A program made the translations under genes and the position numbers. The notes below the pieces were generated by a model. That model saw only the letters and a program-made list of their open reading frames with translations, was not told the origin of the DNA and made no database searches. DNA of 64,000 nt from the NCBI GenBank assembly GCA_020726505.1, contig JAHLEZ010000009.1, forward strand, positions 620,001-684,000. The letters run 5' to 3'. The stretch is from Leptodontidium sp. MPI-SDFR-AT-0119. Its lineage: Eukaryota > Ascomycota > Leotiomycetes > Helotiales > Leptodontidiaceae. Every line of letters starts with the position of its first letter. Position 1 is the stretch's first letter. Below are positions 1 through 64,000 of this stretch, piece by piece.

Positions 1-1113
1 TACCGGCCATAAACTTGTAGTTTTCCACCTTGATTTAATATTAGAAGGTGTAACACTTTCTTGATGTGCCTTCTAATAGTAAATGAGAAAGTTGCGCTTA
101 CTAATTAGTGTAGAATCGATTAGAGAACTTAACCTTTGTAGCTCTTTCTAATAAGCACGCTTGAGTGAGGAGAAAACTGTTAAATCGAGAGGTTGTAAGA
201 CGTGTGACGTATATATAGGTAAGAATAAGAGGTAGATATTATGCTCGAGGCACTTCTAAAGGAATTCTGTAGTCTCGTGGCTCCTATGGCCGTCTAGAAT
301 GAGGAGTCTTGCTAAATGATTACGTGGTTACGTTTAAGGGATAAACACCTTTTTTAGCCACTCTAAAGCCGTAGTATCGGTAGTCCACCCATTTTTAGTG
401 GCTGTGAAGTGCCAATTGTTGAATATTTCTAATTGAGATAGAAACTATTGTTGTTACACCGACTTTCCCTTGTAAATTACTAGTAGTTGTGTCGAAACTC
501 TAGTTATAGAGATATACTTAATGATTGTCGTCTAAGCACGTGAACCTAGCTGTTTTGCTTAAACCTTACGTATTTCGACACTCCTTATAATATATCTATT
601 TAAACTATAACCTTTTATAATACTGGCTTCGTTTATATTCTATTATTGATTGGCTGGAATAGCTTTAATTGCCGGAATATCTAGTTTTTGGAACTAAGGC
701 CGTATAACTTTAGACCGAGCGTAATTAACACGTATAGAATCGACATATATCTACCTCTTGGTCTTAAGAACAGGATTACGAGCTAAAAATCGAGTCATCT
801 AGTGTTTTCCGAGTAGTTTATAGTCCCCTTAAAGAGCTAGAAGCCTCTCTCCAAAAACCTGAATCTATACGTGTGTAATTCTATGGCCAAGAGCCTCTTG
901 ATTCAAAATCCAATTAGTTAATCGTTCCTTTATAACTGTAAGTAGTCTTTGCAAGTGACTAGTAGCCTCTTGACGTGGTTGAGTCGTGGTGTTGTAGTGA
1001 CGGAGTGTAAACCTCGGAATACCTTACTCAAGGGATGCCCTTCGTACTGACTTGCTATTTGTGATCTCCTCAAGCGCACATATAATATTATACTCAGTAT
1101 ATTGAGGCTTCAT
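1..1113 (-). pseudogene. Fot1/pogo-type transposase remnant (C-terminus runs off the left edge)
   Basis: Reading the minus strand in one frame from an ATG at 1113 gives a recognisable pogo/Fot1 (DDE_1) transposase interrupted by many stops, so no long ORF exists. Visible landmarks in order are the N-terminal helix-turn-helix (ALEEITNSKSVRRASLE, then a stop where Trp is usual, then GIPR), the CENP-B-type HTH (NWILNQEALGHR), a catalytic block ending NINEASI that corresponds to the usual NMDEAGI, the second Asp block LLILDGH, the Pro-rich LPIYTSHVLQPLDL block, and FLIYY-stop-KAH before the edge. The stops sit where Trp or Gln is expected, as RIP would produce. About 371 codons are present and these proteins are usually about 540 residues, so the rest lies outside. 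It is certainly inactive. Terminal repeats were not identified. Confidence 0.85.
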
Positions 1114-1300
1114 GATCGAAACAATTCACATTCCAAATTTTAGACAAATCGATTAAAGAATGAGGATATAATTAATTATTGAAGTTGAGAGGTATAAGTA
1201 GCGGTGAGTTAAGCGAGGTGGGCCAAAGGCGGGGGTGGGCCAAAGGGGGGGGTGAGACGTTACGACCTATTGCCCGCTCTTCCCGTTAAATTACACATGA

Positions 1301-1912
1301 GCTCCGGATCCGTTACCACCCAACTGCTATATCAAGCGTCCGCATCTTCTCTCTTACGATCGGATCCACGATACTGCCAACGCATCGTCGATAAGTGAGC
1401 GAGTTCTCAAAGAAGTCGAAGTTTGTGAAATTCTTAAATTACATTCACATCCAAGCATTGCTTAATATCTCGGTTGTTAGGTCCGTAATGGGCGGATTAC
1501 CGGAATCTGTTTTACCAAATACAGCGATACCCTAATGCATAGAGTCAACCCTAAGAGTCGAATGAAACGTGCTTTCATATATGACGGTCGAGCTTTGAAG
1601 AACCCCGATGATTGCTTGTATAGGGTTAAAAGGGGTATTCGACATTTGCACTCCTTAGGTCTCGTTCATAGCGATATCAATCCTTCCAATATTATGTTCC
1701 ATGAGGATACGGATGAGGAGGATACACTAGTTATAATAGATTTTGATTCTTGTCAGCCTGTCGGAGAAAGTTTGGAAGGAGTTGGGCGGACATTCGAGTG
1801 GTACGATGAGAGCGCTCAACATTCCTTACCAAGTAATAATTTAAATGCACTAGACGAGATTCGAGAGTGGTTAAGGAATAGTGGCACCAAGCATTTCAAG
1901 TTTAAGGATTGA
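1301..1912 (+). pseudogene. protein-kinase-like gene fragment, with stops
   Basis: One frame reads through a kinase-like domain: SERVLKEVEVCEILKLHSHP (alpha-C/beta-4 region), then RHLHSLGLVHSDINPSNIMF (catalytic loop; HSD in place of HRD) and LVIIDFDSC (DFD in place of DFG). These substitutions match a fungal group of divergent kinase-like proteins. In-frame stops lie at 1463-1465 (TAA) and 1478-1480 (TAG), and a TGA at 1298-1300 bounds the readable part upstream. All can come from single C-to-T changes. The intact 3' half from the ATG at 1535 ends normally at 1912 without a full C-lobe. I regard it as a degraded, probably non-functional gene. Its original substrate cannot be inferred. Confidence 0.7.
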
Positions 1913-2824
1913 TAGGAAGGAGAGAAAGACTAAAATCTCACGCAGCTTGTTCTCATTCAAAGTTTTCATTCTGACGTTAATTTATATTAATTGTTTAATA
2001 TTCAAACTTAGTCCAGCATTCTTTGCTCTCACTTTGTCCCTAACTACCCGCTACCATTCCACCCTCCAGAGACGACAGGCACGGCTTCCACAGCTAGCAG
2101 TAGGCTTAGTCCGGCACTGTATATTATTAAAGACAAGAAAAACGTACTAGTCATTTCAATCCGACTTGGGAGGGACATATGAGCCCGAGTTAGGACATGT
2201 TAAAGACTCGTAATTAGATACCTTGACTTTACGTCTAGTAGATTCAGTCTTGAAAATGCAAGCGTTGACCAGTTGTTGAGTAGAGGTAATGTGGCCTGGA
2301 TTGGAAGTATTAGAAAATGTCTTCTGATTAATAGGTCCGAAGTGCTAAAGACTGACCCATGATAATGAAGCGTGTGGATAAGTTCTTCGTAAGAGTGGTG
2401 GTGGTGGGGGTGACTGAACAGACTTCAAGGAACTTGTAGTTTGGGATGCTGACTTTCGAACCTTTGGGGTGGACCTCATCATTTTAATACAAGCCCTCGC
2501 CTCGCTAACGAGACTGCGAGCTAGCTCTTGATTCGTTCTCTGGCGCTTCCTTTCTTATCAAATGCAATTCTGCTGCCTGGGCTGGTCTCGACTTTACAGC
2601 GTTCCTTAACGAATCATCTGATGGGCCAGTTTTAGCTGGGCGTAACTGATAATCAAAATTGTCCCCTACGTGTAGTCGGTTGCCCAGTCGCAGAGGATTG
2701 ATGCCTAGATGAAGGGGATGGAGCAACGCAGAGGGCGTAGGCTTGGCGCGAAGATTCGAGTGCAGCCTTGTCAATTCAATCATGATGACCACTCGGCTCG
2801 GCCCTTCTTGCGTTCCCCACCAGA
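1913..2824. other. intergenic, no gene recognised
   Basis: About 900 bp between the kinase-like fragment and the next ORF. Open frames on both strands show no family motif. A short G-rich stretch lies near 2400-2412. Confidence 0.5.
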
Positions 2825-2941
2825 ATGATATTACCACATCTGAAAGTGGCCGTGTGAATTGGAAAGTTCGCCGCTGAACTACTCCACAAGCATGAGGATA
2901 CTCCGGCTGGGCAGGTCAAGCTCGAGGTAGATATTAACACT

Positions 2942-3508
2942 ATGCCTGCCGAGTTGATTAAGCCTGTCCTTGCTGAAATTGTTGACCCGAGTAAGCTCGA
3001 GGCAGCGCTCAAGACCTTGTCTGGCAAATGGATAAAGCCTGTCCAGCTCGACTCTCTTGGCCTAAACAACATCCACGGGATCGTCTTTAAGTTCGACCCC
3101 AAGGAGATATGTTTAGTTCCTTACGAGTTTGCCGAAGGCCTAATGTTTGTCTCCGAGAGTGGTCTAGTCGATAATGACTTCGTCGATAACCTTAACAACT
3201 TTATTAACAATTTTGTTAACTATATCGAGAAGAACAACCTGACTAACATTATTATTCTTCAGTTCTTGGGGGCAATCGAAATTGATGGCCAGCACACGCC
3301 CTCCACTGCCGAGTTCGAGCTGGGTGAAAAGGGAACCATCACACTGCCTACATCCATTTTGAAGGACGTGGAACTTGTCCCTACCAGCTGGCCTGATGCC
3401 ACCTGGTCTAGTACTGGCAAGCCTACTGACGCTGAACCCCCTGCGGGCCAATCGTGGGCCAAGAAAGTGGTTAATGGTGTGGAAACTCACGCCGTATTCG
3501 TTAGTTAG
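2942..3508 (+). CDS. hypothetical protein, 188 aa, possibly 5'-damaged
   Basis: An open frame of 188 codons begins MPAELIKPVLAEIVDPSK and ends AVFVS. It has no signal peptide or membrane helix, has an Asn-rich middle (DNLNNFINNFVNYIEKNN) and I do not recognise the family. The same frame stays coding-like upstream (FAAELLHKHEDTPAGQ) as far as a TGA at 2855-2857, and before that to an ATG at 2825. The TGA could be a CpG-derived change of an Arg codon. The true product may therefore have been about 39 residues longer and be broken, or translation may start at 2942. The antisense frame over the same DNA is a shadow. Function unknown. Confidence 0.45.
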   Translation: MPAELIKPVLAEIVDPSKLEAALKTLSGKWIKPVQLDSLGLNNIHGIVFKFDPKEICLVPYEFAEGLMFVSESGLVDNDFVDNLNNFINNFVNYIEKNNLTNIIILQFLGAIEIDGQHTPSTAEFELGEKGTITLPTSILKDVELVPTSWPDATWSSTGKPTDAEPPAGQSWAKKVVNGVETHAVFVS

Positions 3509-3835
3509 GCACAGTATAAAGAATACCTAAAGTAAGTGGGCATTATTGCCAAATTCTGAGATCTTCACATCTCGGCTTAGTCCCTTTGACATTGTTGCTT
3601 GTTATAGTTACGTTTAAACGTGCTGCTTTTTTCATTTACTGTAGATTATGCAGATTGTGTCGTCTGCTCCGTCCTCCCCTGAACAGTATGTCTATTGTAC
3701 TTTAGCTAGCTTTTCCTCTTATTATTATTATTAAAACTAAATAACAATCGGAGAAATACATGTGCTTTATATTTATACTTTAGCATGTAGGGCTTTTTCT
3801 AAAGATTGTATCCGGTCAAACAAAATCCTTCTTAT

Positions 3836-4933
3836 TTAAAGTAGACATAAGGCGGAAAGGTATACGATTGCATGTTCTTTTTCCTCGCGGCCATACTCTC
3901 GGAAGAATCCAAATAACCTTGCAACTTCAATTGAACGCCGATCATCTTTCGAGATATGGCCAGCTACCCGGTAGAAAGTTTTCCAAAATGATTCCCGAAG
4001 GCTATGATGGTTGGGGTGAAAGTGCCAATTGGTTCTAGTCTGGATACCAAGGACGACCTCCATAGCCGCAAGGGACACGCCGAACGGGGCAATCTTAGCG
4101 TCGGCCCAATCGACGATACCTATAACAAGACAATTAGTCTTCATCTCCCTAGACATCACTTTAGAGAACACTAAAGTGAGAGAAAAGGGAAAATTTAGTA
4201 TAAACACTTACCTGTGATATGGCCGGTGGCCTCATCCACATGGATATTATTTATTAAGAGATCATTATGTTAGAGAACCATTAGATAGTTGGACCGGAAG
4301 AGCCGTGGAAGCTCTTGGCGGACATCGTCTAGCTTTGCTTGAAGTTGGGTAGGCAGGTCTAGAGAGACTTTATCCAAGATCTTGGAGTACTCGCCAAGTA
4401 AGCCAGGAGGCGGCTCTAACGTATAAGCAGGTTTGTTAATCCACGCCAAAGTAAAGAATCTATACGAGTTTTTTGTTAACTAAATATACAACATAAACAA
4501 CTATAGATATAGTATTAGACCTTGCAAAAGTCTTGCACAGTTTGCTGTAGACATTGTTCTATTATAAAATTAGGAGAAAAGAACTAACTCTTGACTCGAC
4601 AGAAAGCTGCCACGTACACGTGGACTGCCCAAACATGCCTTAGGACTTATATTCGGGGACAAAATCTCCATAAAGTTGCCTTGTAACCTCGACTTGTCTC
4701 ATGGATAATCGGGAGCGCCGAAACTGAACGACCTGAGCCGCCTCGTCTCCAGATACAGTATAGCTGGTCGCACCTTACACTAGTGTAGCAGAAACAGGAC
4801 TGCCGAGAAGGTTGGCTGCAAAATGATTGATTTCGTCTCTCGTAAGCCCATGCTTAGTGAAGAACTCGGCGATCTAGTAGGCTGAGAGTGCATTATAAGC
4901 CTCTGGCTTTGCTACATAACGAGAGATATCCAT
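3836..4933 (-). pseudogene. aminoglycoside-phosphotransferase (APH) family gene, RIP-broken
   Basis: From an ATG at 4933 (MDISRYVAKPEAYNAL) the minus strand encodes a fungal APH/choline-kinase-fold protein. The phosphate-transfer motif is HNDLLINNIHVDE (Brenner-type HxDxxxxN), followed across an intron by GIVDWADAKIAPFG, the DxD-type metal/ATP segment. The intron starts at 4211 (GTAAGT) and ends in TTATAG before GTATCGTCGATT; a second intron lies near 4470-4590. Four in-frame stops occur at 4874-4876, 4775-4777, 4640-4642 and 4270-4272 (plus-strand positions), all TAA or TAG and all explainable as Gln codons hit by C-to-T in a CpA context. The C-terminal exon from about 4120 to 3836 is open. 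Kinase substrate is unknown for these fungal proteins. A LINE has inserted about 35 bp upstream of the ATG. Confidence 0.8.
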
Positions 4934-4965
4934 AGCGACGGAAAATGCGTTTGTTAGTAACAATG

Positions 4966-4981
4966 AAAACTAGAGACCTTG
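4966..4981. repeat. left target-site duplication of the LINE
   Basis: The 16-mer aaaactagagaccttg is repeated at 9864-9879 just after the poly(A) tract. The first four A's of the right copy cannot be separated from the tail, so 12 bp (ctagagaccttg) is the certain minimum. Confidence 0.85.
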
Positions 4982-5787
4982 CAAACAACTTCTCTTCTAT
5001 TACTATGCGCAATTTGCTTAATTCTGCTTTTAATAAGAAGGGAATACAAGGACTAGTTGTTTCTTCTGTTTCCCTTTCTTTAAGGGGTAATTTAGTAGTT
5101 ACTACTACCCCTGATTTTGATGTTGAGTTCTTGATTTTAAACGAGTCAATTATCAAGGGGGTGCTTCCCGATTTGATTTTAATTCAGAGAGGAGAGCCAT
5201 GGTATAAGGTCGCGATTTATAGTATCCCTATTAGGGAGTTTAGTACAGAAGAGGGATTAAACTCTAAGCTAGTCGCTGAAGAGATTCAAACCTTTAATAA
5301 AGGTTTTACTCCCGTAGGAAAATCCTTTTGGACTACTCCTAAAGAAAAACGTGACTCAGGCCTAGTACAAACAGGTACTCTAGTAGTAGCTTTCCCAAGC
5401 CAAGAGCAAGCAAAAAGAGCTATATCAAATAGGCTTTATATTGCGGGTATTTCAGCTAAAGTAGTAAAATACATAACTACTCCTAGTACTTCTCAATGTA
5501 CTAGATGCGCTGGTTTTGGGCACTCTAAAAGCCTTTGTAAAAGGAATAAGAAGTGTATTTTATGCGCAGAAAACCATACAAGTAGACAACATAATTGTAA
5601 TACTTGTAAATCAAATACTAGGTGCTTACACTTAAGTATAAGATGCGCAAATTGCAATAGTATTACTCATACGGCTGATTCTAAGCTATGTGAGGTATAC
5701 CTAGCAATAAAAAATAAAGCAAATAATATTAGTAGTACTAATAGGCCTATTATAGTAGACGAACCAATCACAGTTAATAATAATTAG
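4982..5787 (+). pseudogene. LINE ORF1 (gag-like), 5'-truncated
   Basis: The element-derived reading frame starts inside ORF1 (ANNFSSITMRNLLNSAF) and ends at a TAG at 5785-5787. Three C-terminal zinc-knuckle-type motifs are visible: CTRCAGFGHSKSLC (classic CX2CX4HX4C), CILCAENHTSRQHNC and CANCNSITHTADSKLC. Such proteins bind the element RNA. The frame is open further upstream to an ATG at 4945, but those 12 codons belong to the target gene region, so the apparent start is a chimera and not the native one. Intact relatives have a longer N-terminus. Confidence 0.85.
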
Positions 5788-8700
5788 TCTTAAAATACTA
5801 CAAATCAATGTGAATAAGAGTCTCTCTACTACAGAGCACGTTCTTCAGTCGGCTATAGAGCTAAATATATCAATATTAGCAATTCAGGAGCCTTGGACTT
5901 TTGGTAATAATATTGACGGCTTTCGTAGCGTCTTACACCCTAGTTTTAAACAAGTGCTCCCGAATTACGGTTCTCTTAGGCCTAGAGCTTTATTTTATGT
6001 ACTAGACTCAATTAGTACTACTCTAGCGCCTAGCTCACCACAAGACCCTGATTGTATTATTTTAGACTTAGTTGAGCATAAAACTCAATTAATTAATGTT
6101 TATAATGCGACTCACCCTGAGTCGGAATCCCTTAGTAGTATTAAAACCTTACAAAGAATAGGTTTATTACTAGACTTATTCTTAAATAAAACAATATTAC
6201 TAGGGGATTTTAATATACATCACCCGTGGTGGGACCCTATTACACCGCAAAGCGGTAGTACAGGGGTATTATTAGACTTAATTGAAAAACACTCTTTGAG
6301 CCTATTAAATACTCCCGGGGAAGGAACGTTTTATAGACCGCATATGGAGGCCCCTTCTGTATTAAACCTTACATTTACTACTCAAGGAATAGTAAATCAA
6401 GTCGAAGATTGGCAAATATTACCTGATCTAAGTTCAGATCACTTTGGGGTACTATTTACTATTACATTTACTTGTAGTAGTATTAGTACTAGCCCCCTAA
6501 AGGTCCCTCGATTTAATATAAAGAAAGCAGATTAGGTAAAGTTTAATAAAAGTCTTAATAATTATTTTCAGGACTTTAATTATAACCCTAATTCTAAGTA
6601 TACAAATCAAGAGCTTAATGACCTAAGGGAGCTATTTACTAGGAATATAATTCAAGCGGCTAAAGATTCTATTCTTAAATCTTATAAGTCAATTGCTAGT
6701 AAACCTTAGTGGAATGAGGATCTTAAAATACTACGGAAATCAATGCAAAGATATTACCGTCTAAATAAGGCCTCAGGGTATACCCTCTACTTTCAAGAAC
6801 TAAAAGATGCTAAAAACCTTTATTTTAATACTATTAAGGTTGAAAAAAGAAAGCATTAGAATAAGTTCTTAGAAAAAGAGGATTCCCAGTCGATTTTTAA
6901 AGCTATGTCATATACTAAAAATAGTACTAGCTCTCTTATACTAAGTCTTTATAATTCAGAGACTAAGGAATTAGAGTCGACTTTCCAACAAAAGTGTAAT
7001 ATTTTTAGAAGTACTTTATTTCTAGAACCTCCTATTTCAGCGCCTATTGATTTAACGTCATATATAAGTAGTAATACTTGGAAATGGCCTCTTTTATCTA
7101 AAGTAGAGCTAAAGGATTCATGTACTTCAAAGATTAAGGGTAAAACCCCTAGACCGGACTTAATTACTCAAGAGATTATAATTAAAGCTTATTTAGCTAT
7201 CCCAGAAGTCTTTTTTATAACCTATTCAATACTTATAAATCAAGGGCACTACCTTAAGTGTTGGAAAGAGGCTACGGGGTTTATTCTTAAGAAACCAAAA
7301 AAACCTAATTATTCTAAACTAAAGGCATATAGAGTTATATCATTACTTAATTGCCTAGGTAAGGTTTCCGAAAGAATTTTAGCTAAGCGCCTAAGTTACT
7401 TAGCTGAAACAACTACTTTATTACACGATAGTCAAATCGGTAGTAGACTTAAAAAATCAGCTATTAACGCAGCATTACTTTTACAAACAGAAGTAGAGGA
7501 TAATAAGGCAAATAAGCTTAAAACTACTACTTTATTCCTTGACGTTAAGGGAGCTTTTGATCACGTTTCTAAGAATCGTCTTATTTAGGTTTTAGCTCAA
7601 TTGAAATTACCTATAAGTCTAATTTTGTGGATTTCGTCATTTTTAGAAAGCCGTACTTTATAACTTGCCTTTAATAATAAATTAGAGGAATTCCAAATTG
7701 TAAATACAGGTATCCCTCAAGGGAGCCCTATTTCACCTATTTTATTCCTTATATATATTCGAGACTTATTTAAGTCTAAGAATATTAAGCTAATATCATA
7801 CATGGATGATTTAGCATTAATAGCCTCTTCTAAAAGCTTTAAAAAAAATATAAGTATTTTAGAAAGAGAAGCTAGCTTATTAGTCAAATTAGGGGAAGAA
7901 TATTCTATTAGCTTTAATATTGAAAAAACAGAGCTTATTTACTTCTTTGGAAGTAAGAATACCCTTAATATTACACTTCCAAATAATGCTATACTAGCTC
8001 CTAGTAAGCTAGTTAAATGGCTAGGAATATATTTTGATTCAAACCTTAAATTTAAGAATCATAGGTCAATTAGAGTTTCCCTTGCAAAGCAAATGTTTTA
8101 TCGTATAAATCGACTCTCAAATATTACTATTAGGCTCTCCCCTTTTGCAATTCGTCAATTATATATAACTTGTGTTACTAGCGTAGCCGACTATGGTTCT
8201 ATATTATGGTGGAAAATCAATTGCCCTAATAAGGCTATGATCAGACCATTTCAAGCTTTACAAAACCTAGCTACTAAGAAAATATTAGGGGTCTTTAAAA
8301 CAGCACCTATAATTCCATCAGAGCTTGAAGCAGCTTTACCTCCACCTAATATTAGACTAAATCATACAAGTCGGCGCTATATTCTCCGCGCCTTAAAGCT
8401 TAGTAAAAAACACCCTATTAGGCTCGAAGTTGAAAAGGTTATTACAGGAGCTAATGAGGAGTATGACTTACTAGGTATTTTACCTGAGTCAATTACTACT
8501 ATTTCAAGCCTAGTTCATTCAATATATCATATGATTGACTTTAATACTTTAGAAGTAATAAGGCACTTTTATTTCCCTCCATGGGAAAGAGAAGTACCCT
8601 ATATTTTTAGAATATCTAAGTTATCTAAAGAAGACGAAGCTAAGGCTCACTTACAATACTTACAAAGTATTTGTAATAGTCGGAATACTTCTATTTATAT

Positions 8701-9589
8701 AGACGGCTCTCAAACTCCTGAAGGGTGCGGAGTAGGCTATAGCGTAGCTGTTTATACACATACACAAGGATATCCCCTTATACTTACATTTACAAAAATA
8801 GGTAATTTAGGGGAGGCCGAATTAGTATATAACGGCGAGCTAGAAGCTATTACACAAGCCATAGAATACGCTAGTAGTACGGCGAAAGAAGGGGATAATT
8901 TTACAGTCTTTTTAGATAATCAAGCCGCTCTCTTAAGACTAAAAACTCCCTCAGATAACCCGGGGCAAAGCCAACAAATTAGAGCCATATTAGCGTCTAA
9001 GGCTATTAATAGTCTAAATGCTAGTATTACTTTAGCTTGGGTCCTAGGTCACTCTGATATAATTGGAAATGAAAAAGCAGACAAATTAGCTAAAATAGCT
9101 ACTATGTCGTCTATTAATTCTAATAATACTTCTTTTGCGTATTTAGGAGTTAAACTAAGTAGTCAAAAGAAGAATGAAATTGGAGCTAATATAACTCAAG
9201 ATATCAATTCTCAAACCCTAAAAACGTACTCTAAAAAGTATACATGTAAAATAGCTAAAAAGCTACTTTTACCTACTAGTATTCTAAGAGAAACAAGCAG
9301 CTCTTTTTACCAATTAAAACTAGGGCATGGATACTTAAAAGCCTACTTATATAAGCTAGGGCTAGCGTCTAATAACAAGTGTAGATGTGGTAGTATTGAA
9401 ACTGCAGAACACTTATTACTTAGTTGTAAATACTATAAATTAGAGCGTAAAAAACTCTACTCTAGTATTAAAAGCAACTTAGAAATTAGGACTATTACTA
9501 TTCCCGTTTTATTATATACGCAAATTGGAATTAAAGAAATACTAGTATTCTTAAAAGAGACTAGTATATGTACAAGGAAATGGCACTAA
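5771..9589 (+). pseudogene. LINE ORF2: endonuclease, reverse transcriptase, RNase H; five stops
   Basis: A single frame overlaps the end of ORF1 and shows no indels over 1,270 codons. Domains in order: EEP endonuclease (KILQINVNKS, AIQEPW, LLGDFNIHHPWWD, SSDHFGV), reverse transcriptase (TTLFLDVKGAFDHV, GIPQGSPISP, SYMDDLALI), RNase H (SIYIDGSQTPEGCGVGY, LDNQAALLRL, LGHSDIIGNEKADKLAK) and a terminal CRCGSIETAEHLLLSC Cys/His motif. Premature stops lie at 6533, 6707, 6857 and 7586 (TAG) and 7661 (TAA). Three fall where Trp is expected and two where Gln is expected, all consistent with CpA-to-TpA changes on one strand or the other. The catalytic residues themselves are retained, so without the stops this would encode a complete enzyme. 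Confidence 0.9.
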
Positions 9590-9837
9590 GAGAGGCTAGG
9601 GGTTGAAGAAGAAGAAGAAGATTAGGCTATTAGGCCTTAATTTGTACTTTCATTTAGTTATTTCCTTTGTTTTTTTCTTTTTTTTTTTTGATTTTAATTT
9701 TCTTATAAGTTATAGGGAGAATGTTCCTAAATGTACAGTCGCAGTCTAATTCGAACTGAATTTTGTATATAATAATTAGCCACGCTAGTAGACTAGCCGT
9801 GCTACATAGTTTCTAACTAATACAGCACGTTAAAAGG

Positions 9838-9869
<32 letters not shown>

Positions 9870-9879
9870 AGAGACCTTG
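9838..9879 (+). repeat. LINE poly(A) tail and right target-site duplication
   Basis: A run of about 30 A's is followed by actagagaccttg, matching the left flank. Both features are hallmarks of target-primed reverse transcription. Confidence 0.85.
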
Positions 9880-10040
9880 GAGCGGTTGCGGCTTGATCCC
9901 TGTCGACGAAGAATCCGTTCCGGTTTCTCTGATTCCACCAGTAGTTGTAGCCTGAGGCTCTACCCACGTAAGCGGCCGATGGTAAGTCGCGTAACCCCTC
10001 ATTCTTAGAGATCCTCCGCCAATAGATCAATATTCAAGTT

Positions 10041-10864
10041 TCAAGGTGCTCACCCACTACAGAACCAGGTATCCTCACGTCCTCCAGCGCAAAAGCACCA
10101 TGGACTGTCGAAAGAGTTGTGGCAAAGCTCCCAGGAGGTACCCCAGTCGCGGGTTCTTCCTCGCCCGTCCCATTCTTTCACATGCTCGAGCGCCTTGAGA
10201 CAGCCAAGCGCGAAGGCTGGCGACGATATGCCATTCCTCAGTAAGTCCTTCTCGATCTTCCATCTTTTTCAAAATTGACAACTTCGCAGCGGCGAGTCGA
10301 TCTCCGACCATATGTATCGCATGTCGCTCATTACCATGTTCGCGCCTCAATCTATCCTCGAAAATCAATATCCCACACTGCACGAAGATGGCCCTCGTAC
10401 ACGATATGGCTGAGGCGCTTGTTGGAGACATCACACCCATGGATGGAGTCACAAAGCATGAGAAGAACCGACGAGAAGAAGCAACAATGGATTACTTCAC
10501 GAGTAGCTTGCTTGGAAAAGTCAATGGTGGGATCACGGGCAAGGATATCTATGATATCTGGCGCGAATATGAGGATGGCGAGACTTTGGAAAGCGAGTTC
10601 ATACAGGACGTGGATAAGATTGAGTTGGTTCTGCAGATGGTGGACTACGAGCGCGTTCACGAGCACAAGTTAGATTTGGGGGATTTCAGTTGGGTTTCAA
10701 GTAGAATTGTACTGCCTGAGGTGAAGGAGTGGGCAAGTGAGGTACTAAGGGAACGCGAGGGGTTTTGGGGTGGAAGACAGCATGCGGCGTACTCGGCGGG
10801 GGAACCTCTAGAAGAGAAGTCTTTAGCTCAGAAGGTGGAGTATTATGGCGATGGCGATGCTTGA
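10041..10864 (+). pseudogene. HD-domain 5'-deoxynucleotidase (YGK1/HDDC2-like), damaged
   Basis: The 3' ORF (10388-10864) carries KMALVHDMAEALVGDITPMD and FIQDVDKIELVLQM, the HD and final Asp of the HD phosphohydrolase superfamily; family members remove phosphate from deoxynucleoside monophosphates. An upstream exon reads WTVERVVAKLPGG...RYAIP, then a 49-bp intron (10241-10289), then HGESISDHMYRMSLITMFAP with the first metal-binding His. Two defects are visible. No ATG occurs in frame before MLERLETAKREGW near 10189. A +1 shift is needed between MFAPQ and LSSKINIPHCTK, near 10350-10365, with no splice signals to explain it. The region just upstream (9880-10040) is unrecognised. Either the gene is decayed at its 5' side or the assembly holds a one-base error plus a missed first exon. 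Confidence 0.7.
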
Positions 10865-12139
10865 ATTAGTGCGCGTCATAATCGCAAGCCATGGGATGCT
10901 TTAGAATGGGGTCTTGGACAGATGCTGAAGAGAGCGCTAGTAGCAAGCCAACCTGAGCCAATCTGATTTATTTTCAAACTCTGAAACCCAATTTCCTCAA
11001 TCGCAGCCACAGCCCAGGCTCCTCTGCAAGCCTGGTTCGGGCACGTATACCCCAATTTCTGTATTCTGGAGAAGTAAGTCGACCTCCTTATGCTTTAACC
11101 TATCTGGCAGTGACCTCTGGAGCCTCTCAAATACTGCCTTGCTAGTCTCATTTTCTGCCCTTCCCAAAACCCAATGGCATATTCATCCAAGCAACTACTG
11201 AGTGGACTTCTGAATCTGGTCGAAATTCGATAGGATGCCCCTTTTTTGTATATATAGAAATATATTCCTTGGGATTTAGGATAGCAATCGATGACCGGCT
11301 AGATGTTGATTATTCGTGTCTATAAGCATTGGGTAATTGCATTAATACTTATCAAATTAATTTTTTTGCTCGCTCGTGGACCCCTTCGTATCGAGAGGTA
11401 CTTCTCAACGCAACTTAAAGTACGCAGAGCTCCATCATCCAACGGCGTGAGAAGTTACTATAACGCCCAGAAAGGCACTCGGGATCTCATATGGTACTAG
11501 AACTCCGAACGCGAGAGCTAAAGTATATGTCAAATTAATACCCATCCTCTGTCTTATCTCAAGTTTCTTCACGATCTTACCAGCCATATTCCGCGAGCGC
11601 ATGATTTTCGGGAGTGCCTACATTCTAGAGATAATGCAGCTTGGAATCAGTTGTACACCACCAATGAGAACAAGACACCTTCGACGCTCGATTCCACCAA
11701 CTTAACCCTCCAGGTACCTATGCTCCGATTCAGTAATGGTGAATGCTCCACTAGCATGTGGTATGAGGTAAGGAGTGTGGGATCGATCCCAGCTTAAGCG
11801 GGGATATTCTCAGGAACAAATTAACCGAGGAGTTTAATGTATCAAAAAAATGACCTGGTATAGATTGTATCTCTAGTACTATTCATCCCCCACCTCGCCC
11901 TGATTTCTATAGCTGGCATTCATGGTATTTGCTACATAGCTCTCTATCGTGATCTTCCGCTAGTTAGAGTGCGTCGCAGCCTTCATAGCCCATCTTAGCC
12001 CGGATCACTTCGCCCAAGAGTATGTATCGGTGAACCTGCGCATTTTGGATAGGAAATTCGCTGCTTCAACAGGATTTTTAAATGGCTTGACTTCCCTATT
12101 AAGAATGAATATCATATCGAACAGAGGGACAGTTAATTC
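10865..12139. other. intergenic, nothing recognised
   Basis: About 1.27 kb with short frames only, no transposon or RNA motif that I can support. It includes a self-complementary GGGATCGATCCC near 11789. Confidence 0.5.
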
Positions 12140-12466
12140 TTACAAGTCGCCTTGCTCACTGCGACGAATGCGATAGATTTCATGTGGTAGACTCTGAAAC
12201 CCCCCATTGTTAAGCATATCCTTCTCGATATCGATAATGATATGAAATGAGGTCTGCCGTAGTTCGGGGGACTGAAAAGGCTCGATATGAGCGTAGTGTT
12301 TCTTTGCATCGTATTCGTGCGTGGGGCGTTTTGCGAACAAAAGATACGCCTTGATGGCATCAACGTACTCCGAAAACTGGCGACCTTCAAAATCGCTAAC
12401 CTTAAGCCTTAAGACTACTCTTTTGGCTTTGTTGTCGAAAGACGTTGCTGAGGCGTCGGATGCCAT
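12140..12466 (-). CDS. hypothetical protein, 108 aa
   Basis: Open frame starting MASDASATSFDNKAKRVVL and ending RRSEQGDL. The composition (mixed charge, few Cys, no membrane helix) is coding-like, but I do not recognise a domain. It lies about 75 bp beyond the readable end of the damaged NLR on the same strand, so it could be a separate small gene or a displaced 3' remnant of it. Confidence 0.35.
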   Translation of the reverse strand: MASDASATSFDNKAKRVVLRLKVSDFEGRQFSEYVDAIKAYLLFAKRPTHEYDAKKHYAHIEPFQSPELRQTSFHIIIDIEKDMLNNGGFQSLPHEIYRIRRSEQGDL

Positions 12467-12540
12467 GATTCTTGTTTTCGTGGTCGTTGGAAAGTGTCGG
12501 TCGGAGTGGTCTCGCGACCCAGAACGTGGAGATCATGTTA

Positions 12541-14892
12541 TTACGTAATCACTCCAGCACAAGCATCATTAAGCTCAGCATGATTTTTTGGGAATGCCAA
12601 AAGTTGTGCTCGATCTGAGTTGTCGATGAGAATCTTCTGAGGAATGCCTTCGGGATTCAGAAATGAGATTGCATGAACCAGCTTTGCACGCGCTCGTCCA
12701 AGCGTGCAAGACCAATCATTGAGGCGATTGACAGGGTATGCACCGAGTGCACCTGTGGCTTCCTATCGGCTGAGACAGCCTCAAAGCCATCTGTCTTCAG
12801 CAGGTCCTGCATTTTGTTGTAAGTAAGATTTCGGTTTGTCATCGTACTGGCTATTGCAGTGATGATGAGAGGAAGTCCGCCAGCCCATTCAGCGACGGCC
12901 TTAGCAGAAGCTGGGGAGCCCTTGAAGGGTTTCTGAGAGACGGCATCGAGAAACTCGAGGGACTCCGATTCGGATAATGGGTCGAGGTCTAAGCCATGCT
13001 TCGCGGTATAAATATGCGACCGTGACAACGGATCACGGCTTGTGATCAGAATGGATCCGATGCCGGTGGTAGGCCAGAAATCTTCGATGGTGCCCCAATC
13101 GTCTACGTTGTCGAGTACCAAAAGCCATGGAATTTCGTTGTCAGGGCTGCCGAGAGGTGATTCGAGATCTTTCACAGGATTGCAGAGCCATCCTTTGACC
13201 AATTCACACGCTTCTGCTAGATCTTGTGCTTCATTCTTGTGTTGGAGACCAAGCTCAATCGCTATACGTGCAAAATCCTCGAGTAAGACGTTGCGGCTGT
13301 CCGCAGTAACCCAGAAGATCGCAGAATATCTGTCTTTCCTGGTGAAGACATACTCCGAAGCTAGCTCCGTCTTTCCAATCCCTCCAGGACCACACAGCGC
13401 AAAGGTCTTGAGGTTTCCGGAAGAACGAATTGATTCTTCATCGATGGGCGAAGGGACGCTCTCGGGAAGCAGGCTTTTATCGATTGATCGAAGGATATCA
13501 TCGCGTCCGAAGAATGGAGATTTGCGTGATTGTGATCCGACCGAGAAACAAGGGATGGAGAGCTTAGGCTTGTCTAGCTCCAAGTGACTGGGGGAGGGCA
13601 CGACCTCATACGAGAACTGCGATGAGTAGCCACCGCTTGCCGACGGGGTCTTAGAATTCTGCTTCAGCTCCGGGCTAGGCGGTGGCAAGCAGCGGCTCTG
13701 ATCTGTCTCCTGGGGTCTCTCTACATCCGACGTGTTCTTGCTCGATGCATCCGCAATTGGTTTCGCCATTCTGCTTCTGTGGCTCCACAGACTTTGCATG
13801 TCCCAGCCATCCAGGACGCTGCCATCGGCGTGCAGCTCGGAACGCTCTGCGAGAGCGTCAGAAGGAATCGCAATGATAAGAAAATGACGTACCAGCAATG
13901 CCTTGAGGCGTTGACGATAGTTTATGTTCAAGCACTGCGGCATCAATGATGCGAGCTATCGCGTTGTACAACTCCCCGTCGATCTCTACTTTGCAGAGAG
14001 CTTAGCGGCGAAATTTGAAGGTAAGATAGCGAGCTCTTTTGGCACCACCTGCTGACTAATTAGTAATGGTCAGTAAGAAATATGGATGGATAATCCTACC
14101 AGACGGGTCTTTGAAAATGGCCCCCTCCATTTCACGCCTCGATATCTGCTTTCAATGTTCTCGAAAGTTGAGACCACTTGACCTCCAAAACCCGAGAAGC
14201 CTCGCGAGATCTGCGCAATCGATCGATTATCTTCTGGTGTGAACGAGAAGAACGAGAACGGGGCCGCACTCGCTCTCACTATGCTTTCGACGATATTGAG
14301 ATCGAGTCGACTCGCGTCTTCTATGTGTGGAGTTCCAAGAAACACGGCCCCAAAGATATGATCCAGAACATTATTGTTCTCATGCCTCTTCTCAGCCATG
14401 TTCGCATAGGCCTTGGAGAAGTCAGCAGAATCAGATTACGTCCGTAGTGGGGGGCATTACTTGTTTCCATATGCATCCACCAAGGCTTTGGCATACAATC
14501 AGGATGGACCTACAAGGCGACTTTCTATCTTAGTGACAGCTTGCACTTCAAACTGACGAGTACTCACATCTCTCGGATTAAGTCCGTGAAGTACTGTCGG
14601 AAGTACATGGCTCTGTTGCAGTAGTGACTGCAAGATAGACTGCCCCTTTACAGCTTCATAGTCGTAGTGCAAGATACGGACTCTCTCGCCATGCAGCTTC
14701 TGCACATATTTGAGCCACTCTCCCTATGAGTTTCTCCAGTCCGGAGGGCGAAGAAGACCAATGCCAAGAACGATTACAACGCTGTAATTAACCTGCCAGG
14801 GAGAATACAGCGGGCAGTGATGGGAGAACTCACTTCAGCGCAACATTAACATCAGAGGATGCAGCTGGAGGGTAGAGGAGATTCAATGCCAT
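12541..14892 (-). pseudogene. NLR: alpha/beta-hydrolase + NB-ARC, truncated and broken
   Basis: Exon 1 (14834-14892) starts MALNLLYPPAASSD; exon 2 from 14781 reads VVIVLGIGLL...; exon 3 (14461-14520) has ILIVCQSLGG, the nucleophile elbow (GxSxG family motif with Cys for the first Gly); exon 4 from 14411 has AVFLGTPH. This is the serine-esterase-like N-terminal domain used by many fungal NLRs. The NB-ARC follows: FFGRDDILRSID, P-loop CGPGGIGKTELA, Walker B WLLVLDNVDD, ILITSRDP, GGLPL. Defects: TAG at 14724-14726, a TAA at 14002-14004, and a frame change near 12,670 after which ISFLNPEGIPQKIL continues to 12541. No C-terminal repeat domain follows. Intact proteins act in cytosolic non-self recognition and cell death; this copy is probably dead. 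Confidence 0.75.
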
Positions 14893-15931
14893 AATTCAGT
14901 GGGACTAGAAGCAACGAGCCAACGAGTGAGCAGCAAGACTGAGCAGCAAAATGCGGATACGAAAGTTAAGTGCAAAACACATTAGTATCAAAATCCGTAT
15001 CGACCACAAAGAGAAGCGGGCGACCACACGACCAGGCCAATGTTACCAAGATTAAGCTGGAGGGTCGGCTGAGAGTCCATCGAAGTTGGACTCGAGCCAA
15101 TGCAATGCATCTAGACGAGTACAAAAGGCAAACTGCATACAGGAGCCACCAACCAGATTCGGTGAACGCCAGACTAATCAGAGAGCTAGCTTCTGAGGAA
15201 TGAAGGGAGGCTCCCGGTGTACGTAATTATCCGCACATAAAAACAACACCTTTCTACCTGAGTTTATATTAGCGCAACTACAACACGCTTCCGATGAAAA
15301 AGTCGGTATTATTATTAAAGAGCTTCTGTTAAGTATTTCTGTCTTTTTTGAAAGGTTTAAATAGAAGAAAAGGTTCGTAGGCCTGCATTGAAAAAGGGGT
15401 CTCCAGCTGGGTGTCTGCGTTCTCGCTTGTTTGGTGTGCGAGTAATTGCGTGCACCGGGAGGGAGGGCCAACCGCGAAGTCCTGCATTAGATGGACGATC
15501 ACGGGTAAGCCGACCGGAGAAACCTGGATGCAATTTAGCCCCTGTGATGTAGGAGCAGAATGCAAGTACGACAGGGCAATCAATCCTGGACTGCCACATT
15601 AAGAGAGCGAAGATGGTGCACCCAGATAAGTACCAAGTGAGGAGCAGAATGCAAGCACGATAAGAGAACTAATCTTAGATTATAAATAGCTTTTCTTATT
15701 AAGAGCCTTGCATGCGTGCATAGTCCGACTCCCAAAGACTACTTGGCTTACTTACGCCAACGTCGATACTGGCTATTGCGTGCTTCGGTGTCCGGTTTGT
15801 TGCATGCAAAACCATTAGGATCGCTGTGAACCTACTTTGTTACTTAGATGAGCTTTTGGGTGAATACAAGCTCTTAGTCTTTGATTTTAATTGAGTCATA
15901 CCGGCAGAAGCCTCATTCTATTAAAAGACTT
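14893..15931. other. intergenic with a short duplicated motif
   Basis: No gene recognised. A 17-bp motif (gaggagcagaatgcaag or close variants) occurs at about 15549 and again at about 15640. Overlapping open frames on the minus strand at 15178-15603 have no family features. Confidence 0.4.
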
Positions 15932-17941
15932 TCAAACTTGTTGATTAGGACTATCGTGCAGACGAGGTGGAACAACACGTGGAGGAAAGTGAGCTTCGAA
16001 GGCACTCATAAACTGAAACATCAGGTCCTCCCTGCCAGCCTGAGCCATTATACCGAGTCCGTATGGTCTTCCATCTGCTTGGATGACTCCAGCGGGCATC
16101 GTCGCGATTGGGTAGCCCGTTTGCTTGTTAGACTAGCTTAAGATCAAACTGAACAGCTTGCTGAACTATACCGGACGCAGCTGATATGAACACCATAAGA
16201 CTGTCCAGGGGAAAGGCAAGTATATTCAAGTTCTGCTCGCGGAACAGCTTGTCAATGCCATTATCTTTAGACACTGTCTTCATCCGCTTCTTGACAGCCT
16301 CATATGTCGCTTGTGATGGAGGATCCCGCGAAGCTTTCAGCAACTGGTTCTGATCGGCGTGGCCTTCAAGGCATTTCGGTCAGCATACTGCAACCCACCT
16401 AGAGTGCGATACATACCCTCGGGCAATTCCTCCTGCTGATGGTCCAAGTTGAATTTAATGAGATCTTCAATCGTTTTCAAGCCTGGAACTTTGACCTCAT
16501 CTAGCCAGTCTTCCAGTGCTTGTTTGCCTTCGTACGCTTTTGGTAGTCAGTACTCGGCCATGGGGATCTCAAGACGCGACCTACACATCACGACGTCGAT
16601 CGGATTCTGCCCCTCATACCACAGGTCGGTGGCGGGTGGTATGTCGACTGGATAGGACACAAATGCTTCGGTGGCATGGGTTTTGATGCGCTCGATAGCC
16701 GCGAAGTATATCTCGTTCTCCATGATTGTTAGCTTTGACTATACAAACAAGATCGGGAAGCGCACCATTTGTTTTAATATGTGCTCGTCTAATTGTACAA
16801 TGTTCGGGTGAAGAGACCATTTAGTTGGATCGAGAAAGCCTATCCGGAGGGAATCGAAAGTCTTGGTCAGGAACTTCTGATAGCCTTCTTGTGGTAGAAG
16901 ATTCCGCTTCTCTTCTGTTAAAGCAGTCTGGCTCAGAAGTGCGAGATCTGCCGTTGATCTGGCAAGACCGCCCACGACATCTAGCTCTATAGAACTTTTG
17001 AAAATACCATCCATATTCACAGCGTTAAGAGCGGGCTTGAAGGCATACAAACCGGCTCTTGAACCTGGCATGACTATGGAGCCAATCGACTCTGTGCCTA
17101 GAGCCAATGGAGCATAGCCTGCTGAGACACCCACTGCAGAACCTGTTGACGAACCACATGGATCCTGAGAATTTGGTTAGCCTGAAGTGGTATGAAAGAT
17201 AATGGATCCTACAGTCTGTCCGAGACTTGTTTCGTTTGACTTGCGAGCGAGATATGCAGACTGTGTTTGTCCTCCGATTGCCGACCATCCATTCGAATTT
17301 GCATCACCCCTATGGGAAATTAGACCTGCGAGAAAGGCTTGAGAGTACTAGCGAGCGCACTTGAAGTTGCAAAACTCCTATATCTCGCACGTCAACCAAA
17401 GAACTCACGAAAGCACAGGTTTTGCTTACGTTTAGATTAGTCTTGCCTAATACGATGGCACCCATTTCCTCAAGCTGTTCCACAACGTCAGAGCCGACCC
17501 ATTGCGTCTCTGGTCACTGACCTTGGCAACAATACTAGCACTTTTCGGGGCAAGCGAGTGCTGCAGAGCAAGACTGCCTAATGTCGTTGCAAGTTCGAGA
17601 GAGGACCGCGTCGCAATGGCATCCTATGCAAGGTCAACAAGGTCACCGTGGTATATCGTGAAATGACAGACTTTGACCAGTATGGGTATACCGTGAAATG
17701 TACTCCTGACACGACCTGCCGTTCGCTCGCGGTCGAGCTGGGCCGCGCGCTCCAGCAGAAGGTGGTTGGGGACGATAGAAATCATCGCATTCAGCTTTGC
17801 GCCCCGCTGATCATGTTTGTCGATTTCCGCAAGACATGCCTGGACCAATTCGACGCTGGTGAGCAGACCAGCATCGAGCTTTCTCTGCAATCCTGCAGAA
17901 TCGAGACTTAGCAGCTCGAGGGTTGAGAGTCTTGCAGCCAT
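15932..17941 (-). CDS. amidase-signature enzyme 1 (multi-exon; last splice site suspect)
   Basis: Start chosen at the ATG at 17941 (MAARLSTLELLSLDSAG) by alignment with the paralogue at 55.8 kb. The triad of the amidase signature family is visible: catalytic Lys in HGIPILVK, cis-Ser in DPCGSSTGSA and nucleophile Ser in LGTESIGSI. Such enzymes hydrolyse carboxamides. The exon-intron layout is nearly that of the paralogue, including introns before DAIATRS, before LEEMGAIVLGKTNLN, around a mini-exon EFCNFK, before DPCGSS, before SKLTIMENE, a phase-1 intron before YEGKQALEDW, and one before NQLLKASRD. A TGA near 16547-16549 is inside an intron. The last intron lacks an AG exactly where the paralogue splices (GG at 16117-16118), before GYPIATMPAGVIQ. 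Retention would truncate the protein by about 60 residues. So the gene is either damaged at one base or uses another acceptor. Confidence 0.8.
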
Positions 17942-18252
17942 CTTGAACAATGGGGGGAAAGAAAATACGACGAGCGACGGCAAGATTAAAGGAGCGAGTC
18001 CCTCACTGACGCTGCATTTCGACCAATCACGACCTTCGACTGCCAGCCAGCGGTCAATAAGCATCGCTCGATAACATGCTCACAGATTTGCCGGGCTGCA
18101 ACTCCCGCGACTCTCTAGAACAATGAGGTACCTCAAAAAGCATTTGCCACAAGGCTGGTGTTTGAGTAAAGGAAATGCTAGCATTCCTACTGAAGACTCC
18201 ACCAAGCATTTTTCAGAGAAGCAACCACACCAAGCCGCCTCATCTTAACACC
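17942..18252. promoter_or_regulatory. shared divergent promoter region
   Basis: A 311-bp gap separates the divergent starts of amidase 1 (17941, minus) and the CmcJ/AsaB-like gene (18253, plus). Both promoters must lie here. No defined site is recognised. Confidence 0.4.
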
Positions 18253-18666
18253 ATGACCGCAGCGATCTCAACGTCGTTCTTGTTCCTTCAGCGCGATCCG
18301 AAATGGAACGAGGAGAAGCCTTATCACGTCTTGTTCGATCCGCCCGAAGGATTGCAAAAGAGCAATCTCAACCTGCAACAAGTGAACGATATTAACGTCC
18401 ACAACATTCGGGAGCGTGACTCTCCACCCACAATCGAGAAGAAAGCGTTTACGCTGATCAAGATGGATCCTAGATCTCTGAGACCCGATGAGTTCGACGA
18501 CAACGAAAAGGTCGCAAAATCGTTCCTCCCACGAGCCGCCAGAGCACGCCAACCAAGCCGCGGTTCGGGGATCGATTATATAAGCATCCATTCATCCAGC
18601 CACAGCCACATTTTGGACGCCAGAAATCGTGAGAAATGGAAGAAGGGAGTATTGAACTCAGTCTAA
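18253..18666 (+). pseudogene. CmcJ/AsaB-like hydroxylase gene, 3'-truncated
   Basis: The first about 95 residues fit the N-terminus of the fungal CmcJ/AsaB-type family (putative 2-oxoglutarate/Fe-dependent hydroxylases, often in secondary metabolism): KWNEEKPYHVLFDPPEGL, then EKKAFTLIKMDPRSL and DEFDDNEKVAKSFL. The family normally continues for another 150-250 residues with the iron-binding His residues; here the frame becomes non-homologous after about residue 100 and stops at 18666. I chose the internal ATG at 18253 because the longer start at 18175 adds an N-terminus not seen in the family. Probably a truncated, non-functional copy. Confidence 0.55.
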
Positions 18667-18918
18667 ACGGAGAAATTGAAGTTGTTGGAAGCAGCTCCCT
18701 GTCTTGTTGTGCGGTGTTGGGTTTTGCCCACGATATGCGAAAAACCAAGTTCACATGATAGCTACACCAGCTATACTTTTCATCTTACGGTACTGTAACG
18801 CCTGCAGTACTGTAAACAGGCTATCCCATGGCAGTGCCTATTCCCAAGTTTTCCCATTCATATCCTCCTTTACTCCAAGACAAGAAAGCATGCGCTACGA
18901 GATAATTATAATTGCAAA

Positions 18919-19503
18919 TCAATCTGACCATTGGACGACGAAGAAAGCTCGAGAACAAGCCCCGGAGACTTGCACGCTGGGTGATATCCTGAAACAAGTT
19001 AAGCGCTTGGGGGGAGGGGTGAGGGGGAGAGGAGCAGCAAACCCCAAAAGCAGTACCACAATAAGTCCCTTCAAGTTCGTCAGCCTACAACCCCGCAGGC
19101 AAGCCTTCCATCGCAACTCGGCCTTCGTGTCGCGTCGAAAGTGGTAATACCGTATCTTGTAATATGCCTCGCCATCGGTTGGTCCGTCTTCGTTAGAATG
19201 CTGCTCGTTGAGACATGTTTTTAGGTCCTCGTTGATATCTGGCGGAGATCAGCTTTCATTCAAGGCAGAGAGTCACCTGCTCACCAGAGGTATAGAGATC
19301 GACGGTCCACCACTTGTCAGTTGGGAGGAGGAACTCTCGCGCAGCTTGAATTCTTTGCTATCCATGGAGACACTCCAGTTGAAAGTCTTGCGGAAAGACC
19401 AACTGTGGACATCCGTTCGGCTGATTAGTCAGGAGTTCACGAGCTGTGACATTCGAGTCACGAAGGGCAACATCGAGACTTACTGCAATTTTAGCGTCTA
19501 GGA
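18919..19503 (-). pseudogene. DUF3723 gene remnant
   Basis: The minus strand encodes blocks characteristic of the fungal DUF3723 family: PNGCPQLVFPQDFQLECLHG, a stop, QRIQAAREFLLPTDKWWTV, DLYTS, an intron (gtgagcag...ccgccag), DINEDLKTCLNEQHSNEDG, DGEAYYKIRYYHF and ELRWKACL...NLKGL. The stop replaces the Gln of the usual LHGQ motif. The downstream part drifts out of frame after about 18919, and sequence before about 19503 is not recognisable. DUF3723 proteins are of unknown function and are common in plastic regions of fungal genomes. No long ORF marks this locus. Confidence 0.7.
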
Positions 19504-20736
19504 GCTTGAAGCCAGTCAGCAATCAGTCAGCCAGTATTCGGATCGGTAAGTGGTGCGGAGGAGGGACAATGGGGGGCGGAATCTTGATACGTCAATCGAG
19601 CCGAGCGCGTCCAGACGCCGAAGGCATTGGAATGGAACAAGAGAAGGTCCAGAGCCGCCTCAAGCGATGTACTCTCCACCATGTACACGTTGCCGAATGA
19701 GGATTTCGCCCGCCTCTGTGCTAGCATTCACGACACTGGCACCCCTCCTGCCAACGGACTAGAAACTCAGGCAAAGGGAGTCGGGAGGTACAGTACTGTA
19801 CAAGTTTTGCATTCACGCTTTTGCATCCGGCGGATGGTGGGAGGTATCATTTCTAGAGACAGCCATTTCTGAAAGGCGCTATCACCTACTTGCTCTCAAG
19901 GCCCCAGAGGGCGTGGGAGCGCTGGCCGTACGTCCCCTACGGCCTCGAGAATTTTATGATCCAAAAGAGGCACCCATCTAGAACCATATAGTGCATATGG
20001 GTGCAAGCGCCACGGCAAACCACTGAATGGTATCCATTTCCGAGACCGAGTTCACGAAGCAGCAGAACAATGGAGGTGCCGATAGATTTGGTTTATGGAA
20101 CGGCATTCGAGACAGAAGCGGGGCTCGCTGTATGAGCCCCACCATTCCGAGCTTTCACTAAGGCCTCGTCTCTTTCCTTCCAAACCAACAATAACAAACA
20201 ATTGTCAACTTCCACCACAACTCTAGATCCACGTCGCAGATTTTGTATCGATTCAAAAGGGCCCAAATACCTAATTTCTGGAGTTTGGGGATCTGCGGAG
20301 TTGATTCGACGCCTTTGACGTGTTTGGCGCCAAGTCGAATTCACTTTTTTCCGACATCTCTACAACTTCTCCTCCAAAATCAACCTTTAAATTGATCTAC
20401 GCACCAGTCCTCTACCTACCTACCTCCTCTAAGTCCCAATGCCATGGAATGTCGAGAATGATATCTGCCCCCTACTTCGTCGATAATCTGGTGGTGTTTC
20501 TCTGATTTGATTCATCTTGGCATGGTTCCCCATTTCTAGTCACGTGTGAACGCGTAAACAATCGCGTCCGAAAAGTAAAATATATATGTGCGCTCTCGTT
20601 CCGCCAGCTCAACTTCTTTGTTTATTTCTAGACAAACCCCTCTCTCTCATCTAAGCTAGGCAGGGAAACACGTGAAAGGAAATTATAAGTTGACTTTTGT
20701 GGCGCTGAAATTCATGATACTTGCAATGCTGGAGTC
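19504..20736. other. unassigned stretch between DUF3723 ghost and zinc-finger gene
   Basis: Holds short frames on both strands, possibly including the lost 5' part of the DUF3723 gene (minus strand, 19527-20344), but nothing that can be assigned. Confidence 0.35.
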
Positions 20737-21751
20737 TCAATCCTCATGAACATGACCCTTTTGGTGCTTCATAAGATCTCTCTTTCTAGAGAACCCTCTG
20801 CCACCAATTCTACCACAACCCGAAACATCACAGGGGTATAAACTCTCGTCGTGCATCTCGCGCAAATGCTTTGTGAAATCCTTTTGAGCGCCGAACCCGT
20901 CCTGGTGATAAAAACAGTCTTCGTGGGGACAACGAAACTGCGCCAATAGGAGGTGCGGATGATCAGACGACTTGGCAGAAATCTCGTGATTGTGGTATCC
21001 TCGAAGATGTTGCGTGAGATGATCTAGGCGCTTGAAAGCTCCCTGCCCAGAGTGCTTGGAGCAGAATAGGCATGGATAGAATTTCTGGGGGTTGAATGTC
21101 CGAAGATGGCGATCTAGAATATCGAATCGGGCAAAGGTGCTACCGCAGTTGCATGCGTAAGGTGCGTGCTGGGTTAGCTTGGCGTGAGTATTGAGTGCAG
21201 ATATATGCGGAAATTGGAGGGAACATTCGTGGCAAGCATTTTCTCCGCAGCTCTCGACTCGGTGATGAAGAATGGATTTCTTCGTAGTGTCGGGGTTATC
21301 GATGCCTTGCGAAGTCGGATGCACTGATTGAAGTGGTGTATTCTGAAGCCTGACTTCAGCATTCCTGCACATCTGTCATTAGCTATTGGCGTAAATAAAG
21401 GAGGTAAATTCTGTGGATATACCACTGTTCTCCTGTGACGTCTTGCGCGAAATCATGGCCCCAGTCCTCAAATTCCGTGAGACGACCATTTGTATAGCCT
21501 AGGCCCTGTCCGTCGTAAATAGCGTTGTTTCCAAAGCTCGGCCCTAGCACAGCACTCCCAATATTGCCCAAACTTCCCCACTCTCCAAAGTCGGACATCT
21601 CGCCAAAAGGCAGGCAGCCATCCCCGGCATTGGGACCCCAGGTCATATCACGTGACCACTGAAGACAGGGTTGTGAGAGCGGTGGGCAATATTCAAGATG
21701 ATTGGGGGGACTGGATGGAAGATTCATTGGTAGGGACTCTGCGAGGGGCAT
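20737..21751 (-). CDS. C2H2 zinc-finger protein, 318 aa
   Basis: Two exons, 21423-21751 and 20737-21364, with a 58-bp intron whose acceptor (gatgtgcag) restores the frame as EQW-NAEVRLQN. The N-terminal 110 residues are low-complexity and acidic (typical of an activation region). The C-terminal half carries about five C2H2-type fingers: CHECSLQFPHISALNTHAKL, YACNCGSTFARFDILDRHLR, YPCLFC...HLTQHLRGYHNH, FRCPHEDC...DFTKHLREMHDE and YPCDVSGC...RDLMKHQKGH. This arrangement is common in fungal putative transcription factors. No disabling change is seen. Targets unknown. Confidence 0.8.
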
Positions 21752-24700
21752 GTCACACTCGCTATACTATGACTGGGTGGAGGGTTCCGTTCCATTAGGA
21801 CGTTTGAAGCAGGGAAAGAAGTGTTCGGGAGGAGGGGAGGACAGGGATGGTTGGGTGCGGAAGGGACGTGCGCGAAGGGAGGGTACGAAAGGGACCAGGG
21901 TGACCAACCAGGGTGCAGGGATCGCCACGATAAAAAGTCGCGATGACGACAGAATGGCTGCTCTAAGCCCATACGGGCATCTTCTCTGCCTGGATTGAGC
22001 GACTGGAATTTCTCATTTGATCACGTGATAGATTGTTAAAGAAGGAAGTGTTGTTGGTGAGTGATGACGGAGAGTGGGAGGGAGAGTGGTAGAGAAAGGG
22101 AGGCTTCGATGGTCTTTAGGTTCAAATCAGAGGGATACGAGGCGCTGCGCTCGCGCATGCATATTAATTATTGCTTGATTCTTTCCTCCGTGCCTCCCGT
22201 GCTAGGGCATCAGCTGAAGCTGGGCCTGTCTGTCTGGCATTGGCAGCCCGAGATAATAATAAGCAGTAGTGTAGCAGCGGCTGGCTTAGCGACAAATCAT
22301 GACACAGTAAAACAAGGCCTCGAACAGGAATAGCCTCGTATCGTAACGTTAGACTGATTTGGGTGCGTTTTAAATGTGGATGCAGTTGTGGTTGTGTGTG
22401 CGTAAAGGTAGTGTTACTATTAGTGTAGTATTTCTCACCTACCCACTAACAGTTAGTTAGTGGGCTGCTGCCATGGCACGGTGCCTGGCTAAGCCGTGTT
22501 TTTTTTCCTTTTCTTAGTGTCGGATTTGGCACTCATCCTGGTTAAAGTCACTGATAAGGAACAGGGCAGCGGGTCTTACGGGTCTTACTTACATCGGAGG
22601 TAATAAAATAAGTAAGAAATAGACAAGGGGTTTGTGAACTTGTGGCGAAAGTGTAAAAGGAGGCGAAAGTACCCTTGGAGATCCAGAAATATATCATTGC
22701 CTAGATACAAGTATAAAGAAGTACAAAGTACTTACTCGGTCTTCGATCGTCTAGTCGTGTGGCAAACATGTGGTAGGAGGATAGAGGATAGATAGTTGGC
22801 AGAGATGCAACTTGTCCTCGTGTACTTCGTGGAAACCTGTATTCTGTACTATGTTCTCACCTAATTCCATCCAATCTAGTGCATGTATCCACGGACTATG
22901 ATGCCCATGCCATGCCAGCAGCAGATAAATGGCCCGCTATCCAGAACCAGCATGCATGCTGGTGGGACTGTAACACAGCCCCCTCTAATCGCATCATTTA
23001 TATCGGCGCTTTGTTTGGCCGCTTCCAAGTCTTCGAAGGCTCGAAGGATCGGCTCGGCATCAGGGGGTGTCAACACCAATACCCAAGAAAAGCAACACGA
23101 CATCGAAACCTAGTATCTAATCAAACCACCCATTTGTTCATTAGGGAAACTTCTACATAAAGCAGTGAGATATCCCGTTTCTTTCTCGATTCTCGATGAG
23201 CTTAGAACTCCTGTTTGAAATTTGAGTTTCCCTAAAGCCTCTGGTTAACTTGCATCGCAAAACAACAAAACTCAACTCAAATATGTGTCTCACGATAAGG
23301 CACAGCCAGGGCCTAGGTTGCCACAACGATGTATTGATGACTATCGTAAAACCTTACTCACCAAATACGACCTGGGTGAGAATAATTGTAATATCCTTTT
23401 GAGTAGTACGTGTCACGTGTCACGAGGGCATTCTTTTTCTTGACTGTTGTGTTCCTGGCAAAAGGTGGGATCTGAAGTGAGATCAAGGGTCGGCTCTCAG
23501 GGACCAGGGGGAACGGAGCTTCTCTTGTGGCTTTTGAGCGACAGATATCTGCCCACCAAGGCCCACGCAGACCCGCTTTCGTCAAGGGCGTGAGTTGCTG
23601 GATTTCGGTGTCCAAGAAGAGAGTTGGGTTAACCTTTGGATTAGGGGGGATCAGAACAGCCACAGCGTGCTGGGATATTGGTGTCGGAACACTTGAGTCA
23701 GGGTTTGAAATTAACTCGTGTTAGGGCGGGATCAAAGTCGGTGTGCGAAGAGTGTCTCGATTTTAGGGAGAGATCAACTGCATTTGGTTAGTTGAGGCAG
23801 GAAACACACAAATAGGGAGGGCAGCGACCTCACTAGCGCATGCGAAAATCACTATCAAGCATTAAATCATTAATGATTCTTTTCGACTACATGCGATACG
23901 AACCTTTGACTTTTTTTTAAGGGCGGGATGTCGTTCTCGCTCCATTCGAGATTGGCAGGGGTAAAGAGACAGGTTGATGAAGGAATTCATTCTGGACACC
24001 GAATGTCACCTTAGCTTATGATACGCCCAGTCAAGCGAATCCCCAAATTGCTCCCCTTTGACATAATAGCCAATCCGGTTAGTGTGTCGATATTGTTTCC
24101 CATCGAGTGGCGCTATCGACTTTAGCGTGGCTTGACCCTCATCTATCCGCGTCCAAAAACGGGCTCATGTGGCATGGTGGTCAGTGCCTGATCACCTGAT
24201 CACCTTAACCCTTGCTTCGCCTGAGCCCGTGCCGCTGACCCCGTCCTTATCAACAATCTCAGTCGGGAAATTCCCTCCTCTTGGACAAACGGGGTTCGTC
24301 AAGTGCGCAAACAGGGTGCTACGAATTACAGCCGTGCAGCTTCAAACTCCCGAAACATGGCCTAGGGAGGAAGTCTTTTCTATGCCAATCACGGCGCTTA
24401 CAACCACACTAACTGCATTTATCCAAGAATTTCCTCCTCGCGCTCTAATAGCACACAGCACTACCTACACACATGTGCAGCCATCTCATAGTTATTCCTT
24501 TGGAGTTTCCGCGATCTATATAAGGAAAGCATCGTTCCATTCTAAATCTCGAATCCCAACTCATCGAAAGAAAAAAAACAAAACAATAGTATATATTGTA
24601 AAAGTATCATTATTCTTGAGTAAGTACACTCAGAACCTGCGATCCAGTTGAGACATTAACCAGTATACAGACTCCCCAGCGCCAGCACACAACAAGGAAC

Positions 24701-25187
24701 TAAGTAAGAGAATATATCTCACTGTAAACTACTGTAGACATCTCTCCTAGGCTTTGATAGTAACCTCTAGACAGCAAAATGTGTCAGGGTATATTCAAAC
24801 GTTATAGCCAATGTGGCCATAAAGTCTTTGCAGCTCGGTGTATAGAGAAAAGACTTGGCAACACTAGCAAGGGGGTTTAAACGAGAAGGCTTTTTAATCC
24901 GCGAAACAGGCTATCTCACATGGGAATGTTCTCACAGTATTTTCCATTTCCGTCTTTGGACCTGAGTTGCTGCTGCTTTAGCCCGAGCTATGAGTGAGTA
25001 TTCCTGAGCACGGCCTGACCACACGCTAAGTCAGCCTAAGCAGACATAAGGAGTACTGAAGGGGCTCATTTAGCTCCCTTAAGGCTCGGGCAAACTTTCC
25101 TCGTCTTGTCTCTACGTCCGGGTCCCATTTTGGCCCCAATAAGGATTACTCCTAAACCGTTTTTAGATCCACATTCGCTTACATGTA
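21752..25187. other. long gene-poor stretch
   Basis: About 3.4 kb. Contains a small hairpin (cccactaac / gttagtggg) near 22443-22465, scattered short frames (for example minus 22876-23103) without family features, and the 51-bp dispersed repeat at 24255-24305. No gene is supported. Confidence 0.4.
24255..24305. repeat. dispersed 51-bp repeat, copy 1
   Basis: Begins aatctcagtcgggaaatt and ends tcgtcaagtg. It recurs at 32550-32600 with three substitutions, all transitions. Flanks are unrelated. Confidence 0.75.
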
Positions 25188-26436
25188 CGTAAGGGGGTAG
25201 ACAGTGGGTCTCGTCCACCCTTGCCGGGCAGTGAGACTCATCGAAGTTACCAGAACCACTGCCTCCCTCATTGATTTAATGACTGTCCCTTACAAATTTG
25301 TGTGTAGTAAACATCGTCAAAATGCCTTGGACACATGAAACCCCAACACGTGTGCGATTCAAAACTCTTCTCGATGAAGGCTATTCTCAACGTGCCGCCG
25401 CACGGAAACTCGGTATTCCACGTTCTTCAGCACAATACTTTCTCGATAAGCCTGATCGACAAGTTAAGCCCCCAGGCGCACCTTCGATTATTTCAGAGGC
25501 AAAGATTCAAGAGATTATTAAGTGGTTTACTGGTCGTTATGATCGTCGAATATTTACTTTAAAAGAGATTCGTCAAGAATTTAAGCTTAATTGCTCTGAT
25601 CGAACCCTCCTCCGAACCTTTCAACGACACGGATATCATTACCACGTTCCTGATTGTAAACCTGCTCTTTCTGAGGAGAATAGGCTAAAGCAGTGGTCTT
25701 TTTCTATTGCGAATTAGGACCGGCCTAAAGAATATTAGAGGCGAGGAAGGTTCACAGACGAGACGATTACGAGGACTGATTTACTACGACGACGAAAACT
25801 CTTACGAAAAAGAGGAGAACGGAGAAGATTAGATTGTATTCAGTTTACCTTTCGTTCCGGTCATAAGTCTGTAATGGCTTGGGCAGCTATTGGCTACGGG
25901 TTCAAGTCGAAGTTATACTTTTGTTCTTACGAAGGCGAAGGAAAAGGGTTTAATCAACAAAAGTACGCGGATCAAATCTTACGAGGACCGTTAAAAGAGA
26001 TCTTTGAACGACCAGGAGATCTCTTTTGCGTCGAAGATAATAGTAACGTTCACGGCAAGTTTGACACAGCTAGGAATCACGGCCTTTGCAACGTAGTACG
26101 AGTAGAATGTCATATTTACTCTATTGATTGGCCTCCTTGCTCTCCTGATTTGAATCCTATTGAAAACGTTTGGAGAGTTCTAAAGCAAAGGCTTAGGAAT
26201 CGAAATCCACACGGTGGTTGGAAGTTAGAAGACTTGAAATTCGCTATGCAAGATATCTGGGAAAACGAGATTTCTATTGAATTAATCAATGGATTTATAG
26301 ATACTATGCCAGAAAGAATAACAAAGGTTAGATTGAGGAAAGGGGGACCTTCTGGATGGTAAATCATTACTGTAAATAGCTGTGGAAATGGCAGAAACAG
26401 GGGGGGTGGACGAGACCCACTGTCCACCCCCTTACG
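25188..26436 (+). mobile_element. Tc1/mariner element, 1,249 bp, with terminal inverted repeats
   Basis: Terminal inverted repeats of 33 bp (25188-25220 and 26404-26436; outer bases cgtaagggggt) differ at one position. They are flanked by TA at 25186-25187 and 26437-26438, the Tc1/mariner target duplication. The interior holds one transposase frame. The ends are well preserved, so the copy could still be moved by a transposase supplied elsewhere. Confidence 0.93.
25322..26362 (+). pseudogene. Tc1-like transposase with two stops
   Basis: Starts MPWTHETPTRVRF. The paired HTH region (EGYSQRAAARKLGIPRSSAQ) and the DDE domain are visible: first Asp in RGRFTDET, second in FCVEDNSNVHG and Glu in WPPCSPDLNPIENVW. 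The frame is continuous for 347 codons except for TAG at 25715-25717 and 25736-25738. The second stands where the family has Trp (EYW); the first can be a Gln codon. Both are C-to-T or G-to-A changes compatible with RIP. The protein is otherwise full length. Confidence 0.9.
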
Positions 26437-27870
26437 TACGTGATACGCCTAAGTGGCTCAGCCTCATCACTCTATAAACGTCTCCGTCTACATAGGGGAT
26501 TTTATATAATCAAATTTCGGTTGTACTCATTTTTACCTCTCTTCGTTTTGGATCTCTTAATGTTATACTCTGCCCGCGTATGTCTTTTCTTTTCTCCTAG
26601 TTATTGTCCTGCCTATAGAAACTGAGGGACCAAGGTGCTCTGACGATGGGTTTGGTTCACGCAGGTTGAGGTGGGAGAGGGACAATCCTATCAATTGGAT
26701 TGATAAAAGGGGAGATCGCTGGCGGCAAGCCTGCTGATGGTGACATTATGTAGCGGTGGTGCCGTGCCAAGGGTGGCACTAGGAGATTTATGTAAACCTT
26801 AGCAAGCCAGGATTGTATCAACAGAGCTTCACGAATAAAGGGAGGAGGACCAGCTAGTAGACGCCAATAGAGGTGGATATTTCATGCTATATCGATGCCG
26901 TGTCGAAGGAGTAACACCCAAGGTCCAGTAGTATTAAGAGATTCACGTATAGTGACAATGCCCCTATATAATAAGGTGATAGGAGACCGAGCTGGTAGAG
27001 GAGGGGACGATTAACGAGCTCGACCACGAGCCTTCTTCGCAGGATGACGATTTGGAGTCACTTGTAGAAGAGTATTTGATACCCTTTAATAAGGACAAAT
27101 TCGATATGGAATCAGCGGGTGCCCACCAGTCGAATTAAAGGGTCTAGTCTCTGCGACGGGGTTGTTTCCACTCTCGAAAACAAGTAGGGAGGAGGATGGT
27201 AGAGACAGCATCTTCACCGACGAGTTGACGGCCAAAAATTGGATATCCTCACGAATATCGAACAGTGCTATACAGTTTACAAGGGGATGAGTAACCTCAT
27301 TATTCTATGCTTTTTTTCTTCTTCGTGTTTTAGTTGAGTTTGGAAGGATCCACAATATCCTTGTCGACGTCGAGCCATCAACTTTCAGTACCACCCTAAG
27401 CGTTGCGGCTAAGAACCGGAGGGGATAACCTTATTCAGATGAAACAAGAAGTACAAAAAATTCTCCTGACTTCCTTAAGAGATGATATAAGCCACAGTTC
27501 TCCACTAATTCTAACGAGTGGGTTGGCTAGCTTCAATGCTAGCACAGCCTCGTCGCTCAGCAAATGACAGGGCCACACGTCTGTTTCGCTTCTTCCAGAT
27601 TCTGTGCATGATGTTAGCTCAGCCTCATATTTTCCATCTCATGAAACCATTTCTCCGCTTCTTGAGAATAATTACGATATGCGCCAACTTTGCTGCTGCT
27701 GATTCGCAATCATCTATAGTCCAGCCAGGCACTACCAAGAGACCACGCATCTGCTTCTATCTCCATCCGCCGTAGTATCCAGACAACCAGGTTTCCAGGC
27801 AGCCACCTAATCTGGTTGTGTCGGCGCTTAGCTTGACGTCTGGCGAAGCTCCATCCACAATTTCTCCAAC
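26437..27870. other. gene-poor stretch with a small ORF relic
   Basis: A minor plus-strand frame at about 26976-27138 (ETELVEEGTINELDHEPSS...) ends in a normal stop and looks coding but has no start, so it may be the tail of a lost gene. The last 350 bp are presumably the promoter of the NACHT gene. Confidence 0.35.
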
Positions 27871-30800
27871 ATGGATCCTATAACAGCTGTGGGCTTCGCT
27901 GCCAGCATTCTGCAATTCATCGACTTCTCGTGGGGCGTTATAACGGGCACTTACGAGATCTATAAATCGACGACTGGATCAACACATGAGAACGCTCACA
28001 TTAGCACTGTTGTCGATGACCTTGAGAGAGCCACCGACGGCCTGATTTCCGACGTTGAAGGGAAAACCAAGAACGAGAAAGAGCTATGCAAGCTTGCAGA
28101 CAAATGTCACGATTTATCCCAGGACCTGTTAAAGATCTTGAAGCAACTGCAAGTTTCGGAGAAGAACTCAAAATGGCAGAGTCTCAAAGTCAAAGTTGCA
28201 AGCATGAGGAAAGAGAAAGAGATAGCTTTTATTGAAGGTAGGCTGGACAGGTATCGCTCGCAAATTCTCGTTCGGCTGAATTTTATGCTCAGGTGAGATT
28301 TCATAATCCTCAGACAAGTCCAAGACTTGGTATTGACATATGGTAGTGAACAACAGTCATCCGTTAAAGTTCAACTGGACAAAATCCAAAAAGAAGGCGT
28401 TCAGATGTCAACGGAGACTGCAACCCAGCTCACTTGCCTCCGACAAGAACTCAATCTGGCGGTTAAGGTATTGCTAGAGACAAAAGATAACGCAAGACCA
28501 AACGAGGATGAAGAGAATATACACTCCTCGATGGATATTTGCTCTGCGCTTTCCAGACTGCAATCAATGTCAAGGTCATTATCGCGGGAGAACCGAATCT
28601 TGCGCCGGCTCTATTTCGATAATATCTATGCCCGTGAGGATACCATTGCGGATGCAGAGAGCGGAACATTCAAATGGATTCTCGAAGAGGACGAAAATGA
28701 GTCTATCCATTCAATTGCAGAGAACGACGATGAATCCATTCATTCGACCGAAGATGATGAAGAGGAAGTGGTTGATCCAAGTGAAAGTTCGGGCAATGCG
28801 GAAGAAGTTTTGGCAAGAGAAGAAAGTCTGGTCGACGAAGATGAATTCCAAGACGGAGAGAATGAGTCACCCACAGACTTGAAATCCGGACCCCCAGTTC
28901 AGGTGGAGAACGAGCCAACTCAAGGAGAGGAACACAACATTGAGATTCGGGACTCTGGAAATACCCCAAAGACTCCTCCCGATGCCCAGGAAGCCGAACA
29001 GGGACGGATTCGAGCGCACACTCGTGACTCGTTCGTAGCATGGCTGAGATCAGGCAATCAGATTTATCACATTTCTGGTAAAGCTGGCTCTGGAAAATCT
29101 ACCCTCATGAAGTTTCTCTGTCAGCATTCTCGGGTGCGGAAAGAATTGGAAAGTTGGGCAGGTGAGAAGAGATTAGTCTTCGCTCAGTTCTTCTTCTGGA
29201 ACTCTGGAGAAAAGCTTCAAACGTCTCTTGAGGGACTCTACAGATCCCTTCTCTTTGAAACCTTGAAACAATACCCAGACCTCATTCCAGAGATTTTCCC
29301 TGAAGAGTGGGATGCTTTGGATTCGGCTACATCAAGGTTTGAGAGCCCTTCATTTCGAATTACGGAGATCAAAGCCGCATTTAATAAATTGATCAGCAAA
29401 CGGACCTTCCCCAAGCATCGTCTATGTTTCTTCATCGATGGCCTCGATGAATACGAGGGAGACAGCCTTGAACATTGGAAACTGGCTGATAGTCTCCGGA
29501 ATTGGACCAGCTCTACTGATATCAAGATCTGCGTGAGCAGTCGACCGCACACAGAATTCATGCACACTTTCTCTGATAGTCTAAACTTTCGACTTCGCCT
29601 CCACGAACTGACACGGGCTGACATTAGCCGTTTTGCCTCTGCAATGTTTGAAAAGGATATTAATTTCGACCGAGTCAAAGATGTTTATACGAATCTAGTA
29701 CGAGATATAGTCGGGGCGGCAAATGGCGTGTTTCTTTGGGCTCGCCTTGTAGTTCGTTCGCTTTTGGAAGGCGTTGGACATCACGATTCCCAATCCGCAC
29801 TTCAAGAGAAGCTAAACTCAATTCCAAAAGACTTGGATGAGTTATTCGCCAAATTACTTGGTTCCATCAATCCAAGTGACCGCAAAAGGTCAGACCAAAT
29901 GCTTTTCATTGCTACTGGAGATCCACCGGAAAATCCGATGAATGCGCTCGCCTACTCTTGGCTCGAAGACCTCAACGACCCCAACTTTCCTTTCAGCTCT
30001 CCTACTCAAGGATATTCAAATGAAGAGATCAAGAAACGGCATGACGACTTACGACCGCAACTCGATAGCTTATCTAAAGGATTACTTGAGATGGTCCCTG
30101 ACGATCGCGCTTCCGAAGATATTTTTTTTGGATACACCGTTCAGTTCTTCCACCGCACTGTTAGAGACTACCTCCGCGACGATTCAAGACAGCGTCGATT
30201 CCAAGGCCGGCTTCCTGACTTTAATCTTGATGAAGTCTACCTTCGTTTGTCCCTAGCCGAATTGAAGTTCGTCAGGACAAAGCAATCTTATTTCACAGAT
30301 GGATATAATTTGCTCCAGGACATTTTCTACAGCCGTGGTTACTATTGGAAATGGAGCCTGAAATGGCACCTCTTTCTGTCCAGGGAAGGTCACAAGGTTC
30401 CGTTCAACTTTGCCGAAGCGGTTAGCGAAGTCCTAAATAGCTATCGCCAACTACCCTTCTCCCACCCTGAGGAAATAGGGGAAAATTCGGGGTCAATTTA
30501 TTGGGGCAGAATCTTATCATGTGGCTCAGCTGGATGGTTCAGTTTCAATACCCGGAAGGATTTCTCTTATCTCCATTGGGCGGCATGGCATTCGCACCAC
30601 GAATACGTTTCTCTAAAAATATCGGAAGAACCCAACTTGGTGAAAGGGAACGGTGAAATGACATTACTCCTATCCGCATCTATCGGGCGTGATTCTGAAA
30701 CGGTGCGAGTTTTATTACAAGCTGGCGCAGATCCTCAAGATCAGGTCAGTATGGTGGACAAGAGCAATCCGGAGGCGAAAACAACAACCGTTTGGATGAT

Positions 30801-31131
30801 TTTCCTCTTTTATTTCGCGACTATAGCCCAAAAGAATCGGTCACATTTTGAGCAATGCTCGTCAGTGTTAGAAGAGTACTTAAAATTTGGGGTTGACACA
30901 GACAGCTTCGTCCTTGGGTACACTCGCGACGTTCGGGAGTCTGTCATTTCCCAAAACGAGCGGGAAATAACAAGCAGGGGGAAGGAAGAGAGCGAACCAC
31001 CTAAGCAAGAACTCTTCTCAATTTCTCTGGAGGAGTTGGTTAGCCTTGGCAACCAAAAAATGTCGACGCCTTGCAGACTTTGCTCCGAGATAAGGCGAAA
31101 CAACCGTTTTGGAGCAAGACAAGCTCTGTGA
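27871..31131 (+). CDS. NLR: PigL_N-type N-terminus, NACHT, ankyrin
   Basis: Exon 1 27871-28292, intron 28293-28346, exon 2 28347-31131; joined frame 1,068 aa. The N-terminus MDPITAVGFAASILQFIDFS matches the helical domain at the start of many fungal STAND proteins. An acidic linker follows. The NACHT domain has P-loop ISGKAGSGKSTLMKF, Walker B RLCFFIDGLDEYEGD, CVSSRPH and GVFLWARLV. One ankyrin-like unit (TLLLSASIGRDSETVRVLLQ) lies near the C-terminus. These proteins act in the cytosol as non-self sensors. The end is suspect: from the run of six A's at 31055-31060 a different frame continues coding-like (NVDALQTLLRDKAKQPFW) to 31289. One extra A would join them, so the stop at 31131 may come from a homopolymer indel or sequencing error. 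Confidence 0.85.
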
Positions 31132-31741
31132 TATCCAAGTTCCTGCCATGGATTGAGCCTTCAAACCCTATCACATCAGAATACAAGGCTTTTGAGCTCA
31201 AAGAGCTAAAACACCGTCAATTCGACCTATATAGCGTTTGCTCGAAGACTTGTCATCTTAAGGAAGGTTTTAGCGTTCGGGTTTGCTAGATCCTACATCC
31301 TGTCAAATGCTTTATACTTGGCCTCCTACGACCCCGCGTCCACGATTTAGGAGAGTACACGGCAGAGCGACGCAAAATGTCTCTGCACGTAGTCATCCCC
31401 CGCACTTTTTGCATCTTTGCGTTGAGACACGTAGGCGGGGATACCTCTCTGGGGATGTACAATGGTGGCAGAATTCGGACCCCTGGCTAGGCGAAAGGGG
31501 GGAGGTCCTTTCCGGCCCCCTCGTCAAAAGCTAACGATTTCTGACGAGATGCATCGACAGGGTGAGCAGACCTTAGCAGACCTGAGCCAAGTCTGAGCCA
31601 AGCCTGCGCAAAGGCGGCGCTGGTCACGTGAGACGGAGAGTTGGGAAAGGGAAACATTCCCGTCAGGAAACAACTTATTCTCCTCTTCATTCACGTTTAC
31701 TTGACAAGATTTACTCTTTCGGTGGCATATCAACACCAACG

Positions 31742-32307
31742 ATGAGCGCACAAATGGCCACACGTATTTTTGTTGTGTGCAAAACTGAGAAAATGCCTGG
31801 ATCATATGTTGAGAAAATCCCGCTTATGGCAAATGCTGCTTGTCGAAAAGTCTGGAATCGGGACTTTAATGGAGATCTTCCAGACGAAGATCGACTTGCT
31901 ACTTTTGGTGGATGGATAAACCCCAGGTGTTTTCTACTGGTTGATAACGGCCCTGTGGATATGTCGTACACTCTTGTGAAACTTCGCTGGGATGGACAGA
32001 AGCTGTTTGTATTAGATACCCTCTGTTTTTGCAACTACTAAACTCCTTGAAGGGTGGATGACCCGACCCCGTTACATCGGTATATCCAGAAAGAGTTTGA
32101 CACAAAATATCAGTTCAACCCTGCTGATCGGCCAAAGGCAGTAGGTTATATCAAATCGAGGTTAGGGTCGTCACTAATTTAAATTAGAATGGACGTACTG
32201 ATAAAGAACTAAAGGAAGTTCTGGAACCACATGAATTCGACGAAGTCATAAAATCCATAGATGAGATGACCGCAAGGCATGTAGAGAAGTTGTGCAAGCA
32301 GACCTAG
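31742..32307 (+). CDS. hypothetical gene, 2-3 exons
   Basis: The first exon starts MSAQMATRIFVVCKTEK and includes ATFGGWINPRCFLLVDNGPV. Coding-like sequence resumes in another frame near 32050 (VDDPTPLHRYIQKEFDTKYQ), and after a short intron (gttagggtcg...aaattag) reads NGRTDKELKEVLEPHEFDEV to a TAG at 32305-32307. The first junction near 32005-32050 could not be resolved cleanly, so either an intron was misread or a frameshift is present. No known domain. It lies about 450 bp after the NACHT gene on the same strand. Confidence 0.4.
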
Positions 32308-32549
32308 AATTGCACGGTTCATTGGTTATTGTTGACAATATGAGTTGCATTGAGCAAGGTGCTTGCACACGTCTTGTATTAGTGATTTGTTAGTCAACGA
32401 GAATACCTTAGGGAATCGAACTGGCCTGCACTCCTTCTCTTGCTCTGCTTTTGTCTAAGGGCAGATGTTAAGTCTCATCATATGCAGCGAAGATTCAGAC
32501 TAGTTCAAGGCCTGGAAATCTTCTCTCCTTCGAAGAAAGTAAGTCAGAT

Positions 32550-32600
32550 AATCTCAGTCGGGAAATTTCCTCCTCTTGGGCAAACGGGGCTCGTCAAGTG
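32550..32600. repeat. dispersed 51-bp repeat, copy 2
   Basis: Matches 24255-24305 in the same orientation. In both places one plus-strand frame reads ISVGKFPPLGQTG followed by F/L-V-K. Confidence 0.75.
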
Positions 32601-32850
32601 GGATTTTGGTGTCATCGATGCTGGAATTGTAGAATGTGAATTTAGCATTCAAGGACAGTACAGGGGATGCTTCCATTGAGATTATTGCTAGAATGTATGG
32701 TATGCATTTTGATTGAGATTCTAGAAAGTCTAGATGGGTTTGATGGAAGTGCTCAAGTCTGCTTAGATGGAGTAGTGTAAGATTTGTACAAACACAGTTG
32801 CCGAGTTCCTTTAAGCATCCGGGACCCCTATTATCTATTAAAAGGGAGTC

Positions 32851-33141
32851 TCAATCATTGGGTTGATCCGAAGCTTGAGGCTCGAGCTGGGCTTTTCTAA
32901 TCGCTTTCCGAATCGAACTTAGGAGTTGTGATGCTAAGGACCAAGTGACCACCAGTGTTCCATAGCTAAGCAAGAAGAAGCCAATGTGCAACCAGAAAAG
33001 TCCATCGATAGATAACAAAGACACAAGTAAAACAGCTATTGGGATGTATGGATTTGACTCTCTCGAAATTGACTCGAAATCTCTTGATTCTCTTCGCATC
33101 TCCTGGCACGAGCAAGACTGGACAAGCTCAAGCCGCAGCAT
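32851..33141 (-). CDS. possible small membrane protein, 96 aa
   Basis: Open frame with two adjacent hydrophobic segments (IPIAVLLVSLLSI and LFWLHIGFFLLSYGTLVV), a charged N-terminus and a charged C-terminal tail (RKAIRKAQLEPQASDQPND). This is consistent with a two-helix membrane protein. No family is recognised and no intron is evident. It is divergent from APC5, 340 bp away. Confidence 0.35.
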   Translation of the reverse strand: MLRLELVQSCSCQEMRRESRDFESISRESNPYIPIAVLLVSLLSIDGLFWLHIGFFLLSYGTLVVTWSLASQLLSSIRKAIRKAQLEPQASDQPND

Positions 33142-33483
33142 TCTGCCTCGCTCTTACGTTACCTGTCGGCAAATAGAGCACCCGTGATGAAAAACAACGA
33201 GCAAGGAAGTAAGTTATTTCAAAAAGCACTCTGCGTAATCAAGAGGAAAGAGAAAAGAGATGCTTCTACTTTGCTCTTGAGACTTTACTGCGGGGTGCCT
33301 TCGAAACCCACTGATCACGTGGAAGGCGCGTCCCTTGAACGCGTACCAAAATTCAGTCCATTGTTTTCGAACTTCGGATCCCCAGCGTCCCCAGCGCTTC
33401 TTCGCAGACACACGATAGATACAGGAGATGGAGATGCGGTCCTTGTTCCCAATGAATAACGAAGAGACGACAAACTCACCACG

Positions 33484-35908
33484 ATGACCCGTTTCCTAAC
33501 ACCCGCAAAGATTGGCCTTCTGGCACTAATCGAACTGTACACTGACGCCGTGGTGCCCAGCTCCTCTACTATCCCAATCCTCTCCTTCATAATCAATCAA
33601 CTACTGCCTTGTGCCTACAAGGCACAGCCACGAGAACCAAAGTCACTACAAACGCTACCCTTCATCCTGGATCTCGAATCCTTCGAAGCCCTCCTCACAA
33701 GCCACCCTGCAGCAGGTGGACTCCCAGGCCGTTCATTATGGGATCACTTCCTCCGGAAACTGTGGGAGATTGATAGTCTGGATGCTCTGCATGAGTTCTT
33801 TGCAACGCGGGGGAATCTTCTGGCCAGAAATCGAGAGGAGATCAAGAAAGATGGCGAGCTGGGAATCCCTCCTCCTTCCGATGACATGATCCTGCTCTCG
33901 CGGACGTCCCCACTTGGCAGCTTCATTCGCAGAGCAAAGGTGGAATACGAACGATTGAGGTTCAGCGATACCTTGTCGTTGTGGGTTGCGTTTGTGGAGT
34001 GGAGAGAAGAATCGAGGACATACTGGGCAAAAAGAAATGGTGGACTTGAGAGATGGGCTGGAGATAGAGTGTTGGCGGAAGGCCAGGAGGAGTGGGGACT
34101 GGAAGCAACAGAAATGCTGGAGCATATCACATACGGGGCATTGTCTACAGAGAATTCAAATCAAGGTGGGATTAGCACCGATGATGTTGAGAAATTGTTG
34201 GAATTCCAGGTTGAGCAGATGCAGAGTAAGTTTGTTAGCCCTTCTTGCAAGCTCCTCTCTAATAATGTCAGAACTTGGAAACAGGATACCCCACGAAGTC
34301 AAAGAACAGTTCAAGGCTGTGTTGGAGAAGAACATCATCATACCTAGCTTGTCCCATTATCTCAAGTAAGCTTTATGATCACACTGGCTTGAACTTCAAC
34401 TAATAGCACCCAGCTTTCTCGATGCATGGAGAGCCGGAGACTATCCTACATCGTTCGATAATCTACACCGGTACTTCGACTATACCATGCAAAACCGCGA
34501 CCGCCTCTTCTACCAATACGCTCTGATGAATCTGGCTGTTCTCCAAGCCGACTTTGGGTGCTTCGATGAAGCTGTGGCTGCTATGCTGGAAACAGTCTCA
34601 ACTGCTCGAGAAAATAAAGATATGGCTTGCCTTAACTTTGCTCTCAACTGGCTGTACCATTTCGGCAAGGCACACCCCAAAATCATGAAGGGGACAGATT
34701 CCACCAATATCCTGGGAGTCGAGAGAGAGGGACTTGCATTTCTCAGAATCAAGGCGAAGGAGACAGGCATGTGGACCCTCTGGAGCTCATCGTTGCTCAG
34801 CGAAGCTAAGCTAGGCATGTCAAACGGAGAAAGTGTGGCGACTGCTTTCGAGAACATCCTCAAGAGTTCACAGCTCATTGTGGAAAAGAACATGAAGAGC
34901 ATGATGGGTCCGCAGATGGCAATGCACTCTTCGCTATGGGGACGCTTGGGCGTGGCTCATCTGTCAAGACAATACTGCGATATATTTCTGACCTGCCATG
35001 CTCGCTACGCTCTGTTCGATGACACACTGAGGTTTACAACCAGGGTTGCACATCTACTCGCAGAGAGGGGTAGATACGACGAAGCTATGGAAAAGCTGGA
35101 AGGCTTGGATGAGAATTCTCTTCGGACCTGGAAATCCAACCAGTATTGGCTCAAGTATCGAGGTATCCTTCGGCTAAAGCGAGATCTACACAGAAACAAC
35201 CTGAGCGGTGCAGACCACCTCCTCTCACAGCTCACCCAGTGTAATAGCTCCGACACTGATACAGATCTTGCCTACGAAACCAATACCCTCCACATCGACT
35301 ACCTCATCCGACGTACGAATTACGGCCAGGCCCTAGCTAAGATCGAGCAGATGGCATCTGAGATGAAGGAGGAGGGAGATGACCTGAACCTGCGAATCAA
35401 GCTTCTCACCATGAAGGCATTACTACAAGATAAAGCCGGACGGCCTCAGAAAGGGTTCTCAATCGCAGTCAGAGCAGCAAGCATAGCATGGCGAGCACGA
35501 CTCATCCCGGCTCTCTGGGGCGCAATGGGAGCCATTGCCAATATCTTGACATCTTTGTCAGAATTCCAAGCTTCGTCCCAAATCCTGGTTGCGATTATCC
35601 CTCGAGCTCTCGAATACGAGAACTGCACACTGAACGCCCAACTATACTCCTTCCTCGTCGACGCATACATGGGACTGGCTGGACAAGCAGAGTCAGGAAG
35701 CCCGACGAGGAAAGAGAACCTCACGAGGTGCCTGCAGTTCATCGATCAGGCGTTTGACGAGTACTCGACCGTGGAGGATATCAAGGGACAGTGTGAGATA
35801 ATGGCGAAGAAAGCTACCATCATGAGGGTTGTTGGGGATAATGTTTTGGCGAATGACTATGCGAGTGCCTACCTTGACTTGAAGAAGGGGTTGTCCGTTG
35901 GAGCTTAG
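33484..35908 (+). CDS. APC5: anaphase-promoting complex subunit 5
   Basis: Three exons, 33484-34225, 34272-34365 and 34414-35908, join in frame to 776 aa, the usual size for fungal Apc5. The N-terminal part begins MTRFLTPAKIGLLALIELYT and contains the family's EFQVEQMQ; the middle has the conserved NFLDAWRAGDYPTSFDNLHR and FDYTMQNRDRLFYQYALMNLA. The rest is a TPR-like helical array (for example GCFDEAVAAMLETVSTAREN). Apc5 is a scaffold TPR subunit of the APC/C ubiquitin ligase in the nucleus, needed for mitotic exit. No disabling change. Its neighbours COX13 and APN2 form the conserved block that flanks MAT in many Pezizomycotina. Confidence 0.93.
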
Positions 35909-36758
35909 TAGTATGATACCCATGATTCGATGCATAGTAATGAAAGTATAAGACATGACTTCTGTTCTCGTTTGGTTGATGTTCATAGTGGGATGTCAAT
36001 TTAACACACGCATAGTGTATTCGCAGCTGGGCCTCTCCATAATTTCGTAGAGGGCGTTTTCTCCCACACGTTGCATATCTCTCAATATATCTTCAGTTCC
36101 CTAGATATCTTCCAAGTGAGTCAATTTCTTCTCACTTCTGAGCAGCAGCAAGTCTTCCTGAAACAAGGCTGAGTTCAACTTCTCATGCTGAGAAGGAACG
36201 GAAAGAGCATTTCACTTCGGGATACGATCTGTGAATATTTCTCTCTGGCTGTATTCATATACCTCTCCTTCCTCACATTCTCCAATGGCCCAACTGTCTT
36301 GTTTACTTCACTCGAGGCCTTCTCTTCTTGAAGGTCAGCAGCCTCGACGCTCTCCACTTGGCATACTCCTTCCTGTTTCTTCAATCTACTCTTCAACCTG
36401 GCGTGAGCTCCTGATGGAGTTCAGACACCATATCTGCCACTTCAATCTTCTCAATATTTTTCACAACTGTTCACCACTTCACTTCCCTCTCTTCGTCCCT
36501 CTCCAACAGCTCACTATTCCCCAACCCTCTCTGCTTCCCTCCTCCAACAAACCTACACCTCAAACAACACTCAACAAGGCCAGTTTGGTCACAAGGATTC
36601 ACAAGACTGCAAAACACCGATGTGGCTTCTAGTATTCCTAGGACTCAAGGAGAAATGTACAGTCTTGTCCGCCCGAACCTCGCCAGCAGCAACCTTCCCT
36701 TCCTTCACACATCCCCTCGACGCTCCTTCAAATCATCAACCCAATGCAATCCGAACCC
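35909..36758. other. region between APC5 and COX13 3' ends
   Basis: Convergent 3' ends. A pyrimidine-rich plus strand gives an open minus-strand frame at 36175-36396 (KKQEGVCQVESVEAADLQEE), without a recognised family. I do not call it a gene. Confidence 0.4.
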
Positions 36759-37476
36759 TTATTCGCTCTTCTTGTGGTAGTTGACCTTGTCGTTCCAGCT
36801 ATACGCTCAGTCAGCATCTGCATACGTTCATCCCCATTTCACCTTCCAAACGATCCATCAAACAACAGCTATCTCTGTCTCTCATCTCTCCAGGGCAAAC
36901 TTACAAGGCGGTCTAGAAGGCAAGTCAGCTAACAGTCACTTTTCCAACAGTATGTTCAGAGGAACTCACCTTATCTCCATCACCCCAGTAGAAGTTCTTG
37001 GTTCGGATGTTCTGGTACGGGTATTCGGGTCTCTCCTCCAAAGGCTCCATGTGCTCCCAGTGGGCCCAATGCTCATTCCACAAGACATACGCGTTGGCAC
37101 CGGCAATGAGCAGCGCTGGGATAGTCACGCTGCGAAGCACAAAAGGTCAGCATCTCTCCACTCTCGCAATCAAGGCTCAACCACTCCCCCCTCTCCGTCA
37201 AGGTATTCTCACTAGATAGACAACTTGCGCCACAAATCTGCGAACCAGTCAGCTTCCGTCTAACACTCCCCAATCTGCAGAGTACCTACCACTCGTAGCA
37301 GCAGCGTGGTCCTTCACAGCCTGTCTCTCGCGGTTGAAAGCGTTATCCTCGGCACCGTGGAAGGCAGAGCTCTCGGAGCTCGCAAATCGCCTCTGGAAGG
37401 GTGTTCGGACGGCTGGGGAGCGCAGCTGGGCAGCGAAGCGCTGGGAGGAGCGTAGCATTGTTCGTTGAGGGAACAT
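36759..37476 (-). CDS. COX13: cytochrome c oxidase subunit 6A (five exons, one of 8 nt)
   Basis: Exons 37290-37476, 37213-37237, 36970-37129, 36905-36912 and 36759-36798 total 420 nt and give 139 aa with all phases consistent. The N-terminus MFPQRTMLRSSQRFAAQLRS is a basic, Ser/Arg-rich mitochondrial presequence. The core DLWRKLSIYVTIPALLIAGA holds the single inner-membrane helix, followed by the family signature NAYVLWNEHWAHWEHMEP, EERPEYPYQNIRTKNFYWGD and the terminal KTAFWNDKVNYHKKSE. It is a nuclear-encoded regulatory subunit of respiratory complex IV. The 8-nt exon (accgcctt on the minus strand) supplies T-A and part of F and is needed to keep frame. Divergent from APN2 over a 301-bp promoter. 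Confidence 0.93.
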
Positions 37477-37777
37477 TTTCGTTGGTTGTTGGTGGTTCAA
37501 TTGCTCTTCTTGGGGATTCAATTGAGGGAGAAGTCGTACGTTTAACGTCGTTCCCGCAGCTTCGGATGCAGTTAGCGGATCTGCTGATTTTGGGATCACG
37601 TGGATGCAGATGACAACGTGAAGGAATCGTGATGAATGTTTGGTTTCAACGCGACGGACCGCGATAAGTTGTTCCAACTCTCTGTAGCTTGCGAGTTGGA
37701 GTGATTGAGTGGGCTATTGGTGCCGTGGAAGGGGGTGTCCTGAGAATCTAAGAGCTTCGAACAGCCAGTTCTTGAAT
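37477..37777. promoter_or_regulatory. COX13/APN2 bidirectional promoter
   Basis: 301 bp separate the COX13 ATG (37476, minus) from the APN2 ATG (37778, plus). Both promoters lie here. No TATA-like element or specific site can be assigned with confidence. Confidence 0.55.
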
Positions 37778-39972
37778 ATGGAGGAACAAGACCCGGAAAA
37801 GCGGGGTCTTCGAATTACAACTTGGAATGGTAAGTCTTCTAGAATAGATGGCGATCTGGAGAATGGGTTTGGGACTAATGTTGAGTAGTAAATGGAATCA
37901 GGTCAGATCTTACAACCTGGCTGCTGTGGAAGAAGCTGGGCATTGAAGATTCAGGGCTGACTTGAGCAGAAACCCATTTGGCTATCAGCCATGGCGTCAA
38001 GAAAGAACATATGCTGTAGGCTAAACCGCTTGGAAAACATATTGTGGGGATTTGTTCTGACTACTCTAGGCTATGTTTGATATTCTTGAGGCTGACATCG
38101 TTGTCATGCAAGAGACGAAGATTCAAAGGAAAGATCTCCAGGATGATATGGTTCTGGTCCCTGGGTGGGATGTCTTCTTCAGCCTTCCAAAGCACAAGAA
38201 AGGTATAATGATCTGGTAACCTCAACGGTTCATTAAGCTGAAAGTTTGTCACAGGATACTCAGGAGTTGCCATATACACACGAAATGCTGTTTGTGCTCC
38301 TATTCGTGCTGAGGAGGGCATCACAGGTGTTCTGACCCCTCCCAATTCCACCACAAGTTTCAACAATCTCCCAAAAGACCAGCAGATCGGTGGTTATCCA
38401 ACTCTCAGCCAGCTCTCTGACTGTGCCCTTGATGCTGCAACACTTGACTCTGAAGGCCGTTGTGTCGTCCTCGAATTCCCAGCGTTCGTCCTCATCGGCA
38501 CTTACTGTCCTGCAACCCGAGATGAGTCGAGAGACGAGTTCCGAATTGGCTTCTTGAATGCCTTGGATGCCCGTGTGCGTAACTTGGTGGCTGCTGGCAA
38601 GAGAGTATTTCTGACTGGCGACTTGAACATCATTCGAGAAGAGATGGATAGTGCGAAGGTCGAAGAGCACTTGCGGAAGCAAGGCATAACCCTCGAGGAA
38701 TACTTCTCCGCACCCTCAAGAAGAAGACTGAATCAACTCCTCGTCGGCGGCAAGGTCTATGGAGAGCGTGATGAGGGCAGGGAGAAACCCGTCATGTGGG
38801 ATATATGTCGGTCCTTCCATCCAACTCGCGCTGGGATGTTTACATGCTGGGAGCAGAAAATCAATGCTCGGCCTGGAAACTTTGGGTCTCGGATCGACTA
38901 CGTACTCTGCAGCCAGGAATGGAAGGATTGGTTCTGCGAGTCCAACATCCAAGAAGGTCTCATGGGCTCTGATCACTGTCCTGTGTATGCTATATTGAAG
39001 GAGAAGGTCGATATTGGTGGCGAAGAGGTGTATACGAGAGATATCATGAGCCCTGGGTTCTTTAAGGATGGCGTGAGACAGCGGGAATGGTCTGCGAAGG
39101 ATTTGCTCCCTATGTCTGCCAAACTCATCCCAGAGTTCGATCGTCGGCGCAGCATACGGGATATGTTTACCAAGAAGCCCTCGATGCCAACAGCTGAGAG
39201 CTCCATGTCCACTGTTCGAGAAGAAAGCCAAGATAAAGTCTCATTGCCGCAAAGAAGTGTTGTATTGAACGAGGAAGCCACAGAGACTCTCGAGAGCAAA
39301 CAAACTTCTGGCGGACTCGAAGTAAGCAGCTCACAGATATCAGATCTCTCGACCACAGCAGACCCCAAAGACCCGTCAGCTTCTTCTATGCCAAGTCCAG
39401 CAAAGCCTCCCAAACGACCCAACGAATCCTCCTCAATCAGACCCCAGAAACGAGGTAAATCTGGAGCTACATCCAAGTCAACAGGGAAAGGACCATCTGG
39501 GAAGGGACAGAGCAGCCTGATGGGATTCTTCAAACCCAAAACGCAGCAGACAGATAGCCAAGCTTCATCCACGCTCGATGCGGAATCCGATACCACCAGC
39601 CTCGCAGACAATGATGTCCCCTCCCAGTCGCCTACGCCAGCCCGGTCAGAAATAGAAGCAACCCCAGCATCGCAGAGTCTCGAGAGCGGGTCTCCCAGCA
39701 AGCCCTTCAATCTCGCCGAACAGAAAAGCGTCATCGACCCTATAGTCTCGAAGGAGAGCTGGTCGAAGCTCCTGGGGAAGCGGGTGGTACCTCGATGCGA
39801 ACACAATGAACCGTGCATCAGTCTTGTCACGAAGAAGCCCGGTCCCAACTGTGGCAGATCTTTCTACATGTGCCCACGGCCTATAGGTCCATCTGGACAG
39901 AAGGAGAAGAACTCTCAGTGGCGGTGTGGGACATTCATCTGGAGTAGCGATTGGACAGGGGATGGGAGTTGA
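37778..39972 (+). CDS. APN2: AP endonuclease 2 (class II, EEP fold, Zf-GRF)
   Basis: Five exons, 37778-37829, 37889-37901, 37970-38015, 38070-38202 and 38255-39972, join in frame to 632 aa; exon 2 is only 13 nt. Catalytic motifs of the exonuclease III family are present: LRITTWNVNGIR, VVMQETKIQ (metal Glu), FLTGDLNIIREEMDSA (Asp-Asn), RIDYVLCS and GSDHCPVYA (Asp-His). The C-terminal part has a PCNA-interacting PIP box QSSLMGFFKPK and a GRF zinc finger (PRCEHNEPC...GRSFYMCPRP...WRCGTFIW). Apn2 repairs abasic sites and 3' blocks in the nucleus. No damage seen. In many Pezizomycotina this gene borders the MAT locus on its downstream side. Confidence 0.95.
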
Positions 39973-40029
39973 GGGTGGGAAGGAGGATATATAAAGTCGG
40001 CTTCGGGCCTCAGCCGCTGTATCTAATCA

Positions 40030-40400
40030 AAGAGAAGTCTACATGGCTGCTTGTAAGATGACGCTCTACTTCGTACATGCTTCTAGGAGACATATGCTGA
40101 CCGGCTCTTCTTGCAGAAGCAATATACATGGCTAGATTTAGGTTTTAGGCTATCTACTTGAAGCGTCTTTGGAAGTCTGTAGAGATGCTTGTAAGATTAT
40201 GCTCTTCAATCCATGTCTTCAGGAGATACCTGCTGACCAGTTCTTCCTGTAGAAGTGCTTTGCGGGGTGGGCTTTGGGCTTCAAGCTATCTTTCTATGTA
40301 CTTGAAGCATATTTGGAGGTCTGCAGAGCTGTTTGTACGATGATGGTCTCCAATCCATACTTCCAGAAGATACAAGCTCACCAATTCTTCCCGCAGAAAC
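40030..40400. repeat. three imperfect tandem repeats, period about 140 bp
   Basis: Copies begin at about 40049 (gcttgtaagatgacgctct), 40187 (gcttgtaagattatgctctt) and 40329 (gtttgtacgatgatggtctc). Each contains a variant of ggagatacctgctgaccag and ttcttcctgtagaag. No convincing protein is encoded. They lie right after APN2. Confidence 0.75.
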
Positions 40401-40703
40401 ACATCTTCCTTTCCACCATCTCTTGATCGATCAGCTCCTCGCCATCTCTACAACGGGCATCATTGGGAAGGATTCTACGGAGGCAGAGGGAAAGGACACA
40501 GGAAAGCTGCTCAACTATGCTTGCGAGTACAAATGGATCACTGTTATACTAATGGAATCTATGCTGTGAGGGGAGGAACACTTCATGGAGGCAATCAAGG
40601 CAGGGAGGAATAACCACGAATAATGGAACACATTGTGACATCATCCTCCTCTGCAATCCAAATCCAAATCTATGCACTGGAACACTTGCAGGGAACTAGT
40701 TCA

Positions 40704-40853
40704 CATAACTTTAGATACCAGCAGAAGTATCATGATATTGATGCGCTGCATGTCGCTATCCATTGATGTGACATCAATTCATACATTGAGTGAAGCCCAT
40801 AATGTCGCCCAAAGGCTGCGACCCCGTCGTGCCTGCACCAAACATTCACGCAT
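40704..40853. repeat. dispersed 150-bp repeat, copy 1
   Basis: From cataactttagataccagca to cattcacgcat. It recurs in the same orientation at 49304-49461 with about ten substitutions, mostly transitions, and one 8-bp indel. Confidence 0.8.
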
Positions 40854-41090
40854 TCCCTGGGGGAAACCCAAAGAGCCAGTCAAGGAGTACGTCGAGCCAT
40901 GCACAATATCCAGTCCATTAGCTGATGCCTAATCTTATTCTGTTGGCAAATAATTGATTGGCAGTCGTTCGCCTCTACTGTTGGAGTTGATTTGAACTGG
41001 TGGGGTCAGTTCCAATCGTTCGAACCGCCCGCTGCTTCCGTTTGACCTGACGGCGCAATTTGAGCTCCTGGGAAGGAATGCGGCTCCGTT

Positions 41091-42202
41091 TTGCTAAGCG
41101 TGCGGCGCAGGTGCAAGAAGGTTGTCAGCAGGAGGGAGGCCAGAGATCAAGCTTGCCTGGAGGCACTTGCACGCTATGACGCTGCTGCCAGAATAAGGAA
41201 GGCTCAAGAAGCAGAGGACCGTAGGATGGCGAAGCTTAAAGAGGCCGAGCATAAAAGGGTGTTACGCAATCAGGAGAAGGAGTTGCGACAGGCCGAGAAG
41301 CTGGCCGAGAAGCAGGCTAAAAAGCAGAAACGCGAGTCTACTATCCAGGCCAAGAAGGCAGAGAGTGCCCTGCTTCGAGAACGGGTAGAAAGACAGAGGA
41401 GCGAGAGGTCTCTCGGAGTTGCTCATAGACAAGCTGTACAGGATCTAGAAGAGGGGGTTCGTCGTCGGGATCGGGAGACGCGGGATAAAGCTGGTAGACA
41501 AGCTCTCTAACGTCATAAAGCTGCCCTTAAGGCTTAGAAGGCCTAGCAGAAATCACTTACAAACGGACGTATTGTTACCTTTAATAGTGTCCTTCTATTT
41601 TTCCTAGATGAGGAGTACTAGTATATAAAGCAAACTTCGGTCGATTTTCTAAAAGAGATCACCTCCGATATCTAGATAAGGTGTATGAGGGATTACTAAA
41701 GGGCGATCTTAGATGCCTCGAGACGTTTGCCATGTGGAATTTGTGGGGGCTTGTTCTAAGAGGACGAGATGGTGAGCATTGACCTTCAAGCCGGTGACCT
41801 ACGGTACTTCCTCTAGAGAACGAAGACGGCCTCCGACTGTTGCGCCATTAAAGACGATCAGTTAGTCTATGTGCTACCTGTAGCTCGGCGATTGCCAAAC
41901 GGGCCATCCCTCCGCTTTCGGCTAGTAACTTTGTCAACTGCCTGTTCTGTTAAGACTACCCAGAGGCTCTGAAGAATCTCAATACTGTCGAAGAGGCTTT
42001 CATAGCACGGGCTTATGTTATTGGCATCTTCTTAAAACTCACTTCGGGTGCTAAAGGGGGGATTAGTTATAGGGGGAGTCGCGGTCATTCTGTCGCCGTG
42101 AGGCAGGATCCGAGTGAGCTCTTGAAGATCTTACCAACTGCGAGGTTACGAGATCATACGACGATCACCGTCAGTTGGGATCGTGGGACCCCCCCGTCCT
42201 GA
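41091..42202 (+). pseudogene. Helitron helicase N-terminal remnant (DUF6570-like) with coiled-coil lead-in
   Basis: The first 139 codons form a charged coiled coil (EAEDRRMAKLKEAEHKRVLR...) ending at 41510. Interrupted frames then show DEEY, PCGICGGLF-stop-EDEMVSIDLQAGDLRYFL, a one-base frame change, and ATCSSAIAKRAIPPLSASNF, NCLFC, ALKNLNTVEEAFIARAYVIG and RGSRGHSVAVRQDPSELLKI. The two CxxC pairs, IPPLS, EE-IAR and RGHxxAxxQDPxELL blocks are those of the DUF6570/Helitron-like N-terminal region found in fungal Helitron replicase-helicases. Several TAG/TAA stops and the shift make it dead. The Rep and helicase domains are not found downstream, so the copy is truncated. Confidence 0.75.
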
Positions 42203-43787
42203 CCAAAGCATCGCGTATGACGCAGAATATCTCGGAGACGAGAAAGAGATAGAATACACTGGGGAAGATTTCTTTTCATTGTGGGCAGAATAGTAATTTA
42301 TATACATCTAAACCCACTTTTCCCACCGCGTCCGGCGGTTCCATACTTCATATACTGCTCACGATATTTCCACAGTTCCCGCGGTTGACACAAGCGTGCA
42401 CTCTATGAGAGACGCCTTCAAGGAAAGCCCGCTAATTGGAACAAGACCTTATTGTTCGCAAGGGCGAAAGGTGGTTCGTAACCGCTTGTATAGGGGTAGC
42501 GAGGGCGACTAGGGAAGCGATGGAAAGGAAGTAGAGGAGATTGAGCTGTGAAATATTGTGAGCAATTCAACACATTCTTAAAGAGTTTGACTCGATTGGG
42601 TCGACATACTCTTGGACGTTAATGCCTTCAGGCTGAGATAGGCGATGATATTTCCAACTATCGTTGCTCCTACACTAGCCAGGCCCAGAGTTATGGCAAT
42701 GATGTCCACGGTTTCGAGAGCTGGGAGAGTATCAGAAGCCTATTCGATCTTGAAGGAGAAGCTTACGCATGTTTAATCATAGGATTTTGAGTTATCCCCA
42801 CATGATGGGAAGAGGTTTTGAACGTTGGCATCCGAGATAATATAGATGGGTGTCGAGAGCCGGAGTCTGAAGAAGAGGATTTTTCGGGAGTTCGCAAAGA
42901 GTAAACATGGTGGCCGTGGGAAGGGAAGAAGGCAATAGGACCTTTGGATGACCCAATCGGAGGATGAGATTTGGGGAAAGCATTGATGGTACCTTTGGAG
43001 TAAGACAAAAGAATGGAGTGAAAATGAATGAAGTCCACAAAGTCAATGCATCGTACTATTGTAGTCAACTTAACAGAGAGGATGTGTCCAGGAAGGAACA
43101 GAGGAAGATTTAAGGTTGTTGCTATGGATTGTATTGGTAGCTGGATGTTTGCTAATGCTGCATGGCCCCTTTTGTACCTTTCGTAGCTCGTGGTCCTGTC
43201 TGTCGGGCGAGACATTCCATGACCCCGTTGGCTTCGATGGATTGGCGGCACACCGTTTGTGGCATTATCATTCCAACTTTGAGTCTTCCGACCCTGACGA
43301 GCAGGGATGTTGCCACGAATGAGGATGAATCGTACCTTTGTAGCGTGGTGGATAAGCGGCATGGTTTGCACAGCCTTGCGTTCTGCCCTGTTGGTAAGGG
43401 AATGACGTCTCTCACCGCCCACGGCAAGTCCCGAAAATTCCCCTGTCGTGCTGCAACGTGGAGCGCCTCGCCTTGGGGGGAGTGCTTACAACCTTGCCAG
43501 CTTCACCTTCATCATTCAGGTCGGTGGTAGTTCCATAACAGTCCGTATTTTTCGAGGCGCTCAGTGGTGTTCTGGCCAGCTCTGGATCCTGGCGGCCGTT
43601 CCTTTGCATGTCCAAGGTCGACACACAGGCGCCACCAAACACTGCTGGCCCCTTTTGACTCTTATATGGTTCCCTCTCCTCCTCTTCCAACATCCTTTCG
43701 TGTTGACTAGTATTCCTCTCTCGCACAAAAGTATTTTGCTCTGAATTCATTTCGAAAATCTTCTGGTATCTCTCTCGCATTCTGACC
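42203..43787. other. gene-poor stretch with a possible small membrane exon
   Basis: On the minus strand 42578-42739 reads DIIAITLGLASVGATIVGNI..., an apparent membrane helix ending in a normal stop and preceded by an AG acceptor-like site, but no start exon could be joined to it. Open frames at 42763-43530 on both strands look like shadows. The last part is the presumed promoter of the Clr5 gene. Confidence 0.3.
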
Positions 43788-46262
43788 ATGGATTCACCAT
43801 GGAATCATGCTGGCTTAGAGGGATTTATTCCCCCGCTAGCCTTCTTCTCTCTGCCCTCGAACAATCGATTTACGCAACCTGAACCACAATCGCATGTACA
43901 TACTAGGCCGTCGCTGGCTGGCCGGCAAATGGAAGTACGAAAGTATACCACAAACGACTGGAATACCCATAGAGCGGAGATCACAAGGCTGTACGAGGAT
44001 GAGACTCTGCCGACTCTTATGGAGTTCATGAGACAGAACCATGGGCTTGATGCTACGTAAGGAGCCCTAATTTTTCTAGTATATGCCAACAACTGACTTA
44101 TTATCAGCCCGAAACAGTACAAGGATCGATTTACGAAATGGGGTGTCCAGAAGAGCATCCGACCAAGGGAGATGAAAGCTATGTTAAGGAAGGAGCAGAA
44201 ACGGGAACCAAAAAAATCTGCCTTTCGACTCCGAGGAATAGATGTCACAGCAAAGGTCACAAGATATAAATATGAACATCCGGGGTCGCCTTCTGGCGTA
44301 AACAAAGATTGGGACATGGACAAGAACATAGACTCAGCACGTATGACTCCTGCTCCAGCAAATCCTTAGATGAATATCTAACTAATTTATGAACGTGTAG
44401 CTACCCCTGGGGCTATCAGCTGCTACACACCAGTTCCGGGGCCTCTTACTCCACACGCGGCCCCAAGTCCACAAGCAAGTTCGGTTGCACACGCTAGCGG
44501 GAACCCACAATCTCCGATTTCTTATCAAAGCCCGTATGATGGTTCATATCAGTTTGGCGATCCGGCTTTCACACTCCCTAGCTCGCATTCAGTCGTTCAG
44601 ATGACCGGTAGCACTCATAGACAAGCTTCGTCACCAATGTCAATCGCCACCTCGCCAACCCTTTCCGCTCCCATTGAATTAAGTGGAATTGTGTTCACAG
44701 GTCAAAGCCCGGCGCCATTCTCCGTCCCATCGACTCCTCGATTGCAAGATCGTGACCGGATGCAAGATAGAGGAATGGGAGTTATGTGCGATAATGGCGA
44801 TCATTTCGCTAAACAGCAGATGAGTTCTTTCGATGAACATATAGCTCCACTACTTTATGCTACGTCTAGTCCCTTTTCACAGCTATTTGGAACCGACCCT
44901 TCTCGAGACTATCATACTGGAGATCATTTCGCTAAACAGCAGATGAGTTCTTTCGATGAACATATAGCGCCACCACTTTATGCTACGTCTAGTCCCTTTT
45001 CACAGCTATTTGGAACCGACCCTTCTCGAGACTATCATACTGGAGAGGATGATGTGTTCGGTATTGCTTCTGGTATAACTGCGGGTCTCACTGCTATGCC
45101 TTTGTCAGAAGTGTATGCAGCAATGATCTTATCTGTCAACGATGCTCTGATTATTGATCAATATATCGCATTTCCGGCAAGCCTTGGAACGCTGGGAAAA
45201 AGGCACAAACTAGCTGAAACGCTCTGCCGTCAGGGCAGGTACGAGACTGCCACACAGATACACCGACAAACGCTACAGCTGAGGGAGGAGGAACTAGGGT
45301 TGAAGCACCCCGATACGCTAGAGAGCATGCACGAGCTAGCAGTGGCGGTCTGCTATCAGGGCAGGTACGAAAATGCCGAGAAGATGCACCAACAAACGCT
45401 ACAGCTGAGGGAGGAGGAACTAGGGTTGAAGCACCCCGATACGCTGGAGAGCATGCACGAGCTAGCAATGGTGTTCTACTGTCAGGGTCGGTACGAAAAT
45501 GCCGAGAAGATGCACCGACAAACGCTACAGCTAAGGGAGGAGGAATTAGGGTTGAAGCACCCCGATACGCTGAAGAGCATGCTCGAGCTAGCAATGGTGT
45601 TCTACTGTCAGGGCAGGTATAAGCGAGCAGAGGAGATGATGCGACGGGCACTTGATGGGTACGAGAAGGTGCTAGGTAAAGAGCATCCCCACACGCTCAG
45701 GAGCGTCCTTTGTCTGGCCTGGGTACTTCGGTCTCAAGGCAACTACAAGGGAGCAGAGGAGATGATGCGACGGGCACTTGATGGGTACGAGAAGGTGCTA
45801 GGAAAAAAGCACCCCGAGACGCTTAAGAGCGTCCTTTGTCTGGCCGAGGTGCTACACTTTCAAGGTAATTATAAGGGAGCAGAGGAGATGATGCGACGGG
45901 CACTTGATGGGTACGAGAAGGTGCTAGGAAAAGAGCACCCTGGGACGCTTAAGAGCGTCCTTTGTCTGGCCCAGGTGCTACACTCTCAAGGCAACTACAA
46001 GGGAGTAGAGGAGATGATGCGACGGGCACTTGATGGGTACGAGAAGGTGCTAGGAAAAGAGCACCCCGAGACGCTCACGACCGTCTATTGTCTGGCCAGC
46101 TTACTATGCTCAAAAAAGCAGTATCACGATGCTTCACTATATTACCAACGAGCGAGCGCTGGCTATGAAAAGGTACTTGGATTGAACCACCCCACCACAA
46201 AAGGATGCATTAAGGATTACTTGGCTATGTTAGATGGAATGAAGGCCGCAGAAGGGCTCTAA
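43788..46262 (+). CDS. Clr5-domain protein with kinesin-light-chain-type TPRs
   Basis: Exons 43788-44056, 44108-44340 and 44401-46262 join in frame to 787 aa. The N-terminal Clr5 domain reads DWNTHRAEITRLYEDETLPT, MRQNHGLDATPKQYKDRFTK and WGVQKSI. A Ser/Pro-rich linker contains a 41-residue segment (DHFAKQQMSSFDEHIAP...) present twice in tandem (units start at 44799 and 44922). The C-terminus has eight TPRs of 42 residues (QGRYENAEKMHRQTLQLREE; QGNYKGAEEMMRRALDGYEK). Adjacent repeats are almost identical in DNA. Clr5 was named from a fission-yeast silencing factor; together with TPRs it resembles the sensor end of fungal NLRs but has no NTPase domain. No disabling change is seen. Confidence 0.85.
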
Positions 46263-46439
46263 GGAGTCCGCGAAGCCCATCGACCAAGGTTAGGACATCC
46301 GCGATCAGCTTAGGGATCTCCAAGTCACCCCCTGGGCCCCTGACCAGAAAGATGAGTGCCGTATGCCACCACCAATAGCCTCGATCAAAAGCTCCAGCAA
46401 TGAACCAACCTCAACGTTGATCGATGCATCTTCAGTGAC

Positions 46440-47279
46440 GTGCGTTATAATTCCTGGAATCCCTTTCCAGCACATCGACAAGTCTTGGGCACCCGTAGCC
46501 CGTATTTGGATGACGCATTACAAAGCGGTTTCAAAGAAGGCATAACACATGAGATCAGTTTTGAAAAGGACAGCCCGTATACCCTTTGGCGAGCACTTCA
46601 AGAATCTAGCGCCATTGGACATGGACGTCTCTACATGACTCGCTCTCGCTCTCTCTTTGCAACCCCCGCCGAAAAAGCGAGGAAGATATTGGACAAGGCA
46701 ATAAGTGTTCTGAAGAGAAGAGCGACATATTTTGAGGGTGAAAAATTGATAAAGGAAAGTGAGCTCGGGCGTAAGCAGCAATGCCTGGAAAAGGAGCTCA
46801 TAATGAGAAAGCGGGATTTAGTGGCTTTTTGTTGCTTTTGCGGGAACGAAAGAGAGTTCAGGTTGAGGAAAACTCCAATGTCGAGTATCCCAGCGGCCAT
46901 GAGCACAACCCTCAAACAAGATTGGGTATCTATAGTTTACAAGAGCGGTATCGAAATGCACGGGCGTACTTGTGCGTATCTGAGCTCGGCTAGTTTATGT
47001 ATCTGTACCCGGGAAGAGCGCATGCTCCGGCATTTTTTCCGACGAGAATCACAGTTGGAGAAGGAGATGTACGTAACGGCATTAGCCTTTGAGGACAAGA
47101 ACTTCATGGATCTCAGGAAGAGGGCGCTAGGACGGAATGGCCAATGCTCGTGCCCGCCTATTGGCGTTGCCATTATCGGAGGACCAACCACACCCGGTTT
47201 GCCTGCGTTCTTCGCCAAGGAATGTTTAACAAGTGAGGCGGGATCGATGGACAAGACGACGAGGGAAAGATTTCTCTAG
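46440..47279 (+). CDS. hypothetical protein, 279 aa
   Basis: Open frame with a basic, helical middle (KARKILDKAISVLKRRATYF, EKLIKESELGRKQQCLEKEL) and Cys-rich patches (CCFCGNE, CICTREE, CSCPP) that do not form a known zinc motif. An overlapping frame from 46363 is also open and coding-like (PIASIKSSSNEPTSTLIDAS), so the real start may involve an intron or a frame change near 46540. It lies 177 bp after the Clr5-TPR gene on the same strand. Family and function unknown; it shows neither an HMG box nor an alpha box. Confidence 0.45.
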   Translation: MRYNSWNPFPAHRQVLGTRSPYLDDALQSGFKEGITHEISFEKDSPYTLWRALQESSAIGHGRLYMTRSRSLFATPAEKARKILDKAISVLKRRATYFEGEKLIKESELGRKQQCLEKELIMRKRDLVAFCCFCGNEREFRLRKTPMSSIPAAMSTTLKQDWVSIVYKSGIEMHGRTCAYLSSASLCICTREERMLRHFFRRESQLEKEMYVTALAFEDKNFMDLRKRALGRNGQCSCPPIGVAIIGGPTTPGLPAFFAKECLTSEAGSMDKTTRERFL

Positions 47280-47447
47280 GTGGCAAACAGTGCAAAGTTT
47301 TGAGCATGAATTTACATGAATGGACCGAGGGAAAACTAAATAACTGAACTAAATGGTTAGCACGAGAAAAGTTTATAAAATCTCGTTTCACTATCCTACA
47401 ACCGCCTCCACATTTAACCGTTATCCTAGAAAATCTTGAATGTGCAT

Positions 47448-47860
47448 TTACGCACCACTAGCTCTCACCCCAGGCTTTCGCCCCCGCTTCCGAGGCTTTC
47501 CCCCTTGCTTCGTGAAGAAGTTGTCCTTCAGTGACTGCAGTGTGTGGCCTGGAAAATGCCGTCCGTACGTGAAGATGCTCAGAGCTCCCGCAAAGGGCTC
47601 CACATTGCAGTGTCGCCGCAGCGCAGTATCACCTGTTGAGCATGGTCGAATAGCGCACCTGGATGGCCCCCATGCTCCGGCAAGGGAGGTCCTTATGGAT
47701 CGTTTTCCACGAACAATCGTACTTCCTTGTTAAGAGTATCGCATCCTCTTTCGTTGACCAAGGAACCCGGCTCTTCTTTGATTTCAGCGGTGTCTAAGAT
47801 GTCGAGGAATATATAGTAGCTTTATAATCGTTCTCCAGTGCTACAAGATTAATACCATGC
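47448..47860 (-). pseudogene. Myb/SANT-domain gene remnant
   Basis: The minus strand reads NDYKATIYSSTS, a TAG (47794-47796), then PLKSKKSRVPWSTKEDAILL, KYDCSWKTIHKDLPCRSMGA and IQVRYSTMLNR, a Myb/SANT-like helix-turn-helix with its Trp pair. A plausible intron (donor gtgata after LNR, acceptor cacactgcag) leads to LKDNFFTKQGGKPRKRGRKP, an AT-hook-like basic tail, ending TAA at 47448-47450. The TAG can be a Gln codon changed by C-to-T. Upstream exons are not rec¬ognised. Probably a decayed chromatin- or DNA-binding protein gene. Confidence 0.6.
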
Positions 47861-48124
47861 CATGGCGCCGCCCGCGTTGTGGGAACCCTAGCTTTCAGCC
47901 TAAGGCAAGATTCTGTCTGGGCAACGTCCAAAAGTTGTATACTCAAGTCACGATTCGCTGTTAGGATTAACGATTATTATCTTTATAATTACAAACTACA
48001 GCTCTAGACGGATATGCTTTCTTATTAGGAGTTGATACACAGTTATATCCGTTAACATAACTAAATATTAAGAGGCTTTCGTCCTGCTTTACGATATAGA
48101 TCCCTGCGCCTAGGACTAGGCTAC

Positions 48125-48500
48125 TGTAACGTTCTTAGTTCTGACTAGTACGCGGCGGACAGGCTCGTCGGTTGGTATTAGCTAAGAAGTAAAGTCACAA
48201 GAGGTTCGGTTCTCAATTGGAATTGAGACGTTATAGGCAATAGTTACACTGCTATATAAATTTGAGCACGAAGCTCTATTACCTAGGAAACTACTCTTGT
48301 TTATATAGAACTTCGTAACATTGGACCTCGCTGGACCCCTGGCGATCCTGGCGGTCCTAGCACGTGACCCATAGTCCCCGTGATTCTCTTCTGCTTCCCT
48401 TCCGAGGCTAAATTTGCAGTGCAGGGTTCGGTGGCTTCTCTGTGCAGCGAAGCTGCCGAGCCTCAGGGCCAGGACTCGCGTGATCCTTCAGATCGTGACA
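48125..48500 (+). repeat. LTR-like sequence, left arm of a large inverted pair
   Basis: Begins TGTAACGTTC and ends ATCGTGACA, the TG...CA form of an LTR. Its reverse complement lies at 48762-49197. It is flanked on both sides by a 22-bp direct repeat (48103-48124 and 48504-48525, cctgcgcc...ggctac, two transitions). No 5-bp target duplication is seen. Confidence 0.7.
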
Positions 48501-48761
48501 ATTCCTGCGCCCAGGACTGGGCTACATGGAGGGCGCTGAAGGCAGATATCACAAGGCAAATTTACGGCGTGCGGAGAAGTAGAATCAGGGAACATTCGAC
48601 GCGTGCTTTATGTTTAGATCGTAAAGGCTTAGATAAGTAATTTATACGAGATTCTAAAGCTTTTTAAGTAGGTTTTAACTAACGCCTTAGTAAGTGTTAA
48701 ATACTACGGTATATGCTGCGGTTTTTTTTTAATCTACTTTTGTAAAGTAAGTTAAGTTATT

Positions 48762-49197
48762 TGTCACGATCTGAAGGATCACTCGTGTCTTGGCCCTGAG
48801 GCTCGGCAGCCTAGCTACACAGAGAAGCCAAGACACTATAACCGGGCGCAGCGAAAATGAAAAAACACTGCAATTTTGGTGTCGCGCGCGGCAAGGACAG
48901 AATCAGGGGACCAAGAGTCATGTGACGGCATAGAGCTTTTGGAGCTTTAGGATCTAGGGCTCTAGGAACCTCAGAGCCGCAGGCTCCCTGGGGATCCGGT
49001 TAGTATCGAAGTTCTATATAAACAAGACTAGTTTCTTAGGTAGTAGAGCTTTGTGCTCAAATTTATATAGCAGTTTAACTATTACTTGTAACGTCTTAAT
49101 TCCAATTAAGAACCGAACCTCTTGTGACTTTACTTCTTAGCTGATACTAACCGACGAGCCTGTACGCCGCGTACTAGTCAGAACCAGGAACGTTACA
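48762..49197 (-). repeat. LTR-like sequence, right arm of the inverted pair
   Basis: Reverse complement begins TGTAACGTTCCTGG and ends ATCGTGACA. It is about 60 bp longer than the left arm through indels. The two arms are separated by 261 bp. No target duplication is seen. Confidence 0.7.
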
Positions 49198-49303
49198 GAA
49201 ATGGGGCAGATTGTGTTCTAAGATTGCGTCTAGTACTTTTCTTTGGCTTCTAGACTAGGACAGTACACAATAGGATAGTCAAGAATGTCCCGAGTGCAGG
49301 GGG

Positions 49304-49461
49304 CATAACTCTGGATGCCAGCAGAAGTATCTTGGTATTAATGCGCTACATGTCGCTATCCCCATTCCCATTGATGTGACATTAATTCATACATTAAGTA
49401 AAGCCCAAAATGTCGCCCAAAGCCTGCGACCCCGTCGTGCCTGCACCAGACATTCACGCAT
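49304..49461. repeat. dispersed 150-bp repeat, copy 2
   Basis: Same orientation as 40704-40853, starting cataactctggatgccagca. It lies about 100 bp beyond the right LTR-like arm. Confidence 0.8.
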
Positions 49462-49750
49462 CCGGGTTGCCTCATCGACGTCACCGATTGATTAAAGCCC
49501 TAAACCCTAATCCAGGAGAACTAGTGAAGTCATCGTCGCCCGATATGATATGAATTGGAGGGGCTGGGGAAGTCAACCGCCCAACCTCCCCCTTTTCGGA
49601 TGGGACGGAGTATGCCGGTCGTCGTCGGCCTTCCCAGCCTCCTGAATAAAATTTGCAGCGAGGCGGTTACCCAGCCACCCGATGAGAAAAAATTTACAGG
49701 GAACGCGGGGCTCGCAACCTTGTAGATTTTAAGTGCAACTTGGTCGGGGA

Positions 49751-50270
49751 CGAGGGGCGTTAGGGGGACGAGATTGCATTGCATTGCCTCCTTTCCTTCC
49801 CGTTGATCATCCCTTCTCCTTTCGGCCTCAAGTTCTCATTCATTAGGTTGGTTGCGGCATTTTGAGGTTTAGCTGGCGGCGGGAGGGATTTCATGCGTTC
49901 ATTCATACGGCGGAACAGCCTCCACGGCAGTGGCCCCCGGAGGGCCAGCGGAGCGTCACATTACTCACCTCTTTAGCAGAGTAGAGTAGAGTAGAGTGAC
50001 TATTTCGTCTGATGATGTGGGGATGCAAGGTGACCTTATGCAAGTTGAGCGTGCCCCTTTTTCTACTAGAGGAGAGAGCGAAGGGGCCTTGTAGCAATCG
50101 GATGGATCCTCCAATGGTTCCGAGGAGAGAACCCCGATTGAGGTCTTGAAGTGTAGTCCTCATGCCGTCCGCCTCACTTCTACTGTACGATCGCTGCTGG
50201 TCCTGGCGTATTATATATAGATGCTGCTCAGCCTGCAAACATCGAACTCGAGGTCAGACGGGCGTTGTGT
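49751..50270. repeat. repeat family flanking the piggyBac, left copy
   Basis: Shares blocks in the same order with 52372-52700: gggggacgagat, ttcccgttgatc.tcccttctc, gggatttcatgcg and gatgatg.ggggatgcaaggt. It includes a short (GAGTA) microsatellite at about 49979-49998. No gene is recognised. Confidence 0.65.
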
Positions 50271-50272
50271 TG

Positions 50273-52371
50273 CCTATCCCCTTAAATGCCATTCCATACA
50301 CGTCGCTGAAGAGCCTGTAAGAATGCCCTGTAGAGCCTGTAAGCGAGGCCCTAAATTAAGCGAACATCACCAAATTTCGTCCCCCACCCAAAATTGAGCT
50401 GTGAGCGCAATAGATTTATGATTTTCTATGGTAGAGGTCAAAGCAATGGTTATTATTACAAAGGTTGACCTGACACTGCTTGCACCCAAAGATTGTAGTC
50501 TTCCGAGTTGTGGGACGGCCAGCATTAATAGCTATTTCTGCCAGAGCTATTCTTTTTCTCGGTACCGCCTCCCAAAGCCTACCCCCTTTGCATGCCCAAC
50601 AATCTGACCTAGTAGCCAATTTAACGTGCTCGTGGCGATAGATAGGCACTTTATACTTGTCTTGGGATATGCCTGAGTGCCGGCGTTTCCTTGATTCCAC
50701 TGGGGCGATAGAGGCGTCCGATACCTCTAGGGTAGCCTTACCCATTACTATTAAAGCCTCAATAATCTGTATTCTGAAATCGTCTTGACTGCGAAGGTTA
50801 ACTGTACTCTCTTCAACCTCACAGAACTGTGCGATTAAATAACAGTTACTCAAGACGACCAAAAGTAAGAACTGATGTAGGGCCTGTACAGCACCCCTAC
50901 GCAAGCGACGTAAACCAGCGTTATGACCTTGCAGTTGATCCCCCATATCGACATATCCCATATTATGGTTATAGGCGTCGTAGAGCTGAGGAATCCAAAG
51001 GTGTTTGGTGGCTTTATCCCCAAAAGGAACCCTTGATGTTGCTGCATTACTGGATGTCAATTTAGGACGTTTTCGCAGCCGTAAGACCTTCTTTATGCCG
51101 TCCCAAAATGTCGACATTGCAAGAGCAAAAGCGCTGTCTTTAAACCCGGTTTGGTTGACCATATTCGACTCAGTTGGGAAGGCATGAACTATTCCCCAAG
51201 GCATAGCATTCGGCCCTTTGTCCTTAGCCTTCAAATCAACCAAATCTTTAACAATTCCAGAGGACGTACGTGCTGTACCGGTTGCCGCATGGCCTAACTT
51301 CCGTAGATATTCAAAAAGAGAGACCGACGTAAACAAGTTATCAAGGTAAACGTGGTAGTTGGCAGGCGGGAGTAGGCTCAAAAGATGTGGCACCACAGAC
51401 TGAGTTTTGTTGATTTCCTTCGGTTTTCGTACCCCAACAGGCCCTCCTTTCTTTCCTGGTCTATGAAACACCCATCGGAGAAAGAAACCTCGTTGTGCAA
51501 CAACCCATATCTTTAACCCAGTCGAAATAGGCTTTCCAGGGACTGTCGTAATGTTTTTCGATCGACCAGTATATCGCTTGATGGCTTCGTCTACAGCAAC
51601 ATCTCTGCCAGGGCGCCACATTCGAGTATTAATAGATTGAACGTGCGAGTTAAAGGGTTCAACCTAAACTTAGAATTAGCCAAATCTATAAGAGAATAAA
51701 GGAGATATTTAACCTTTTCATAATCATCCGTCACATCCGGATGTGCCATACGAAATCGGGTACGAAGCTCTAAGAACCTATTCTTGGAAAAACAACGAGT
51801 AATATCATGGAAAGGCGTAATCCTCTTTATATTCCAATAGTCTTCGATCTTGTTTAATGGATAAATTGTCATATAAATCAAGAATGCGAAGAAGAGGTAC
51901 AGCTCTTGTCGACTCGTTGGATACCACTTTTTGGCACGGCTATTAGGCAAATCTTGGGTCGGTTTCTCGTACGCATTTGTAGCTTCTACCATCCTATCTA
52001 TCATTTCAGGCGTATAATACTGTGTAAAAAGTGTAATAGGATCGTTGGGAGACACATCTTCAGGTAGGTCAAGCTCCATGTCGAATTCAGGGCAATCCAT
52101 AGGTTCAAAATGCGTCCCATGCCTCTCGAGTGGTTTTTGCGCTGGCCGCAGGGTGCCTGCATCAGTGGGATCCTGTACCGTCGATTCCGGCATGCTTGGG
52201 TATCGTAAAATACGCAAAAAGTAGGTAAATTTGGTGAGGATGAGGGCCTTTGTTTACTTCTTTGTTTACCAGCGCACGGGCCCTGTAGGCCCTGTAATGT
52301 GGGGCCACTTAGCGTACCGCTACAGGGCCAGTCGCTGAAGGTGACGTGGATGCGGCATTTAAGGGGATAGG
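50273..52371 (-). mobile_element. piggyBac element, 2.1 kb, apparently intact
   Basis: Perfect 18-bp terminal inverted repeats CCTATCCCCTTAAATGCC at 50273-50290 and 52354-52371 contain the tetranucleotide TTAA, the piggyBac target, at matching positions. Subterminal CCTGTAA/CCTGTAG motifs recur at both ends. The single gene inside encodes a full transposase without stops. The true boundary may instead be the TTAA itself (target duplication) with the outer nine bases belonging to the site. Confidence 0.85.
50416..52217 (-). CDS. piggyBac transposase, 583 aa
   Basis: Exons 51714-52217 and 50416-51663 with a 50-bp intron (GTTAAATAT...AGTTTAG) join in frame as DYEKVEPFNSHVQSINTRMW. The DDE_Tnp_1_7 domain shows the three Asp residues in RDVAVDEAIKRY, YHVYLDNLFTS and YVDMGDQ, plus GKKGGPVGVRKPKE and the conserved PWGIVHAF. 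The C-terminal Cys-rich domain (CWACKGG, FGCKQCQVNLCNNNHCFDLY) is complete. Length and motifs equal those of working family members. The alternative start MPESTVQ lies eight codons in. No RIP-type stop is present, in contrast with all other transposons in the window. It may be mobile, or may be kept as a domesticated gene. Confidence 0.9.
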
Positions 52372-52700
52372 GTGGGGGACGAGATCGCCCATGGCAACGG
52401 ATTGCATTGCCTTGCCTCCTTCCCGTTGATCGTCCCTTCTCCTTTCGGCCTCAAGGTAGGAAAACTATGAGGAGTTGCCACGTGACCTCGCATCTCGTGA
52501 TCTAAGCCTTCCCACCAAACACTAAAATTGCAATGCGGGAGGGGGTTAGTGGGATTTCATGCGATAGGGTCGGGCTTATCTACTTGGTGGTCTGGGGTAG
52601 ATTGCACGGCTGATGATGAGGGGATGCAAGGTGAGACCTTATGCAAGGTGTTCGAACGGATCCCCCCTCCTGGCCTGGCAGCTTTGTTTCTTGTCGCCAA
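52372..52700. repeat. repeat family flanking the piggyBac, right copy
   Basis: Starts immediately at the right terminal repeat with gtgggggacgagat and shares several ordered blocks with 49751-50270. The copies are diverged and interrupted. Confidence 0.6.
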
Positions 52701-52788
52701 ATAGTTCTCTGTGGAGGGGGCGAGGGGTAAGCTTGAGAAGAGATATCTATAGCTATCCTGAAATAAATAGAATATGCACAACATTTTG

Positions 52789-54534
52789 TCAGATCCACTT
52801 CCCTCCCAGCCAAGCCAAAACAGTGTAAGATACTATCAGCAGTGGTACTGAAACTGCGAACCAAGTCCATAGATGCACAGCATTGTTGCTGAACAGATCA
52901 AGGTTCATACCGAAGAATGATGTCGTGAAGCTCAAAGGTATGTAGAAGAAAGCCAGTCTCGTAAGCTGTTCCACTTTCTTGGCTTGGTCAATTGCACGCT
53001 GGGACTCGGCAATCGCAGCAGAGCTCATACATACCTGCATTCCATCCTGACAGCGCGCGGATATTTTCTTGGTACGAGAAAGAAGAGCTCGGAAATCGGT
53101 GAGCAGGTTCTCGGTCCCTTCATTTGCCTTGGTACTGCCTTCGACGGATTTATTATTGCCTCCACCATGAGATCTGGGCCAGTTCATTTTCTTGCTACGA
53201 TCCAGCTCGAAAATATTGTCATGAAGCTGGGATTCCAGTCGAACTAGAATGTCTTGATTATATGACAGATTGGCAAGACTGTAATTCTGAGATATGTACT
53301 GATTGTACCCTGTATTTTGGTTGATAGTGACTTCGATGAGATTCAGTACTTGAGAGATTGACGAGGCGGAGGCTTGAAAGAGCTCGGTAAACGCATAGAA
53401 TGAATCCAAACGCAGAGTGTTCACATCTAGGGATTTGCCATAGTTCTGTGCAAGTAACGTGGCCGACTGAGTGAACGCCCCAGGCCATGGGTCAGGTTCC
53501 GCCGTTCTTAAGGAGGAGGACGGAGCTTGAATTGCATCTGGAGGGAAGTCCTGAACTATTGGAAGGAATGTTGATTTCCGTGCAGTGCTTCTCCTTGATC
53601 TCCTCGATCGATCAGGCCGCCATGGCCCTTCGGGACCGAATCCCAAATCCTGTCCGATGTCTGTCCAAATTATTGCTGTCATGGAGTTAGCGAGGTCAGA
53701 ACGCATCCGGTGTTTGTGTCTCGTACCGACCCATTTGTCGCCCACAACTTGGACGGTCATTGTGATCTCTTGCTCAACGGAGAAGTATCGAGCGTTGTGC
53801 ACATTGAAAGCACGGACAATCGACATTCCTGGTTCGAGCCTGCGCTCAAGATGTAGTTCTTGAAAATAGTTCGCCATTGCAGTCTCACTTGCGTCACGCA
53901 CAGCCCGCAGATCAGCTTCCTCTTTGCCAGCTTCAGATGGATCATTCTCTGTGTCCCCAATCGTGAATATACGTAATCGCAAGATATGAAATGATGCCGA
54001 TGGTAGGCTGGGTGCCGCAAAAAGTCTCAGAGGTCTCGATGACCAGATATATTCGAGATGGCGTTTAAAAAATAAAGGGTTGATAGCACACATAGCTCCA
54101 AGACGTGTTAGACATTCAGGGGGTTGGTGGCCACGCATGAAGATTATCGCATGCTGCCATTGAGGCAACTTTTGATAGCCGGCTCTTGGGCATAGCATAT
54201 CCCGCAGGCGATCTAGTTCTTGGATATTCGAACATGTGACTATGTTCATATTCTCTGGAGTCGCGGTTGATGGCAGGATGGTACGGACAGTAACATCAAC
54301 ACTCAGTTGCGCTCGTTGATTGATGTCACGACTAAGATGTGCAGAGAGTCCCTCAAATAGCTCACCCGAGAAGAGTGAAGTTCCAATAATCTGCTGTGAT
54401 AATGAAGTTACTCGCTTAGCATAGTCTTCGGAGCTCATGACTCCAGATACTCGATCACCTGTCAGTAAAAGCAGAGGACTTCAAGGTACGCAAGTTTGAA
54501 ACTTACAGTATGATGCGTGGAATTGAGAAGACAT
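52789..54534 (-). CDS. CorA-like divalent cation transporter family protein, 565 aa
   Basis: Exon 1 (54507-54534, MSSQFHASY) and exon 2 (52789-54458) join in frame; the ORF start at 54438 would miss the first 16 residues. A large soluble N-terminal region with helical coiled-coil segments precedes two membrane helices at the end, LAFFYIPLSFTTSFFG and LWTWFAVSVPLLIVSYTVLA, with the GMN signature (FFGMNLDLF) between them, which forms the selectivity filter of CorA/Alr Mg2+ channels. Fungal genomes hold many such divergent CorA-like proteins, and their ion is not certain. No disabling change. A minisatellite lies just upstream, in the promoter. Confidence 0.85.
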
Positions 54535-54698
54535 GCTGTTTTGTCGCGTCACGCTTCCCAAGGTGCCAGTTCTCTGGTTATCTACTTAAAATGGGACTGC
54601 GGGTCTAAAAGTTGGGGGGTAATGAAGGACACAGAGAGGTAGGCGCTCAGGCTAGACACTGCCACAATAACTACCCCCTTCCAAAGTTTCAGAAATGC

Positions 54699-55180
54699 GA
54701 GGTAGCATTACCTGGTAGTACTACCCGGGCCATACTCAGGCCGTGTTCAGTTCTCGGTTTCAAGGGAGGCTGGGTAGTATTACCTGGTAGTACTACCTTA
54801 AACTGTGGGGGAAGTGGGACTGGGCAGCACGACCAGACTATGACCAGTTCCCGGTGTCAGGGGACGCTGGGTAGTATTACCTCAAAGTATAGCAGGTTAC
54901 GACCAGCTCCCGAATCCAGAAGATGTGGGGTAGTATCACTTGGTAGTACTACCAGGTCAAAATCAGGCCAAGTTCAGTTCTCGAAGTTCCCGGTATCAGG
55001 AGAGGCTGTATTACGTGGTAGTACTACCCAGGCCATACTCTGGTCATGTTCAGTTCCCGGTATCAGGAGATGCTGGGTAGTATTACCTGGTAGTAATACC
55101 CTGGCCATACTCTGGCCATGTTCAGTTCCCGGTTTCAGGGGACACTGGGTAGTACTACCTTAACTGGGACTGGGTAGCAC
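54699..55180. repeat. minisatellite, about seven copies of a 65-75-bp unit
   Basis: The unit is gggtagtattacctggtag + tactaccc, then a variant of ggccatactctggccatg and ttcagttcccggtatcagg. The core ggtagta...tactacc is a near palindrome. Copies start near 54700, 54772, 54870, 54930, 55010, 55075 and 55147. A long frame across it on the plus strand is a product of the repeat and not a gene. Confidence 0.85.
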
Positions 55181-55810
55181 GACCAGAATGCTGTTCAGAT
55201 TTAGTTACACGATATTGTGTCAGGCTGAATCCTTCGAAAAGGTGTGGTACTCCGGTGGCTTGGTCTAGGCAACTCATAGCCAGCCGCAGTTCATGCACGA
55301 GGCAGCCATCCCAGTTTCAGCTTGTGCACTCTAGGCTCCAGCCTCACTATTGAATCTTGGAATAGCCGCATATTATTCACTCGCTCAGGATGAACCAATT
55401 GACTGTGGAGGGCTTATCGCACGAAAACTGTTGCATCTAGCGCCCACTTAATGAGGTAGCCGGTGAATACGTCACTATTGAATTGATAATGTTGATTGCA
55501 CTATGTTACCTAGAGCTCCCGTAATAAGTAACAACTTAGTCAATCGTGGTGAGACTCGATATATACGGTGTAAAGCTTTGGTTGTAGGTATATATTTGTT
55601 TAAGTCTAAAGAGCTACTTTAAGGTGTCGATGAGAGTTCTATATAAGAGGCTCTTATCGTGGGCTAGTCCCGTATTGGCTAGCGTCGAGTGCTCCCTTTC
55701 ACTCCCTACGTCCTGCAACCCCTGTTTTTGTCCGTCCTCCGTATTCACGTAGTTCCGTTGATTACGTGAATATCATTATTCACACAGATAATATTGCTGA
55801 AAGGTCTTAT
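55181..55810. other. intergenic between minisatellite and amidase 2
   Basis: No gene, RNA or transposon recognised in about 630 bp. Confidence 0.4.
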
Positions 55811-57852
55811 CTAGAGATCAGAGGCTCGATCTCCCCCGGGGAGAAGAAGTGGCGGCGGTTTCACAGGGCGAAACATGTTATCCCATGCACTCATGCACTC
55901 GAATAACTTCATCTCGTTGTTGGCCCGGGCGATCGCAAGCATACCAAATCCTCTCCCGTTGTAATCGAGACAACCAAGAGGAAGTGAAGCAATTGGGTAC
56001 CCTTTGAAGGTAAGTCAGTATGTGGTAACAAAAAATGAAGAAGGAAAAAAGGCATAGAGGGGCTGGCGGACCTGCAGCAGCAGCAATTTTGGTGATCTGG
56101 CTATCGGCTGGACCGATTATTACGTCGAGGCCATACGTATCCAAGATGTGATCAATGCCTTGTTCCCTTCCAATCGATCGAACATTGCGTAAATGTTCTT
56201 CGTAGTCCCCAGGAGGGAGCTTTAATGCCAGTGCATCTTCAACTCGACCCTGATTATGATCTAAGTGACATCAGGTTGTTAGTGGTCGTCCTTCGACAGG
56301 CATGGGAATTACTGACTAGGAGGATAGACAACTTCTGCCTTGTCGTCCTTGTAATCTCTCAATGCCTCGAAGTTCTTGAGGCTACTGTATTCCAAGTCCC
56401 CTAAATAGTTCTCGAAGTCGACCGGAAAGTCGGTCACTGAAATGAGCGTCAATAGATGGTTACACTTAGCATATGATTGTAGTCCTTACATAGAACAGTC
56501 AGCATGCTGTCGCGACCTTTGAGTTCAAAGTCTCCCGGAAGAACAAGGGGAACATTCTCCACGAATTTCTTGGCTTGCTCTTGGATCTGGTCGTACGCGC
56601 TCTGAAATGCGTCGTACTGTGGTTGATTAGTTTACCCCGCTCCCAAGGAGTGGCTGCTACTGACCATCTGCTTCGTAGCCTCTTCGACTGGCTTCAAGAA
56701 ACCGGAATCGTGCCACCATACGTTGTAGTCGAGAATACCAACAGATAGATTCGACCATGACTCGGAAAGAACAGACGCGAAGCTTGTGGCAGGCTTCTCA
56801 TCCAGAAGCTCGTCGAGCACCAAAGCAAGATCATATGGTGTTCTTGCAAGTGGACCAGCCGAGTCACATGTATGAGAAACGGGAACGATTCCACGCTGAG
56901 AAATGAGACCAATGGTAGGCTTGATAGCGTAAAGTAGACACCTACTTGCCGGCCAAACCAGAGAGCCATTTGTTTCTGTGCCAATTGCTAGGGGTGCGTA
57001 ACCGGCCGCAACAGCTGCAGCAGATCCCGAAGATGATCCCGAAGGCATCTGTGTTTATCGTTAGCACGTCACCAGGCAGTCGTACGTAGAGGAGAACAAA
57101 CACTGTGGCCATCTTTCGTGTCGTTCTGCTGAGCCCCACCGCGCACATATGGAGACTGGCATTGCCCTCCTACAGCTGACCAGCCGCTGGGAAGATCTTT
57201 ACCTCTTGGTAGAGTGAGTATTCAAATTTGGAGAGGGTCATGTACGTTTGATGACCTACTTGAAGTTTGAGAGCTCCTATCGACGAGGTATGTCAGCAGA
57301 TGGACACCTGTGATATTTGGCCCTTCCGAAACTTACACTTAGATTGGATTTTCCGAGAATGATCATACCCGCGTTGACCAGCTTCAAATTCAGTAGTCAG
57401 CCATCAAATGTTCGACAGGATGAATTATGATGATTAAACATACCTTGTCAATACATGGAGCACTTTGGCGTGGTCTTGAGTCACGTAGCGCCAAGCTACC
57501 AGCCGTTGTTTTCATACCTAGCCCGAGCTCTGTTGCAATGTTGTCCTACTCTTTGAATCAGTTGAACGAACGAGGATGAAAGAATGAAGTCGGAACTCAC
57601 CTTGAGAATGATCGGTATACCGTGTAATGGTCCTCGTGATTTTCCTGCCTTTCGTTCTTCATCTAGAGCTGCAGCCACCGAGTGCACATTCTGAACGCTC
57701 GGCAGCGATATCATGGCACAAAGGTAACCATCATGATCTGCGATCTGCTTGAGATAGTGATCAACCAGTTCGACACTTGTCAGTTCACCAGCATCCAAAG
57801 CTTCCTTTAAGGTCTTCGCAGTCGCAGTGAGTACGTCAATAGGGACTGACAT
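55811..57852 (-). CDS. amidase-signature enzyme 2
   Basis: A multi-exon gene from [16 protein letters not shown] (57852) to a TAG at 55811-55813. The catalytic Lys is in HGIPIILK, the cis-Ser in [13 protein letters not shown] (exon junction after GHS) and the nucleophile in [11 protein letters not shown]. Later blocks are [20 protein letters not shown] and, in the last exon, [18 protein letters not shown]. All introns that I could trace are GT-AG and keep the frame: before [15 protein letters not shown], around ELSNFK, before MPSGSS, before [10 protein letters not shown], in LTVLL-TDFPVD, before HNQGRVED and before GYPIAS. No stop or broken splice site was found. The longer start at 57912 is also possible. 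The substrate is unknown; such enzymes release ammonia from amides. Confidence 0.87.
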
Positions 57853-58560
57853 CGTCGCAAAGACTGCTGGTGGGGGCGATTTGGAGAATAAAAGTTTCAG
57901 AAAACCGATCATCGGGCTCTGTTTTATCCAGCACGATGATAGCCTTGTTCTTCGAGCGCCGTGCTGAAGATGTTTGAAGCAGCGAGGCGTGTTCGAGCCT
58001 CGACGAGATCACGGACAGATTACTTTCAGCAATTTAGGAAGTGTGATGTATTCACATATCTGTGGCTTGTCTTGTACTTGCTGCCCGAGGTAGCACAAGT
58101 TTCGTCCAAAGAAAACCCCCAGCTAATCACACTTGAGCGCCACCACTTTGTGGCATTGAAGATTAGACCGAGGAGTCATCGTAAGGTGGCCTGACGGCTT
58201 AGGTAAACAAGGTGGGGTCGTTAGAATGTCTGTGTGTTCAGTACCGTAAGAACTAATCGACAATTGGTAGCAGAGAACACCGCCCACTTCGACTAGTAAG
58301 CCATAGCCATGATGTCCTCCAGTTACACATTTCTCACAACGTCAAGTGGCGAGCTAAAATACGCTCGAACAGGGATAAGATATGGAATTCATAGGTCACA
58401 TTCCTATTACCCCAAATATTGCCATTTAAAGACCTCGAGAGCCAAACCCGCTCGAAATCGAAGAACGAAAATTATGGCACGAGCAATGGTCCAAACATGT
58501 ACTTACTTCCTTGCTTACTTGAGAGGTCAAGAATTTTTTCTCCTGACTGGAAACATTCAT
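57853..58560. other. intergenic
   Basis: No gene recognised. It holds the amidase 2 promoter and the 3' end of the NLR relic. Confidence 0.4.
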
Positions 58561-60790
58561 TTATCGCCCCCATACATGTACGAACTTCGCGAAGCTTTCA
58601 AAAGTCAACTGGTCCGTCGAGACGTCAGAGCTCGCTATCAAAGTCTGGTACAGAGAACGTGCTTGCTGGATTTGGGTTTGCGAGTCGTCAACCTTTCCCT
58701 TGCGTTCTGAAATGACACTCTGCAGAAGCGCTACTCTGCCTCTTTCAGCATTGTAGCATCTGTGTCGATCGAAGATCTTGCACGCTTGTTCGAGAAGCTC
58801 GCTGCGCAGGATTATTAGGATGTCAAGACTCAAGACGTTTTAGATGTGATTAAGATATATCAACTCACCAGGCATCGTCCAACCTCTCCAAGCGAACATA
58901 ATGTTCTGCCACCTTGAAACATGAGTTTCCTGTACGATGATGGTTATTCCCAACGGTTTCTTTGAAGTGTCGAAGAGCACGTTCATGAAACCCCAAACTT
59001 TCTTCCGGGAGGCCCTGTGAGTGCCGAACATTTCCTAGGCAATGCAGAATCCGTCCCGTACTATCACATGACTCTTCAGTATCTTCACGTAGAGGTGTTA
59101 GCCATACTATAGATTACTCACATCATAGACTGTCGATCGTCTTTTCCAAGTAGCTCTTCTCTCTCTGCAAGTGCTCTCTCAAGGGTCTCGGAGGCTTCCG
59201 TGTAAGCACCCATAAGCCACCGTGTTAATCCGAGTAGGCTTTAGAAGCTTGGAAGCTTCAACCATTGCTTGTTCAAAGCTGAGGATGGCCTGATCATAGT
59301 CCTCGGTCATTGCATAAGAGAGTCCTAGGTTAAAGAACGAGCTAGTAAGTCTGGAGTCGGACGTATTGGATTTAGCTCCTTGAGAGTCGAGTTGCATCTT
59401 GTTGTAGATTGTGAAATGATGCAGCGCAGTTTTGCCATCATTAAATTCAGTTGCAGCACCTGCGAGGTTGTTGTGAACTTCTGCGAGCAGCGCTAAGGGT
59501 TTATTAATGTTGTTTGTCTTTGTTTGAGAAGCAGAAGCTTGACGTTGAATGGTGTTGATAATGTGTTCAACGTTGGTCCGTGCAATCTCATAGCATTCGA
59601 CTGCTTGATCGGTATATCCGCGCTCCTAGAAATACCTAAACCAGTGTGAGTATCACGAACAAATGTTGCAAATCAAGCTGGGCCCGACATACCATCCCAA
59701 CTCGTTAAGAATGGTAGCGAAACTCAAATTAGTAATCCATCTACTTCTGAATCCGCTTCCTGCCTTAGCAAAACGATCTTTCAGGCGGAGAATATGAGGC
59801 GACAGTTTCTCATATTCTTGCCAGCGCGCAATATGATGGCGGACTCCTGTCTGGGCGGCCGGCCACTGGAGGCATAGTATTTCAACTGCGGCTGAGAATG
59901 TCTCTTCTGCTCTCTCTAGGGACATCTTCGCCCTCGCACCATCCTGAATCAGTCGATGAATAGTCAAGCTCGACTTGTGGAAGCGGTCAGTGGAGCGGTT
60001 CACAAGCGAAGAGTCGAGTAATTCACTTCTAGCATCTTGATAAGCTGTCGTTGTCTTGGGGTAATCAGAGAGCTGAACGTTCCCCATGGTATCCTGAAGA
60101 TATAGCTTATAAATTCCTCCTGGGTCAAGGTAAGACATGACATCGAGTAGGCCAGAGCTGTGTTTCAACTCCTCCAAAGCCCAGACAGTTGCGAGCGTAT
60201 GACCGTAAGTGGTTCGCCTGATCTTGGGTTTAAGAGAGAGACTGAACAGCTTCTGACGACTCTCCTCTTCCTTGTATCTGTTTAAGAAGTTAGCAGAGCT
60301 GAGGCTCTTACGGTTCATGACTCCTGCCATTTGTGTCATGGCAAGCGGCAGACCGCCGAGTATTTCTGCAGCTTCTAAACTCAATTCTTGCTCTTCGGGG
60401 ATATCCTCGTGCCAAGTGAGTTTGAGAAGCAAATTAGACGCCTCCTCCTTTTTCAGCGGGGGAAGATCTATGCCTTCCTCGATATGGTAGGCTTTTATTT
60501 TGACAACATGCTCACGGCTTGTAACAATGATCGAGCCACTATTGTCATGTTGTGGCCAGAAGTCTGTAAGTATGTCGAAATTGTTGACATTATCGAATAT
60601 CAAGAGCCAGGATACCTCGGTTGTAGAGTTATCCGTTCCATTGTATGATCGCATAGGTTTCTCGAGCCATCCTCTTACGAGCTCACGGGTAACGATCTGG
60701 TCATTCGCATCTGCAGTTCCTGCTAGAACAAGACCTAGCTATTCGGCGATAAAGCTATATTAGTCGGCGAGAGTAGTCTCCTTTTCCGCT
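58561..60790 (-). pseudogene. NLR: NB-ARC + TPR, 5' end destroyed
   Basis: The largest open exon (59653-60654 and its 5' continuation) has Walker B WLLIFDNVNNFD, GSIIVTSREHVVKI, LGGLPLAMTQMAG and winged-helix-like KTTTAYQDARSELLDSSLVN. TPR exons follow: GYTDQAVECYEIARTN, TEDYDQAILSFEQAMVEASK, WLMGAYTEASETLERAL, NVRHSQGLPEESLGFHERAL and the last exon ELLEQACKIFDRH...HVWGR to 58561. Defects: TAG at 59626-59628 within YFQERG context, a deletion with frame change near 59215, and an N-terminal zone (60720-60790) reduced to GLSGKG, TTLAD and SFIAE with stops, so the P-loop region is deleted and out of frame. Upstream DNA is AT-rich repeat. Confidence 0.8.
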
Positions 60791-60849
60791 TAAACCTAAA
60801 ATATTGCTAAAGATACTTCAATTACTAGTCACTTAAGACATACGTCATA

Positions 60850-60950
60850 TATAACATAATAATAAAATAAAATCGTTATATTTTAGTAGCTTTTTAATTT
60901 TGTTAATTTAGTGGTTAAAACTACTACCCTTGCCGATTATAATTATTAAT
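60850..60950. repeat. AT-rich direct repeat, copy 1
   Basis: Similar to 61535-61650 (shared blocks ataataataaaataaaat, tagtagctttttaattttgt and aactactacccttgccgatt). Divergence is mostly transitions. Confidence 0.6.
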
Positions 60951-60986
60951 TATTAATATTATAATAAAATAAAATAAAATAATTGT

Positions 60987-61213
60987 TGTGACGGCGCAAC
61001 AAGGAGTGGTCCTATTACAAGAGCTACATACGAGAACTGTAAGATACAGAGGAAAGAGGAGCTCAAGGTGAGCCTCTCTCTCATAGAGCCCAGAGGACGC
61101 TAAGCCGGCTAGCGTGTCGTTAGGCGAGCACGCGTATAGCAAGGCTGTGGAAGCACGAGGCTGTGAAAGCACGAGCACGTGACGGTGAGGTAGGTCGATG
61201 GTGAACCGTTACA
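60987..61213. mobile_element. solo LTR, 227 bp, with ATTGT target duplication
   Basis: Starts TGTGACGGCGC and ends CGTTACA. The five bases before it (60982-60986) and after it (61214-61218) are both ATTGT, the 5-bp duplication expected of LTR retrotransposons. No internal region accompanies it. The termini resemble those of the LTR-like arms at 48.1-49.2 kb. Copy 2 of the AT-rich repeat follows at 61535. Confidence 0.85.
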
Positions 61214-61534
61214 ATTGTGGTGCAAAAGCAGACCTGCAATTGCGAAATGCAGTACTCGGTATATAACCCCTATTTTGTACGATAATAATTTAGTAATACA
61301 TATTGTTAAATTAAATTAACTTAATAAGGGTTTATAATTAGTAAAAAAATAATTCAGTTTGAGTTGTACAAGTTTTATTCGGCAAAACTGATTAAGTATA
61401 CTTGATTTATATATGAAATAAGAACTTCTTAGTATGAGAATATAACAAGCTATATTATTTCGAGAATAAAATCAGTTCAAATATATGTTTTTTTCCGAAG
61501 AAAAAGTAATATAATAATTAAAGATAATTTGAAA

Positions 61535-61650
61535 TATATATTATATATAAGGTAATAATAACATAAAATTACTGTATTCTAATAGCCTTTTAGTTTTATT
61601 GGCTCAGTAATTAAAGCTATTACCCTTATTGATTATACCGATTAATCACC
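61535..61650. repeat. AT-rich direct repeat, copy 2
   Basis: See copy 1 at 60850-60950. Together the copies bracket the solo LTR. Confidence 0.6.
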
Positions 61651-62091
61651 GGCGTCACACTCTAATGAAGCTCGCTTAGCTCCAGCCGACTTCCTAATCA
61701 AGATTAGCCTCATGTAGCTTTGGTAATATATTTTCAAAGTTCATTTTCTTGTAAAAAAATTGTTTTTAAATTAGCATTTTATTATATAGCGTATTACAAG
61801 TATTATTCAGGCATTAGATATTAGTCCTCAATAAAATATAATATTAAGCTTCTTATTACGAAGAATAAGTAAGTATCTTCGATATGGTAATAATGTTACG
61901 CTTGCCTTATAAAGACTATTATTACGTCGTAATAAAAGCTTTACAAATTAAGTAAAATTGGATGAAAATAACCAAGATTCTCTTCTTAAAATTTGTAATT
62001 AAGATATAAAGAAGGGAAAAGAGAAATAGGAGTTCAATATAAAGGGCTTTTAAGGTAATCTCGCTCAATAGAGTTATTACCCGATTAAGGA

Positions 62092-62391
62092 TGTTACGGC
62101 TGGCGCTAGGGTAATACGGTGAGTTGACTCAAGCTTTGTATTTGGGCCTAGGCTACGCTTAGAATCAAGAAGAAAAGACAAGGAGAAAAGGAGAGCTCTT
62201 TATAAAAGAGAGCTCGAGTATAAATACACGGGGGCTCTCCTAATGCAGCCTAGCGTAATCAAGCGCTATTCACATCAGCATATCGCATGCTCGACTCTTA
62301 ATCTTCCCAATTAGGCTTAGCGCCGTCGTATAACCAGCTAATACTACGAGCCGCGTCGGTTAGAATACGAGGCGCATCGGAGGTCGTAACA
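62092..62391 (-). mobile_element. LTR, 3' copy of a gypsy element lying to the right on the minus strand
   Basis: 300 bp with perfect 7-bp inverted ends TGTTACG/CGTAACA. On the minus strand it is directly preceded by a polypurine tract (12 G's then TAG; 62392-62406), the usual primer site next to a 3' LTR. It contains a TATA-like stretch (ctttataaaag) near 62200. Confidence 0.75.
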
Positions 62392-62409
62392 CTACCCCCC
62401 CCCCCCTAA

Positions 62410-62710
62410 AAAACTGCGTTCGCGTAGTTGTAATTATAGTCGTATCGTCTTCTAAGTCGTTATAATCGTTGATACCTGCGTTGTAAGTCTCTAGTTACTT
62501 TAGTAATACTCGTAGGGAGCCCTTAGTGTTCGGGTGCTTTAGGTGAAACCGTTTGATTATATGCGAAATTGTCATAGTATCTAAGCATAAGTATTACTTC
62601 AGGTCTTCGTTGGCGCTTAACTACTTAATACGATAAAATAGCTTATTCCGCATGACTTTAGAGCCTAAGATGCCTTTAATTTCTCACTTATCTTACTTAG
62701 GTAATAATTA
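62410..62710 (-). pseudogene. gypsy polyprotein C-terminus
   Basis: The minus strand reads KVMRNKLFYRIK-stop-LSANEDLK-stop-Y, then ISHIIKRFHLKHPNTKGSLR and VLLK-stop-LETY. This is the end of a fungal gypsy polyprotein after integrase (Y-IKW, DLKWY, FH-HP-GPP and WL blocks), with Trp codons turned into stops. It stops being recognisable near 62737, where a TGTCACGG sequence may be the start of another LTR. Confidence 0.6.
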
Positions 62711-63429
62711 AATAAGTACCGATGTAGCTTTGACTTTGTCACGGTATATGGTTAGCGGCATCTGCTACGCGAGCCCACTAAACGACCAGGTGCGCTTCCT
62801 GCACACCTGCAGCTAGCTAAACCTACCTACTTAATATATATATAGTTAACTTTCTCCCTCTTAACGAAAGGGCAAAGTACTTCTTAATTAATCTTTTATT
62901 CCCTACTACTTTACTAATTCTCACTTCTTTACTTATTTAGTATTCTACGTAATAGTTAAGAGTTATATAACTCTTAAAGCCCCGAAAATTTATACTCGAT
63001 AAAATACTACTCTATATCTTCTTCTTTACTCCCTTTAACGATCACTACACGTCTTTACCTGCGCTTTATTCCTAGGAAATCAACTATAGCCGACTCCAGG
63101 AGCGACCGTATTAAGGACCGGAAGGGCTAGACTAAATTTAACACCGAATTTCAAACTTAAGCGCATAATAAAGGCCTTTGGCCGCTCGTCGACTTTAATA
63201 GACTTAATGTTCTATCTCTTATAATAAATCTACTAGTTTTTAACACAGAGACTAAGTTTCTTTAAAAGAAAAATATAAAGCGACTAACTAGTTCACTGGC
63301 GATACTCTTTTCCGCAGTCGAATTAGAATACAATAAAGCCTTTAAGGTTTTTATTATTAAGAAAAGCGACTAGAGTAACTTAGTCACTAAATATAATTAA
63401 CTCTACACTTAGGTTATTAACTATATTAA

Positions 63430-64000
63430 CCCCTTACTCTTCGAGATCATTTCCTTGACTTAGGTTAACGAGTATACTTACACTATTCAGAAGATTATAC
63501 GGGAGCTTCGCCAACACTACGCGCCCTCTAAGGCCACTAACCTACGCGACATCGAATTAACTTACTCTCACTTAATATAATAAGCCTACGACGGTCGCAT
63601 TAATATTATAACTTAGTATCGGAACTAGTTTTTGTCTTACCACGAGTGTAAATTAGCCAGTTCTGAGCTCGTTTTAGGACCCCTAGCCACGGAAAGGTTC
63701 CTAAACGCCGTTAGAGCCAAATAAGACCCTGTTTTCGCCAAGAATCGGAAAGACAAGCTTATTATAAAGGATTAAGTACTTAGAAGCTAGACGGAGGTCA
63801 AGGAACTAAAACACTCCTTATTATACTATAAATTATAGTTTTAATGAGTTATAGAAGACGCTAAGTCTACTAAAAAGCACGGCCTTTACCTCGGAAACGG
63901 CATTTTTGTAACCTTTAGTAGTAAACGAGATAAGGAGTACCACAACTGCCCTTATATAATCGCTTTCTCGGATCTAAATTTCAAACATTATTAGAAACCG
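63430..64000 (+). pseudogene. copia-type gag remnant, continues off the right edge
   Basis: One plus-strand frame reads NPLLFEIISLT, EYTYTIQKIIRELRQHYAPS, KATNLRDIELTYSHLI, AYDGRINIIT, LSYHECKLASSELVLGPLAT and ERFLNAVRAK with stops where Gln or Trp is expected. The pattern fits the gag region of fungal Ty1/copia elements. It is RIP-like and dead. It lies in the opposite direction to the gypsy fragment, consistent with nesting. Confidence 0.5.

Follow-up and report, generated by a model that had tools for sequence, protein, structure and literature searches.

The block of APC5, COX13 and APN2 described here raises the question of where the mating-type (MAT) genes of this fungus are located. 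When MAT is sought by PCR or in short contigs, APN2 and SLA2 usually serve as entry points; an earlier, sequence-only reading had seen neither a mating-type gene nor SLA2 beyond APN2. The window, i.e. the whole stretch of 64,000 nucleotides that was analysed, corresponds to positions 620001-684000 of contig C69, which comprises 2.8 Mb in an assembly of 69 contigs and 77 Mb. The window contains the following features (window coordinates):

33484..35908, plus strand: APC5, the outer conserved MAT neighbour (ANAPC5, E 3e-37; stop-free one-intron model, 778 aa)
36850..37476, minus strand: COX13 (COX6A, E 3.5e-5 on the first exon; 3' end approximate)
37778..39972, plus strand: APN2, the inner neighbour of MAT (Exo_endo_phos, E 1.6e-12; Zn_ribbon_GRF, E 4.9e-6; stop-free model, 654 aa)
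40034..40398, no strand: short diverged direct repeats beyond APN2 (self-alignment, 71% over 230 columns)
44382..46262, plus strand: TPR gene with 126-base tandem units (TPR_12, E 2.2e-94; TRF)
50416..52253, minus strand: piggyBac-type transposase, two overlapping frames (DDE_Tnp_1_7, E 1.8e-21 and 1.2e-17)
52789..54480, minus strand: CorA-like gene (CorA, E 6.3e-8; one full-length copy in the genome)
56632..58008, minus strand: pieces of an amidase gene (Amidase, E 1.4e-29 and 6.4e-5, the latter below the cut-off)
59179..60738, minus strand: pieces of an NB-ARC/DUF7779/TPR (NLR-like) gene (DUF7779, E 3.9e-23; NB-ARC, E 5.7e-8; TPR)
61001..64000, no strand: start of AT-rich, RIP-like DNA (GC 0.32-0.40 and dinucleotide ratios), which continues in most samples of C69:681-1000 kb

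The order and orientation APC5(+), COX13(-), APN2(+) were confirmed by Pfam domains and open models, and the three genes look intact. The spliced models of APC5 and APN2 stem from a crude script that picks the longest frame, and for APN2 the 5' exons are provisional. For COX13, the COX6A match of 24.6 bits lies slightly below its cut-off of 25 bits; the main exons and further exons are open from position 37476 downwards. Among the elements previously proposed beyond APN2, the short direct repeats, the TPR gene and the piggyBac-type transposase were recovered, whereas Clr5, Helitron and Myb/SANT had no Pfam match among the submitted ORFs of the window. Self-alignment also yielded a direct repeat pair at 40704/49304 (87%). 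The transposase of the Pfam family DDE_Tnp_1_7, which we take to be piggyBac, has a diverged relative at C69:973493-974897 (67% DNA match).

Genome-wide searches with MAT and SLA2 profiles, as advised in the sequence-only reading, gave a single match for PF04769 (C69:1026013-1026504, E 3e-33; 3.5e-41 after splicing) and a single match for the I/LWEQ domain of SLA2, PF01608 (C69:1028691-1029089, E 4.6e-50), both on C69 and outside the window. The former belongs to an alpha-box gene with an open reading frame, as is characteristic of a MAT1-1 idiomorph: the model of this MAT1-1-1 gene (C69:1025797-1026950, plus strand) comprises three exons and 350 aa. SLA2 adjoins it, its frame ending about 1.6 kb past MAT1-1-1. 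Furthermore, an HMG gene of 445 aa was modelled on the minus strand at C69:1022471-1023907 (HMG_box, E 2.1e-9 after splicing), and an unnamed middle gene of 325 aa starts at C69:1024282 on the plus strand. The latter has no Pfam match at E values up to 1, and its last splice site was picked from many for the longest frame; the open spliced frames of all three MAT genes are models made in this analysis. The MAT genes are kept, with open reading frames, on the contig that carries APN2, and adjoin SLA2. A loss of the idiomorph, which had been considered, is rejected by the PF04769 match and the open spliced models, and its relocation to another contig by the finding that the alpha-box gene and SLA2 are both on C69, in the same order as in relatives.

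The absence of mating-type genes and SLA2 from the window was corroborated, as all genome-wide matches of PF04769, PF00505 and PF01608 lie elsewhere. PF00505 gave 15 matches in the genome at E values up to 10, none of them in C69:620001-684000. The silence of the first HMG search was not trusted alone, because this search had missed the HMG gene of the MAT locus, whose box is split by an intron. The genome-wide results for PF04769 and PF00505 (E up to 10) give no indication of a MAT gene concealed in the window downstream of APN2, and no HMG- or alpha-box gene was found close beyond APN2. A second APN2 close to MAT is likewise rejected; APN2 has a single copy in the genome.

Within the MAT1-1 idiomorph, the HMG gene lies towards APN2. 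Its box contains an intron in a serine codon, which we take to be the place of the intron in MAT1-2-1; the gene might accordingly be MAT1-2-1, and the strain homothallic with a fused, stretched locus. However, the box reads PENSWVLYL and not PPNAYILYR, which we assume to be the sequence in MAT1-2-1. None of the nine matches of the first HMG search resembles MAT1-2-1, judged against known relatives, and five further weak matches at E values up to 10 (one with a stop) lie off C69. In Pseudogymnoascus destructans, consecutive locus tags give the order apn2, MAT1-1-3, MAT1-1-1, sla2 (accessible part of PMC4169168). This is the same order as on C69, with orders compared irrespective of orientation, and the HMG gene occupies the place of MAT1-1-3. 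MAT1-1-3 and MAT1-2-1 are easily confused: a MAT1-1-3 query of Palmer et al. gave MAT1-2-1 proteins as top matches (same part of PMC4169168). Judging by its position, the HMG gene is probably MAT1-1-3, and we consider its assignment to MAT1-2-1 very unlikely.

From left to right, C69 carries APC5(+), COX13(-), APN2(+), 362.5 kb of intervening DNA, the HMG gene(-), the unnamed gene(+), MAT1-1-1(+) and SLA2(-), followed by Nvj2-like, DNA polymerase and SLU7 genes. The 362.5-kb gap reaches from the stop of APN2, its left edge, to the stop of the HMG gene; APN2 is not found within some kilobases of the idiomorph, as would be typical of MAT1-1, and the distance from APN2 to SLA2 is 368.6 kb. It is likely that the block in the window represents the APN2-side flank of a MAT1-1 mating-type locus that is greatly stretched and grew by accretion from a compact ancestral one. 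That two pieces were misjoined through a repeat during assembly is extremely improbable: the join would fall in repeats, where assemblers err, but APN2 and the MAT genes share a single 2.8-Mb contig, which is free of N in the stretches checked, and a chance joining of the halves of a conserved block in the right order is improbable.

The composition of the gap was scored as RIP-like or not by dinucleotide ratios in half-kb windows or one-kb samples. Next to APN2, in C69:660-681 kb, where the CorA-like, amidase and NLR-type genes lie, 10 of 42 windows are RIP-like. The values are 130 of 146 half-kb windows for 681-754 kb, 18 of 20 one-kb samples for 760-961 kb (standing for the 216 kb of 754-970 kb), 60 of 60 half-kb windows for 970-1000 kb and 19 of 44 windows for 1000-1022 kb. 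On the MAT side (1022-1090 kb), 16 of 136 windows are RIP-like, with no RIP-like block among the MAT genes; elsewhere on C69, 12 of 20 samples are. LINE and reverse-transcriptase (RVT_1) matches occur in the gap at 744-746, 828, 836, 859-862 and 905 kb and, together with the transposase frames and the RIP-like composition, indicate transposons between MAT and the flank genes, as in Chrysoporthe. Where examined, the gap DNA mainly has the base composition of RIP-mutated repeats; interspersed are several transposon copies as well as islands that carry single-copy and NLR-type genes. Of the options offered by the sequence-only reading, an idiomorph pushed away by repeat expansion is therefore the best supported.

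The AT-rich core at about 851-1000 kb might instead be a regional centromere that lay or formed between APN2 and MAT, rather than the result of slow expansion. It is RIP-like in all 10 samples of 860-961 kb and all 60 windows of 970-1000 kb, and its size fits the RIP-mutated regional centromeres of filamentous fungi. However, such a block needs no centromere, given how common RIP-like DNA is in the remainder of C69, and a stop-free NLR-family match at 816 kb as well as samples of normal GC content at 800 and 850 kb show that the gap is not one block. We regard a centromere as quite unlikely; if present, it would make the mating type segregate at the first meiotic division.

In C69:660-681 and 1000-1022 kb, parts of the gap are not repeats, so that the gap is not wholly explained by the accretion of transposons; a block that carries genes may have entered it. 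Neither the CorA-like gene, whose remaining 11 of 12 genome matches are partial and 26-43% identical, nor a 778-aa gene at C69:1001724 has a second full-length copy in the genome, which argues against gap genes as transposon cargo. The NLR gene next to the HMG gene is a member of a family with 69 matches, nine of them on C69, and NLR-type genes are close to both ends of the gap. Such single-copy genes and the NLR-type genes at both ends would also be consistent with an inversion or translocation breakpoint between APN2 and MAT1-1-3 that imported a pre-existing block, rich in repeats and poor in genes, together with the single-copy genes it already contained. This history is possible but doubtful: the preserved order of APN2, MAT and SLA2 excludes a single inversion carrying MAT and SLA2 together, and blastn (E 1e-10) found no repeat longer than about 100 columns common to both gap edges. 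The best edge-to-edge match comprises 98 columns with 77% identity (C69 669684 versus 1021261), which also speaks against one insertion with a shared long-repeat scar; the comparison is blind to short target-site duplications.

Accretion at the locus has to be seen against the repeat load of the contig. C69 represents 3.65% of the genome and holds 23 of the 150 scored RVT_1 matches (of 523 candidates). Its density of 8.2 scored matches per Mb, compared to 1.58 in the other 16 contigs, is the highest among the 17 contigs whose length is known and amounts to 1 Mb or more; C8 and C13 have 5.7 and 5.1. The gap, 12.9% of the contig, contains three of these 23 matches and is no denser than the rest; C69 is therefore repeat-rich as a whole, and a locus-specific burst, as implied by the earlier notion of a transposon invasion at this point, is not supported. 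Enrichment of transposons relative to other contigs, which perhaps are not whole chromosomes, is a feature of non-recombining mating-type chromosomes. Of two domains of core genes, Helicase_C has none of its 120 genome matches on C69 (4.4 expected, P 0.012), and RRM_1 has one of 85 (3.1 expected, P 0.18). C69 could make up much of a mating-type chromosome that resembles a sex chromosome and is degenerating, with recombination suppressed over hundreds of kb to Mb around MAT, which we deem unlikely. In that case, repeats and RIP would have accumulated, core genes would have been thinned out, NLR-type incompatibility genes would be linked to mating type, and APN2 and SLA2 would be split remnants of the old locus.

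For the preferred accretion of a compact locus, the starting point would have measured 12.4 to 13.9 kb, as in three relatives described in papers on other species. Transposons would then have inserted one after another between APN2 and MAT1-1-3, along with some duplication and gene gain there, with RIP acting after the insertions. The stretching would belong to a growth of repeats that affected all of C69, and low crossing-over near the idiomorph would let insertions persist. Given the trans action of MAT regulators, and as the MAT genes showed no RIP-like block, the strain would be expected to function as a normal MAT1-1 partner in a heterothallic species. In practice, a walk from APN2 would fail here, and the species could be mistaken for one without MAT. 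This ascomycete MAT region is very long, keeps its gene order and lies on the one of the 17 large contigs measured that is densest in scored RVT_1 matches, which makes it testable whether recombination suppression at MAT is driven by transposons and RIP or precedes them.

Compared to the 368.6 kb found here, two homothallic Pseudogymnoascus have distances of 13.2 and 12.4 kb between APN2 and SLA2, and the MAT1-1 locus of Diplocarpon coronariae, where MAT1-1-3, MAT1-1-5 and hypothetical genes are listed between DNA lyase and SLA2, measures 13.9 kb. Hymenoscyphus has SLU7 and DNA polymerase genes near SLA2, like C69. The gene order on C69 thus matches that of published loci of Leotiomycetes, a class to which gene order alone assigned the fungus in this analysis. 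The accessible parts of PMC7898863 and PMC9949647 treat, among filamentous ascomycetes, mostly Neurospora tetrasperma, Podospora anserina and Schizothecium tetrasporum, and Cryphonectria parasitica briefly; they contain no leotiomycete case of extended recombination suppression. The first three species resemble our case in that MAT lies on a part of a chromosome that shows signs of degeneration. As proximate causes for non-recombining mating-type regions, RIP and transposon silencing are considered there (PMC7898863), and the non-recombining region of S. tetrasporum lacks transposon accumulation (PMC9949647). In Blastomyces, which belongs to another class of fungi and has a larger genome, the MAT locus of about 60 kb is expanded between SLA2 and APN2/COX13 (PMC5852033), which is about six times less than here. 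The MAT1-1 regions of Chrysoporthe austroafricana (133.8 kb) and C. cubensis (45.0 kb; PMC10298223), the latter species with a 200-kb insertion of over 60 genes (PMC10998396), are similar as large regions with transposable elements and extra genes. However, APN2 lies inside the locus there and the gene order differs, whereas C69 preserves the order and has an insert that, where examined, is mostly RIP-like. An APN2-SLA2 interval of this size was not found in the accessible literature searched, which does not prove that it is unpublished. The locus belongs to a known kind, the expanded MAT loci of Chrysoporthe and Blastomyces.

The genome searched comprises 76,969,438 bases in 69 contigs, and the window occupies positions 620001-684000 of a contig of 2,806,342 bases (C69). 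The block of APC5, COX13 and APN2 recognised in the window was confirmed in order and orientation. APC5 and APN2 gave stop-free spliced models, and COX13 is open in its main exons; these crude models are approximate at the 3' end for COX13 and in the 5' exons for APN2. APN2 occurs once in the whole genome. As in the sequence-only reading, neither a MAT gene nor SLA2 was found beyond APN2 in the window: genome-wide profile searches with PF04769, PF00505 and PF01608 found no alpha box, HMG box or SLA2 there. The genome-wide search for MAT and SLA2 that this reading had called for located MAT1-1 genes and SLA2 on C69, outside the window. PF04769 had a single genome-wide match (C69:1026013-1026504, +, E 3e-33), as had the SLA2 domain PF01608 (C69:1028691-1029089, -, E 4.6e-50). 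A 10-kb stretch of C69 at the MAT genes yielded three open spliced models:

C69:1022471-1023907, - strand: HMG gene, 445 aa
C69, from 1024282, + strand: middle gene, 325 aa
C69:1025797-1026950, + strand: MAT1-1-1, 350 aa

Their splice sites were picked from sequence alone, without transcript support, and the last one of the middle gene was selected as that yielding the longest frame. In Pfam, the spliced HMG gene matched HMG_box (E 2.1e-9) and MAT1-1-1 matched MATalpha_HMGbox (E 3.5e-41); the middle protein had no Pfam match at E up to 1. Among PDB sequences, the HMG gene was closest to the HMG boxes of SOX and SRY (E 1.6e-6). Their positions assign the HMG gene to MAT1-1-3 and make the middle gene a candidate MAT1-1-5. 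The order along C69 is thus APC5(+), COX13(-), APN2(+), a gap of 362.5 kb, HMG(-), middle gene(+), MAT1-1-1(+), SLA2(-), a gene with PH and MMM1 domains (presumably Nvj2-like), a family-B DNA polymerase with a C4-type zinc finger (which we take to be REV3-like), and SLU7.

At E up to 0.001, the HMG search gave nine matches genome-wide, none of them on C69; the MAT HMG gene was missed because an intron cuts its HMG box. At E up to 10, half of this box was recovered at C69:1023150-1023257 (E 0.059), which served as a positive control, together with five additional weak matches, one with a stop. The nine stronger matches, compared by eye with known relatives, presumably represent other HMG proteins; since the comparison covered these nine only, the absence of MAT1-2-1 from the genome is likely, not proved. 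One HMG-box family has four copies (C13, C7, C18, C19), two with a stop in the matched box; by eye, it apparently also has a SAM-like stretch.

The composition of the gap and its surroundings was assessed with the usual RIP cut-offs, a window being RIP-like at TA/AT > 0.89 and (CA+TG)/(AC+GT) < 1.03:

C69 610-630 kb: 31/40 RIP-like 500-base windows
C69 630-660 kb: 3/60
C69 660-681 kb: 10/42
C69 681-754 kb: 130/146
C69 760-961 kb: 18/20 RIP-like one-kb samples (for the 216 kb from 754 to 970 kb, composition is known from 20 kb of samples only)
C69 970-1000 kb: 60/60 RIP-like 500-base windows
C69 1000-1022 kb: 19/44
C69 1022-1090 kb: 16/136

These counts place the APC5-COX13-APN2 block in a gene island flanked on either side by repeat DNA, and a longer gene-rich stretch starts on the MAT-SLA2 side. 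The AT-rich core of the gap may also contain a centromere. Immediately left of APC5 (window 28297-31131) lies a gene whose NACHT/NPHP3_N protein also carries DUF7791 and an ankyrin match; NLR-type genes therefore flank the block on both sides. Closely paired NB-ARC and amidase genes lie on each side of it (window 12657-18079 and 56632-60738), in reversed order.

Islands in the gap carry a TPR gene, a CorA-like gene, amidase pieces, an NB-ARC gene, a SesA/NACHT_sigma gene and an NLR gene; a rearrangement may have carried a gene-bearing block into the gap. Neither the CorA-like gene nor a 778-aa gene at C69:1001724 has a second full-length copy in the whole genome. The TPR gene contains, at window 44791-46097, near-identical tandem units of 123 and 126 bases (90-96% matches), suggesting recent unit turnover. 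The SesA/NACHT_sigma gene lies in a GC-normal island within the repeat-rich gap:

C69:735910-737595, - strand: SesA/NACHT_sigma gene (SesA E 1.6e-39; C-terminal NACHT_sigma match below its cut-off)

Its domain combination recalls the amyloid-signalling partners of fungal NLRs. The NLR gene (C69:1017977-1019998) is the nearest Pfam-domain gene found left of the HMG gene and belongs to a family with 69 matches, 9 of them on C69. Two stop-riddled relatives in the gap, C69:929639-931234 and C69:976385-977977, both on the - strand, suggest duplication followed by RIP; a partial relative without stops lies at C69:816266-816601 (-).

The sequence-only reading had raised a transposon invasion at this particular point, which was not borne out. 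Outside the studied region of C69, 12/20 samples were RIP-like, compared to 1/20 on C12, C34, C7 and C13 and 6/19 on further contigs sampled 30 kb from one end (12/20 vs 7/39, Fisher P 0.0025; positions were hand-chosen and non-random, two C69 samples being close to the window). In an RVT_1 search with 150 of 523 candidates scored, 23 scored matches fell on C69 vs 5.5 expected by length (binomial P 7e-9, treating matches as independent). Per Mb, this corresponds to 8.2 on C69, 5.7 on C8, 5.1 on C13 and 1.58 over the 16 other contigs with a known length of at least 1 Mb, a comparison that excludes contigs without a known length (C23, C45, C56, C67 and C68 among these). With the LINE protein from the window as query, 11/70 matches including its own copy lay on C69 (2.6 expected), and 10/69 without it (P 2e-4). 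The C69 reverse-transcriptase matches span 357 kb to 2.53 Mb, and 3/23 lie in the gap, the share expected from its length; the gap therefore samples a repeat-rich contig rather than a local invasion. Core-gene families are perhaps thin on C69 (Helicase_C 0/120 vs 4.4 expected, P 0.012; RRM_1 1/85 vs 3.1, P 0.18; matches within one gene are non-independent). The LINE-type element itself (window 7664-9589, RVT_1 and RNase H) has copies on C4, C5, C8, C9, C10, C13 and C41; several are ~97% identical to the window copy and stop-free, others are heavily mutated, which suggests recent activity despite RIP.

Insertions and RIP in the gap are supported by the transposon matches and the composition. 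Most likely, the distance between APN2 and MAT arose as insertions close to an idiomorph with presumably low recombination escaped purging; RIP would have mutated the inserted DNA, and heterochromatin would then have lowered crossing-over further. The link of gap growth to recombination is one that we infer. The locus should still function as an ordinary MAT1-1 idiomorph, because its regulators have open frames and MAT regulators act in trans. To our knowledge, nothing requires APN2, COX13 or APC5 to adjoin them.

Measured from the stop codon of APN2 to where the SLA2 frame ends, the locus spans 368.6 kb. In Pseudogymnoascus destructans, apn2, MAT1-1-3, MAT1-1-1 and sla2 follow one another in this order, judging from their consecutive locus tags (PMC4169168). 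Compared with relatives by gene order, orientation lying outside the comparison, C69 agrees on the SLA2 side and departs in the distance to APN2. Published lengths are 13.2 kb and 12.4 kb in two homothallic Pseudogymnoascus (PMC4169168) and 13.9 kb for the D. coronariae MAT1-1 locus; the C69 locus is 26 to 30 times these three leotiomycete figures. Expanded MAT loci are already known, with ~60 kb in Blastomyces vs ~21 kb in other Ajellomycetaceae and 184 kb between the two idiomorphs of Amauroascus mutatus (PMC5852033), and with 45.0 kb in Chrysoporthe cubensis and a MAT1-1 idiomorph of 133.8 kb in C. austroafricana (PMC10298223). In C. cubensis, an insertion of 200 kb holds more than 60 genes (PMC10998396). 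The C69 locus is of this known kind, a transposon-expanded MAT locus, and exceeds in length every expanded locus compared with it here. Relative to these sources, what is new is that the order is kept, that the stretch is confined to the APN2 side, that the length lies above the compared cases, and that its contig ranks first in density of scored reverse-transcriptase matches among the 17 large contigs measured.
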